Shown piece after piece: positions 1 through 64,000 of a DNA stretch of 64,000 bases. The position numbers and the translations under genes were made by a program. The notes under the pieces were generated by a model. That model was not told the DNA's origin. It searched no databases and was given only the letters and a program-made list of their open reading frames with translations. Origin of the DNA: Xestospongia bergquistia (taxonomy: Eukaryota; Porifera; Demospongiae; Haplosclerida; Petrosiidae); contig OZ014420.1 of NCBI GenBank assembly GCA_963965975.1, positions 5,668,001-5,732,000 of the forward strand. The letters run 5' to 3'. Every line of letters starts with the position of its first letter. The stretch's first letter is position 1.

Positions 1-57
1 GTCCAATGACACGGAGAGCGACTCATCTTTTCATCTAGAGAACATCGGAGAATCCAA

Positions 58-196
58 GAACAGTCAAGAACATCAGAGAAGAACAGTCAAGAGCATCAAA
101 GAAGAACAGTCAAGAACATCAGAGAAGAACAGTCAAGAGCATCAGAGAAGAACAGTCAAGAACATCAGAGAAGAACAGTCAAGAACACAGTAAGAA
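58..196. repeat. 23-bp tandem repeat, about six copies
   Basis: A 23-base unit containing AGAACAGTCAAGA and CATCAGAGA repeats back to back about six times, with an alternating aacatc/gagcatc variation between neighbouring units. The copies have no unique spacers, so this is a minisatellite and not a CRISPR array. The last copy degrades near 190. No gene is visible around it. Confidence 0.9.
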
Positions 197-1455
197 CTTC
201 CAAGTTGAGTCGTGTAGAAACGAAGAGATCTAGAGATTAGAAGTCAATCTTTATTAGTAAAGTGATTTTACAAAATTAAAAACTAAAAATAAATAAATAA
301 AAAGTTAAGAATAAAAAAGAAAAGAAACAGATAAGGATGACAAAAAATGAAAAGAAAAGATGATCCAGCGACGAGAAGGGCGAGTCGATCCAACGAAGTA
401 CGAGATGATCCAACGATGACGTGATCCTAGAGAACATAGAGGGAGAAAGAAAGAGGACTTGTAACAACTGAAAAATCGACGAGAGATGATGGATGGAGAA
501 ATAACTCACCTAATAATATAAGCTTGCAAAATGGAGAACTTTTATTATCATCAAGAAATCCTGTCATGCTTCAATTTGAAAACCAGTCACAAAAAACGTG
601 TGACAAATTTGGCGGGAAATACCACGCGCGTGATCAACATTAATTGATTTTTAATTGATCTGATTAACAACTAATTAAAAAAGTCATAAATATATAAAAT
701 ATATTACAGTATTTTAAATATTCTACAGATTGTTACTGAAAAGAAATATAGTTGTAATGGAATGTTTATATGATATAATTAAAGTACAATATTTCTAAGG
801 AAGGAAACTATTTATTGTCATAACCATTACAACTTGTTGTTGTAAACAATGTAAAAGCATAAAAAATAATAAACATTGCTAAAATGAATTTGCTTTAACT
901 TGGAATTTTAAACTTAGAACTTTTTTAGAAAATGTTGTTATTTAGTTGTATATGTGTGCGTGAATGTTAATTATTTTACTCCTTCAATTATCCTTTAATT
1001 ATAAATGTATTTAATATAATATTATATTGTCATAATAAAATAAAAATAATTTATATTTTTAAGTGTCTAGGTAGCTTGCAAAGAAACACCATACTTTAAT
1101 GTGAAATGATGAATCCTGGTCTCAGCTCCAGACTAGAAATACACTTCATTTTGTAGCTCGTTAGCCTAAGAAATAAGCAGTACATAAATAGCTCCCATGA
1201 CGGACTCATCTGACACTGGTGGTCATTATAATTTTATTAGAGGTCAGACTGAGTTATGTGGTTGTTATATTATAATAAACATGTGGACTGTTTTAGTGTC
1301 TCTCTTTTAATTTTAATATAGTTTTTAGGTACTGGTAAATTATTTCAATAATACATTTCTCAGTTTATTTATACATTTCATTAATTAATTTAGATCATTT
1401 TCATAATCCTTCATGAAAAACTAACTGTCACTACTATCTGGACTCTCTGGAAAGC
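197..1455. other. AT-rich stretch without a recognisable gene
   Basis: No splice-flanked open frame or recognisable domain was seen on either strand. A 77-codon frame on the minus strand at 276-509 is low-complexity Phe/Ser/Leu and is probably chance. Part of this stretch could be the 3' UTR and downstream flank of the minus-strand gene ending at 1456. Confidence 0.5.
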
Positions 1456-2306
1456 CTATTTTCCACAGTGAGGGATCAGATTCAGGTGGTTATACAAATG
1501 TTTATGCCAACAAGCTTTCAATAAATGCTCTTGTTCATTTTTGTATATACCATGACCTCCTTGAAACCACTTGACAGAGAGAGAAAGAGAACAAAATGCT
1601 TACACATGCAAAACTAATTCTACAAGATGAGCCTAGTAAGATATAGAAGTAGCTATACAACAATATAATGACTTGTGGTCAGTATATTTTGATACTAATG
1701 ATAGTGACTGTACATATATACAGACCATATCTTTAAAGTTTCTATGTATGACATTTTAAAAATTAAATCATGTTTACTTTGACTTTTTAGTCGGTTCATT
1801 ATGTTTTAATACACAAATTTATATGTGACCTTATGATAATACACAAATTTATATGTGTCCTTATGATAATACACAAATTTATATGTGACCTTATGATAAT
1901 ACTTACTTATTTACTTACTTTAGTACAGTCTGGACAAGCTGTTCCTGGCAATTTTGCTCTTTTATCTTTCCTTCTAATTGATACCACACAACTATATGTA
2001 GGAAGACCAGCTCGTTGTGCTAACTGTTGTTCTTCAGTACTGTGAGATGTGTCCAAAATTATTTTACACAATAAATTATCTAGTATAATTATAATTCTTA
2101 CAGTTTTTTAGTAACTCCAGTATTTTCATGAGAATTGGTCTGTTCATGGAATGCTATTAAATAGACTACAAGTAGAAAATTATATTACATTACCTTAATC
2201 TGTTTAGCTTGAGAAATTTGCTTATCTTTTTGTGGGAGCATGATATGACTTGATGGCTTGTTGTCATGGTGATTGCAGTCTATAATTTCATCACTTGCTA
2301 GCGCAT
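1456..2306 (-). CDS. 3' exons of a gene, possibly CtIP/RBBP8-like (partial)
   Basis: Seen: a final minus-strand exon at 1456-1569 (37 codons, stop at 1456) is preceded by an acceptor. It joins in phase to an exon at 1919-2039, whose donor is GTAAGT. The joined peptide reads SIRRKDKRAKLPGTACPDC, then KWF, then LLKACWHKH near the end. This resembles the C-terminal Sae2/CtIP region: basic RKK stretch, LxGxxCxxC, aromatic pair, later Cys/His. CtIP promotes DNA-end resection with MRE11 in the nucleus. Two further exon-like open pieces lie upstream, at 2102-2153 and 2194-2306, with good splice signals. I could not join them to 1919-2039 in one consistent phase, so an exon is missing or mis-set. The 5' part of the gene was not found; the 2314-2839 repeats and gene 1 follow. 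The family call is tentative; the existence of a spliced gene end is firmer. Confidence 0.42.
1811..1900. repeat. 30-bp tandem repeat, three copies
   Basis: The unit ACACAAATTTATATGTGACC plus TTATGATAAT occurs three times in a row with one substitution in the middle copy. It lies in the intron just downstream (minus strand) of the exon at 1919-2039. The 70-codon plus-strand frame through it is an artefact of the 30-bp periodicity. Confidence 0.9.
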
Positions 2307-2313
2307 CTGAGGA

Positions 2314-2840
2314 ATATTTATTTTATAAATCAATGTAATTACCCTCTATAGTTGGTAGCCTATGCTGCATGTATTATCTCTATTTTTATAATCATTTCTC
2401 AAAATGTTTAATACACAAAAACAGTATGAGACAACAATTAACTTTAATATACTTTAAGTAAAGCTTTTGTCCCAATACACTTTAGCTTCTGTGAGTGACA
2501 TTGGAGTAATTACAAAGCACTATTTGATTATATAAAATATTAAAATCTGAATAACTATCTAAATTTTGGCAGGAAAGCAAATTTTAGAATTTAGCTAGAT
2601 CTTCAGTAATGAACTTTATTTATTTTATAAATCAATGTAATTACCCTCTATAGTTGGTAGCCATTGTTGCATGTATTATCTCTGTATTTATAATCAGCTT
2701 TCAAAATGTTTAATACACAAAAACAGTATGAGATAGTAATTAACTTTGATATACTTTAAGTAAAGCTTTTGTCCCAATACACTTTAGCTTCTGTGAGTGA
2801 CATTGGAGTAATTACATAACACTATTTGATTATATATAAT
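2314..2840. repeat. Direct duplication of about 220 bp
   Basis: The segment at about 2314-2540 is repeated with few differences at about 2617-2839, a 302-base offset. Both copies include the landmark TCCCAATACACTTTAGCTTC. About 75 bases of unrelated sequence separate them. Neither copy has a coherent reading frame. It lies between the minus-strand gene end and the first large receptor gene, so it could be upstream sequence for both. Confidence 0.85.
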
Positions 2841-3007
2841 ACCAGTTTATACAACACTTTACTATAGTCTATTGATCATGTGATTTAAAATTAAGGGCTT
2901 TGCTGTCTCTTGATTGTCAAGGGAAAGTTTCCAGACCATAATTCTCAGGTACAGCTAACAAAGGTATCAAATTGATTTTTTTATTTGATTTTGCTTTCAG
3001 TTTTCTG

Positions 3008-6000
3008 ATGACTTCAAGTAGTCCCATTCCTCTTTACCTTTCAATTTTCTTTTCTTTTTTCTGTCTCACTATTGGTGTTGAGTATTATGTCTCATCTTTT
3101 GATGGTGTGGTTTGTCCTAGTGATAATATACCTTGTCACAACGTCTCTTATTATGTTAGCAATGCTGAATTCTACTTCAATGATGATACAATCTTCTACT
3201 TTCTAGAGGGAATTCATTCATTAGAACAACAAGGATTAGTCATGATCAACGAAGTTAGTAACCTCACTCTACATGGACTAGGTAGCATAAAGCAGGGATT
3301 CCATGAGACTGTGAGAGAGTCTACAGTTCAAGTCATATGTACTAACAATGTGTCAAGTGGGTTTGCCTTTGATACTGGAGCAGATATAACTATAACTGGC
3401 ATTACATTTATTAACTGTGGAGGTGTGGGAAATTCTACTGGATTTTCTACAACAACATATGCCACACTAAGTTTTAATTTTGTTAAAAATGTGATCCTGG
3501 AACAAGTCTCAATATTGAATGGAACTGGTTTGGGTGTACTCCTCAGAAACTCTTACCATGTTTTAATTCAAGATAGTTCTTTTTCTCATAATGAAATCCC
3601 TTTGTGTAAAGAGGTACTATGTCCAGGTGGTAATCTTCATATTATTATGTTTAAACAACATACCTTTGATGATGAAAACACTACAAACATAAGCATTGAG
3701 ATTGTAAGAAGCAACTTTTCTTTTGGCTATGCTACGGACTTTGGCGTTAGCGGAGGAATATCTCTTAAAATTATGATGAGTGACACTGAAGTCAATCTTA
3801 ATGTACTGATGAATGACATCATCCTTTATGGCAACAGTGCTATTTTAGCACCTAATCTTGATATTGAATTCAATTGTCCATTGGGAATTTCTTATGATGT
3901 CCTTATCAACGATACAATCAGTACTTATGGTAATGCATTAAGGCCACCACCTCAATCCATCCGGGATGTTCTTCAGATCAATGCAGGAGGTATTTATTTT
4001 ATAGATCAGTCTAAACATACAGGAAAGAAAATATTAAACATTTATAACTCTGAGTTTTCCCATAATAATGTTTATAATTACGGTGGCTTGCTAATTAACT
4101 TGATCACTGATTTATCAGATAATGTAGTCGTTACTATTGACAACTGTATCATTAAAAACAACACTGGTGATGTTGGTGCAGCATTGTATGGATTTTCATT
4201 CAGAACTCTTCAAAGCCCTTTGCCAAATTTCATTTTGAAAAATGTTCATATCAAAGGTAACAAGTTAAATAGTGGTGACGACTCTCTATTTGGTGCAGTC
4301 CTTTTACAAAACTTCAACATCACTATAGAAGATTTGGTCATTATTGATAACCAAGCAACTGGTTTAGTCAGTTTGTCGTCAACATTAACATTTACAGGAG
4401 TAGACAACATCTTTAGAAATAACTCTGGAACAAATGGAGGTGGATTAGCTTTATATGAGTCATCATTTCTTATACTTCAAGCTCCTTTGTACATTGATTT
4501 CTTGAATAACACTGCTGAAAACAAAGGTGGTGGAATCTTTGTAAGTCAAGTTACTATGCGTACAACTAACATTAAAACATTTTGTTTTTTCCAATTGCCT
4601 GATGGTGCAAATGATAACAGTGGTACCAATATTCAATTGTATTTTGAAAGCAATACAGCGAAGGTATCAGGTGATGTATTATATGGTGGTAACGTACAAC
4701 ATTGCTCTAATAGTGTGAGTTTCAATAGAGTGTTTAACTATACTCAACAATCTGGTTTATCTGTAATATCTTCAGATCCAAATGAAATATGTTACTGCAA
4801 AGATCAAAGCCCTGATTGTTTGCAATATCGAGAGACAGTGTCCATTTCACCAGGGGAAATGTTCACAGTTGAGCTGGCACCAGTAGGTCAATTTGAAGGT
4901 GTTGCTCCAGCTGTACTGCAACTAACAGATTATACAAGTGAATCATTACCTATAAAAACATTAGTTGACCTTCAAGCTAAATGCAACCTTGTAAACTACA
5001 CAGTTAATCAAAGTGCCTCTCTAATATATTTATCACTAGATGGAGTTGGCAATCCTGTTAATGACACACAGACAAAGCTTCTAAAGATTGAGATATTGCC
5101 TTGCCCTCCTGGGTTTACCCTAGATACACATACTGGTTTGTGTCAGTGTGATGCCATACTAGAAATGATTACAAGTGTGGAATGTGATGTCACAACTCAA
5201 CAAATGTCACGAGAAGGTAGTGTTTGGATGGGTTATGATAATACTAGCAATTGCACAATAGTGCGACGTGATTGCCCATATGACTATTGTCTTACATCTA
5301 GAGTGACATTTCATATCAGCAATCCTGATCCACAATGTGATCTTCATAGATCTGGTATCATGTGTGGACAATGTGCTGAAGGATACAGTCTTTTGTTAGG
5401 CTCAAACCAATGTGACAATTCATGTACAAATGTATACCTTCTTTTAATACCAGTTTTTGCGCTGGCTGGGTTTGTACTAGTAGCCTTTCTTATCGCTTTG
5501 AACTTAACTGTATCAAAAGGAACTATCAATGGACTTATATTTTATGCTAACGTTATCAAGATCAACGAAGATGTATTCTTTCCAAATGGCCCAATACCTG
5601 TTTTAAGTCAATTCATATCATGGATAAATCTAGATTTTGGCATTCAAAGTTGTTTCTACAAAGGTATGACAAGTCTTGACAAAGCCTGGCTACACTTTGT
5701 CTTTCCTGTCTATATTTGGATCATCATTATTATCCTCATTGTACTTGCACGATATTTCAGTAAAGTTGCAAAACTCTTGGGCAACAATGCAGTGCCTGTG
5801 CTAGCAACTCTCTTGTTGTTAGCTTATTCCAAAATATTTCGTGCAGCTGTTAATGCTTTTAATGGTACCGTGGTACATTGTGGTAGAGACTCTGCAGCAG
5901 TATGGTACATTGATCCTAACATCTACTACTATGATCCTGCTCATATTAGTCTTGTCATTGTTGGAGGGGTCTTCTTTATTTTATTAGCTCTTCCATTCAC

Positions 6001-6679
6001 TATGATCCTTCTATTCAACTATCCTATCTCCATCATACTCAATAGTGAGAAATTGCATGCATGTGGTTGCCATAGCAACAGGCTTGGAGTTCGATTATTT
6101 TTTCAGGCATATAATGCACCATACAAAAGTATGTTTGTATTTTGGACTGGACTTTTACTGCTTGTTAGATTCATCCTCGTTTTTGTTGTTTCTTTCTCCA
6201 GCAATACCAGTACCATTGTTGCTACAATAACATTAACAGCTATTTTGTTAGCCTTGATGGGTAGTTTTGGTGGTGTTTACGAAAAGAAACCTCTTGACAT
6301 TCTTGAAGCTTGGTTCTTACTCAATCTTATTTTCATCTCTACCATTACCCAGCTCAAGCATGCTCAAACAGCCATTATTATTGGTATCACATTGGCATTA
6401 AAAACATTTCTAGGTATCTTGATCTTCCATATCATCCATAGATTCAAAGATACAAAATATATACGTCCACTAATGACAATATTAGAAGCCTGCATTGAAA
6501 AGAAAAAGAAAGTCATCGCAGCTACCAATCCAGAAGAAAAAAGTAAAGAAAGTGAAAGATCTCGTGCTGTGTCAACTACAAGCATTGAATTAATTAGACG
6601 TCGTGAGACTCTATTATCAGATGATTTCGATTCTGAGCAAGGGTTGACTATTAGGTCTCATAAGACCTCAAATAATTGA
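3008..6679 (+). CDS. Beta-helix ectodomain multi-pass membrane protein 1
   Basis: One 1,223-aa exon. The first in-frame ATG is at 3008; the open frame upstream is closed by TTTGCTTTCAG, which looks like a 5'-UTR intron acceptor. Residues about 5-25 form a signal peptide. Residues about 30-560 are Asn/Ser/Thr-rich with many N-glycosylation sites and short repeated blocks such as NNSGTNGGGLALYES and NKGGGIFV, as in right-handed beta-helix (pectin-lyase-fold) solenoids. A Cys-rich region follows, ending in SGIMCGQCAEGYSLLLGSNQC just before the membrane. About eight hydrophobic segments run from about residue 805 to 1150 and include LGNNAVPVLATLLLLAYSK and WTGLLLLVRF. The cytosolic tail ends near IRRRETLL. 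The fold is inferred from pattern. I do not recognise a named family; large proteins of this layout occur in sponges and cnidarians without an assigned function. A surface receptor or channel-like role is inference. Confidence 0.9.
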   Translation: MTSSSPIPLYLSIFFSFFCLTIGVEYYVSSFDGVVCPSDNIPCHNVSYYVSNAEFYFNDDTIFYFLEGIHSLEQQGLVMINEVSNLTLHGLGSIKQGFHETVRESTVQVICTNNVSSGFAFDTGADITITGITFINCGGVGNSTGFSTTTYATLSFNFVKNVILEQVSILNGTGLGVLLRNSYHVLIQDSSFSHNEIPLCKEVLCPGGNLHIIMFKQHTFDDENTTNISIEIVRSNFSFGYATDFGVSGGISLKIMMSDTEVNLNVLMNDIILYGNSAILAPNLDIEFNCPLGISYDVLINDTISTYGNALRPPPQSIRDVLQINAGGIYFIDQSKHTGKKILNIYNSEFSHNNVYNYGGLLINLITDLSDNVVVTIDNCIIKNNTGDVGAALYGFSFRTLQSPLPNFILKNVHIKGNKLNSGDDSLFGAVLLQNFNITIEDLVIIDNQATGLVSLSSTLTFTGVDNIFRNNSGTNGGGLALYESSFLILQAPLYIDFLNNTAENKGGGIFVSQVTMRTTNIKTFCFFQLPDGANDNSGTNIQLYFESNTAKVSGDVLYGGNVQHCSNSVSFNRVFNYTQQSGLSVISSDPNEICYCKDQSPDCLQYRETVSISPGEMFTVELAPVGQFEGVAPAVLQLTDYTSESLPIKTLVDLQAKCNLVNYTVNQSASLIYLSLDGVGNPVNDTQTKLLKIEILPCPPGFTLDTHTGLCQCDAILEMITSVECDVTTQQMSREGSVWMGYDNTSNCTIVRRDCPYDYCLTSRVTFHISNPDPQCDLHRSGIMCGQCAEGYSLLLGSNQCDNSCTNVYLLLIPVFALAGFVLVAFLIALNLTVSKGTINGLIFYANVIKINEDVFFPNGPIPVLSQFISWINLDFGIQSCFYKGMTSLDKAWLHFVFPVYIWIIIIILIVLARYFSKVAKLLGNNAVPVLATLLLLAYSKIFRAAVNAFNGTVVHCGRDSAAVWYIDPNIYYYDPAHISLVIVGGVFFILLALPFTMILLFNYPISIILNSEKLHACGCHSNRLGVRLFFQAYNAPYKSMFVFWTGLLLLVRFILVFVVSFSSNTSTIVATITLTAILLALMGSFGGVYEKKPLDILEAWFLLNLIFISTITQLKHAQTAIIIGITLALKTFLGILIFHIIHRFKDTKYIRPLMTILEACIEKKKKVIAATNPEEKSKESERSRAVSTTSIELIRRRETLLSDDFDSEQGLTIRSHKTSNN

Positions 6680-7338
6680 TACTTTAATAATAATTACATA
6701 TATAGTTATTGTGTGTTTTAATTTAGCCATTTGACCTATTTTAGTTATTTTTAGTGTGACGTGATTTTGATCGATTGTGAGACCATAATAGAAATGATAA
6801 CGTGTGTAATAATGTGATGTCACAAACAAAGCTATCATAAAATTATATCAACTGCATAATATAGTAATGCTTGTATCATTATTGTATGATATATATATAC
6901 TAGCAACATTTCATATCAGCAAATGTATTGTTAAGTTGTTTTTGCTGGTAACCAACCATTCATGATTTTGCACCTAAACCCTACATATATAATAACAAGT
7001 GTCACTATCTTTAATATAATTATGTATAATTACGTGAAAATATTCCTGTTGTTATCTAATCCCAAACAATATGGCTGACCTATGTATGTACCAGTAATTG
7101 GTAACATACTTCAATATAAAATTAATACATACATGTTCTTAAGAGTGATGACTAGGCATTATGTGGTATGTACTATAGAGTTGTGACAATAGACTAACAG
7201 TGAACTTGACAGTATGATTAAGCCTGCTGTGATGTTGTGGGCTGTTCCTATTAACACCAAGGTGACCTTGTGGGACTGTTCCTGTTAACCCCAAAAGGGG
7301 AGGTAAGCTTCTGTTTAACTGTTACATACTTTCCAAGA
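6680..7338 (+). other. Intergenic region between receptor genes 1 and 2
   Basis: AT-rich spacer with no second gene visible. Its first part should hold the 3' UTR of gene 1 and its last part the promoter of gene 2. No clear canonical promoter element could be identified by eye. Confidence 0.5.
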
Positions 7339-10300
7339 ATGGACCAAATAGTAAGACTTTTAATCCTAATAGTCAATTGAGTATGATAATATTAATATTT
7401 CAATTTTATTTAGAGTGGTGTCAATGGTCATATATTCTATACAATTTTACTTACATATACTCTTGTGTTGGTATGTTCCTGTAAGGAATTCTATGTATCA
7501 GCTCCCAATGGAACACCTTGTCCAAACAGCAATATCCCTTGTAATATGCTTGCTTTCTACACCAATTTTTCTGAATCTTATTTCACTGATGATACAATTT
7601 TCTATTTCCTAGAGGGGACACATTCTCTGGAAGAGGAGGAAATACTTCTAATCAATGGAGTACATAACATTACTTTACAGGGACTTGGAGAAATGGTACA
7701 AGGTTTCCATGAGACAGTGATGGAATCAACAGTTAAAATAACTTGTCATGGAGCTAGTTCTGCCATAATATTTTTATACTCAATTGGTGTAAACATACAA
7801 GGCTTGACTATATCTGAATGTAGTATAAATGCCAGCTTAGTTAATACTGTATGTAACACCCTATTTCCTAATACAACAGTCGCATTAGGTTTTTTCGAAA
7901 CATATAATATCTCCATTAGTAACTGTTCCATACAAAATAACACTGGCGCTGGACTGATCTTAATCAATGCATTTGGAGTGACTATTTCTTTTTCTTTCTT
8001 TTCTAACAACAAAGTAGGAGGAAATGTTCTTATTGTTAACACAAATCCAACTTCGTGTCTTTCAACAAGTGAAATGCAGATTTATAATTTAGATATCTTT
8101 GACTCTTTTTTCTCATTTGGTGAGGGAGCACCACAAGCATCAGGCATCACCATCATTCTAGAACAAAATTGTGCCTACAAAGTGGACATCAAGTTAGTAA
8201 GGGTAACAGCTTATGCAAACAGTGGCAATGCCTGGGGTAATATTGGCCTTGCTACTGCTGATACTGTACTGTATTATTCCTTGCTTGTTGATTCAATGGT
8301 ATCTAGTCAAGGAAGATCTAATCTTACTGGAGCTGGTATGCTTATTAACATAGGAACAGCATCTGATTTATCTACTTGCCTTTGTTCCTACAAACCTCCT
8401 TCACAAACAACTACACCAATAATTGTACAAAACAGCCATTTCTTTAAAAATTTTGCTAAGTTTGGTGCTGGGTTTATATTGTCAACACAGAGAACAGAGA
8501 ATGTGACAGTGCCACAACAGATAATAATAGAGTCTTGTCAGTTTTATGATAATGTAGGGCTTGCTGGTAGTGGTGTCTACATTACTCAAGCAGAAATATT
8601 GCCTCTTAATTCTCCACTGTCATTTGTCTTGGCAAATTTGACCATCAATAATAATATAATCCTTGATGACCATCCATCATGTGCTATGTTCCTCTATAGT
8701 GTTGAATTGGCTTACATCCACAATGCACATGTATTTAATAACAATGACACAGGTCTCCTTGTTTACGATTCTGTTGTCATGTTTCTGGGCTTTGACAACA
8801 AGATTTACAATAATAATGCTAGTCGAGGAGGAGGCATTGCTGTTTATGGTAACTCCATTCTAATAATTTCTAATGGAACATATATTGACTTTCTTAACAA
8901 CTATGCCGAAGAACTAGGAGGTGGAATTTATATTAATTCAAAATCTCCATTTTTAAGTGTATGTCGTATTCAATTTGCATATCTTCGTGATAACTCACTT
9001 CCTGACAGTCGTTTGTATTTTGCTAATAACACAGCTGGAATTGCAGGGTCAGCATTATATGGTGGAATGTTTGATGATTGTCAGAACTTACTTGACAGTT
9101 CATCACAACATGTGAAACCATCTCTGTTCCATCAACTTATTAATGTGACTGACCAACTTGGATCATCAGTTGTCTCATCAGATGCGCTTAATATTTGTTT
9201 TTGCATCAATAATGTCCCGAATTGCTCTGATAGTTTCCAAACAATATACTTTTCAGTTTATCCTGGAGACTTTATTAATATTCAGCTAGTTGCTATTGGT
9301 CAAAGGGGAGGTTTCACAGAAGGTTTTATATCCTTATATACATTATATAGTTCTCCTAATCAACAGGTAATTCGAATACCTCCTTCATGTTCTAATATCA
9401 ATCATACCATCACTGAAACTCGTGATAATAACACATCTATCATAGTATCAATTGGTATAGTGGATCCTAACCTACTTCGATCAGGTGTTCCAAAAGAATT
9501 ACTGTCAGTTAACATTTCCAATCTTCCGTGTCCTCCTGGGTTTTCAATCTCCTCAGATAGTGGGATATGTGTCTGTGCAAATATCTTACGTAATTCTCAT
9601 ATACAAGTCACTTGCAATATCACAGCAAATGCTATAATAAGAGAGGGAAACTCTTGGATTGGTTACAGGGAACAAGATCATTGTATTATTATCAAAAACG
9701 AATGTCCATTTGATTATTGTAGAACTTCTAGTGTCATTTTTAATATTACCTCTCCTGATCCACAGTGTGCTCTTAATCGATCTGGACTACTCTGTGCACA
9801 ATGTGTTGAAGGACTCAGTCTCATGTTAGGTTCCAATCAATGTGGACAATGTACTAATGACTGTTTAGCTCTTATCATTCCATTTGCCCTGGCTGGTATA
9901 GCACTGGTAGTTTTCCTCATTGCTTTAAATCTAACAGTGTCTGTTGGTACTATCAATGGTCTTATATTCTATGCTAATATCGTAAAAATCAATGAAACCA
10001 TTTTCTTTCCCAATGGTCCCATTCCATTACTTAGTCAATTCATTTCCTGGCTCAATCTAGATCTGGGTATTGAGACTTGTTTCTTTAATGGTATGAATGC
10101 ATACAGCAATACATGGCTACAGTTTGCTTTCCCTTTCTATATATGGCTTATAATAGGAGTCATCATTTATGCCTGCCGTCACTCAACAAGGGTGTCCAAA
10201 CTAGTTGGCAACAATGCTGTCCCAGTCTTAGCAACACTTGTGCTATTGTCATTCACAAAACTATTCAGCACAATTATACTAGTCTTTCATTTGAGTGTAA

Positions 10301-11073
10301 TTCAATGCGAGTCTCTCAAGCTATATCGATGGAGCTTGGATACCAGTATGCACTATTTCTCTCTCCCACATGGTATACTGTTTCTGACTACATTGGTTAT
10401 ATTATTCTGTTTAGCAGTACCTTACATGCTTCTTCTCTTGCTTAATCCAATTATTGGAGGTAAAATTTCTCATTTTCCTATATGTAAATGCTGTGTAAAA
10501 CTGAAACCATTCTTTGATGCTTATTATGGACCTTTTAAGGACAAATATCGATATTGGACAGGACTACTGCTTTTAATGCGTATTCTATTATTGGGTATTT
10601 CATTCACTAATAGGACAACTACTTTCACCATTACTATATCCTTTACAGCAATACTGGTGAGTTTAGAGGCGTGTGTAGGAGGTGTTTACCAGAATACCTA
10701 TCTTAACATTCTGGAAGTATGTTTCTTTTGTCTTTTAATAATTCAGGCTACACTAGCAAATAATAGTTATGGATATGTAGGAAGTGTTGTAATCACTTTA
10801 ATAGCATTGATGACTTTTGGGGGTATTGTATGCTATCATGTCTATCACCGATTTCAAAAAGAAATAACAACTATTGCAACAAGATTGGTAAAGAGTATCA
10901 TTCGTTCTGACTCTAAATTGGAGGAACAATTAATAGCCGAAGGGGATACATTTACAGTTAACAATTCATCATCTGGTACAACTACCAGTATCGCTCAGAC
11001 AAGTGTACAGATACGGCGAAGAGAGTCTCTACTTTTGGATGTTGTTTCTTATAGTTATCAGAATAATAATTAA
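7339..11073 (+). CDS. Beta-helix ectodomain multi-pass membrane protein 2
   Basis: Paralogue of the gene at 3008. The long frame lacks a usable ATG. A 12-base exon at 7339-7350 (Met-Asp-Gln-Ile), donor GTAAGA, a 63-base intron and the acceptor TTTTATTTAG ending at 7413 join it in phase. This supplies a hydrophobic signal segment before KEFYVSAPNG. The result is 1,223 aa, the same length as paralogue 1, which supports the model. Shared features are the DDTIFYFLEG block near the N terminus, NASRGGGIAVYGNS and ELGGGIYI beta-helix-like blocks, the SGLLCAQCVEGLSLMLGSNQC juxtamembrane Cys box (here with an extra CGQC), about eight membrane segments and the C-terminal QIRRRESLLLD. The role is unknown. 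The main doubt is the tiny first exon. Confidence 0.85.
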
Positions 11074-11511
11074 CCAATAATTAATAGCTTATATATTTCC
11101 TTTATAAGAAGTGTGTAGTTAATTTATATTTGTTATGTATAAATTGATTTTAATATGGAATAAATTACACATCATATTTGTAGTTATAATTTGATTTGTT
11201 CACCATATGTATATGATATCATTTCCTGGGTGTATGTTATGATATTCAATTACATCAAATACAGGAAGTTGATTCCATATTTGGTATGCCAAACTTGTAC
11301 ACAAACACCTAAAATATATTCTTAAAATGGACAAGTGCAATTTGTTTTTCTAATTTGTACTTAATTTGTATCACAATCGTAACTCAATTGTTATATAATG
11401 AGCAATAACAATGTCATCTAAATGAGTATGACTTGTGGGTGTACCTCTAGAATACTACAAATATCTGATACCACTAAACTGTATTATAATTAGTAGTTTG
11501 TATAATCTGCC
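11074..11511 (+). other. Intergenic region between receptor genes 2 and 3
   Basis: AT-rich spacer of 438 bases. No open frame, RNA gene or repeat stands out. It presumably carries the 3' UTR of gene 2 and the promoter and 5' UTR of gene 3. Confidence 0.5.
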
Positions 11512-14500
11512 ATGAAGCAAACAGTAAGATCAATATTTTGTTTATTGAGTATCATCTGTTCAGCTCTCTGCAATCATTACTATGTCTTGCCTTCTAACAA
11601 TACTAATGGCTGTGGTGATGACAGATATCCCTGTTACAGTCTCTCCTATTATATTGACAATTTTGAGCTCTACTTTACCAATGACACCATTTTCAATTTC
11701 CTAGAGGGAACTCACATTTTGGAACAGGATGAGCTGATAGAAATTAGTGAGATTAGTAACCTCACTCTACAGGGAATGGGGACTAGGACCCAGGGATTCC
11801 ACGAGACTGTCAAAGAGTCTACAGTTAAGATCACATGTAAACATCAGGCAAGTGGTATTTTAATAATAGACAGTGAGAATGTTGAAATCTCAGGCATTAC
11901 CATAGTTAATTGTGGGGGCTATCTACCTGAATATGCAGTAGCAGATATTATATCTAAAACTGGAGATCAACTCAATTTGTATAACTGGAGTGACATTACT
12001 CTTGTGCTAGCTTTTATAAAGACTAAATCAATCAATTTGGAAAGTATATCAATCCAAAACTCAACTGGTTATGGACTTGTTGGTATTAACGCATTTGACA
12101 TCCATATTAATGGCTCATCATTTGCAGCAAACAATTTAGACAGATATTCAAACTGTAGCGAAGATGTTTGTATAGGAGGTAATGCACTACTGGCTTATAC
12201 AGTCTTTGAAGAGGAATGTAGCAGTGAACACATTACCTACACAACATCAATTACTCATACAAACTTCTCATTTGGTTTCAATACAGGCTCTTACAACCAT
12301 ATATCAGCTAGTGGCTTATCAATATATATGGAACAGGCTACTTTTGGCATTGATGTCTATATAGACTTTACAGTCTTCTTCGGTAATACAGGAATTAAAA
12401 GCAGTAATTTCCGGTATGTTGTTGCGAGTAATGTATTGTACCATTCACTGACAATAAGTAATGCTCTTAGTGCCTATGGTAACGAAATTTACAAACTAAG
12501 GAATGTTAATTATAGGCATGTCTATGGTAGTGGTTTGACAATTTTTCTTGGTCTAAGGAACAAGTATCGAGGTCCTAATTGTTTTAATGCTTCATCTTTG
12601 AACATCCGGAAAGTTCCAGTTCGTATATATAACAGTCGAATTCTCCATAATTTTGCAACATTTGGTACTGGAATATCCATTTATTGCAACCACCCATCTT
12701 CAGAAATGACTTCACAAACTGTTTTGATAAAATCATGTGAGATAAGAAACAACAGTGGGTATGCAGGGGCAGGGTTGCTGTTAACACAAGGGAATGGTTT
12801 AAATTTCAATGTCATCTTCACTAATGTAACAGTAGCTAGAAGTCGATACTTTCATCCACATGACATAAGTACAAGGCATACAAATGTTGAAAGTGCTGTG
12901 TTACTTCGACGAACATTGAACGCAACATTTATTGACTTCAACGTTTTAGATAATCCAACAACTGGCATGATATTAGTGAGTGCCACATTATGCTTTAATG
13001 GTCATTCAATTTACCAAAACAATACAGGGAAAAATGGTGGTGCAATACAAATGTATGGTGACTCTAGTATTGTTTTTTTACCTCCAGTTCATGTATCATT
13101 TGTCAACAACTCTGCTATAAATAAAGGAGGAGCATTGTATGTTAGAGCTATCCCATATATTAAACTGCCTTGTTTCTTTTCCCCTTATGATCCTACTTTA
13201 AACTCAAACAACATAAGTGTTACGTTCTCAGGGAATACAGCAAAACTTGCTGGATCAGTTCTCTATGGAGGGAGTATTGATAGTTGCTATCTATCTTTAC
13301 CATCCATGTTTGTCAGAAGATTTAGACAATTAACCTTAGGAGCACAAGCTTTCGACTATGTAGTCCATATTGAAAATCAACCTGGTGTTTCAGTCATTTC
13401 ATCTGATCCTGAACAAGTTTGTTTTTGTTTTGGAGGACAACCTAATTGTTCTATCAAGTCTTTAAACTTTAGCATATTTCCTGGAGATTCTGAGAATATA
13501 AGTGTTGTAACTGTGGGGCAAAGGTATGGTGTTTCTCCTGGTGTTATTGAGATTGAAGAATGGGATATGTTATTGACGTCCTTAGTTCACAAATCTCTGG
13601 AATCAACGGAGACTGAATGCAAGTACATTCGTTACTACCCAAATGTGAATACATCTGCTCAACTACCAGGTCTTCAATTAGTTCATTTGTTTCTTCCTGG
13701 GGAATTTCCAGATAAATTGCAAATTTTCTTTTATATGAAGTCGTGTCCTTTGGGTTTTCAACTATCACAAACCACAAGAAAATGCACTTGTACTCCTGAA
13801 ATACTTCAAATTCCAAATATTACATGTGACACAGCCACCCAAACATTTTCTCATTCAGGTGATCAATGGTTAGGCTATGAAAATTGTCTCATAGCCCATC
13901 CAAATTGTATTTTTAATTACTGCCGCTCTGGTTATGTCAACTTTACTTTAACTAATCCAGACAATCAATGTGCCCTCAATCGATCTGGCATACTCTGTGG
14001 ACAATGTGCTGAAGGACTCAGTCTCATGTTAGGCTCCAATCAATGTGGACATTGTACTAATAACTACTTAGCTCTTATCATTCTATTTGCTCTAGCTGGT
14101 ATAGCATTGGTAGCTCTTCTTACAAGCTTAAATTTAACAGTATCAACAGGCTCAATTAATGGACTCATATTCTATGCTAACATTGTAAAGATTAACGAGA
14201 CAATTTTCTTTCCAAACACTTCGCCACCAATCCTGAGACAATTCATTTCATGGATCAACTTGGATCTGGGTATATCAGTTTGTTTCTTTGATGGAATGAC
14301 TGCATATGCTAAGATTTGGCTTCAGTTTGCATTTCCTTTCTATCTATGGACTATTGTAGTACTCATCATTTTCCTATCGCACCACTCTTACAAAGTGTCC
14401 AAGTTAATGGGAAGCCATTCTATATCTGTTCTAGCTACTGTCATTCTACTGTCTTTCACTAAATTATTTCGGACATGCATCCTTGTCTTTCAAATTGCAT

Positions 14501-15318
14501 ATTTGGAATGTGGAGGTAATCGTTTATCAGTGTGGGCAGTCGATGCCAATGTACCATACTGGAGTACTCCACATCTTATTATGATTCTGTTTGCCATCTT
14601 TGTAACTGTTTTCTTTATTTTGCCTTACACTTTACTACTTCTCTTCAGTCCACTTATTGAAAGCCATTTCTCTCGTTATCGATGCTGCAAAGGATGGGTT
14701 AAACTTAAACCACTATTTGATGCTTACAATGGTCCTTACAGAGATGGTTATCGTTTCTGGACGGGGCTTCTATTGCTTGTCCGACTTGTACTTGTACAAG
14801 TATTTGCCTTCAACACAGACAATACAACAACTGGTGTTGCTATCATTACAACCACAGCGATTCTGTTTACCATAAGTAACATCTCGTTAGGACTCTACCA
14901 GCACAGGATTAATGATTTACTTGAATGTTGGTTTCTTCTCAATGTGATTGTCATTGCAGCAACAAGTGTCAGTGAGATAACACTCAATGCTGTGTTTGTA
15001 TCTGTAGCAATAGCCTTCTTGACCTTTGTCCTCTTGGTCATATGCCACTTTATGGTAAGAAGTGGATTGTATGCTAAATTACATCCACATCTCATGGAAT
15101 TTTATCGCCAACATATGAAGAAGGAAACTCAGCAGGAACCAACAGATCTGCCATCAATTCAAATTGATTTGTTAGATGATAGACGTACTGAGGTACACGA
15201 AAGCATTGGACTTCATCACCACATTATCTACCGAGACGGCAGTGTTTTTGTATCAAGGAGAAGAGAGACTTTACTGGACAATAACGAACCAAATTACATA
15301 CTCTACAATGACCAATGA
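11512..15318 (+). CDS. Beta-helix ectodomain multi-pass membrane protein 3
   Basis: Intronless 1,268-aa paralogue of the two genes upstream, on the same strand. Start ATG at 11512 begins a clean signal peptide (MKQTVRSIFCLLSIICSALC). The ectodomain again has NDTIFNFLEG, then GKNGGAIQMYGDSS and NKGGALYV solenoid-like blocks and many NxS/T sites. It also has a Cys-rich region with SGILCGQCAEGLSLMLGSNQC. About eight hydrophobic segments follow, with YRFWTGLLLLVRLVL typical of the set. The C-terminal tail is longer than in the paralogues, because about 45 residues are added before VSRRRETLLDNN. In the juxtamembrane and transmembrane part it is closest to paralogue 2, consistent with stepwise tandem duplication. 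Function is not known. Confidence 0.9.
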   Translation: MKQTVRSIFCLLSIICSALCNHYYVLPSNNTNGCGDDRYPCYSLSYYIDNFELYFTNDTIFNFLEGTHILEQDELIEISEISNLTLQGMGTRTQGFHETVKESTVKITCKHQASGILIIDSENVEISGITIVNCGGYLPEYAVADIISKTGDQLNLYNWSDITLVLAFIKTKSINLESISIQNSTGYGLVGINAFDIHINGSSFAANNLDRYSNCSEDVCIGGNALLAYTVFEEECSSEHITYTTSITHTNFSFGFNTGSYNHISASGLSIYMEQATFGIDVYIDFTVFFGNTGIKSSNFRYVVASNVLYHSLTISNALSAYGNEIYKLRNVNYRHVYGSGLTIFLGLRNKYRGPNCFNASSLNIRKVPVRIYNSRILHNFATFGTGISIYCNHPSSEMTSQTVLIKSCEIRNNSGYAGAGLLLTQGNGLNFNVIFTNVTVARSRYFHPHDISTRHTNVESAVLLRRTLNATFIDFNVLDNPTTGMILVSATLCFNGHSIYQNNTGKNGGAIQMYGDSSIVFLPPVHVSFVNNSAINKGGALYVRAIPYIKLPCFFSPYDPTLNSNNISVTFSGNTAKLAGSVLYGGSIDSCYLSLPSMFVRRFRQLTLGAQAFDYVVHIENQPGVSVISSDPEQVCFCFGGQPNCSIKSLNFSIFPGDSENISVVTVGQRYGVSPGVIEIEEWDMLLTSLVHKSLESTETECKYIRYYPNVNTSAQLPGLQLVHLFLPGEFPDKLQIFFYMKSCPLGFQLSQTTRKCTCTPEILQIPNITCDTATQTFSHSGDQWLGYENCLIAHPNCIFNYCRSGYVNFTLTNPDNQCALNRSGILCGQCAEGLSLMLGSNQCGHCTNNYLALIILFALAGIALVALLTSLNLTVSTGSINGLIFYANIVKINETIFFPNTSPPILRQFISWINLDLGISVCFFDGMTAYAKIWLQFAFPFYLWTIVVLIIFLSHHSYKVSKLMGSHSISVLATVILLSFTKLFRTCILVFQIAYLECGGNRLSVWAVDANVPYWSTPHLIMILFAIFVTVFFILPYTLLLLFSPLIESHFSRYRCCKGWVKLKPLFDAYNGPYRDGYRFWTGLLLLVRLVLVQVFAFNTDNTTTGVAIITTTAILFTISNISLGLYQHRINDLLECWFLLNVIVIAATSVSEITLNAVFVSVAIAFLTFVLLVICHFMVRSGLYAKLHPHLMEFYRQHMKKETQQEPTDLPSIQIDLLDDRRTEVHESIGLHHHIIYRDGSVFVSRRRETLLDNNEPNYILYNDQ

Positions 15319-16077
15319 GAAATACTGACAATTTAAAGTAATGTTATTAAAATCTTATCAGCTATTGTCATTAAATGTTTTGGTGCAACTGTGGTAATTA
15401 TGTTTTATTTACTCTTCAATTCATTAAGTGTATTTTGAGTAATTTTATAATCACTATCACGAAGTATGCATAGTTGTCTATATATATACACAAGAAGCAT
15501 TATTAATTAAGTTTATACAAAGATCTCCACTGTTAATTTATGAATTATTTTTAGAGGCTGCCTTGCTGCTATAGCTAGCTTTAGACATAAGTTATACAAA
15601 TGTTAATAAAAAAAATACACATTACAAACAAAACTTGACAATATATATTAGCTACCATGCAGTGAGATGTCCTAAGTGCTGTAACCCTTACCCATGAAGA
15701 GGTGGAAAGGCTTTAATAATATTATATACAATAAAATCCAGTATAACAGATTAGATCATTGTAAGGTTGATCAATGATGTATGTTTGATGGTCCACAATC
15801 AATATACAATTTTTACGCATAATCTCAGTATTGCTGACAAGTGTAAGCAAACTAGTCCAAATCAGATATATTTATCTCTGGGTAGTATAATGCAAATTAG
15901 TACTGTTTACATGTATACACTGCCATCATATAAATACAGTGTTTTACTGTTTAAATATGGCTCATATCATATACTCGGAAAATCAAAGGCAGCCAAGTTG
16001 AAAGCCCCTGATATATCTTGAAGATTTTAACTTTAGGTCACTTGAAGCTGCTATATGTGAACTAGTTTTTGGTATGG
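15319..16077 (+). other. Intergenic stretch downstream of the receptor array
   Basis: AT-rich. An 84-codon plus-strand frame at 15767-16021 has no domain, signal or splice context and is treated as chance. Nothing else was seen. Confidence 0.5.
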
Positions 16078-16079
16078 TA

Positions 16080-16121
<42 letters not shown>
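16078..16121. repeat. (AAT)n microsatellite at the 5' edge of a retroelement
   Basis: About 14 uninterrupted AAT units directly adjoin the first coding bases of the retrotransposon fragment. The same triplet repeat marks the other edge at 17486-17582. Confidence 0.95.
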
Positions 16122-17463
16122 TGCTAGAGATGGTTTTGTGCTTTTGGGTGCCCCAGTTGGTTCAACTACATTCTGTTCCTCACAGGCCTGCAAGAGAGTA
16201 GAAAAGATTCAAAGTGCACTAGACCTACTGCCTGAGTTGGATGATTCACAGATGGAATATGTCTTGTTACGCTCCTGTTTGTCTCTCCCCAAGTTTGTTT
16301 TTATCTTGCGCACATGTCCCCCCTCCTTGATTGAAGATGCTATTCAGAATCTTGACAGAGCTTTGTATGATTCTGTCTCTGAGATTGTTGGTGCTCCGCT
16401 GCCAGATTGGGCTTGGAAAAAAGCAACTCTTCCAGTCTCATTTGGCGGACTGGGTTTTCGTTTGGCAACCTCTCATGCCTCAGCCGCATTCATCAGTTCT
16501 GTTTCGAAATCTGCCCATCTTGTTGCTGAGATCTTGGATCGAAGTCCACCCCCTCCTCCTCATACCAATGATGTACTGCTCCTTCTGACATCAGCTGTAG
16601 ATCATTCTGATTAGTCTTCCATTGAGAATATAGATGTTCCAGTTCATCAGCGCCATCTCAGTAGAATAATTGACCAAGCCAGATTTGAATCTTTCCTTCA
16701 GGAGGCCCCAGATATTCGCTCCAGGGCTCTTGCTTTGTCTTCCTCTATCCGCCATGCAGGTGACTGGTTGAATGTTGTGCCTTGTTCTGCTCTTGGCCTA
16801 CACCTGGTAGATTGGGAGTTTCGTTCCTGCCTAAGGTATTGGCTTGGTTTGCAGATGGTCGAGGAAGGTTCCTCTTGTCCAGTTTGTAACACAGAGGTTG
16901 ACAGTATGGGTGATCACCTTCTTACCTGTAGAGGTAATGGGGACATGATTCGTCGGCATGACAGCCTGCGTGATGTCATTTTTTCTACTGCACAGTCTGC
17001 TGCCTTGGCCCCTAAGAAAGAAGTCCCCTCCCTTGTTCCTGGTTCCAGTAGTCGCCCTGCTGATGTTTTTCTCCCTTGTTGGAAACATGGTCGTTCTGCT
17101 GCTCTTGATGTTACTGTAGTCTCGCCTGTCCAGCAACTTACCATCAATAATGCTGCTGTCATTCAAGGTTATGCTATTTCTGTGGCAGAGGAGCGTAAAC
17201 GTCGCTTGCATGATAACGATTGCCATCAAGCTGGAATCTCCTTCATCCCATTGGTGGTTGAGTCATTTGGGGGCTGGAGCAGGGAAGCTGCTAATGTAAT
17301 TAAAGAAGTTGGAAAGCTTCGAGCCCATCGTCTCGGTTTGCCCCCCTCTCACTCCATCTCCCATTTGTTCCAACAGCTGTCCATCACTTTATGGCGAGGC
17401 AATGCCGGTATATGGGCCTCAAGAGTGCCCATTCAGTTACCATCGGAGGATGGTATCATATGA
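16122..17463 (+). mobile_element. 5'-truncated non-LTR retrotransposon with RLE-type endonuclease domain
   Basis: One frame runs from the (AAT)n boundary to a stop at 17461-17463 and is interrupted only by a single TAG at 16612-16614. The first part (FVLLGAPVGS, then ALYDSVSEIVGAPLPDW and FGGLGFRLATSHASAAF) matches the segment after the reverse-transcriptase palm in RLE-bearing non-LTR elements. Next comes a CCHC knuckle, CPVCNTEVDSMGDHLLTC. Last is a restriction-like endonuclease signature, RPADVFLP followed by AALDVTVVSP (R-PD...D type), as in the R2/R4/NeSL/CRE group. The RT catalytic palm and everything upstream are missing, as expected for 5' truncation during target-primed reverse transcription. 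The fragment cannot act alone. GC content is visibly higher than in the surroundings. The exact clade is undetermined. Confidence 0.85.
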
Positions 17464-17485
17464 GAACCAATGAACTTATAAAAAC

Positions 17486-17582
<97 letters not shown>
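17486..17582. repeat. (AAT)n microsatellite at the 3' end of the retroelement
   Basis: About 32 AAT units begin roughly 20 bases after the element's stop codon. Position and length fit a simple-repeat 3' tail of a non-LTR element, later expanded. The poly-Ile frame across it is an artefact. Confidence 0.95.
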
Positions 17583-17988
17583 CATAAATAAAGTTTCTTA
17601 AAGTGGACAGAATGTAGGCTGACAATTATTTATTCAAAGCTAAAACTGAAACTATAGCTAAAAGAAATTGAATGGACTACTAAAACTAAATAAATTAAAT
17701 TATTTTATCAAACTAATACAACGATACTACTATACATGATAATAGTAATAACTGTTCCGCTTCCTCTTTGAACTTTAATTAACTTTACCACACCTTTGTA
17801 ATTCCTCTTTGATGTGCCCTGTTTGGTTGTCTTTGTGTCTATATCGTGTAACAAGGTAAGACTTGACTTAATCTGTCTGTATAATGTGTTATAGTCAAAT
17901 AATTATGTCTAGTTTATGTAGATTTATCTAGTGATATGCAAACTTCTTGATTGTTATTCTCTGTAGTATTACATAATAAACTAATACG

Positions 17989-18039
<51 letters not shown>

Positions 18040-18708
18040 GAATTGTCTTTGAAATTTTCCACTCCAACATCTCTGTTACAAGATTATTCTCCTAGGATAC
18101 CTCTATTTTATGGAGGTCCTCAAATGAAAGAGTCATTTCGAATGTTTGAGACCTTTTAACAAAATTGCAATACCATAATAATTATTAATAGATTACAAGA
18201 ATACTCAACAAGCTTGCATCACTACATCAGCCGTTCAAGTTAAATGTATCATATTATATTGTAGTCATTTTGGGGATCGGAAACCAGTCAACAAAAAGGT
18301 GTCCTCAATATAAAAGTTAAATACTATACTACTAGTACATGTGACTAGAATATGTGTCTTGGATATGACAGGATATTCTCATTAAGAGAAGGAACAATTA
18401 CAGCAGCAAATGTTTAAGTGTTTCATTTCTTTCAACACATTATTCAATTTATATTAAACTACTTTATTGATAATATAATTTTATACTTTAAACCATCATA
18501 AGTATATTTCAAAGGTCATAGGAATTGCTATCACAGCAATGATTTAATCTGGCTAGTATAATGTGTGTAGTAACTAGTGCTCCACTATATAAACTACTCC
18601 ATCATTTTGTAAGATTGGATAGCTGAGCAAAGGGCAAATAATAACATGACCACCTCACACACACAAACTACTTTATGATTATTTTTATTTTCTTAGAATA
18701 AGAACATC
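17583..18708 (+). other. Upstream region of the SRCR gene, with (AT)n at 17992-18032
   Basis: No gene was seen. An uninterrupted (AT)n tract of about 40 bases lies at 17992-18032. Just before the SRCR start codon, TTTATTTTCTTAG at 18683-18695 reads like a splice acceptor, so the ATG at 18709 may follow a 5'-UTR intron. Confidence 0.6.
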
Positions 18709-23441
<4,733 letters not shown>

Positions 23442-23666
23442 TGTCTGTTTATATTTATTTGACTTAATAAATTATAGAAAGAATATATGCCCACTTAATT
23501 TTATTCATTCATTTTTAATAAGATTCTTAATTGATTTTTATACACACACAGAGTTGGGATACTTTTGTATATTTTCAGGAAACTACCAATAAAAAACAAT
23601 TGAAAAATACACAAATGTTTCATAAAATGAAACAAAAGAACATAAACTAATAACACACAACAATAA

Positions 23667-26600
23667 TTATAATTCCATTAATATCAAGTGAGGTCTTTTT
23701 GGTAATTCCATATAGCAATGTAGTTCATCATCACTAGAGACATTAATAAATGTGTTATATTCTGCAAAATGGTATACTAAAACCAATCCAGACAATGAAT
23801 GAAGACCACTCTGAGCTTGGATAGCCTCCATGAGGGAATCGATAGTCACTAGAACTGATGCTTTGATGTAAATCAACTGTTCGTCAGGTAGCTGAATAGA
23901 AATGATATTTTGAGGAGTCGGTGTTGTTAATGTTTCTTCTGACATAACATCAATTTCGTAATTGTCTACATTAATCATTCTAATATCTTTAAATCCATCA
24001 GTGCTATCAATTAAAGAGGTTAGAGATTCAAAACTCTCTAAATAGCTTCCCTTACTGTCTTCCAAAGCTTTTAATTGAAACATGATTTCCTTGGGATAAG
24101 CTTTCCACAACACCAGAACTTGATTGTCAATTTGAGGTTCAACAATACATTCTAAAAACGGAGAAAGAAAACCATTTCCACCACTTACTACACAACAGCT
24201 ACCACTTGTAGTGTTCTCTGAGATGTTGATGAGAGAGACAGAAAGAAATGTGATGGACGAGTAAGAATGCATCCATGTAATAAGACTACCTTGATGATAT
24301 ACTAATATGAAGCCAGTAGAAAGACCTACCCATATAGTATCCAGAGCTGGTGTGAAAGCTGTAATGACAGAGTCATAGCTGGTGGCATTATCAGCAATGC
24401 TCACTAAATCTTTAGTGATAAATATATCATATAAATGTTTAGGCACATTCCATGCTCGGATTAGAGTACTTCCAAATTGTACACTGTAAAGAGTATCCTG
24501 AATAGAAGAGAAAAAAAGCTGACCAATGGGTTTGTCTTCATGCTCTGGTGCTTGACATGCAGAGATAAACTCCATTTTTTTAAGATCAAAGAGATAGATG
24601 CAGTTAGAATGTGCAATGCACAACTGGTTCCAAATACTGGATAAACCAGTTATTGGGCTATCAACAATAAACTTGTGTCGAGGTTTAGGGTCATTCTTCT
24701 TCACTGCATAGACATCATCAGGAAAAACAAAGAGAAATCCAGCCTTTGTCCCAACACACACTTCAAAACCGAAATGTTCAATGCACGTTACAACGTTGCC
24801 TTTCATCTTGATGTTGTGCACGAGTTCTTTAGTAGATGCGTTAAATATAGACACACAACCAATATCATCTGGTAACTGTGTAGCTAACCATGCGTGGTCT
24901 CGGCAAATCTGGAAGGCCAGAACCTCAACAGGGTTAATGCTTTTGACCTTGAAAACTTTCACAGCTTTCTTGGTGAAGTTGTACACTCCAAGCCTCAACT
25001 CTGCTTTGTCTTGGTTCAAGGAACATATCCAAGTCTCTGCCTGAATAACGTTTGTAGAGAGAAGAGCGGAATTGACACAGGAGGAGGGTGGTGCATACAG
25101 AGGACTTTGAAGACCTTGAAGAAGCTGTATATCCGTTACCAATTGGACTGGAACTGAAGAGAAACAGCTAATTAATGACTGAAATGATATGGACATTTGC
25201 AAATCCTGGTCTAGTAGTTTCGTTAAGTAATAGGTGATCTTTTGTGTTTCAATATCTGAGAGCGAATAAAGCTGTTTCATGTAATACATCCATGTATCAA
25301 AAAGAGTTTGGTCAGGGTCATTAGAGTCAGGTTGAGGTGTTTGCAATGTTTTCAAACATTTGTCTGCCAATACCAGTGAACAATGAACAGGTGATCGCTC
25401 ATGAAGAGACCAAAATTGTAAGTCTTTGATGCTTGATCTAGGCAACCAAGTAGGTAACTGACTCAAACCTTTAGCTAATTGCACTGCAATGCGATGTAAA
25501 ACTAATCTGCTACTAATAACAGGGTTCTCCGATCGAGAGTCATTGGAATACTTTCCAAGTGGAGGGATTTGGCAGACAAGTATGGCTTCTTTCATATCAA
25601 TACCTAAAGCCAGCAGCTGACCTTCCACATTCGAAAGACAAGGAGTGTTGTAATTGTTCAAAGCTATACTTTTATAACAAAGTTCCTTCAAAGCAGGCTC
25701 AGTTAGCATATGGTACTTTAAGACTAACACTTTTTTGCCTTGATATCGAGCTGTGTACCGACGTACGTAGGATGAGGTTGAAGAAAAGTGATCCAATTGT
25801 TTTAGTTCCAAGTTCAAAGTACCTGTCGTATGAGTTGGCTCAATTGATAACAAAGGTGTCACTACAGAAATCGGTAAGGTGTGCTTATCAGAACAGGTTA
25901 CTGTATAAGTACCTGTTGTAACAGCATACAGACACGATTCTATCGTAAATGTACTAGGCTCATTACTTGAGTTTTGAATGCATGCTGGACATGTAATGAT
26001 GATTGTTCCATTATAATTGAAATATCGCTTAATTAAATCAACCAAATCTTCAAATAACCCTGTACTTTCAGGGGTATATTGAACACTTAGTTCCCAATTC
26101 TTATCACCAGATGATGAACTATTTAACTTGATAGCTATTTTCTGCTCATTCTTCAACCAAATAATCCCATATTTCCAACATATAAATGTCATGTTTTGCT
26201 CCTCATGAAACTGACCTTGTTCATCCACAGTAATTTGAGGAAAAGCTGGAATAACATCATTGAGTACAGCTGCTAAAAACTTGAGCCACACCTCAATATT
26301 TAAGGAACTTTTAAAATGGTATGTTTGGCAGTGAGGAAAGTGTATCGAATTGACAACTAACTTCATTTCAATCGGCAGCTGGTTACGAAGCAATGCAGGA
26401 ACCATAAACCAGTCTCCTTCAGACTTAAATTGTACTAACAACCTAAAATGTACCATCACTGCTATCAACTGACGAACAAAATTGTAACGAATTTGTTGTC
26501 CTTCTTCGTTGTCATCTTGGTTGGCTATTGTGTCATGTCCTAAAATCTTCTGTAGACCCAGGTAATGATACAAACCAGGATGGTTGTGATCTACCTGGGC

Positions 26601-27891
26601 AAAAATGGTCTTCAGCTGACAGTACAACCAGTGTGGATCCATGAAGTAACTATCTTCTAAGATACTGTGTATTGGAGAGATTTTTGAGGGCTCTCTTTTT
26701 TGAAAATGAAGCAAACAACCAACTTGGTTTAAAAAATCAGTAATAGTTTCTAATTCTGTGTGACTACGTACTTCAGCATCTTTCATATTGGATACGATCT
26801 CTTCCATGTGTTCGTAATTAATTATTGAAGGACGTGTACCTTTCTGTGCATGTCGATGGTACTCTTCGATCTCTCCTTTGAGTCCCAGAGCTGACAAGGG
26901 AATTCTTCGTCCCATAAATGGTTGTCCATCATGACACCGAAAGGATCCAACCATGTGAAAAATAGCTTGGCGGACTTGATCGATATTATAAGGATCATCA
27001 ATCAATGACACTGGTAATAACAGTGGATTTGCTAATACAAGTTGTTGGTTGGTAAATTGTGATGTCATTTGTACAAGAGATGCAGTGACATTCTGTAAAA
27101 TTCTATCTTGTTCTCCCTTCTCAAGGAGGTCATAGTGGGTTCCAACAAAGAGGACACAAGAAGGCAGTCCTCGTCTACCAATGGCATTAATTCTTTGCCT
27201 CAATTCATCTAACTCATTCTCAAATTTAGCAAGATTTAAAACCACAATATACACAGCATATGGAGTATAAAACACTTCTTCAATGGCTGCACCCATTTCC
27301 TGATGACTATACCCAGCAATATCCCAGATAATGAACTCATATTCATGGCTAGTACTTGACAATCGATAGACCCAATTTGAAGTAGAAATTCCACTTGCAT
27401 GAAGATATCTGGGTGTGTGGGTGTGTCCTTGAAGGTGAGCAACCAGGCTGGACTTGCCCGTACCGGGAGAGCCAGTGACAATGAGTTTCATTTCATAGAA
27501 CTTGCGTGTATTATCAATTTGTGTCTGCAAATACTTTATAGTCCCTCTAGTGTTAGTTCCTTTAATGTCAGAATTGAGAAGAGGCAAACCTTCTATTCTC
27601 AAGTCCTGCAATGACTCTAAGGTAGCTAACCAAGGTGGCAGAATTTTGATGTCTCTATTGGAGCTGACATTAAGGTACTTCAAGTTTGGAAAGTTTTGAA
27701 TGACATACGGGACATTTTTTAAATGGTTGTTGCTCAAATCTAATCGAGTGAGTTCATATTGTTGGTGGTCTGCTATAGGGAGATTGGGCAAATAGTTATT
27801 GGAGAGATTGAGTGATTGAAGATTGGGAAGCTGCAGGAGCACAGGATGAATATCAGTAATACAGTTAGTGCTGAGATCTAGAACACAAAGC

Positions 27892-27942
<51 letters not shown>

Positions 27943-29151
27943 ACAAAAGGGATGTTGTATCTACATAAACATCCTGGAAAACTGTAAGTGTATGCAGCCC
28001 TAGTACTACATGCATGCATAGATTGGACATACTTTTTGAAGTTCTCCAAAATTCTCTTCAATTCGTGTTATCTTATTGTGTGCCAGACTAAGAGTAACAA
28101 CGGAGGAGATCTTCTGTAGAATGTATAAATCAGAAATATTCTCAAGTCCAAAACGATCCCAGTTAATCTCTAGATCACGTTCTTTTCTCACACCAGTGTG
28201 AAGTAACAGTTCACGATAGACATAGTATTTTGAATGCTCTTTTGCTAATTGGAGAGGAATTTTTGTTGGAATCTTTTGGACAGCAGCTATAACTTCTTGT
28301 GAAATTGAGCTGTCTTTGTTCTCTCCATAAAGAGCAGAAACAAGGTTATTGTCTCCAGTAGTTACAGCAGACACTAGTTTCAAAAATGCTATAGACTTGT
28401 ACTTCTTCAATTTTTTTGCTTCTTTGATGGCAGCTTGGACGTTGGTTGGATCTTTTACAACAAGTTGCTCCAGCATACTTATAATTTCCAATTGTGCTGC
28501 AGCTACAATAGCTCGAGCAATAAGTTCTGACTTTGCATCTTCTGGAACATCCTCTGAGATACAAAAAGATGTATTTAAACTAGAGAGCATATTCATTAAT
28601 GCATAACCAAGTAAATACATTCATTTTCAGTATAGTTATGTAAATATATCCAATTGAAAATAGGAAAATGAAAACAAATGCAAATAGTGAATGTAAAACA
28701 TATATTACCATATACACAACATTGTTCATTATCTTTGCATAAACTCACCTGATAATCCAGTTAATATTTTTAAAAGGTTTCCATCTGCAGCATCTAAGCA
28801 AGATTTAAAACCATCATGTGGAGGTGTATATACTGAAGCACCACGATGAAACAGAATTATTTCACAATTTGTATGACAACCTTCTGCAGCTAAAAACAAG
28901 GCTGTCTTTCCAGTCGATGTAGGAACATCCTTTTTAGCTCCTTTGCTGAGCAAATACTCTACAATCTCATAATAACCCCTTCGAGCTGCTTCATGAAGTG
29001 CTGTGCTGGACTCATCACCTTGTTTCCATTCTAGCTGATCTGAAAATCTGTGCCAATACTCAGTAATGTTCTTGAGATCACCTTTGATACAGAGAGGACG
29101 AAGTTCGAATGGTCCTGCTCCTCCGAAAGATAGCTTGGATCTGACACTCAT
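23667..29151 (-). CDS. LRRK-like ANK-LRR-ROC-COR-pseudokinase-propeller protein
   Basis: Three exons join in phase: 28749-29151, 28033-28553 and 23667-27890 (1,715 aa). The N terminus has ankyrin repeats (STALHEAARRGYYEIVEYLL). A helical linker is followed by leucine-rich repeats (about 290-400). The ROC GTPase has a P-loop GSPGTGKSS at about 448-456, a switch-II WDIAGYS and a G4-like VGTHYD. A COR dimerisation region follows. The next region, about 1015-1215, looks like a degenerate kinase: KVLVLKY resembles the beta-3 lysine strand and SSIKDLQFWSL sits where HRDLKxxN should be, but the catalytic His, Arg and Asn are absent. A WD-like propeller (about 1260-1600) comes next. Residues about 1635-1715 look like a PB1/ubiquitin-like domain. 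The order matches LRRK1/LRRK2-type ROCO kinases, but the kinase appears inactive and the C-terminal PB1-like part is an addition. GTP-regulated cytosolic scaffolding is inference. The ATG at 29151 lies 203 bases from the divergent CIMIP5 gene. Confidence 0.85.
27893..27938 (-). repeat. (GA)n tract; on the minus strand the polypyrimidine tract of LRRK-like intron 2
   Basis: About 23 GA units lie immediately upstream (minus strand) of the acceptor CTAG that opens exon 3 of the LRRK-like gene at 27890. Read in gene orientation it is (CT)n-TAG, the same arrangement as in the SRCR gene on the other strand. Confidence 0.93.
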
Positions 29152-29353
29152 TACTGTACTAGAGCTAAAGCCTAGACAAGTACAGAAAGAGTGTTAGTTA
29201 GAAAAACAACCTTATTTTGCTGCAGTCATTCCGGATGTAGTCTAGCCACACCTCTAGGTGGAATATGGGGAGGGCTCAGTCAGTATTGCCATGGCAACAA
29301 AACACATGGGGCCGGAGTTGATTATGGTACATTGATGGAGTAGTCTTCTGGAA
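29152..29353. promoter_or_regulatory. Compact bidirectional promoter region (LRRK-like / CIMIP5)
   Basis: Only 202 bases separate the start codons of two divergent genes, so both 5' UTRs and the shared promoter must lie here. The stretch is locally more GC-rich than its surroundings (for example GTAGTCTAGCCACACCTCTA). No TATA box was seen. Confidence 0.6.
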
Positions 29354-29874
29354 ATGGCAGGTAAAGCTACGTCTGGCCAGGTCTATCCTCGATCAGTGTA
29401 TAGAAATTGTAACCAAGTCGCTCAGGAACAAATTTGGAAAGAAAACGTAAAGAAAGAGCTGACGGCTGCTAAGAGATGGTACATGATTTTAAAAATTTTG
29501 ATGTTATTGTAAGATCTACTGTTATTAATAGTCTTTTTTATTTTGAATAACAGGGAGAAGAACTGGGGATTTATGACAGAGTTTGATACAAAGGTAACCT
29601 AAGTAAGATTTGTATAAGTCTCTTAATCCATTGTCACACTGAACATTTGTATCAATATGATTTTAACTATCAATCTTTGTATCTATTGTAGGGTTGTCCT
29701 CGCATAAAGAAAGAGCTTCCTCAAAATACTACTTACTATAAAGAAGGCTCACCTGTCACTACAAGTCAACAATATGGTGCTTATTTGCAGTCAACTAGTA
29801 CTCAAAATATGTTTAAATTTGAAAGAATGACAAGTTATCATAAGAAAAAATCGGATTTAATGTCTACTTACTAA
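29354..29874 (+). CDS. CIMIP5: Ciliary microtubule inner protein 5 homologue (C2orf50-like)
   Basis: Three exons join in phase: 29354-29478, 29554-29593 and 29692-29874 (115 aa). The family pattern is visible: QEQIWKENVKKE, then RWEKNWGFMTEFD, KKELP, a Tyr-rich stretch and PVTTSQQYG. This parallels vertebrate C2orf50 (QDxLWxE, RWxxNWxF, KxxEKLPxxxP, Gln-x-x-Gly). Those proteins are short and lie inside the lumen of axonemal doublet microtubules. The homologue is probably expressed in flagellated cells (choanocytes, sperm, larval epithelium). Length is close to that of the family core; the vertebrate N-terminal extension is missing. It is divergent to the LRRK-like gene. Identification is by motif recall only. 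Confidence 0.72.
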
Positions 29875-29962
29875 TATTTATTTTATGTCTGTTTGTCTGT
29901 TTGTATTTTATTTTTCTTCAAATTTGACTTGAAAAATCGTTTTAAAGTCATAAATATAACTG

Positions 29963-29963
29963 A

Positions 29964-30004
<41 letters not shown>
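29963..30004. repeat. (AAT)n microsatellite
   Basis: About 14 AAT units lie in the 186-base gap between the convergent ends of the CIMIP5 and ABHD3 genes. Confidence 0.93.
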
Positions 30005-30006
<2 letters not shown>

Positions 30007-30060
30007 TGATCATTTTAATGACAATAAATATGACAATGATGAAAAAAATTATGATTCTTT

Positions 30061-31963
30061 TCATTTATGTTTCATAGCAGCTAAAAACTGAGAAAGGACC
30101 TTATCCAGCCAACAATACCCACGTGGGAACATCCCCTCAACAAACCCAAAGTGACCACCATAACGTGTTAAAACCAATAAAGTATTAGGATTAGCCTCAA
30201 ATTCAGATAGAGGAATAGCTAAGATAAAACAATAACTTGTCAATAAGATACAGACACCACCTGATGTGAGAATTTGAACTAATTATCAATATATGCTAAT
30301 AGTTGTAAATTAGGCTTAGTAAATTAGGATTAGTAACACCTTTAACAAAGTACCTTTACTACATACTTGACCTATGTCATCAAACTAGTTGAGTGTATAA
30401 GTTATAAATAGCAACATTTGGACAAGTCTGTTAGCAATATCTTGGTATTTTAAAACCTTGCGCAGACAAAATTTTTCCTGATGTAGTTAAACTACTACTC
30501 TCTATGCAATAAATCAGTTATAACCACATCCTTCATAGTATAAACTATGAATTATAGAATCTGTCTAGGAGTACAGTTATAGTTCTAATAACTCGTTATT
30601 AAGGAACTACCTCAAAACAAACTTACATTCATAAGGAGCAAAAGGGTCGTCCATTGCCATAATACTAACAAAAGGAACTCGAATCCCTTGAAGTTGATTT
30701 TCAATACAACAATGTTTATAATAGGCATTAACAGATGGAAAGCCATACATTTTTATTGTCAACTCACTATCAAACTCTGAAAAGGTCGAAACCTACAGTA
30801 ATATATGCAGAATAACGCAATTATATTCAATAGAACAAACCTTTAATAGTTTGTCAATATTAACATCAGGATGCTGTGCTAATATAGCAGCATTTCTGAA
30901 AGAATAACTTCACATGATACATGTAAAACATATTTCCTTTATTACCTCTTAACAGATTGCTTTGTTTTGTTTAACAAAAAGTTTACGTACAATTTTTTAT
31001 TTAACCATTTTCCTTCCAAATTGATGATGGTATGTTCAAAGTTCCAGGGTGTCGAAATGATAACACAAGCACTAATTTTACTTTTATTGCCACTACTATT
31101 GAGATATTGTGTAACAATCAATCTAAAATCGAAACCCATTATCAATTCAAATTATATTTTATGCTAACCCTCCCATCGAAATGCCTGCAACTATGATAGG
31201 TGTTTGTGGATATTGAGATTGTATTGCATCCAATACAAACTCCAGATCTTCAATATTTGACGCAGAGGCAATACGAGGAGTTTTGATTGGTAAATCACCC
31301 ATACCACGATGATTTAAAACAACTGAACGATATCCTTGCATTAGACCATCTTGAACAAAATGTAATATATAATTGACATGAGAATTACCTAAGAGAAACG
31401 ATCATCATAAAAATATTCTAAGGAATGTTGTTTTAATTACCAGTAAGACCAGGTACAATCAAGAAGATAGGTTTTGATGAGCTGTCTTCATCATGACTCT
31501 GAGCCCAGTCGAGTGCTAAGTGTCCACCATCAGATAAATGAACAATCTGCCTATTATTAAAAGGATTTTTTTATATTTGTATCTCTATACTTTAGTAGAC
31601 TGACCTATTATACGATACTGGAATTAATCTTTGCATCAAAGATCTTAAGATGGTAGTACCAAAGTGATGCCACGCCCAAAATGTTGGTCTGTATGGCTGA
31701 GTCAATACACTACAATGCTTTACTAAGTAATTCTTTAGGTCTCCTACCCCTCCATAGAGGAGAGGACGACGTACTATGTAAATATAATACCATAGGAAGT
31801 ATATGGAAGTTAATGTTACTGCTCCATAAATGACTGGATATTGAAGAAGGCTGTTTTTAACACAGTGTAAGATATTTGCTGAAGTACTGTAAAGGAAACT
31901 GTTACGAGTGTTCAGGTTTGTGAACAATCCAAGAACGTTTTCCCAGAGCGTATTGTCAGACAT
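30061..31963 (-). CDS. ABHD3: Alpha/beta-hydrolase, ABHD1/ABHD3 type
   Basis: Seven exons join in phase: 31605-31963, 31441-31550, 31169-31388, 30946-31122, 30841-30895, 30627-30792 and 30061-30218 (414 aa, against about 409 in human ABHD3). An N-terminal hydrophobic segment (YGAVTLTSIYFLWYYIYIV) anchors the protein in the membrane. The hydrolase core shows FLIVPGLTG, NHRGMG, the nucleophile elbow GISMGG with the catalytic Ser, an Asp in MAMDDPFAP and the catalytic His in RYGGHFGF. ABHD3 cleaves medium-chain and oxidised phosphatidylcholines; the closely related ABHD1 is less well defined, so the paralogue assignment is approximate. All catalytic residues are present. It is divergent to TTC32, with 236 bases between start codons. 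Confidence 0.9.
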
Positions 31964-32199
31964 AGCGACGATAGTGTCTCAGTGGTTTATGATGTTGGAA
32001 GTAATAGAACAAACAGGCTATGGGAAGAAAAGAGAGGAGAAGTTACAAACTATGAGAGCGTAGAAATCTTACTGGCTGTATGTGTGAAGTCATAAGAGGA
32101 CAGAGGAAGAAGTATGTGTAATCCTAAGTTCCTAACGCAATAATAATAAACATATAAGGAGGGGCCATAATATGAGACCACACCTAATCACAGAGAAAA
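31964..32199. promoter_or_regulatory. Compact bidirectional promoter region (ABHD3 / TTC32)
   Basis: The start codons of two divergent genes are 236 bases apart, so both promoters and 5' UTRs share this segment. No defined element was recognised. Confidence 0.55.
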
Positions 32200-32878
32200 A
32201 TGGAGCTTTATGACAAAGCAAAGTCTCTCTTAACATCAAAGCAGTTGGATAGCAGTCATCAGCTTTTAACAGAGATCATAGATCGATTTAGAGGGGAAAA
32301 AGATTCATCATCTCAAGTTCATTCCTCAGAATGCCTGCCCACAGACCATGATATAGCCAATGTCTATAATACCAGAGGTCACATAAAGTACTTATGGGTC
32401 GATTTTGATGGAGCTATACTTGACTACACTCAAGCTATTCATTATGACCCACAATTTGCCATTCCATATTATAACAGAGGACAGATTCATTACAGAATGG
32501 GTTAGTATGATATAAGTAATTGAGTAACGAGAAAGAGAGTATACAAACTCACTTGACTTGTCATGATAGTCAGATTTTTAGTTAATGTTTGTCTTCACAT
32601 ATAATGGTATTGCTATCAATTTCTTCACAAATATTCTATTCAGATCATGTGATCTAGAATTCATTAATTAAATTCAATAACTGGGATTTGGAAAGGAGAT
32701 TCTTTGTATTTATTATTCATGTCTTACTATAGGCCGGTATACCCAATCTGAAGCTGATCTTCTTGAAGCCGTAAGACTTCAACCCAATTTTCCTGATGCT
32801 GTTCTTAATCTACAACAAGTTCAACAAGATATTGCTACTGGTCGTACTTTTAATAAAGAAATTGAAATAAGAACTTAA
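32200..32878 (+). CDS. TTC32: Tetratricopeptide repeat protein 32 homologue
   Basis: Two exons join in phase: 32200-32500 and 32733-32878 (148 aa, close to the 151 aa of vertebrate TTC32). The N-terminal helix pair (YDKAKSLLTSKQLDSSHQLL) is followed by two canonical TPR units: VYNTRGHIKYLWVDFDGAIL with DYTQAIHYDP, then FAIPYYNRGQIHYRMG continuing over the splice site into EADLLEAVRLQPNFPDA. TPRs bind partner proteins; TTC32 itself has no assigned biochemical role. The intron is about 230 bases. Confidence 0.85.
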
Positions 32879-33008
32879 AATGTTTATTTTTTTAAACACT
32901 GAAATAGTCATTAATATGAGTTTAGCTACACAGATATATGTATATAAAAATGGTATTGTACTACTACACGAGTCACAAAAATCTATATTACTATGTTTAT
33001 CTAAGACA

Positions 33009-35191
33009 TTAAAGATACGCAACTTGTACTTCTTTCTCTTTATCTGGTGTTGTCTTAGGGTTGGATTTATCTTCTTTGATATCTCCACTCTTCAAAATGC
33101 TTTCTACTATTGTATCAAATGATATATCTAGTCCTACATCAGATGCCTTAGCTGCTTCTTGAGACCTTGTATCTTCTTTCTGAGTGAATCCAGTAGGAAT
33201 ATCGGATGTCTCCTTGACAATTTCTTGATCTACACTAGTTGTAGTAGTTGTCATATCATTGGTTTGTTCCACTTCCATATTAGGTATTGGATTAATAGCA
33301 GTTATTTCAATTGTTATCTTTGAAGGATCTGGTGTCTTCTCTTGTGAACCTGCTTTGGTATCAGGAGTAGTTTCTTTACTTGACTCCTGCAATGGTGCAG
33401 CAGTCTTGTCTTCTGATGCATACTTCATTGAATCGCCCTCTCCTTCCTTCTTTGTTTCAACTCCTTTTTTGTCATCATCTTCTTTGACTGTTACACCTTC
33501 TTCCTTGGTTCCTCTCTTAATGTTTTTGCTTTCTTCAATATCTTGCTTGACTTCCACACCTTCTTTGTTCTCCTTACTACCTTCTTTGTCTGATATATTA
33601 ACTTGTGGTTTGCTGTGTTCTTCAGGTTTGTCAACTTGGAACAAAATACTTGTTTCTTTATCTCTTTGTTGATCACTGGTAGATATATTAGGTTCTTTAC
33701 CCACAGCTACTGGAAGTAGCAGAGCAATGGATTCGTTATTAGCTATTTCACTTGATGTTAACACCTCATCTTTGATAGTACTAGTAGTGACATCCTTGTC
33801 CTCTCCTTCCTTCTTTGTTTCAAATGTTTGGTTTCCTCCTTTGTCGTCATCTTCTTTGACTGCTACACCATCTTCCTTGATCTCTCTCTTAACTTCTTTG
33901 CTTTCTTCAATGTCTTGTTTGGCTTCCATACCTTCTTTGTTCTCTTTACTATCTTCTTTGTCAATAATGTCTTTTTTACTTTCCTCGCCATTTTCTTTGC
34001 CTTCTTCAATTTTTTTGTCATTTTCTTTGTCTATGATATCATTATTTCTTTCCTCACCATTTTCTTCACCTGAAATGCCTTCGTTTGTCTTCTGATTATC
34101 TTCTTTGTCTGTTGTACTTTCTTTATTTCCTTCATTATTAGTTGTCACATTGTCAGAAACCTTTCCAAATGTGCTCGACTCAATTTCCATGTCATCCTCC
34201 AATGTTACTACCTTGTGTACTTTTGGAGAAAGATTATCTGAAAGTCTAGAGAAATTAAAATAATATCATAATTATGTGTTTAAATGTTATTTATTTATTT
34301 AAACTCACTCCAAATCTTCCTGATCTTTAAGAGCCTCGTTAACTTGTAGAGGAATAAACAGATAGTAACATTAAAATAAGTTTATATAAGGTCAGTTTAT
34401 CAACACAATGTGTTTATCAACATCATAATTGTGTATTCTAGATCAACAATATATTAAATTTTCTATATTATATAATCCTAATAATTAATAAGATTTGTAA
34501 ATGTATCATTATCATAACACTGTATAAAACTTAATATGCCATACAAAACATATATACTTTCATAATAAAACTTACTTTTAAATACGTAAGTTCTTCTTTT
34601 CCTTCTATTTTTGATATACAAACATAGACACGTTCCACACAGACAGCAGCACATCAGTATTATAACTAATAACACTGGTGGCCAAATATAGAGATAAGGT
34701 GTACGTAACAAGATGAAGTCGGTATCCTTAATAGGACTGACTGTGTCCATGATAGTCATTGATGTTCTTGTAACCATGTTTAAGATAGTTGCAGTCGGTG
34801 TAGATGATGTTGCAGTAGTGATTGAAACAGTTGTATCCATATTCATGACAGTGTTAGCACTCATACTTGGAACACTAGTACTACTTGTGTCCATGATGCT
34901 AGTGGTATCTGCTGTAGAAGTGGCAACAATTGTACTGGAAAAATATTGAGGTGTTGACATACTCAATGTACTCAGTGTCACAGCGATATTTAGAGAAGAA
35001 CTTGTGTGAATAGTACTCACATTGGTTGTAACAACAGTACAATTTGTAGATGTGACATCAGTGCTATTGCCACTGCCACTGCCACTGTCACTGCAATTTT
35101 CAGAGTCATTGGCCTCTGCTGAAGTGACATAAATTAAACAACAAGCAATTAAGCTCAGAATCAAGAATCTTGAATTTATAGTTAACTCCAT
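33009..35191 (-). CDS. Array member A: mucin-like type I membrane protein with acidic tail
   Basis: Three exons join in phase: 34576-35191, 34309-34342 (34-nt microexon) and 33009-34245 (628 aa). The ATG at 35191 opens a signal peptide (MELTINSRFLILSLIACCL). The ectodomain, about 130 residues, is Ser/Thr-rich with MDTSSTSVPSMSAN-type repeats, probably O-glycosylated. TPYLYIWPPV leads into a membrane helix with a Cys cluster (CCCLCGTCLCLY) and a basic stop (KNRRKRR). The tail of about 420 residues is Lys/Glu/Asp-rich and disordered-looking. It contains a module (KQDIEESK, then VKEDDDK) present twice. The C-terminal block is LDISFDTIVESILKSGDI, ending VAYL. Members B and C are close paralogues on the same strand. 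No known family is recognised. A surface adhesion or recognition protein with a cytosolic scaffold tail is inference. Confidence 0.82.
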
Positions 35192-35392
35192 CAACAACTT
35201 TGTGTCATCACTGAGTACCTATGACTGGAACTGGAGACTATAAGGACAATGATGTTTGAATAAACAAAGAATTATAAACATCCAATGTTTATACAATAAC
35301 TGTGTAATTTAATTATTTTTGGACTAACTCCATACAAATAATTGATATATGAAAATCTTTAATTGTTGTATCTATCTTTGTAATTAATAATA

Positions 35393-36300
35393 TCACTTTA
35401 CTGTTAATTGGACAGTGGTCAGGTTATTATTATTAGAATGGTGGACAATTGAGATTATGATAGTACTTTGAACTGCGTAAACACTTGTCTTTCTCTTCTT
35501 ACAAGCAACTAAACAAACAAAAGCATAAAATATAAAATAAACATACATCAACAGTACTCCCAGTATTGACATCCAAATGAACAAATAAGGTGAATTATGA
35601 ATACATTTATTAATGTAGCTTAGTACTATAAGAAGTGGTGGGTGTGGCAATGTAATCAATTCCTACCATTTACTATTTGATGCATGTATTCACAAACAGT
35701 TTATGTTGACTTTACAAAATGACTTATTAGGTTTGTTGTAGTTTAAGTTTTATTTGATTAATTAGTTGACATATGATCACGCATTGAACAAAAGAAACAA
35801 CAAACAACAAACAAGAACAATATATAATATAACAATTTTACTTATCAAGTTTTGTTGTATTTCCAGTTTTAATTGATTTATTAGATCAGAAAAGTCAATG
35901 ATAAATCTAAGAAACAGCCCTGAGCTGTTTTTCTATTTTTTCTATTATTATTAGAGACATTGAAAAGATAGTTGTAGTAACTATTAAAATGTTTTGCATT
36001 TATCATTATTTTTGTTTGGTGAATTTTAATACAAATTTTACCTACAATGATATATCTAATACAAACTATAACATAAAGTGTTTTGGACCTCTTATTTGTT
36101 ATGAACACTATAATAATCAAACTACGTTAATTCACATTATTTTATTGTTGAATTGTTAATTGTTCTCTTTCATGTCACTATGATTGATATTCCTGTTAAA
36201 CTTAATAACTCATCATTGTCTCTCCTCTTTCTTCAAATTTATTTCCAACACTTGTTTGTGTCTGCAAACATCAGTACTCTCTCTTTTACAAAATAATTTT
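35393..36300 (-). pseudogene. Relic of a D-type array member between A and B
   Basis: A minus-strand frame at about 35440-35660 encodes SPYLFIWMSILGVLLM and then CKKRKTSVYAV. This matches D's membrane exon (RYLFIWISVLGLLLI ... KKKTKAYTV). Near 36190-36290 the phrase TTTCTTCAAATTTATTTCCA matches the coding strand complement of D's last exon (42955-42975). No intact start, ectodomain or microexon is found between. It appears to be a dead D-type gene carried along when the A-type unit was duplicated. Confidence 0.6.
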
Positions 36301-36465
36301 TTTCTAAAATACAATCTTCATTATTATATAAGAAGTTCAATATGGTAATTGAGTCAGATGACCTGTCCTGTATGTATATTATTTGGTATGTGTTTAAACA
36401 GAACAAACTACTACATAAATCACAAGATACTATTATGTTATATACTACTCTGTTTATCTAAGACA

Positions 36466-38129
36466 TTAAAGATACACAACTTGTACTTCTTTCTCTTCAT
36501 CTGGTGTTGTCTTAGGGTTGGATTTATCTTCTTTGATATCTCCACTCTTCAAAATACTATCTAATATTGTATCAAATGATATATCTAGTCCTACATCAGT
36601 TGCCTTAGTTGCTTCTTGAGACCTTGTATCTTCTTTCTGAGTGGATCCAATAGAAATATCGGATGTCTCCTTGACAATTTCTTGATCTACACTAGTTGTA
36701 GTAGTTGTCATATCATTGGTTTGTTCCACTTCTGTATTTGGTATTGGATTAATAGCAGTTATTTCAATTGTTATCTTTGGAAGATCTGCTGTCTTCTCTT
36801 GTAAACCTTCTTTGATTTTTGGAGTAGTAGTTTCTTTACTTGACTCCTGCAATGGTGCAGCAGTCTCGTCTTCTGATATATTAACTTGTGGTTTGCTGTG
36901 TTCTTCAGGTTTGTCAACTTGCAACAAAATACTTGTTTCTTCATCTCTTTGTTGGTCACTGATAGATTTATTAGGTTCTTTACCCACAGCTACTGGAAGC
37001 ATCAGAGCAATAAATTTATTATTAGCTATTTCACCTGATGTTAACACTTCATCTTTGATAGTACTAGTAGTGACATCCTTGTCCTCTCCTTCTTTCTTTG
37101 TTTCAAATGTTTGGTTTCCTCCTTTGTCGTCATCTTCTTTGACTGCTACACCATCTTCATTGATCTTTCTCTTAACTTCTTTGCTTTCTTCAATGTCTTG
37201 TTTGGCTTCCATACCTTCTTTGTTCTCTTTACTATCTTCTTTGTCAATAATGTCTTTTTTGCTTTCCTCTCCATTTTCTTCACCTGGCATGCCTTCATTT
37301 GTCTTCTGATTATCTTCTTTGTCTGTTGTACTTTCCTTATTTCCTTCATCATTAGTTGTCATAGTGTCAGAAACCTTTCCAATTGTGTTCGACTCAATTC
37401 CCATGTCATCCTCTAATGTTACTACCTTGTCTACTTTTGGGAAAAGATGATCTGAGAGTCTAAAGAATTAAAAATAATAATACCACATGTGTGTAAATGT
37501 TATTTATTTATTTATACTCACTCCAAATTTTCCTGATTTTTGAGAGCCTTATCAACTGAAGGAGAAATACACAGATGTCAACATTAAAATAAATTTGTAT
37601 AAGCCCAGTAAATTAATACAAATTGTTTATGAACATGTAATTGCATATTCTAGATTAATATAAGATATAATATTGTCTAAATCACACAAGCCTACTATTT
37701 GATAAGTTTTGTAAATGTATATTATTATTATAAAACCATATAAAACTTATCATGCCATACACCTTCAAATGAAAGCTTACCTTTATTAAAGGAAGAAGTT
37801 ATTCTTTTCCTTCTATTTTTGATATACAAACATAGACACATTCCACACAGACAGCAACACATCAGTATTATAACTAATAACACTGGTGGCCAAATATAGA
37901 GATAAGGTGTACGTAACAAGATGAAGTCAGTAGGAGTAAAAGTGGCAACAATTGTACTGGAAACACCATCACTGCCATCACAGTTGTCACAATGACTGCC
38001 ACTGCCACTGCCACTGTCAATGTCACTGCCACTATTTTCAGAGTCATTGGCTTCTGCTGAAGTGACATAAATTAAACAACAAGCAATTAAGCTCAGAACC
38101 AAGAATCTTGAATTTATAGTTAACTCCAT
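36466..38129 (-). CDS. Array member B: type I membrane protein, short ectodomain, acidic tail
   Basis: Three exons join in phase: 37781-38129, 37522-37555 (34 nt) and 36466-37459 (458 aa). The signal peptide is almost identical to A's. The ectodomain is cut to about 60 residues, with an SGSGSGS run and no mucin repeats. The PTDFILLRTPYLYIWPPV juxtamembrane block and Cys-rich helix (LMCCCLCGMCLCLY) are preserved. The tail is shorter than in A because the second KQDIEESK module is missing. It ends DISFDTILDSILKSGDI and VVYL. Flanks on both sides are near-copies of those of A, so this is a recent duplication. Confidence 0.82.
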
Positions 38130-38329
38130 CAACAACTTTGTGTCATCACTGAGTACCCTATGACTGGAACTGGAGACTATAAGGACAATGATGTTTGAAT
38201 AAACAAAGAATTATAAACATCCAATGCTTATACAATGACTGTGTAATTTAATTATTTTTGGACTAACTCTATACAATTGATATATGAAAATCTTTAATTG
38301 TAGTACATAATTTTAATTAACCATATAAC

Positions 38330-38815
38330 TTTACTGTTAATTGGACAGTGGTCAGGTTATTAAAATAATGGACAATTGAGATTATGATAGTATTTTGAAC
38401 TATGTGAACTGTTGTCCTTCTCTTCTAAATACTAAACAAAAGAAACAAACAAGAACAATATATAATATAACAATATTACTCATCTAGTTTTGTTATATTT
38501 TTAGTTCTAATTGATTTGTTATAGTTGTCATATATGACTACAGAGCAATTAAATTGCAATTTTAGTACACTGATGAAGTTATGTTATATACAATGTTTGT
38601 ACTATGAATGGTGTGTAAATCAGAAGAGTGAATGATAATACAAACTATGACATCAAGTGGACCTTCACTATGTTATAATAAACAGACTATGTTAGTTCAC
38701 ATTATTTTAGATAACAGTCTCTATTATGTCACTTTTAACTCTGTAGTTGTCTCTTTCTTCAAGTTTATTTCCAGCACATCCCTCTTGGTATCTGCAACAT
38801 CAGTACTCCCTCATT
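38330..38815 (-). pseudogene. Shorter relic of a D-type member between B and C
   Basis: 38334-38430 matches the relic at 35398-35490 with a further deletion. 38745-38810 matches the relic at 36215-36290 and D's last exon (TTTCTTCAAGTTTATTTC). No coding capacity remains. It repeats the A-to-B spacer layout and so marks the duplicated unit. Confidence 0.5.
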
Positions 38816-39007
38816 TTACAAAGTAAATTATTTTTTCTATAATATAAACTTCAATTATTATAATTATAAGAAGTTCTATTAGCTATATGAGTCAAATGAC
38901 CTATGACCATGTAAATATATTGCTTAGTATGTGTTTAAATGGTAACAAACTACTACATAAATCACAAGATACTATTATCTTGTATATTACTATGTTTATC
39001 TAAGACA

Positions 39008-41839
39008 TTAAAGATACACAACTTGTACTTCTATCTCTTCCTCTGGTGTTGTCTTAGGGTTGGATTTATCTTCTTTGATATCTCCACTCTTCAAAATGCT
39101 TTCTAATATTGTATCAAATGATATATCTAGTCCTACATCAGATGCCTTAGCTGCTTCTTGAGACCTTGTATCTTCTTTCTGAGTGAATCCAATAGAAATA
39201 TCGGATGTCTCCTTGATGATTTCTTGATCTACACTAGTTGTAGTAGATGTCATATCATTGGTTTGTTCCACTTCCATATTAGGTATTGGATTGATGTCAG
39301 CGATTTCAATTGTTATCTTTGGAAGATCTGGTGTCTTCTCTTGCAAACCTTCTTTGGTTTCTGGAGTAGTAGTTTCTTTACATGACTCCTTCAATGGTAT
39401 AGCAGTCTTGTCTTTCGTGACATACTTGCTTGAATTGGGCTCTCCTTCCTTCTTTGTTTCAACTCCTTTTTTATCATCATCTTCTTTGACTACTACACCA
39501 TCTTCTTTGGTCTCTCTCTTAACTTCTTTGCTTTCTTCAACATCTTGTTTGGCTTTCATACTTTCTTTGTTCTCCATACTACTTTCTATGTCAATATTGT
39601 CTCTTTCTATTTCCTTGCTACTTTCTTTGCCTTCCTCAATTTTTTTGTCATTTTGTTTGTCTTTCTTGTCATCTTCTTTGTCTGCAACATCTTTTCTTTT
39701 TTCCTCACCATTTTCTTTCCCTTCGTTGATTGTCTTATCATCTTCTTTGTCTGTAATATCTTTTGTGTCATTATCCTCGTCTACAATATATTTTCTTCTT
39801 TCCTTGCCATTTTGTTTATCTTCCTTAATCTTCTTTTCATCTTCTTTGTCTGTAATATCTTTTTTGTCATTATCCTCGTCTACAGTGTATTTTCTTCTTT
39901 CCTCGCCATTTTGTTTATCTTCCTCAATCTTCTTTTCATCTTTCTTGTCTACAATATCTTTTCTCTCTTCATTGTTTTCTTTGCCTGGAATATCTTCTTT
40001 GATTTTTTCATTATCTTCTTTGTCCATTGTACTTTTTTTATTTCCTTCATTATTTGTCATCATAGTATCAGAACATTTTCCAAATGTGCTCAACTCAACT
40101 CCTTTATCATCTTGAAATGTTAATTCCTTGTCTACTTCTGGGAAAAGATTATCTGAGAGTCTAAAGAAGTTAAAATAACAATACCATATGTATGTAAATG
40201 TTATTTATTTGTTGAACTCACATCAAATCTTCTTGATCATTGAGAGCCTCATTAACTGGTAGAGAAATAAACATATGTTAACATTAATGTAAATCATCAC
40301 AGTTGCTTGTGTAGAACTATTCTAGGTCAACATTATTAGTAAAATATATTTAGAAGTTTATAAACAGTTTAGCTTAAGTAACCTTTAAAACCATTATCTA
40401 ACCAGGATCATTTACACCTATTGAAACATTTAACTATAGTTTTAACTAAGTGCTGTAAAACTTGGCTACTTCATAATTCATACATGTAATAACATTTTGT
40501 TATTTATTATAATTAAATAATTTAAGACTTGCTATGGTTGTATCTGCCACTATGCCTTCAGTCAGTACTCAGGCTTGGAATTAGCAACTCAGTAGCTTGC
40601 CCACATATTATTCAATACAATTTAGCGTTTGAGCTTTTCCAGAATATGAATAGCTTACCTGATTCAGTATATCTTACAAAAGCTAAAAATGTATGTTACA
40701 CTAATATAGGCTTATTCAGCAGCAGATCTTTCTGTAGTTTTGATATTTCTATGGCAGTTATTCTGTGAAGCAACCACCAAATTGATTCCAACTGAATAAA
40801 ACGAATGAACTAATTTGTTTTATTATTTTTACATTGTTCATTGTATGTGTATGAATTAGAAAAAAGTGCTTGTTTACATGTGTGTGTATTCTATTCCCAT
40901 CTTTTCCATATTACCGAGGCATGTTGAGTCATCAATGTTGGGAATTGTCATGCACTTAAAAACTTAATTAGTACAAAAATATGTATTAGTTTCAAAGTAA
41001 AACTTACTTTTAAATACGTAAGTTCTTCTTTTCCTTCTATTTTTGATATACAAACATAGACACGTTCCACACAGACAGCAACACATCAGTATTATAACTA
41101 ATAACACTGGTGGCCAAATATAGAGATAAGGTGTACGTAACAAGATGAAGTCAGTATCCTTAATAGGAGTTGTGACCATTACATGTGATGTCCTCAACAT
41201 TATAGATGGTGTTACAGGACTGACTGTGTCCATGATAGTCATTGATGTTCTTGGAACCATGTTTAAGATAGTTGCAGTCAGTGTAGATGATGTTGCAGTA
41301 GTGATTGAAACAGTTGTATCCATATTCATGACAGTGTTAGCACTCATACTTGGAACACTAGTACTACTTGTGTCCATGACACTAGTGGTATCTGTTGTAT
41401 TCATGACAGTGCTAGAGCTCATACTTGGAACACTGGTACTACTTGTGTCCATGATGCTAGTGGTATCTGCTGTATTCATGACAGTGATAGCACTCATACT
41501 TGGAACACTAGTACTACTTGTGTCCATGACGCTAGTGGTATCTGCTGTATTCATGACAGTGTTAGCACTCATACTTGGAACACTAGTACTACTTGTGTCC
41601 ATGATGCTAGTGGTATCTATGACAGTGCTACTAGTGATACTATGCCCACTTGTGATCACAGCAGTCATTGTAGTAGATGTTACAGCCGTGGTTGAGATAC
41701 TGTCATCTACACTTGAGACTTGTACAGGGCTATTTGCTATAGTATTAGTATTCACAGTACTGGTATAATTGGTTGCAGTTGTAGCAGTTATCCAAGTCAC
41801 AATACAACATAAAACTAAGTCAAGTACCAACATTGTCAT
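39008..41839 (-). CDS. Array member C: mucin-like type I membrane protein with acidic tail
   Basis: Three exons join in phase: 41008-41839, 40222-40255 (34 nt) and 39008-40160 (672 aa). The first ATG is at 41839 and the signal peptide (MTMLVLDLVLCCIVTWI) differs from A and B. The ectodomain, about 210 residues, carries four to five near-perfect 25-residue repeats (TSSTSVPSMSANTVMNTADT plus TSIMD). It then has the shared PYLYIWPPVLLVIILMCCCL block. The tail has repeated KEDEKKIKEDKQNGKERRKY-type units not seen in A or B. It then has the single KQDVEESK/VKEDDDKKG module and the common C terminus ending VVYL. Divergent ends combined with a conserved middle suggest exon shuffling or gene conversion. 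Confidence 0.82.
41310..41620. repeat. 75-bp coding tandem repeat in member C ectodomain
   Basis: Four to five 75-base units, each encoding 25 residues centred on TSSTSVPSM, differ by only a few bases. The landmark on the plus strand is CATACTTGGAACACTAGTAC. Such homogeneous repeats are prone to copy-number change between individuals. Confidence 0.9.
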
Positions 41840-42926
41840 AATTAGCCTCAGCAGCAACTTTTAAACAAAGGTGGAAGATGAATACTGGATGGGTCGGGTT
41901 TAGAATGAGTCAAATCTGATATCTTCTTGCCAAATGATCCTTTTGAAACTGGATCCTCTATAAGCCCTTCCTATATCCATATGTGGTTTATTCAATTCCT
42001 GTTGATCTACAATATGTGATATGGTGTTCACAAACAATTTATGTTGACTTTGTAAAGTTACTTACAGCTGGTTACAATTCTTGTTCTAAATTATTAGTTA
42101 GTGGTCCTTAGGAATATTTTGTGTTGTTTTAGCTGTAATCACAATGATATATTTAGCATGCAGAGGACTAAATGCTAAGTTTGTCTCTTAATGTGATTAT
42201 GACTCTTAACCAACAACCAGACACCTGAGTTATAGCTATGTACAATTATACCATTGATGTTATTGCATCATCCTCTTGTTACACCTCTGCATATTGCCTC
42301 ATTTCAAGCTTTCCTTCACTGAATGCCTGATTATGAGGCTACACCCCTACACTGTAGGTAGCATACTCGTAGATGATGTATTGATGTTCCTCTTTACTAA
42401 ACTGTTATTACAATTAATTTTAGCTCATTATTTAGGTAAAACATATTTAATTATATTTTATTAGCATCACATTATTGAATAATTATCTAGCTATATTATA
42501 AGTAAATAAAGGAATAAACAAATCATCACCATTTCCATATCCTGTAGTATAATCAAGATGTACTGAAATGATGCCAGTTGTATAGTAAACAGCTAAGTAA
42601 TAAATTATATCATCAAATTCTTAAAAGTGATATTGTAATGTGCTACAATAAAGTTCATATTAAATTTATGTTTAGCGAAACTACATCACTACTATTTAGG
42701 TCATATATGACCACAAAGCCAGTTTTAATACAAGCATAATCATGATAATATTAATTTTGTTGATATAAGCTAAAATACAATGTTTGTTCAATGAATGTTG
42801 TGTAAATCAGAAGAGTCAGTGATAAAAATACAAACTATGACGTCAAGTGCTTTGGACCTCTATTATATGTTATAATAAAACAGATTATGTTAGTTGACAT
42901 TATTTAAGATACCAGTTTCTATTATA
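41840..42926 (-). other. Spacer between members C and D
   Basis: No gene was seen. The part near 42790-42926 resembles spacers at about 38590-38730 and 36040-36180 (shared AGTGCTTTGGACCTCT and TTATGTTAGTT-like phrases). It is therefore the downstream flank of D-type genes, conserved in each duplicated unit. Confidence 0.5.
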
Positions 42927-44551
42927 TCACTTTGACTCTGTTGTTGTCTCTTCACTTTCTTCAAGTTTATTTCTAGCACCTCCTCCCTCACTGGTGTATA
43001 CAGACTTCAATGCTTCTTTATTTTCTAAATAATCTTCTTCTTTAGGATCTTCTATAATTCCTTCAAGAAGTATGCCAAAACTACTAGCTTCTATGCCTCC
43101 TTCCATTCTCTTCTCCCAATGTACATTCTCCAAATGCAATGATAGACGCTGCGAAAAACTGAAATATTTATGTTAACACATTTTGATAAAAAATGACCAT
43201 TACCTGAGGTTTCTTTCTTCTTTGACGAGTGTTTCAACTTTAATTGTTTATCATAATAATGGAATAATATACAGTCATATATATACATGTATGTATGCAT
43301 GTATATATATAAGAAACATAAAGATCTTTAAACAAACAAACAATTTTGAGTGGATGGATAGATAGAGCTGAGGTATTATATTATTGCATTTTGTTAATAA
43401 AGCAACTACATACCTTCAACTGTGTATGCTTTTGTCTTCTTTTTACGAGCATATAAGCCAAATAAACAACAACAACAACAACAGGTGATACATATTAATA
43501 GTAGACCCAATACTGAAATCCAAATAAACAAATAACGTAGAACATACTTGCCAATATAATCAGTGAGTTTAGTACTGGATGTAGTACTAGTAGATGGTAC
43601 CATTCTACTTATTGTTGATGATGGGTACAATGACCTGTTGCTTGTAATAAATGAGGATTTTTGTATTAAAGTGGTGGATGTGACATTGTAATAAGTTGAC
43701 AATGACATTGATATGATGCTAGTGGGAATAATATAAGTTGATGATGTGTGGAATGAATGGTGGCTACTTGTTGTAAACGAGGGCATTTCAATTGAAATGG
43801 TAGATGTATATGTGAATGATGATGTTGAGATAACGTTAGTGGAAGAGTTATCAACTGATGTTGATGGGTGGAGCAAGTCACTACTTGTAGTTGCAGCCTC
43901 TAGTAATGAAGTGGATAGGTTGAGCAAGTCACTACTTGTAGAGGATGGGTGGAGCAAATCACTACTTGTAGAGGATGGGTGGAGCAAGTCACTACTTGTA
44001 GATGCAGTCTCTTGTAATGAAGTGAATGAGTTGAGCAAGTTATTACTTGTAGACTCAGTCTCTTGTAATAAAGTGGATGGGTGGAGCAAGTCACTACTTG
44101 TAGACTCAGTCTCTTGTAATGAAGTGGATGGGTGGAGCAAGTCATTACTTGTAAAAGCAGTTGCTTGTAATGAAATGGATGGGTGGAGTAAGTCACTACT
44201 TGTAGATGCAGTCTCTTGTATTGAAGATGTTATAATATCATAAAATGATGATGTCATTCTGACAACAGTGGAAAAAGTATCAGTAGGTGTTAAAGATAGG
44301 TGGTATAAACTGCTTGTAGATGATAAATCATCAAAAGTGTTGGCTGTGATGATGCTATAATTATCAATTGTAGAATCCCATACTGACTCTCCAGATTCTC
44401 CAGATTCAACATCCATTAATATAGTAGCTAATATTAATGAGTTGTGAATAGAGATACTAATCATATATTGTAATAACATACCTTGTACAGTTGTAGAGAC
44501 ATTTGAACTTACTAGACCAAATAGACTGATAATAACAACAAGAGATATCAT
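42927..44551 (-). CDS. Array member D: mucin-like type I membrane protein, short tail
   Basis: Exons 43414-44551, 43204-43237 (34 nt) and 42927-43158 join in phase (467 aa). The ATG at 44551 starts a signal peptide (MISLVVIISLFGLVSS). The ectodomain of about 320 residues is Ser/Thr-rich with 17-residue repeats around TSLQETESTSSDLLHPS at 43870-44230. RYLFIWISVLGLLLI leads into a helix with six consecutive Cys, then RKKKTKAYTVE. The microexon gives VETLVKEERNL. The 77-residue tail begins with FSQRLSLHLE, like member E, and is acidic. A GTATGT at 44479 and TTAG near 44425 could delimit a 54-nt intron within the first exon; 54 is divisible by three, so both readings stay open. Confidence 0.78.
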
Positions 44552-44907
44552 CTTGAAAGTAAAATAACTTTGTCCAAAGCATACAAGAAGACTTAATGTG
44601 ATTTTATTGATATTATAACTAAAAAGAAATATTTACATTGAAGGATAATGTAAACATAACTTAGTTCCAATTAACCGAAATATACTCTTATTCAGAGAGT
44701 AAAAATAACATAAACAATAAATCCTAGCATTAATGTCAATTGGATTTTATTCTGTTATATAGTGTTATTATAGTATTACTAAATTCACTGTCATGGATAC
44801 TACTAATACTATTACTACTACTATTAATACACACACTAGCTGTATATATTTTCATTGCTTTCTCTAACATTGTTACAGGATCATATCTATAGATCAACAT
44901 TAGTAGT

Positions 44908-46327
44908 TCATGTCTTGTCCATGTTCTTCCCTATAGTTGTTGATGTATTATCTTTGATATCTTCTTTAGCAGCAGCACCAGTGCCTGTGTCAAATAGAGT
45001 ATTTATTTCTGCTACAAAGTTAGAGGCTGATGTGGGTACATCTGAAGTGGTAGCTAGCGACAGATCATAAGATATTTGGGATACATTTGCTGGTTTGTCT
45101 TCCATATCATCACCTTTCTTTGTGTCTTCCTGTGCTATTTTCTGAGAACAGGCATTGGTAAGTTCTGCCACTTTATTATTTACAGGCAATATCTCAGAAG
45201 ACAAACACTTTGGCTTAACCTTAAGTGGCTCAGTCTTAGCCTCATTACCTACTTCATTGATTGTCTTGTCTTTATTTGTGGTGTGGGTGACATTATCATA
45301 TATGTTTCCTTCAATGTTTATATCTTCCAGCGTGATCTCTTCTTTAATAGTTATACTCACAACTGGAGGAGCGTTAAAGGTAGTTTGTGCTACACTTGAT
45401 GTGCTGGGAGTCTTCCATTTCCATGCATTTGTCTCTACTTGTATTGAAAGCCGCTTTGAAAATCTATGGAACAGAATTAGGAATGGATGGATGAATGAAT
45501 GGATGGATGGATGAATGATAAATGAATGATGGGTGGGTGGGGTGTATGAATGATAAATGAATGCATGATGGACATGTAGATGGATACATGATCAAATCAA
45601 ACAATATGGCAGTGCACTTACTGAAGGTCTTTTTCTTCTTTTAAGAGTCCATCAACTTTTGTCAAAAGTAAAAGAATATAACAAAGTTTTCATCTACATA
45701 GTTGACTTACCTTTCAGAATATATTCTCTTGATCTTCTCCTCCTTCTGATCATGAAGATTATGCAACAACAGCAGAAGCAAATTATGCAAAGAAATACTA
45801 GCACAGTCCCTAACACTGGAGGCAATAAAAATAGATAAGGTGTGAAAGATTCATCACTGTTGGTCTGAATGGGTGCTATGGATGATGAAGCTAAGTTCCC
45901 AGGACTAGCACTGGTAAGAAAAGCTCCTGCTATGGTAGGACTTAGTGTTAAGTGGAAAGTACTATGTGATGATATTGAAAGTGAAATACTTTTCAACCCA
46001 TATTCTAAGTGAGTTGTGAAATAAGTTAGTGAAGAAGCTAAGATACTAGTAATAGTGTTATTTGGAACTTGAAGTGACACTAGTACTACTGATGAGGAAC
46101 TACTTGAAGTTGAAATGTTTTCGAAACCAGATCCAGACTCATGGCCAAAATCTAAACCAGTTATAAAAGACAATAACATGTATTATATTATTTAGTATTG
46201 TATTGTTATACTTACAATCATCTATGATTGATTGTGAGCCAACTAGAGTAAAGCAAACAACACAGAGAAAGAACAACATACTAAGACAGCCTCCAACATC
46301 AGTTAGATACACAAACCAATTGATCAT
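44908..46327 (-). CDS. Array member E: type I membrane protein with acidic tail
   Basis: Four exons join in phase: 46216-46327, 45711-46151, 45622-45655 (34 nt) and 44908-45463 (380 aa). Exon 1 gives a signal peptide (SMLFFLCVVCFTLVGSQS). The ectodomain of about 115 residues is Ser/Thr-rich. The membrane block TPYLFLLPPVLGTVLV then runs into Cys-rich IICFCCCCIIF and RRRRRSREYILK. The microexon gives VDGLLKEEKDL. The tail begins FSKRLSIQVE and later has FVAEINTLFD, a motif shared with F. Although sequence similarity to A-C is low, exon phases, microexon length and layout are the same, so membership in the array is well supported. Confidence 0.78.
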
Positions 46328-46664
46328 CTAAATGTCCCAATTTCTATACAAACATACTACTATATATAATGTACAATATACTGCAATAATGCAAGTGGTC
46401 ATTTACTACACCATATGATGTGCACTGATCCCCAAACCGAAAAGTATAAACATAAGACTAATGACATAAGTATTGAATAACACTGCTATATATTTATATC
46501 AGCAAAGTACATATACATTGTATAGTAAACATAACTGTAAATTACTAAACAGACAACAATAAACACAAAGGGGAAAAATCTTAATTTGTTCAGGCAATAT
46601 TAGAATAAGAAATCACAAAAATAGTAACCACACATACTATAATAAAATATTGACATTCCATTTT

Positions 46665-48062
46665 CTAACGATTTTCAAGTTCACCTTCTTTTTCATGGAC
46701 GCTGTCAGTGTTGCTAAATTCCAGTATATCTTTAAGCATTAAATCTAAAGCTGCATGGCTAGTTGGATTAACAGCCGAGGTTACATCCAAATTTTCTTGC
46801 TGTTGTGGGAGTGGTGTATCATCCAAGACAAGAGCCATGTTTAATTGTAAGGCATTTATTTCAGCTTCAAAATCAAGAGATGGTAGAGCTTGTGGCTTGT
46901 TATCGATACTGGCAGCATTTAATAATTCTGCGTTGTCTTCTTTGTTTTTTTGATCACTCGTTGGCTTTGCTTGATTTTGTGTCTCTTCCAAAAGTAACTG
47001 TGTAACTTCACTCTTGTTAAGTTTAGATGTTTCTGTTGTCATAATTTCAACTTTAACAGTTTTCTCATGATTAGTGATGTTTGCTTGATTCCCCTCTCCA
47101 CTTTTAGCTTCTTCTTGAACGACGACCGTCTCTTCTTCATTGACAGCTTTGTTTATTTGACTATCATTGCTTTTATCTTCTTCATTATCAACAGACTTTG
47201 GTACATCTACAGTAACAGATGACTCAACAGTAGTGTCTTTGACTTTATCTTCATCTTTCAGCACTACTTTGTTCTCCCCTGTTGATGTTTTGTCCTTTTC
47301 ATCTTCTTTTTTTGACTCTTCTTTTTTCTCACCACTTTCGTCAATTGTAGTTTCGTCAGTAGTCTTCACTTCAACAGTCTTCAAGGTTGGTAACCTAAGG
47401 AATAATACATTATATTTAAATATGTGATGTTTGTATATATGTAAATGAGATTAACTACTTACATATGCTTCAATTCTAATTAAACATATTTTTTATCATT
47501 TATTTACCCTATTTCTTCTTCAACCTCTTCAGCTGTACATAAAAAGAGAAAATATAGGAAGTAGTTTATTCATTAGAATTATATATAATACATAATTATA
47601 TAAACTCTTTTGCACTTTAATTTAGTTTAATTGTCATGTCATAATTAACATGTTAGATATTTATGAAACTTCTATCTCACCTTTAAAGGTGTATGCTTCG
47701 ATTTTCTTCTCTCTTCTATGCCGATGACAACAGCGATATATACAGCAACATATACAACAACATATACAACAACATGTAGCAAATAATACTAGTACTACTG
47801 GAGGCCAGATATACACATAGGGATCGTCCAAAACATATAAATCAACTATGCACATGATATCATTTAAAGAAGGTGTACATTTGGGAGATGGTGTGCTGGT
47901 AGGTAAAATTGAACTTGTATCACCACTACCTGATAAATCATCTGTAGATTTATTTATGAACAATAATTATATATAAGTAATTGAGACTATATGCTTACCT
48001 CCTGATGATGACTCAAGAAAGTTCAGATAACAGAGATAAAAGATGAAGATCAAAATATTCAT
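46665..48062 (-). CDS. Array member F: short-ectodomain type I membrane protein, acidic tail
   Basis: Four exons join in phase: 47999-48062, 47681-47941, 47508-47532 (25 nt) and 46665-47394 (359 aa). Exon 1 is a signal peptide (MNILIFIFYLCYLNFLESSS). The ectodomain is only about 55 residues, with PTSTPSPKCTP. DPYVYIWPPVVLVLF continues into an extreme Cys run (CCCICCCICCCIYRCC) and a basic stop, ending in AYTFK. The microexon is 9 bases shorter than the 34-nt form elsewhere, which keeps the phase. The tail is Lys/Glu/Thr-rich with FEAEINALQL and DLMLKDILEF near its end, comparable to the DISFDTI block of A-C. G and H downstream are near copies of its first two exons. Confidence 0.78.
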
Positions 48063-48491
48063 ATTTGAAGACAGTTTAAACCACCAACAGGTGACCAATA
48101 TGAGTAATGATACGTTTATGTACAGTTGGTACACTTGATATATATAGCATCATGTGCCTTGTAATAAAATCTACATCAATGTGTGTATTCAACCCACACA
48201 TCTACAAACTGTTTAATGAATTCTTGTTTGTTATATGACCTTATATATACTGTGAGCATACATGCATAATGTGTCATAATTTAAAATGAATGCAGTTTAT
48301 AAATTGATACTACATGATGAAAAATATAATCCCATTCTTATCAGATTATTGCAATTATATTCAAGTGATCCTCATTTAATTGTCTCTGTGAACACCTGAA
48401 TTGCTATCTGTAAGACAAAGAATATATAATATTTAACTCTTGGGCACAGTGGTGATAGCATGTATAAAATAATACACTATTGATTGACCTC

Positions 48492-48701
48492 TCACTGCCT
48501 TTGCACTTCTGAATATACTGTGGAACAGGAACATAATTCATTTCCAGGAGTGTTTAATTCTTCCATGTCAACGTAGATATTTTTCAGTGTAGAATGAACT
48601 GTGAGTACTGTAGTAAATATTGTTATAATTATTTCTATACCCAAAGCCTTATTTGTTAGTGTTAGCAAAGCAATGAATGAGAATATTAAAAGTGATAACA
48701 T
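48492..48701 (-). CDS. Small repeated gene, copy s1 (hydrophobic N terminus)
   Basis: A 69-codon frame with its own ATG at 48701 begins MLSLLIFSFIALLTLTNKAL, a possible signal peptide. It contains IYVDMEELNTPGNEL. Two related but damaged copies lie at 49350-49620 and 50208-50470, alternating with members G, H and I. The central stretch up to PGNEL is conserved among the three and the C terminus differs. No family is recognised. It could instead be an exon of a larger gene. Confidence 0.4.
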   Translation of the reverse strand: MLSLLIFSFIALLTLTNKALGIEIIITIFTTVLTVHSTLKNIYVDMEELNTPGNELCSCSTVYSEVQRQ

Positions 48702-48805
48702 TTGTACTTTATACTAATAATTAACATAATAACTAAGGTCTACATAATATATTGAAATATATGTAACAAGCATGTGAGAGCAATATGACTGTACAAGTGT
48801 TTTTT

Positions 48806-48847
48806 AAAGATGTCATACTGTAATTATAATTACAGTATGACATCTTT
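48806..48847. repeat. Perfect 42-bp palindrome
   Basis: AAAGATGTCATACTGTAATTA is followed at once by its exact reverse complement. It contains the last codons and the stop of array member G. The corresponding place in member H has only one arm (near 49718-49737). Confidence 0.92.
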
Positions 48848-49197
48848 TATTACAAATTTCTTCTTACGCTGATATCGATAACAACAGCAACATATACAAC
48901 AACAACATATAAAGCAACATGTAACAAATAATACTAGTATTATTGGAGGCCAGATATACACATAGGGATCTTCCAAGATATACAAATCAAACACACACAG
49001 AATATCTTTTAAAGAAGGTGTACATTTGGGAGATGGTGTGCTGGTAGGTAAAATTGAACCACTACCTGATGACTCATCTGTAGATTTATTATGAACAACA
49101 ATTATATATAAATAATTGAGACTATATGCTTACCTCCTGATGATGCCTCAGTAATGTTCAGAAAACAAAGATAAAAGATGAAGATCAAAATATTCAT
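48830..49197 (-). CDS. Array member G: truncated F-like membrane protein without acidic tail
   Basis: Two exons join in phase: 49134-49197 and 48830-49077 (103 aa). They copy F's first two exons: a signal peptide (MNILIFIFYLCFLNITEASS), GSGSILPTSTPSPKCTP, DPYVYIWPPIILVLF and a Cys-rich helix (CCFICCCCICCCCYRY). The protein then stops inside the 42-bp palindrome after QRKKKFVIKDVIL, so the microexon and acidic tail are gone. It may be a functional short form or an early pseudogene. Confidence 0.62.
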
Positions 49198-49349
49198 CTT
49201 TGAAGACAGTTAAACCACCAACAGGTGACCAATATGACTAATGATATGATTATGCACAATTGGCACACTTGCATCATGTGCCTTTGTAAGAAAATCTACA
49301 TCAATGTGTGTATTCGACCCACACATGATATAATATTTAACAATTGAGC

Positions 49350-49620
49350 TCAGTGGTGATAGCATGCATAAAATGACATACTATTGACCTCTTGTGCCTT
49401 TGCACTTCTGTAAGCTTCAATATCCTGTGGAACAGACACACTAAATGATTCCAATTCATTTCCAGGAGTGTTTAATTCTTCCATGTCAACGTAGATATAT
49501 TCCAGTGTAAAATCAAGTGTGAGTACTGTAGTAAATATTGTTATAATTATTGCTATACCCAAAGTCTTATTTTGTTACTGTTAGCATAGCAATGAATGAG
49601 AATATTAAAAGTGATAACAT
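49350..49620 (-). pseudogene. Small repeated gene, copy s2 (frameshifted)
   Basis: It matches s1 and s3 through IYVDMEELNTPGNELES. Relative to s1, one extra T in the run at 49569-49573 breaks the frame between the hydrophobic start and the body. The downstream part ends PQDIEAYRSAKAQEVNS. Confidence 0.5.
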
Positions 49621-49734
49621 TTGTACTTTATACTAATAATTAACATAATGACTAGAGTTTACATAATATATTGAAATGTAGCATGTGAGAGCAATATGAC
49701 TGTACAAATGTATTTTAAAGATGTCATACTGTAA

Positions 49735-50080
49735 TTAGGAGCTTCTTTCCTTCCTACATTGATAAGAACAACAATATATACACCAACGTGTAATACAACA
49801 TGCAGCAATTCCAATTAATGCTAGTATTATTGGAGGCCAGATATACACATAAGGATCTTTCAAGATATACAAATCAAACACACACAGGACATCATCTAAA
49901 GAAGGTGTACATTTGGGAGGTGGTGTGCTGGTAGGTAAAATTGAACCACTACCTGATGACTCATCTGTAGATTTATTTATGAACAATAATTATATATAAG
50001 TAGTTTAGACTATTACCTGATGATGCCTCAGTAATGTTCATCAGAAAACAGAGATAAATGATGAAGATCAAAATTTTCAT
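49735..50080 (-). CDS. Array member H: truncated F-like membrane protein without acidic tail
   Basis: Two exons join in phase: 50017-50080 and 49735-49964 (97 aa). They give a signal peptide (MKILIFIIYLCFLMNITEAS), GSGSILPTSTPPPKCTP, DPYVYIWPPIILALI and a less Cys-rich helix. The protein stops at QCRKERSS. It is closest to G. The acidic tail exon is absent downstream. Confidence 0.62.
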
Positions 50081-50207
50081 CTTTGAAGACAGTTTAAACC
50101 ACCAACAGGTGACCAATATGACTAATGATACGATTATGCACAATTGGCACACTTGATATATATAGCATCATGTGCGTTTGTAAGAAAATCTACATCAATG
50201 TGTGTAT

Positions 50208-50477
50208 TCAACCCACACATGATATAATACTTAACTCTTGAGCTGACACACTATTGACCTCTTGTACCTTTGTACTTCTGTAAGCTTCAATATCCAGTGG
50301 AACAGACACACTAATTGATTCCAATTCATTTCCAGGAGTGTTTAATTCTTCCATGTCAACGTAGATATATTCCAGTGTAGAATCAAGTGTGAGTACCGTA
50401 GTAGATATTGTTATAATTATTGCTATACCCAAAGTCTTATTCGTTAGTGTTAGCATAGCAATGAAGGAGAATATCAA
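50208..50477 (-). pseudogene. Small repeated gene, copy s3 (start lost)
   Basis: It has the same core, IYVDMEELNTPGNELES, with a longer C terminus than s1. The position of the s1 start ATG is CTG here. Two extra bases in the T run next to it (about 50477-50482) create an in-frame stop, so only a later Met could serve. Confidence 0.5.
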
Positions 50478-50559
50478 AAAAGTGATAACAGCTGTACTTA
50501 ATAATTAACATAATGACTAGGAAATACATTGAAATGTATGTTACAAGCACATGAGAGCT

Positions 50560-50990
50560 CGAGTGATATGACTGTACATGTTTTTGAAGATGTCTTGCAT
50601 GTAAGTAGGATTTTCTTTTTCTTCCTACATTGATAACAACAGCAACATATACAATGGCATATAACACAATATGTAGCACAAATATTACTGGAGGCCAGAT
50701 ATACAGATAGGGAGTGACCAAGAATTGAGTACACACTAGATATCATTTTAAAAAAGTGTACAATACAGAAGTAGTGATGGTGTCAAGAATTCAGCTGGAG
50801 CCACACTGGAGGAAATAGTACTGATAGATATAACAATTGAATTTGCATTGTCTAGTAGTTGAGACTATATACTACTGACCTCATAGTTTGTATGATGCCT
50901 TAGTAATATTCATAAAACAGAGATAAAAAGTAATTAATTGACAAAATCTTTATTTTTGAAGGTATCCTCAAAAAAGTGGTACATAATTAT
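50560..50990 (-). pseudogene. Array member I: degenerate F/G/H-type copy
   Basis: A minus-strand frame retains TPYLYIWPPVIFVLH and VGRKRKS, but the Cys cluster is mostly lost and the proline-rich ectodomain is unreadable. Near 50890-50960 the remnant of exon 1 (CATAAAACAGAGATAAAAAG on the plus strand) has lost its ATG. This looks like the oldest end of the tandem array. Confidence 0.55.
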
Positions 50991-51205
50991 AACTCAATTG
51001 ATATCACAAGTTATTTAAAGGAACAAATGCCCCACACATCTGCCAACAAATTCTTCTAAGATATCTTAAGCAATACAAAACTTTAAATAATTATGGCATT
51101 AAAATGAATCATGGATTATATAAATACCATATAAATGAAGTAACATAAATTATAATGATATATATATGAATAATTATAATACAAACAGTGTAACCTTGAA
51201 GTTCA

Positions 51206-54188
51206 TTATAAACCCTCAGAAGGAAAGCCAATAGCTCCATCAGCTCCATCAAATGTAGAGGGTATAATATTATGGGATGTGGGTATGTCATACTCATCCC
51301 ATGAGCTGTTAGATGAGGAGAGTTGACGTACATTGCATGAAGTAAAGAGATTAGCATAATCCCGTTGAATTAAGTCACTCGACGACTTAAAGTTGGCAGT
51401 TAGTGCTGTGATACTTGGAGCTACATCCAGGGAGAAGGTAAAAGGTGTATGTACTGTATTGGAACCTAAGTTGTTGTTTTTCCTTTCGATGTGATCTTCA
51501 CTAGTGATGACAGAAGCGACTTTTTTTCCAGCTGATGGACGATGATGATCAGGCATTGTTGACCCACAATTTGCTGTTTCATTCTTTTTCTTTGGCTTAT
51601 TATAAATATCAGGACATACTTCTTGTTGTGGTTTGCCCTTTAATGGTTTTGTCACGTGACTATCATGTGGTGGTGAAGTTTTAATAAGATGATCAAAATA
51701 GTTTGGTAAAAGTGGACAGTCAGGTAATGTGAACTTGTTTGATGCACTTTGTATATTATACATACCGGAAGGTCTGGCTGGCTGGGATAAGCTCTCTCCA
51801 CGAAGGCCTTGCTCTCTTTCCCTAACTCTTCCTCTACCCCTCCCACAGCTTTTACTCATTAGTTGAGAAAATGGCTGAAGATGTGTCTTCTGAGAGATTG
51901 TTTTCATTTCATGAATTTTTTCACGGTGATCAGAAACCTGAGGTCGAAAAGGAAACTTGATTGATAGCAACGGAGCTGGGCTAGAATCATCACTAGAACT
52001 GTTGTGTGAAAAGCAAGTATCTGATTCAGATGACTGATAAGAAAGGATTGTATTAGGACGGAGACTATTCATTACCTTTTCATGATACTTTCTTGATTTC
52101 TATAAGAAAAATACCACATGTTATATAATGCAAATCAGAAATGAGACTAACTTTAGTTTTTGCAGGGATAACATTTCGACCTTTCTCAGCCATTAATGAC
52201 AGCAAATGCTTTGCAGCTATTTTTCTTGATGCCTTTTTTGTAGGTCCCATTCCTATATATATAAAAAAACAATTTATTTAAACTTATGAGATGATTAAAT
52301 AATATAAAAGTTTTGCTGCATATTTTTTCTATAAAGATAAATTTAAATTCTGAGTACCACTTCAAGCAATTAGTGTTTTAATATAGGGTCAATAAAGTTA
52401 TTACCTCACTCTGCTGTTAATAAATTAACTAACAATTTTATAATGTTCAAGTATTCAAACCACATCCAAGCTACTATTACATGAAATTTTATTACTTAAA
52501 TTACTACAGGATTCACTAAATTGTAGGGTCAATGTAAGTCACTTACCAATTGCAGATAAGCTTCCAGCTTGTACTGTACACATGAAATAGTTAGCGTGAC
52601 CACTACTGCCATAAGAAGACACAGAATAAACAGGTAAGGGTTGTCCCTGTTGCATCATCAGCTCCTGTAATTGACCAATAGAATTGACATCTTCCACGTC
52701 ATCGTTTTCAGAGGTGTTCCTATGGTAACCAACAGGTTGAGACAAGCTGTGTTTTGGCATTAACAAAGGAGAAGTACTTGTTGAAGAAGGAGGTGAGAGA
52801 AGAGAAGGAGGTGATATTGAATGGTCTGGCTGGATTAGTGCCATGTGGCATTTATCAGGTAATTTTTCCAGAATGTGAAGTAACTGTTTAGCAGCTAAAT
52901 ATTTGGCGATTTTTTTCCTGTTATGTGAGGCAATACATATGTGAGAACCAGCCTTGGCTTTAACTCGTGTAGTGGAGCCTCTGTGGGTGTAGTGTTTGAC
53001 TGAGAACTCAAATGATACCAGTAATCCTTTACGAGATGCTACCTTCAGGATAGTTTCTTCTATGTCCTTCTTTTGAGTACACATATTAGTAAAATTGAAA
53101 GCCATTGGCTCTTCAAGAGGAGGTGGATCAAGAGAGCACTGTATCAAAGAGTTCATGACTTCCTCTTTTGATGTTGGTACATGATAAGACCTGGTAGAAG
53201 GAGGTGGTTGATTAGGTCTCCTAAATTGAGGAGACAGTGTATGGATAGTATTTTTTTTAAGTTCCCTGTAATCTGAAGGAGGTACACATGTGGGAATGTT
53301 TTGTGAAGGTGATGGCAGGATGGATTTTTGTAATTCTCTCTCTTTTTGAGAACAAGTTGGAGAAACTGGAAGTCTTATAGATTTATTAAAATCTACAGGT
53401 TCATCTGTGGGTGTACTTTGTGACGATGATAGTGAAGATATGGTATTATGTAATAGTTCTTCTCCCATTGTAATAAGTTGACTAGAAATAACTGGTGGTT
53501 TTGTGCTAGTAAGAGTATGTTCAGACAACGAGTACAAATTAAATACTTCATCCTGTGGATTGTTACTACTATTAGCTTTTTGATTGATGACATCATTACT
53601 TTGCTGACTCAGTGAGAGCAAACTGGCTTGAGAATTAGAAGACTGGGAACTATTTAAAAATTCATATTTTTGTAACTGACAAGGAGAGTGTTGCATTTGA
53701 AAGTGACCACTAGAATTGTCAGGTAGAGTTTGAGCTATAGTCACTTCTGGTAATTTTTCGGTGTTTAATTCAACATCACCATGTAATTGCTTAACATGTC
53801 TTTTCTTTGGATGAAAAGGTTTTGAAAAGCAAGAATGTACTACATTGCCAAATTGAAATTCCTTTTTTGGTGTTTGTGATGTTTGCTGCCCCGATCTGTA
53901 GGGATTATCATGATCAGGACTTTGTTTTACACATAAAGCCTCGTGGGCCACATATTCAGCTGCTGTTCGAGCAATAAAGTTAGTAGGTCCAAAACCATGA
54001 AATTCCTTCTTTCCAATACGCAGTGTTACCATGTAGCATGTTGTGTTAGGATAAATACGAGAGGGAGGAGGGGTTAAACTCCCATTAACTACATTGGGAG
54101 AACAATACTCAAGCTTTAGACCTTGTAATGCTGCTATTGTTTCCAGTTCCTTCTTATAGTTAGCAAAATGTAGGCCTTTATCTGTCAT
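51206..54188 (-). CDS. Triple dsRNA-binding-domain protein (Staufen/TARBP2-like)
   Basis: Three exons join in phase: 52547-54188, 52152-52252 and 51206-52099 (878 aa). Residues about 8-90 form a divergent dsRBD (YKKELETIAALQGLKLEY, later ARTAAEYVAHEAL) that lacks the usual KK pair. A Ser/Pro-rich linker follows. Residues about 365-440 form the second (TRVKAKAGSHICIASHNRKK, AAKQLLHIL). The third spans exons 1-2: SIGQLQELMMQQGQPLPVYS, then KGMGPTKKASRKIAAKHLL, a canonical dsRBD with helix-1 LQEL and the KK dyad. The C-terminal 290 residues are disordered-looking, with a GRGRGRVRERE box. The second and third domains likely bind dsRNA; the first may be for protein contacts, as in TARBP2/PACT and Staufen. 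Orthology between these is not settled. The start is the first ATG of the frame. Confidence 0.8.
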
Positions 54189-54640
54189 ATCAGAAATATA
54201 TACATGTACAGACTATCGCAGTACATGTGATAACACCTGTAACAGAGGAGGAACTGGATTGGTCAATGAATTGCAAATGGTATAACTATTACACTGTGTC
54301 TATCTAGACTAGAGTACTGCCAGGAATGGCTTACTTTAATAGGAATTCAATACTCAAATCAAGACATTAAACATTACATATTTGTATCTAAGAGAATAGC
54401 TTTTTCCACTGCCAAGAGTCTTGATATGAATACTACATTGTACAGCTTGGTATTCCTTGACCTTGTGGCCTACAAACTATTTTATACATGCACAAACCTC
54501 CTAAATCTAAGAGTATAATATATCTAGGAGCTTTTATAAATAGTTATAACTGCGTGACTATCCAGATTGCTATCATATTAATTAAAGTACAACTCTACCT
54601 TCGATTCTTGTCAACCACGTGGAGTTGGAGGAGTAACCAG
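54189..54640. other. Spacer, nothing recognised
   Basis: The upstream region of the dsRBD gene. No open frame, RNA gene or repeat was recognised. Confidence 0.45.
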
Positions 54641-54830
54641 TATGATTAACTAGAAAATTAATTTCTTTGAAAATTAAAATATGTTATGGCAAATTATTCA
54701 AGTGGTAAAGAGGAGGTTCTTCTCTTTTCGATAAAGCAAAAACCCCCCTAAAAACTGACTACTTATTTCTAAAGTCACAAACACTCCACTCAAAGTAGCA
54801 CTTTAGCACTTGCTTCTGCCATATTTACTG
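54640..54830 (-). pseudogene. Fragment of the ERGIC2 3' end (oldest duplication trace)
   Basis: The sequence matches 58540-58700 and 62925-63085 with more differences. Shared phrases are AAATTATTCAAGTGGTAA, then TAAAAACTGACTA and AAAGTCACAAACACTCCAC, the last coding part of ERGIC2 on the minus strand. Only about the final 25 codons remain. It shows that the duplicated block once extended further left. Confidence 0.6.
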
Positions 54831-55159
54831 ACTGTGACATGTGCACATGCAACTGTGTCAATTTTGAGCTATTCAGTGTGAATGAGTTATTGGAGTTTTT
54901 GGAATGTTTTTAGTGCATCTACAGGTGTAAATTGTATTATGAGGATAGGGATTGCAAAGTAGCTATAATATTGTTTCTGGGTGGGGTTTGAGTTGATGAT
55001 AGCACGTAAAACGGCAAAGTTATTCACATGTCTGGGTGGCTCTTCTCAACTTGGACATAGTATAATCTAAATCAGTTGATTCTGAAACCATCTCACAAAA
55101 TACCAAAAATATTGGGAGGAGGGGGTGGGATGTGCCCCCTGTGCCCCTCCTGTTCCTAC

Positions 55160-55262
55160 ACCTATGAGTCAGTTGTTGACCACACTCATTTACCTCTCTA
55201 TGATAGTAAGGATTATGCCCAAACAGTAGATATCTTGTACAAAAATAGGAGATTAACCTAAG
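55160..55262 (+). other. Duplicated short coding-like tail (also at 61025-61132)
   Basis: Both copies keep an in-frame peptide with SVVDHxHLPxYD, KDYAQTVDILYKNR and then a stop, despite several base differences and an indel in multiples of three. In copy 2 it lies inside the last intron of the PSMD14 relic. The host gene is unknown. Confidence 0.35.
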
Positions 55263-55361
55263 CCAGCAAGATATCTGTTGTGGTACAATGTCATGTACAT
55301 GTTGAAGTTATTGTGTTTTCTAGACTATATTCGTTCACAAAATTTCATGCTTTTAATATTG

Positions 55362-55421
55362 TTATTTAGGATTCCAAATGTCACCTTGAGAAAAAAGGTG
55401 ATGTTTGGGATCCTAAATAAT
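55362..55421. repeat. Near-perfect inverted repeat, 26-bp arms
   Basis: TTATTTAGGATTCCAAATGT plus CACCTT is followed after 7 bases by its nearly exact reverse complement, with two to three mismatches. The left arm derives from the acceptor and start of the last PSMD14 exon (compare 61222-61250). The right arm is an inverted copy, not present in unit 2. Confidence 0.85.
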
Positions 55422-55960
55422 GATAATGATACAATTCGTGATTGATATACTTTAAATCAGTTAAATATTATACTTAAGATGCTTGCCACTGAAGGTAGCA
55501 TGCATATAATAAGTTGTTGTATTATATACTGATAAATTATATATAATTGACAATATGCTTTTCCTCAAGGTAATGGGACTTCATGCCATGTAGGCTAATA
55601 TTATAAAGTTACAAACATGCAAATATGTAGTTGCCCCAACCCTGAAGGATGTCTTTTGGACAGCAGTAGTGGTGATAACTAGTGTTGTTTTGGTAATGAA
55701 AATAATTTTAGTATTAGTATTAGTTTTAGTTGTGAAGGAGGATAGTTTTATTTTTATTTTTAGTTTACCAAAAGTAAAATGCCTTACTAAAGGTACTTTT
55801 AGTTTTAGTTTTGATATACCAAAACTACACTAGTGATAACATGTTTTATTATTTAAATAATTATTATTTGACTTGCTTAAATTTAAATTGAATAATCATT
55901 TACTACACATAAACCATACTGAGATGATGTAGTAATGTTGTATAATTGAAGAATTATTGG

Positions 55961-57343
55961 TCAACAAGTAGTACTACTAATAAAATGTTCATTTGATAAT
56001 GGCCTACACAAGGTACCAGCTAACCAAGAGAACCCACTTATTCCTTCAACCAGTACATGAGATTCTGCAAGGAGAATCAGATCGACAAGTCCAAGCAGTA
56101 TTCCTTCCTTTTCCATTTTCAGAACATTTCTCCTTCCTTTTATAGAGTCACTATGAACTAAATTATTTTTTAATGTTTTAAACCTGGACCCATAACAGTT
56201 AACAGCCATCTCTTTGACTACATTTGAATCAGTTGCCAAAAAAATCAAGCTATTATTTCCAACAAATTTATCAGCTGTTGATATTGCACACTCTAAAGCA
56301 GCTTTCCATTGACGTTTCCCCTTTAGAAATCTTCGATGATATATTTCTGAACCATATAGCACTCCAGAAAAACCAGTTCTTATATGAATAGCAGTGTAAA
56401 GTAGACTATTTTTCAAATTTAATGCTTTCTTAGCTTTGGAAACTTCCTCTAATAGTCTACTGTCTAATTTGAACAAGTATCTGAAAGCTAATCCAGTGAA
56501 GTCATCTAAATCATGGTCAGAAAGTTCAACTAAATCAAATAAATCAAGTAGCCAGCTTTGATTAATTGTGGGAAACTTTTTAACTGTGTGAGATGGCATC
56601 AAGTTGGTTGCAATGACAACATGTTGTTTACTTTGACCAGCTATAATGTTTAGATAGTTTTGCCAATCTTGTATTGACAATGATCTTAAAAATGGATACT
56701 TTTGATCTGCCTTAACAAACATATGATATGGTGCTGATGATTGGAGATAATTTCTTTGATGTAAAAATTTATCCAAATAACTATCTGTCCAGTCAATGAG
56801 GTTAGGTTTGAAATAAAAACTTTCACTGAAGGTCGACTCCCAGTACAATAGTAATCGTCTGTGACTTGCTATAGCTAAATACAAAGCAAAAGCTATTCCT
56901 CTTAACCTGTCTGCCAATCCACCACAAAAATGATTTGCTGGGCACCACCATATTAATGTTCGGGTATTAGTTGACCTATTTGTCATTACTTCATGATCAT
57001 GAGCATACTGGGCTAAAATTTTGAGAAGCTTTTTGTATTTCTTTGGAAAAATACCTTTTGTTCCTGAATAGCAGGAGAGAGGAGAACCATTTAATATCTG
57101 TCTTTGAAAGTCTAATGGAACATCATCTAAAAATTTACTGTACAATTCTGTTAAGAAGGTAGTTCTTGCAAAATGAGTTTCATTATTTGATGATAAAGAC
57201 TGCACTGTTCCAAATTGTTCCCATTTCACATATACATCAGTTGGAGAGCTGTCTTTGTTTCTCAACGATATGTCGATAATTATGTAAACAACGAAGCAGA
57301 TTATCACTGATACGACACCAGTCAGGCGTTTCAGGGTTCTCAT
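55961..57343 (-). CDS. Type II membrane glycosyltransferase, fucosyltransferase-like
   Basis: Intronless, 460 aa, ATG at 57343. Residues about 8-28 are a signal anchor (VVSVIICFVVYIIIDISL), giving the type II topology of Golgi transferases. CGGLADRLRGIAFALYLAIA at about 140-160, followed by RRLLLYW, is the N-terminal nucleotide-sugar loop seen in the FUT8/NodZ/O-fucosyltransferase superfamily. HIRTG at about 315 supplies the conserved Arg that contacts GDP-fucose. LATDSNVVKEMA and GISGFSWLAGTLC near the end match the C-terminal GDP-binding part. The acceptor substrate cannot be told. Its last codons are repeated at about 61880-61925, where the rest of the gene is missing. Known relatives usually have introns, so an origin by retroposition is possible. 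No frame damage was seen. Confidence 0.75.
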   Translation of the reverse strand: MRTLKRLTGVVSVIICFVVYIIIDISLRNKDSSPTDVYVKWEQFGTVQSLSSNNETHFARTTFLTELYSKFLDDVPLDFQRQILNGSPLSCYSGTKGIFPKKYKKLLKILAQYAHDHEVMTNRSTNTRTLIWWCPANHFCGGLADRLRGIAFALYLAIASHRRLLLYWESTFSESFYFKPNLIDWTDSYLDKFLHQRNYLQSSAPYHMFVKADQKYPFLRSLSIQDWQNYLNIIAGQSKQHVVIATNLMPSHTVKKFPTINQSWLLDLFDLVELSDHDLDDFTGLAFRYLFKLDSRLLEEVSKAKKALNLKNSLLYTAIHIRTGFSGVLYGSEIYHRRFLKGKRQWKAALECAISTADKFVGNNSLIFLATDSNVVKEMAVNCYGSRFKTLKNNLVHSDSIKGRRNVLKMEKEGILLGLVDLILLAESHVLVEGISGFSWLAGTLCRPLSNEHFISSTTC

Positions 57344-58270
57344 AATTTATACTAGAGCTAGCGTGTAGGACGGAAATTAATTGTTCACCTCGATGAATAC
57401 GGGTTATTATAGTCACTATGTTTATCGTTTATCGATCAGTTTAATACAATTATTTTAATCACAATTAAATCGTTCCGACGAATATAACAACCGACGCATA
57501 TAACAATTAACGAATTTCGTTAACACCTAACCGCGAGCGCTAAGGACGATGGGCATGACTGATAATGCTTGAAGGCAGTTGCTATATTATAATTATACAA
57601 TCTTTGTAGCTCTGTAATCAATAGTTTACTGTACAGTCAGTATTTTCCAAAACAGTTATATATAGGATGACTTTTCAATTATAATCTTGTTTAAAATACT
57701 TTTGTTATTGTACGTGCATGGTAGGTGAAATGTGCGACCAGCTCCACAGGCTGGTAGATTCTTAAAAATGTTTTACAAAAATTGAAATTTCAGACGCATT
57801 GATACTCATATGTGGAGGGATATTCTCATTATTGTTTATTTGCGCAATAGTGATGTTTGCCACTTAATTAAAATACCATTTATCATTATCTTCATTACCG
57901 GAATCTCGATCAATGATAAGCCAAATATTGAGTTACCACGAAGCCAAAATTGGTCTAACTCAATATGTATAAATCCAACTAGAAGCCAAAAAGTACTCTT
58001 TATATATAGTTTATGTCTGATAACTGAAACCATGAGTGAAAGATAGATCAACTTAACTAACTGAGTTAGTATTCACGTATAGCTTCAATTGAAGCCATGA
58101 TCAATCACTATAGCAAAGTGGGTGTAAAAGCAATATGGTTGTATTGGTTTTAAACAAATTGAGTTACACAAGTTTTGGCCTTGTAGTAACTTAGAAGTGG
58201 GCTTACATTATATGTTGATGAAACTATAGTAACAAAGACCTCAGTTAATTAAATAACATGCTTTTTTCAG
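57344..58270. other. Upstream region of the fucosyltransferase-like gene
   Basis: Bases 57470-57560 are unusually CpG-rich for this window (CCGACGAATATAACAACCGA and GCGAGCGC) and probably hold the promoter. From 57897 on, the sequence is duplicated at 62277-62640. The 60-80-codon frames here are not supported by any domain. Confidence 0.45.
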
Positions 58271-58390
58271 AGTGATGAACAACCAGGTGGTCACTTGTAC
58301 CAACAATGGGCTATGCAGCAACACCTTGCAGAATGCATTCAAACCTTGAAGACACAATTTCCTATACAATGCAGATTAAGGTGTCAGTGA
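58271..58390 (+). CDS. Orphan last exon, unidentified protein (copy 1)
   Basis: After TTTTTTCAG, a 39-codon open exon runs to TGA: SDEQPGGHLYQQWAMQQHL, then ECIQTLKTQFPIQC. Copy 2 at 62645-62764 preserves the frame, with substitutions mostly changing single residues. No upstream exon was found in either unit, so it may be a stranded 3' exon. Family not recognised. Confidence 0.4.
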   Translation, partial: SDEQPGGHLYQQWAMQQHLAECIQTLKTQFPIQCRLRCQ

Positions 58391-58634
58391 AAATTAAAGC
58401 CACATAATAATTTGTTAATTTATCTAATGGAAAGTAGAAAACTCTATAAGAAAATCAATCAAAATTATGTTCATCAATTTTCACAAAACTTGAAACATTC
58501 TTTTTTTCAAATGTGATAAAACTGCAACATAACCACAAATATAATTGGCAAGAAAATTAATTTCTTTGAAATTTTAAATTTTAAAAACAATAATTATGGT
58601 GAATTATTCAAGTGGTAAGAGGAGCTTCTTCTCT

Positions 58635-59650
58635 TTAACTCAACAAATAGCCTAAAAACTGACTAATCATTCCTAAAGTCACAAACACTCCACCCACAGT
58701 AGCACAGAGTCGTACTAGAAATATCAATATAGGACGATCAACTTCTCGAATCTTTACCATCAAAGAATAAACATCGTACTTGAAAAATAAACCTGGTAAG
58801 CCATGACTACCAGCAGTATGATCAATACTACGATTACGCTCAGTCACTGAGTATTGATTTGTAGACATAAACTCAGTTCTTAATTCTAATGAGGTAGGTA
58901 CAATTTGTAAGTAATATTGAAAGAGATGATTGCGATCTTTAGCGATAATGTAAGTGCCTTCCAGAGGATCAATGTTCCCTGGTGTGGATACACCAAAACC
59001 AAATCTGTCAATACGATGTGAAAAGTTAACTAGATGAGATGGAGCAAATGCATTTAAATGAGCATGACCTTGGGGGTGGGGCACAGCTTGTCCAGCAGTG
59101 ATATGAAAATTCCCAGCAACTTTATTGACTTCAATATGACCATGTATGCGACAACTATTGGGTGTAGTAGCATGGAGGTCATTACGATTTGGAAATGGTT
59201 TTTGATGGCTAACATCAGAATCAAACAAAATGTCTTTAAGTGCTCTAGTGCCTTCAAACTGTTTAATGAATTTTTGTTTAGATTCCAGCCATTCTTGTTG
59301 ACTATCAGTCAATTCAAAAATGGCTGCTTCTTTGTGAACTTTGTGAGCAAGTGATTTACTTTCTCCAGCTGCATCCACTACATCAGCACCTAAATATTCA
59401 CATGGCATAGCTATAGTAATATCAAAGAAGAGTTTGAGTTGTGAGTTCATGTCTGTGTCAACAGAATACTCGTAGACAATCTCTGAGTCTCGATAATAAC
59501 TGATCTCTGACACAACTAAGACTATTATGGTGGATATGGCTACCAAGGAGAATATATACTACCACGTGTAGTATGTTTCACATAGTCTTCAGATACTTTA
59601 GAGAAGGCATCTAGTTCTTTCACTACTTTCAAAGCCTGTCTTCGCCTCAT
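58635..59650 (-). pseudogene. ERGIC2: ERGIC2, copy 1: full-length but with a 2-base frameshift
   Basis: ERGIC2 is a cargo-receptor-related membrane protein cycling between ER and Golgi. The start at 59650 gives MRRRQALKVVKELDAFSKV, closely matching the vertebrate N terminus. From about 59546 down to the stop at 58635 a 303-codon frame carries the first membrane helix, CEYLGADVVDAA, NSCRIHGHIEVNKVAGNFHI, NFSHRIDRFGFG, the SVTERNRSIDHTAGSHG block and the second membrane helix. The two parts are out of frame: AATATATACT at 59551-59560 has two more bases than copy 2 (AATATACC). Without them the parts would be continuous. Either this is a recent pseudogene or the two bases are a sequence error. 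No intron is visible. Confidence 0.72.
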
Positions 59651-59741
59651 GTTAGAAAAAGACACACCCTAGAGAGAGCTTTCTAATTAAAATTTAAAAC
59701 CCTTTGTTCATTCTATTTAATACCCATCTTCTTGATCAAGT

Positions 59742-61331
59742 ATGGATCGTCTCTTACAACTTGGGGCTGGTGGACTACATGGTATGGGTCAGGTGAGTAT
59801 CACACGACACTCATATGACACATTAATGTCCTATATTTTACAGCCACCACCAGGTGTTGACACTCCAATGATGGATACTACTGAAACTGTGTACATATTA
59901 TCATTAGCATTGTTAAAGGTTAATTGTTATAATGTGAATCGATACCAGATTGTAGCAACCTATAATGACCATTCCATGATTCACATGTACATGTACCAGA
60001 GAGAAAGTACTTTCCTTATAATAGTTCTGACTAATCAACGTTAAGGATATACCCATAAATTATGGAAGCGTTTGGTTTATCTTAATGATACTTAACACCA
60101 TACCTATAATTCTGATTAGCAAGTATCATATAGATGGTTGCCATTTTCATATAAAGATATAGAATTTTTATTAAAATTTGATGTATTTTTTTCTTATGGG
60201 ACACTTATTAAAAGATGTTAAAACATGGTAAGTTATATAGTTTATATTCTGTGATATAATTTATCCATATAAGGTCGTGCTGGTGTACCTATGGAAGTAA
60301 TGGGTCTCGTGTTAGGGGAACTAGTTGATGACTATACTCTGTTAAATTTTAGGGAAAGTGGTAATAGATGCATTCCAGCTCACTACAAGCACTTGGACAT
60401 GAAATCTCGTCAGACAACATCTAATTTGGGCCACCTTTAAAAGGCCTTCAATCCAAGTTAGTTAGCAATAATTACCAGGGGGTGAAGCTAATGGCCCCTC
60501 TATAGGCTCCCATACATGGACTAGGACAACATTATTATTCCTTGCCTATTAATTATCGTAAAAATGAGCTAGAATATAAGGTATGTGTTGAAGGAAGATG
60601 GATCATTTATTTTGACATACTGATAATATTTAGGATACAATAATTTTAATTTTTATTTCCCAGATGTTAAGTAATTTGCAAAAGAAAGCATGGATGAATG
60701 GACTACAACTTGAAGACTTTCAAGAGATTTGCACAAACAATGAACAAACAGTGAAGGTATTAGAATAGAGACCTATCAATAAAGAGTTAATCATTGTTCT
60801 CCTATTTGTTAGGAAATGTTAGAATTGGCAAAAAGTTATAACAAGGTAAATTTTCTAGCAAAAAATATGTGTAGTTCTCTTTAAGGCATTAGAGGATGAA
60901 GAGGACATGACTCCTGAACAATTGGCTATTAGGAATGTCAGGAAACTGGTGAGTAGATCCTTTAGTGAGTGTGTTTAGTGGTAGCCATTTCTTGAACAAT
61001 TATTACCTAGATATCTTGCTTGATCAGTCAGTTGTTGACCACATTCATTTACCTTTCTATGATATTAAAATTAATAAGGATTATGCTCAAACAGTAGATA
61101 TCTTGTACAAAAATAGGAAATTAACATAAGCCAGTAAGATGCCTGTTGTGGTACAGTGATGTACATGTTGAAGTTATTGTGTTTTCTGGACTATTCGTTC
61201 ACAAAGCTTCATACTTTAATATTGTTATTTAGAACCCCAAACGTCACCTTGAGAAAAAAGTAGAGCAAGTATTGACTAACAACATTACACAGACATTAGG
61301 AGCCATGTTGGACACTGTTGTCTTTTCATAA
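59742..61331 (+). pseudogene. PSMD14: PSMD14 (RPN11), copy 1: broken, JAMM region deleted
   Basis: RPN11 is the deubiquitinase of the 19S proteasome lid. Exons 59742-59792 and 59844-59918 give the N terminus. A 13-nt microexon at 60215-60227 gives MLKH. An exon from 60274 gives [22 protein letters not shown]. The reading then jumps to GKVVIDAF near 60356. Everything between is missing, including the zinc-binding HSHP and the Asp of the JAMM motif. Next, a shifted frame contains [10 protein letters not shown] followed by a stop. Later exons still encode YRKNELEYKML, MTPEQLAIRNV and the true C terminus AMLDTVVFS (stop 61329-61331). Introns are retained, so this is a duplicated pseudogene, not a processed one. 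An intact gene must exist elsewhere. Confidence 0.85.
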
Positions 61332-62644
61332 AATTAATGCATAATCATATGAATCATGATTGATATACTTTAAATCAAAACTTGCTGTTAAATAATTTAT
61401 TATACTTAAGATGCTTGCCACTGAAGGTAGCATGCATAATGACTTGTTGTATTACTGATAAATTATGTACAACTGAAAACATGCTTTTCCTCGAGGTAAA
61501 TGGTACTTCATGCCATGTAGGCTAATATTATGAAGTTACAAACATGCAAATATGTAGTTTCCCCAACCCTGAAGGATGTCTTTTGGACAGCAGTAGTGGT
61601 GATAACTAGTGTTGTTTTGGTAATGAAAATAATTTTAGTATTAGTTTTAGTTTTAGTTGTGAAGGAGGATAGTTTTATTTTTATTTTTAGTTTACCAAAA
61701 GTAAAATGCCTTACTAAAGGTACTTTTAGTTTTAGTTTTGATATACCAAAACTACACTAGTGATAACATGTTTTATTATTTAAATAATTATTATTTGACT
61801 TGCTTAAATTTAAATTGAATAATCATTTACTACACATAAACCATACTGATATGATGTAGTATGTTGTATAATTGAAGAATTATTGGTTAACACTTAGTAC
61901 TATCAATAAAATGTTCATTTGATACACTAAAGAGACGTCTCCGAGTACTCATTTTTAGGATATAGATCTAGGGCTGAGTAGAACGGAAATAAATTCAGGT
62001 TACTATTTAGGGGGTGGGATTAGTTTAATACAATTATTACCTGGTTATTTGGGCAAATTTTTTTTATGGGCGAATGACAGTGAAGTAATAAAGCGTATTT
62101 GTTTCAAACAACTTATAGTACCTTGTTAGTATACATGTATGATTATTGTTATTGTGTTTATTGCGCAACGATTTGGACCATTTGCTAATTTTAATTATAA
62201 TATTCACAATTAAATCATTCCGACGGATATAACAATGATGGGTGTGCTCGAAATCGACAGACACAGTTGCTATACCAGAATCTCGATCAATGATAAGCCA
62301 AATATTGAGTTACCACGAAGCCAAAATTGGTCTAACTCAATATGTATAAATCCAACTAGAAGCCAAAAAGTACTCTTTGTATATAGTTTATGTCTGATAA
62401 CTGAAACCATGAATGAAAGATAGATCAACTTAACTAACTGAGTTAGTATTCACGTATAGCTTCAATTGAAGCCATGATCAATCACTATAGCAAAGTGGAT
62501 GTAAAAGCAATATGGTTGTATTGGTTTTATACAAATTGAGTTACACAAGTTTTGGCCTTGTAGTAACTTAGAAGTGGGCTTACATTATATGTTGATGAAA
62601 CTATAGTCACAAAGACCTAAGTTAAAATGATGTGCATTTTTCAG
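61332..62644. other. Unit 2 of the duplication without the fucosyltransferase body
   Basis: 61332-61920 copies 55420-55980, including the last codons of the fucosyltransferase-like gene. Then about 290 bases have no counterpart (61921-62214). From 62215 it copies the region upstream of that gene. No intact gene is present. Confidence 0.6.
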
Positions 62645-62764
62645 AGTGATGAACAACCAGGTGGTCACTTGTACCAACAATGGGCTATGCAGCAACACCT
62701 TACACAATGCATTCAAACCTTGAAGACACATTTTCCTATACAATGCAGATTAAGGCGTCAGTGA
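62645..62764 (+). CDS. Orphan last exon, unidentified protein (copy 2)
   Basis: Duplicate of 58271-58390 with the acceptor and the 39-codon frame preserved. Differences include Ala-Glu to Thr-Gln in the middle and His for Gln before FPIQC. Host gene unknown. Confidence 0.38.
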   Translation, partial: SDEQPGGHLYQQWAMQQHLTQCIQTLKTHFPIQCRLRRQ

Positions 62765-62983
62765 AAATTAAAGCCACATAATAATTTCTTAATTTTCTAA
62801 TGGAAAGTAGAAAAACTCCAAAAGAAAATAAATCAAAATTATGTTCATCATCAATTTTCACAAAATTTGAAACATTCAATTTTTCAAATGTGATAAAACT
62901 GTAACGTACCCCAAAATATAATTGGAAGAAAATATATTTCTTTGAAAATTTAAATTTTAAAAACAATAATTATGGTGAATTAT

Positions 62984-63510
62984 TCAAGTGGTAAGAGGAG
63001 CTTCTTCTCTTTTCAATAAACTCAATAAATAGCCTAAAAACTGACTAATCATTCCTAAAGTCACAAACACTCCACCCACAGTAGCACAGAGACATACTAA
63101 AAATATCAATATAGGACGATCAACTTCTCGAATCTTTACCATCAAAGAATAAACATCGTACTTGAAAAAAAAACCTGGTAAGCCATGACTACCAGCAGTA
63201 TGATCAATACTACGATTACGCTCAGTCACTGAGTATTGATTTGTAGACATAAACTCAGTTCTTAATTCTAATTCACTACATCAGCACCTAAATATTCACA
63301 TGGCATAGCTATAGTAATATCAAAGAAGAGTTTGAGTTGTTAGTTCATGTCTGTGTCAACAGAATACTCGTAGACAATCTCTGAGTCTCGATAATAACTG
63401 ATCTCTGACACAACTAAGACTATTATGGTGGATATGGCTACCAAGGAGAATATACCACCACGTGTAGTATGTTTCACATAGTCTTCAGATACTTTAGAGA
63501 AGGCATCTAG
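62984..63510 (-). pseudogene. ERGIC2: ERGIC2, copy 2: internal deletion, premature stop, start lost
   Basis: The last 88 codons (SVTERNRSIDHTAGSHG to the second membrane helix) are preserved. At about 63275 the sequence jumps to the N-terminal third, deleting about 500 bases that are present in copy 1. A TAA replaces a TCA codon near 63340. The ATG and first codons are replaced by a GA-rich run at 63510-63525. It does keep the unshifted reading around 63450-63460. Confidence 0.85.
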
Positions 63511-63587
63511 TTCTAGAGAGAGAGCTTTTTAATTAAAACCCTTTGGATTATCTTCATTCTATTTAATACCTATCTCCTTGATCAAGT

Positions 63588-63999
63588 ATGGATCGTCTCT
63601 TATAACTTGGGGCTGGTGGACTACAATGGTATGGGTCAGGTGAGTATCACACGACACTCATATGACACATTAATGTCCTATATTTTACAGCCACCACCAG
63701 GTGTTGACACTCCAATGATGGATACTGCTGAAACTATGTACATATCATCATTAGCATTGTTAAAGGTTAATTGTTATAATGTGAATCGATACCAGATTGT
63801 AGCAACCTATAATGACCATTCCATGATTCACATGTACATGTACCAGAGGGAAAGTACTTTCCTTATAATAGTTCTGACTAATCAACGTTAAGGGACAAAT
63901 CCATAATTTGTGCAAGTGTTTGGTTTATCTTAATGATAGCTAGTACTATATTGGTGGTTGCCATTTTCATATAAAAGATATAGAATTTCTATTAAAATT
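63588..63999 (+). pseudogene. PSMD14: PSMD14 (RPN11), copy 2: premature stop in exon 1, runs off the window
   Basis: It starts as copy 1 at 63588, but codon 6 is TAA (63603-63605) and a base is gained before the exon 1 donor. Exon 2 (PPPGVDTPMMDTAETMYISS) is otherwise well kept. The rest lies outside the window. Confidence 0.8.
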
Positions 64000-64000
64000 T

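Follow-up and report, generated by a model that had tools for sequence, protein, structure and literature searches.

A tandem array of predicted single-pass cell-surface glycoproteins, candidate proteoglycan cores, in the sponge Xestospongia bergquistia

Between 33.0 and 51.0 kb of the window, the 64,000-nucleotide stretch of contig OZ014420.1 from Xestospongia bergquistia that was analyzed here, the minus strand carries eight related genes (g1-g8). They are accompanied by a TM-exon relic and by two weaker relics that resemble g4 (Table 1). All eight splice models, which were predicted from sequence, have GT-AG borders and open frames. An earlier sequence-only reading had described nine genes or relics in this interval, all on the minus strand. 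That placement holds, as do eight genes with a signal peptide, an ectodomain and a TM exon plus the relic near 50.6 kb, and two more relics are now added. The first of the added relics is 83% identical to another part of the array (38588-38781 vs 42775-42983), and the second is 77% identical (36058-36142 vs 42827-42905), with a weak TM match (E 0.07). A match of 88% identity between 37982-38470 and 35048-35540 spans the g1 and g2 heads too.

Table 1. Genes and relics of the array, with window coordinates and predicted products
Feature	Coordinates	Strand	Parts	Product or remarks
g1	33009..35191	-	exon 1 35191-34576, microexon 34342-34309, tail exon 34245-33009	628 aa; exon 1 encodes signal peptide, acidic SGSGSG, Ser/Thr stalk, TM, basic stop; C-terminus VQVAYL; open throughout, GT-AG borders
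g2	36466..38129	-	exon 1 38129-37781, microexon 37555-37522, tail exon 37459-36466	458 aa; short ectodomain with SGSGSG; C-terminus VQVVYL
g3	39008..41839	-	exon 1 41839-41008, microexon 40255-40222, tail exon 40160-39008	672 aa; exon 1 with about four 75-bp repeats, without Ser-Gly cluster; C-terminus VQVVYL
g4	42927..44551	-	signal exon 44551-44482, ecto/TM exon 44427-43414, microexon 43237-43204, tail exon 43158-42927	449 aa; open throughout; ecto/TM exon with SGESGE and 30/51-bp repeats
g5	44908..46327	-	exons 46327-46216, 46151-45711, microexon 45655-45622, tail exon 45463-44908	380 aa; SGSG; tail near neutral
g6	46665..48062	-	exons 48062-47999, 47941-47681, microexon 47532-47508 (25 nt), tail exon 47394-46665	359 aa; SGSG; tail acidic
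g7	48830..49197	-	two exons	103 aa; SGSG, Cys-rich TM; ends shortly past basic stop, without tail
g8	49735..50080	-	two exons	97 aa; SGSG, TM; without tail
g9 relic	50590..50961	-	signal-exon-like 50961-50892, TM-exon-like 50721-50602	fragments
relic like g4 3' end	38400..38790	-		followed by sequence resembling second relic
second g4-like relic	35400..36300	-	TM-like 35471-35620	3' end near 36.06-36.3 kb

As had been described before, g1-g8 have in common an aromatic-Pro juxtamembrane block, a helix with a Cys cluster, and a basic stop. A TM hydropathy peak is present in all eight, and an N-terminal hydropathy peak, from which the signal peptides were called rather than with a dedicated predictor, exceeds 1.6 in seven, with g6 below. 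The membrane-block alignment comprises seven of the eight genes, the g3 block being identical to that of g1. When pairs of blocks were set against 1000 local shuffles each, no shuffle reached the real score in five of the seven pairs, and 4 and 18 shuffles did so for g4-g6 and g5-g6, respectively. The likeness of the block among members exceeds composition.

Beyond the membrane, a microexon was found in six of the nine members for which it had been proposed; its length is 34 nt in g1-g5 and 25 nt in g6, in every case 1 mod 3. The g7 and g8 reading frames end just past the membrane, and only a relic is left of g9. Acidic tails, earlier ascribed to six genes, are strongly so in g1, g2, g3 and g6 (cytoplasmic net charge -43, -35, -37 and -31) and mildly so in g4 (-6 over 99 residues), whereas the cytoplasmic part of g5 is near neutral (net -3). 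No similarity was detected between the g1-g3 tails and the tails of g5 and g6, and a C-terminal tail motif common to these five genes was considered and dropped (hhalign probability 0.2% in both comparisons). Tails differ between subfamilies, and the single conserved tail chassis once suggested for the array is not supported. A structure model of the g1-g3 tail, built from a three-row alignment, has a mean pLDDT of 42. The C-terminus VQVAYL or VQVVYL belongs to g1-g3, and the other five genes end differently.

The impression that the proteins belong to no recognisable family agrees with the profile searches. Pfam returned nothing at curated score for 15 exon translations of the array, and PDB profile searches with the tail alignment and with the membrane alignment gave 0 matches each. 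The best sub-threshold hits, to Orthoreo_P10 (E 0.0043), Frag1 (0.0044) and DAG1 (0.06), all lie over the Cys-rich helix; they were taken as chance. In the 146-Mb genome, searches with membrane blocks gave no convincing family member outside the array. The g5 block matched C13:1445190, C2:548331 and C2:555744 at E <0.01 and C7:5790894 at 0.03; the first three outscore g2 (0.017), and g6-g8 were missed by this query. Weaker outside sites came from the g3, g6 and g4 blocks (C3:9931844, C11:4734516, C3:1324328). Six outside stretches, C3:1324328 not among them, were read in part, on one strand and by eye. Those of the C2 pair and of C13 resemble different proteins with poly-Cys helices, and the others look unrelated; a poly-Cys helix alone is therefore weak evidence. 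The syndecan profile PF01034 gave no match up to E 1 in the 15 array exon translations, and its six genome sites were all under cut-off, with none inside the array; translation of four of the six loci placed the best one (E 0.038) next to Ig-like sequence, with no obvious syndecan identity. Among the matches listed for the open-access literature, titles and abstract starts contained no report on the array family or on a sponge transmembrane proteoglycan core.

Ectodomains, with boundaries as set in the analysis, are 34-301 residues long, which retains the very variable length noted before and replaces its range of about 55 to 320, and Ser plus Thr make up 32-47% of each of the eight. Coding ectodomain repeats of at least 30 bp occur only in g3 and g4, with single-unit similarity in g1. 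A feature that the sequence-only reading overlooked is an acidic Ser-Gly cluster with which seven of the eight ectodomains open, directly behind the signal peptide. In these genes, which represent four subfamilies, SGxG or SGxSG begins no more than 16 residues from the mature N-terminus, and 2-5 acidic residues lie within six of the cluster. For this motif, which was defined after the sequences were seen, with ectodomain starts placed by eye, shuffling of the first 30 residues gave it at a frequency of 0.0025 for g1, 0.14 for g2, 0.0003 for g4, 0.026 for g5, 0.05 for both g6 and g7, and 0.02 for g8. The g2 cluster is not improbable by composition; it belongs to a tandem repeat with a 6-bp unit (38033-37995, 6.5 copies), and the g1 cluster has codons that look the same as those of g2. 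Cluster codons differ between g1/g2, g4, g5 and g6-g8. Across window frames of at least 60 aa (25,664 residues) the pattern occurs 11 times, and 7 of these occurrences are array heads. The stricter nematode motif E/D-G/A-S-G is absent from the array clusters. SGSG also fits a plain flexible linker.

By the published rule, the modified Ser precedes Gly with acidic residues nearby (PMC8418075, PMC7570499), and the motif by itself is called ambiguous for finding proteoglycans (PMC8418075). Matches above cut-off in the same 146-Mb genome were obtained for Xylo_C, CHGN, GT64, Fam20C and GT43, representing the xylosyltransferase, Fam20, GT43, chondroitin-synthase-like and exostosin families. For A. 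queenslandica, it is described that Fam20 acts on the Gal-Xyl disaccharide of the linker and that enzymes for the xylose-linked tetrasaccharide appear to be encoded (PMC5865150), together with three exostosins that are apparently orthologous to EXT1, EXT2 and EXTL3 (PMC9178029).

We tentatively favor, at not quite an even chance, a tandem family restricted to this lineage and made up of type I cell-surface glycoproteins with a single pass; most of its members would probably be proteoglycans, either part-time or full-time. On our best reading of the sequences, the proteins would be mucin-like, and syndecan- or CD44-like in working without being syndecans. The secreted side would start with the acidic Ser-Gly cluster, on which a xylosyltransferase may prime a glycosaminoglycan or similar acidic chain, while a Ser/Thr-rich stalk of variable length, presumably O-glycosylated, would space this head from the membrane. 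The Cys-cluster helix, probably palmitoylated, and the basic stop would form the anchor, followed in g1-g6 by a mostly acidic, probably disordered cytoplasmic tail that in g1-g3 ends in a hydrophobic C-terminus of putative PDZ-ligand type. Duplication, repeat expansion and patchy copy exchange would alter stalk length and swap heads, as seen for g1-g3, and the protein might serve, much as syndecan or CD44 does, as a coreceptor that carries glycans and takes part in adhesion or matrix contact.

It is also conceivable, if on balance doubtful, that the array encodes ordinary lineage-specific transmembrane mucins, that is, glycocalyx stalks whose Ser-Gly clusters are flexible heads of low complexity that carry no glycosaminoglycan. 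The Ser plus Thr content of all ectodomains and the coding tandem repeats of g3 and g4 are what such mucins would have, and the 6-bp repeat behind the g2 cluster, the lack of a cluster in g3 and the published biochemistry (PMC5050403), in which sulfated GAGs are not reported from marine sponges, point the same way. However, the cluster recurs at one place with acidic neighbors and different codons in four subfamilies, and the linker-pathway families are present in the genome, both of which count against the mucin reading.

Variation among copies bears on a further explanation, in which the proteins serve as receptors in allorecognition or immunity, diversifying selection acts on them, and ectodomain length and sequence form a recognition code. 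Duplications and relics, mosaic ectodomains and variation in repeat number are consistent with this. For microexon plus tail, dN/dS was 0.45, 0.54 and 0.62 (Fisher p 5e-7, 3e-4 and 0.09), the first two p values denoting purifying selection on g3 vs g1 and vs g2, and g6-g8 gave 0.81-1.51 with no purifying selection (p 0.46 for g6 vs g8), a point that also weighs against the favored proteoglycan reading. None of the six comparisons tested for significance, all between copies within one genome, was significantly above 1, and the diversifying selection formerly proposed is not supported. Identity among g1-g3 is mosaic, with the site-pattern test repeated after removal of the unrelated heads, and the aligned g1 and g3 stalks differ at just 4 of 177 nt. 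The membrane-block likeness in g1-g3 owes at least partly to copy exchange, not constraint alone, and the source of variation is repeat number plus patchy exchange among copies. Since Pfam also found no folded recognition domain, we regard the receptor explanation as unlikely, while a recognition or adhesion role for these predicted proteins is possible. Very improbable is a decaying array with one or few working genes and mostly neutral debris, to which the tailless g7 and g8, the three relics and the dN/dS near 1 in g6-g8 would be suited, but against which stand eight open models, g4 included, the phase kept in six microexons and the purifying selection on g3. The earlier observation is thus confirmed in part, with microexon count, ectodomain lengths and tails amended; of its interpretation, the repeatedly duplicated type I membrane array with very variable ectodomain length survives, and the tail chassis and diversifying selection are not supported.

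Returning to the proteoglycan reading, we consider it a possibility, though with more reserve than for the family assignment above, that these are membrane-anchored sponge proteoglycan cores and natural acceptors for the xylose-linked chain machinery, a lineage-specific syndecan-like invention with heads and stalks reshuffled between copies. Sponges encode this machinery although classical glycosaminoglycans have not been found in them. Named candidate acceptors would offer a direct test of what the A. queenslandica-type xylose-linker pathway decorates; if the Ser-Gly motif is empty, the array would be a tidy, ordinary case of mucin-like gene turnover.

Transmembrane mucins are defined by a Ser/Thr-rich stalk, variable-number tandem repeats and a membrane anchor. 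In the array, a Ser/Thr-rich ectodomain and a predicted anchor occur in all eight genes, and coding repeats of at least 30 bp in g3 and g4; no SEA domain was found in it, and seven of the eight genes have a Ser-Gly head. With syndecans, the array shares a type I single pass, putative acidic Ser-Gly sites of GAG type in the ectodomain (seven of eight) and, in g1-g3, a hydrophobic PDZ-type C-terminus. In contrast to the short, conserved cytoplasmic part of syndecans, that of g1-g6 has 99-433 residues (cut as set in the analysis), and the poly-Cys helix and tandem arrangement are further differences. The syndecan C-terminus EFYA, which binds PDZ (PMC7570499), is lacking in the array, as is a PF01034 match. 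CD44 and betaglycan are surface proteins able to bear heparan sulfate (PMC7570499). They resemble the array in that some receptor forms carry GAG, for which the array has candidate sites only, and in the PDZ-type C-terminus of betaglycan. Pfam found neither Link nor ZP, the domains of CD44/betaglycan, in the array. Sponge aggregation factor and glyconectin proteoglycans are large secreted cores, whereas the array encodes predicted membrane proteins, a distinction drawn from the descriptions of the two. What they would have in common is the involvement of sponge surface glycans in adhesion (PMC8271808).

Eight minus-strand gene models make up the array (g1 to g8, numbered from 33.0 kb upward), every one of them open with GT-AG borders. 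Three coding exons make up each of g1, g2 and g3, and four each of g4, g5 and g6, in which the signal peptide has an exon of its own; g7 and g8 consist of two exons and stop directly past the membrane. A microexon of 34 nt (g1-g5) or 25 nt (g6) is present in six of the eight genes, its length being 1 mod 3 in all six, so that it is entered with one codon base and left with two; the g1-g5 microexon peptides are mutually similar by eye.

Array, relics and other features in the window
Feature	Position	Strand	Basis or remark
Eight gene models	33.0-51.0 kb	minus	
TM-exon relic (g9)	near 50.6 kb	minus	Genome search with membrane block, self-comparison
g4-like relic	about 38.8-38.4 kb		Sequence likeness to g4
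Second g4-like relic	36.3-35.4 kb		TM-like part weak, E 0.07
Repeated stretch downstream of g9, g8 and g7, respectively	about 50.43-50.2, 49.55-49.4 and 48.6-48.5 kb	minus	Frame partly open; g7 copy more decayed than the others (by eye); possibly an ex-tail exon or small independent gene
Three tandem ORFs, 1219-1270 aa	2942-15318	plus	Alike by eye; long secreted-looking part, then hydrophobic multi-pass-looking end; first ORF with weak beta-helix match below cut-off (Pfam); a further surface family
Two adjoining ORFs	16081-17463	plus	Retroelement-remnant look (by eye); no Pfam match for the second
Near-identical ORF stretches	59736-60044 and 63517-63891	plus	A repeat

We take common descent of the array genes to be established by the matches and shuffles of their membrane block (juxtamembrane aromatic-Pro block, Cys-cluster helix and basic stop), taken with their common exon structure and neighbourhood, best for g1-g5, with g6-g8 tied in through likeness to g1-g3. 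Searched against the whole genome, the g3 block recovered itself and seven further array copies (E 1.2e-31 to 5.7e-4; g4 not among them) and a single site outside the array (E 0.28), and the g6 block recovered all seven other genes (weakest 2.7e-4) and one outside site (0.22). The g5 block found g3, g1 and g4 (4.5e-5 to 1.7e-4) and g2 (0.017), missed g6-g8, and matched four sites outside the array (6e-4 to 0.03), whereas the g4 block found g5 (1.3e-4) and the relic at 35.5 kb (0.07). These searches used single blocks as queries, which distant members could escape. When residues were shuffled inside 12-residue stretches (1000 shuffles per pair), the real score was never reached for g1-g4, g1-g5, g1-g6, g4-g5 or g1-g7, and was reached 4 times for g4-g6 and 18 times for g5-g6. 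The outside sites, read by eye, look like other poly-Cys-helix proteins rather than family members. Two of these sites (C2:548331 and C2:555744) belong to a pair of mutually related genes 7 kb apart that encode a poly-Cys TM helix with a different ectodomain; Cys-rich helices may be common among the surface proteins of this genome.

Within the array, g1 has a mosaic structure, in which the 5′ flank, signal peptide and head (the Ser-Gly region that follows) are 93-100% identical to g2 but 34-43% identical to g3 over the same columns, while the next stretch of the Ser/Thr-rich stalk is 83%, and the remaining stalk and TM 97-98%, identical to g3. The tail end is 95-97% identical among g1, g2 and g3, and mid-tail identity to g3 falls to 54-62% in an alignment that also spans repeats and gaps. 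Site patterns among g1-g3 are clustered: starting at the membrane block they form 134 runs where shuffles average 192, and over the full length, unrelated heads included, 147 where shuffles average 218, with none of 5000 shuffles as low in either case. Between g1 and g3, dS rises from 0.07 for the membrane block to 0.52 at the tail start and falls to 0.06 over the final 103 codons. Patchy gene conversion or unequal exchange accounts for this pattern better than constraint alone. Repeats also lengthen the genes: the g3 stalk holds 3.9 copies of a 75-bp unit, the g4 stalk has units of 51 and 30 bp, and the g3 tail has a 99-bp unit.

The sequence shows the architecture, the heads and the turnover of the array, and the reading we tentatively prefer, at just below an even chance, is that the array proteins are proteoglycans. 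The head would carry xylose-primed chains and the stalk O-glycans, the Cys cluster might be palmitoylated, and the VQV[AV]YL ending of g1-g3, which we take to belong to a PDZ-ligand class, could bind PDZ domains. A structure model of the g1-g3 tail (three-row alignment; mean pLDDT 42, one short helix) is in keeping with a disordered tail.

An acidic Ser-Gly cluster opens the mature ectodomain in seven of the eight genes (SGSGSG in g1 and g2, SGESGE in g4, SGSG in g5-g8; g3 is without it). In shuffled ectodomains the pattern occurs within the first 30 residues at frequencies of 0.0025 (g1), 0.14 (g2), 0.0003 (g4), 0.026 (g5), 0.05 (g6), 0.05 (g7) and 0.02 (g8). Of these values, those of g1 and g2 depend on each other, as do those of g6, g7 and g8; the ectodomain starts were placed by eye, and the pattern was picked after being seen. 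The g2 cluster belongs to a 6-bp tandem repeat and g1 codons look similar; codons differ in g4, g5 and g6-g8. Frames of at least 60 aa in the window (25,664 residues) hold the pattern 11 times, comprising the seven heads, one g6 tail, one frame spanning the g4 microexon border and two occurrences outside the array. The reviews PMC8418075 and PMC7570499 place Gly directly after the modified Ser, with acidic residues nearby, and the former warns that motifs by themselves are ambiguous. The stricter nematode motif E/D-G/A-S-G is absent from the array heads. That the proteins are plain mucins, their heads free of glycosaminoglycan, is a real possibility, if a distinctly less probable one.

The genome holds matches over curated cut-offs to Xylo_C (E 2e-22), CHGN (2e-123), GT64 (exostosins; 1.3e-20), Fam20C (3.2e-22) and GT43 (1.1e-38), all at family level and not in themselves proof of orthology. 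The CHGN (chondroitin-synthase-like) matches lie in two local clusters of three (C9:1214539-1248866 and C11:5500216-5512407), possibly an expansion of chain-building enzymes. For A. queenslandica, published work describes Fam20 activity on the Gal-Xyl linker, linker-enzyme homologues that appear present, and structurally distinct sponge glycans (PMC5865150), three exostosins apparently orthologous to EXT1, EXT2 and EXTL3 (PMC9178029), and no evidence for a perlecan-like gene (PMC4398486).

The sequence-only reading had proposed recognition or adhesion proteins under diversifying selection, and none of the dN/dS comparisons tested shows such selection; we consider recognition proteins unlikely. 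For microexon plus tail, dN/dS is 0.45 for g1 vs. g3 (p 5e-7), 0.54 for g2 vs. g3 (p 3e-4) and 0.62 for g1 vs. g2 (p 0.09), and g1-g3 therefore behave like coding genes. Tail ends range from 0.46 to 1.16 (p 0.53 for g1 vs. g3, the sole pair tested) and g6-g8 from 0.81 to 1.51 (p 0.46 for g6 vs. g8, the sole pair tested), with no sign of constraint in dN/dS for g7 and g8. A mostly dead array is highly improbable.

The sequence-only reading had also recognized no family, and this holds: none of 15 exon translations reached a curated Pfam score, and PDB profile searches with the g1-g3 tail (three rows) and membrane-block (seven rows) alignments were empty. As genome queries, the end of the g1-g3 tail recovered g1-g3 only, and that of the g6 tail g6 only. 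No similarity was detected between the g1-g3 tail and the g5 or g6 tails; the g4 tail resembles, by eye only, the beginnings of the g5 and g1 tails. PF01034, the syndecan transmembrane/cytoplasmic domain, had no match over cut-off in the genome. Since the array proteins lack both the defining domain of syndecan and its C-terminus, we do not class them as such; their likeness to syndecan and CD44 lies rather in the way in which we propose that they work.
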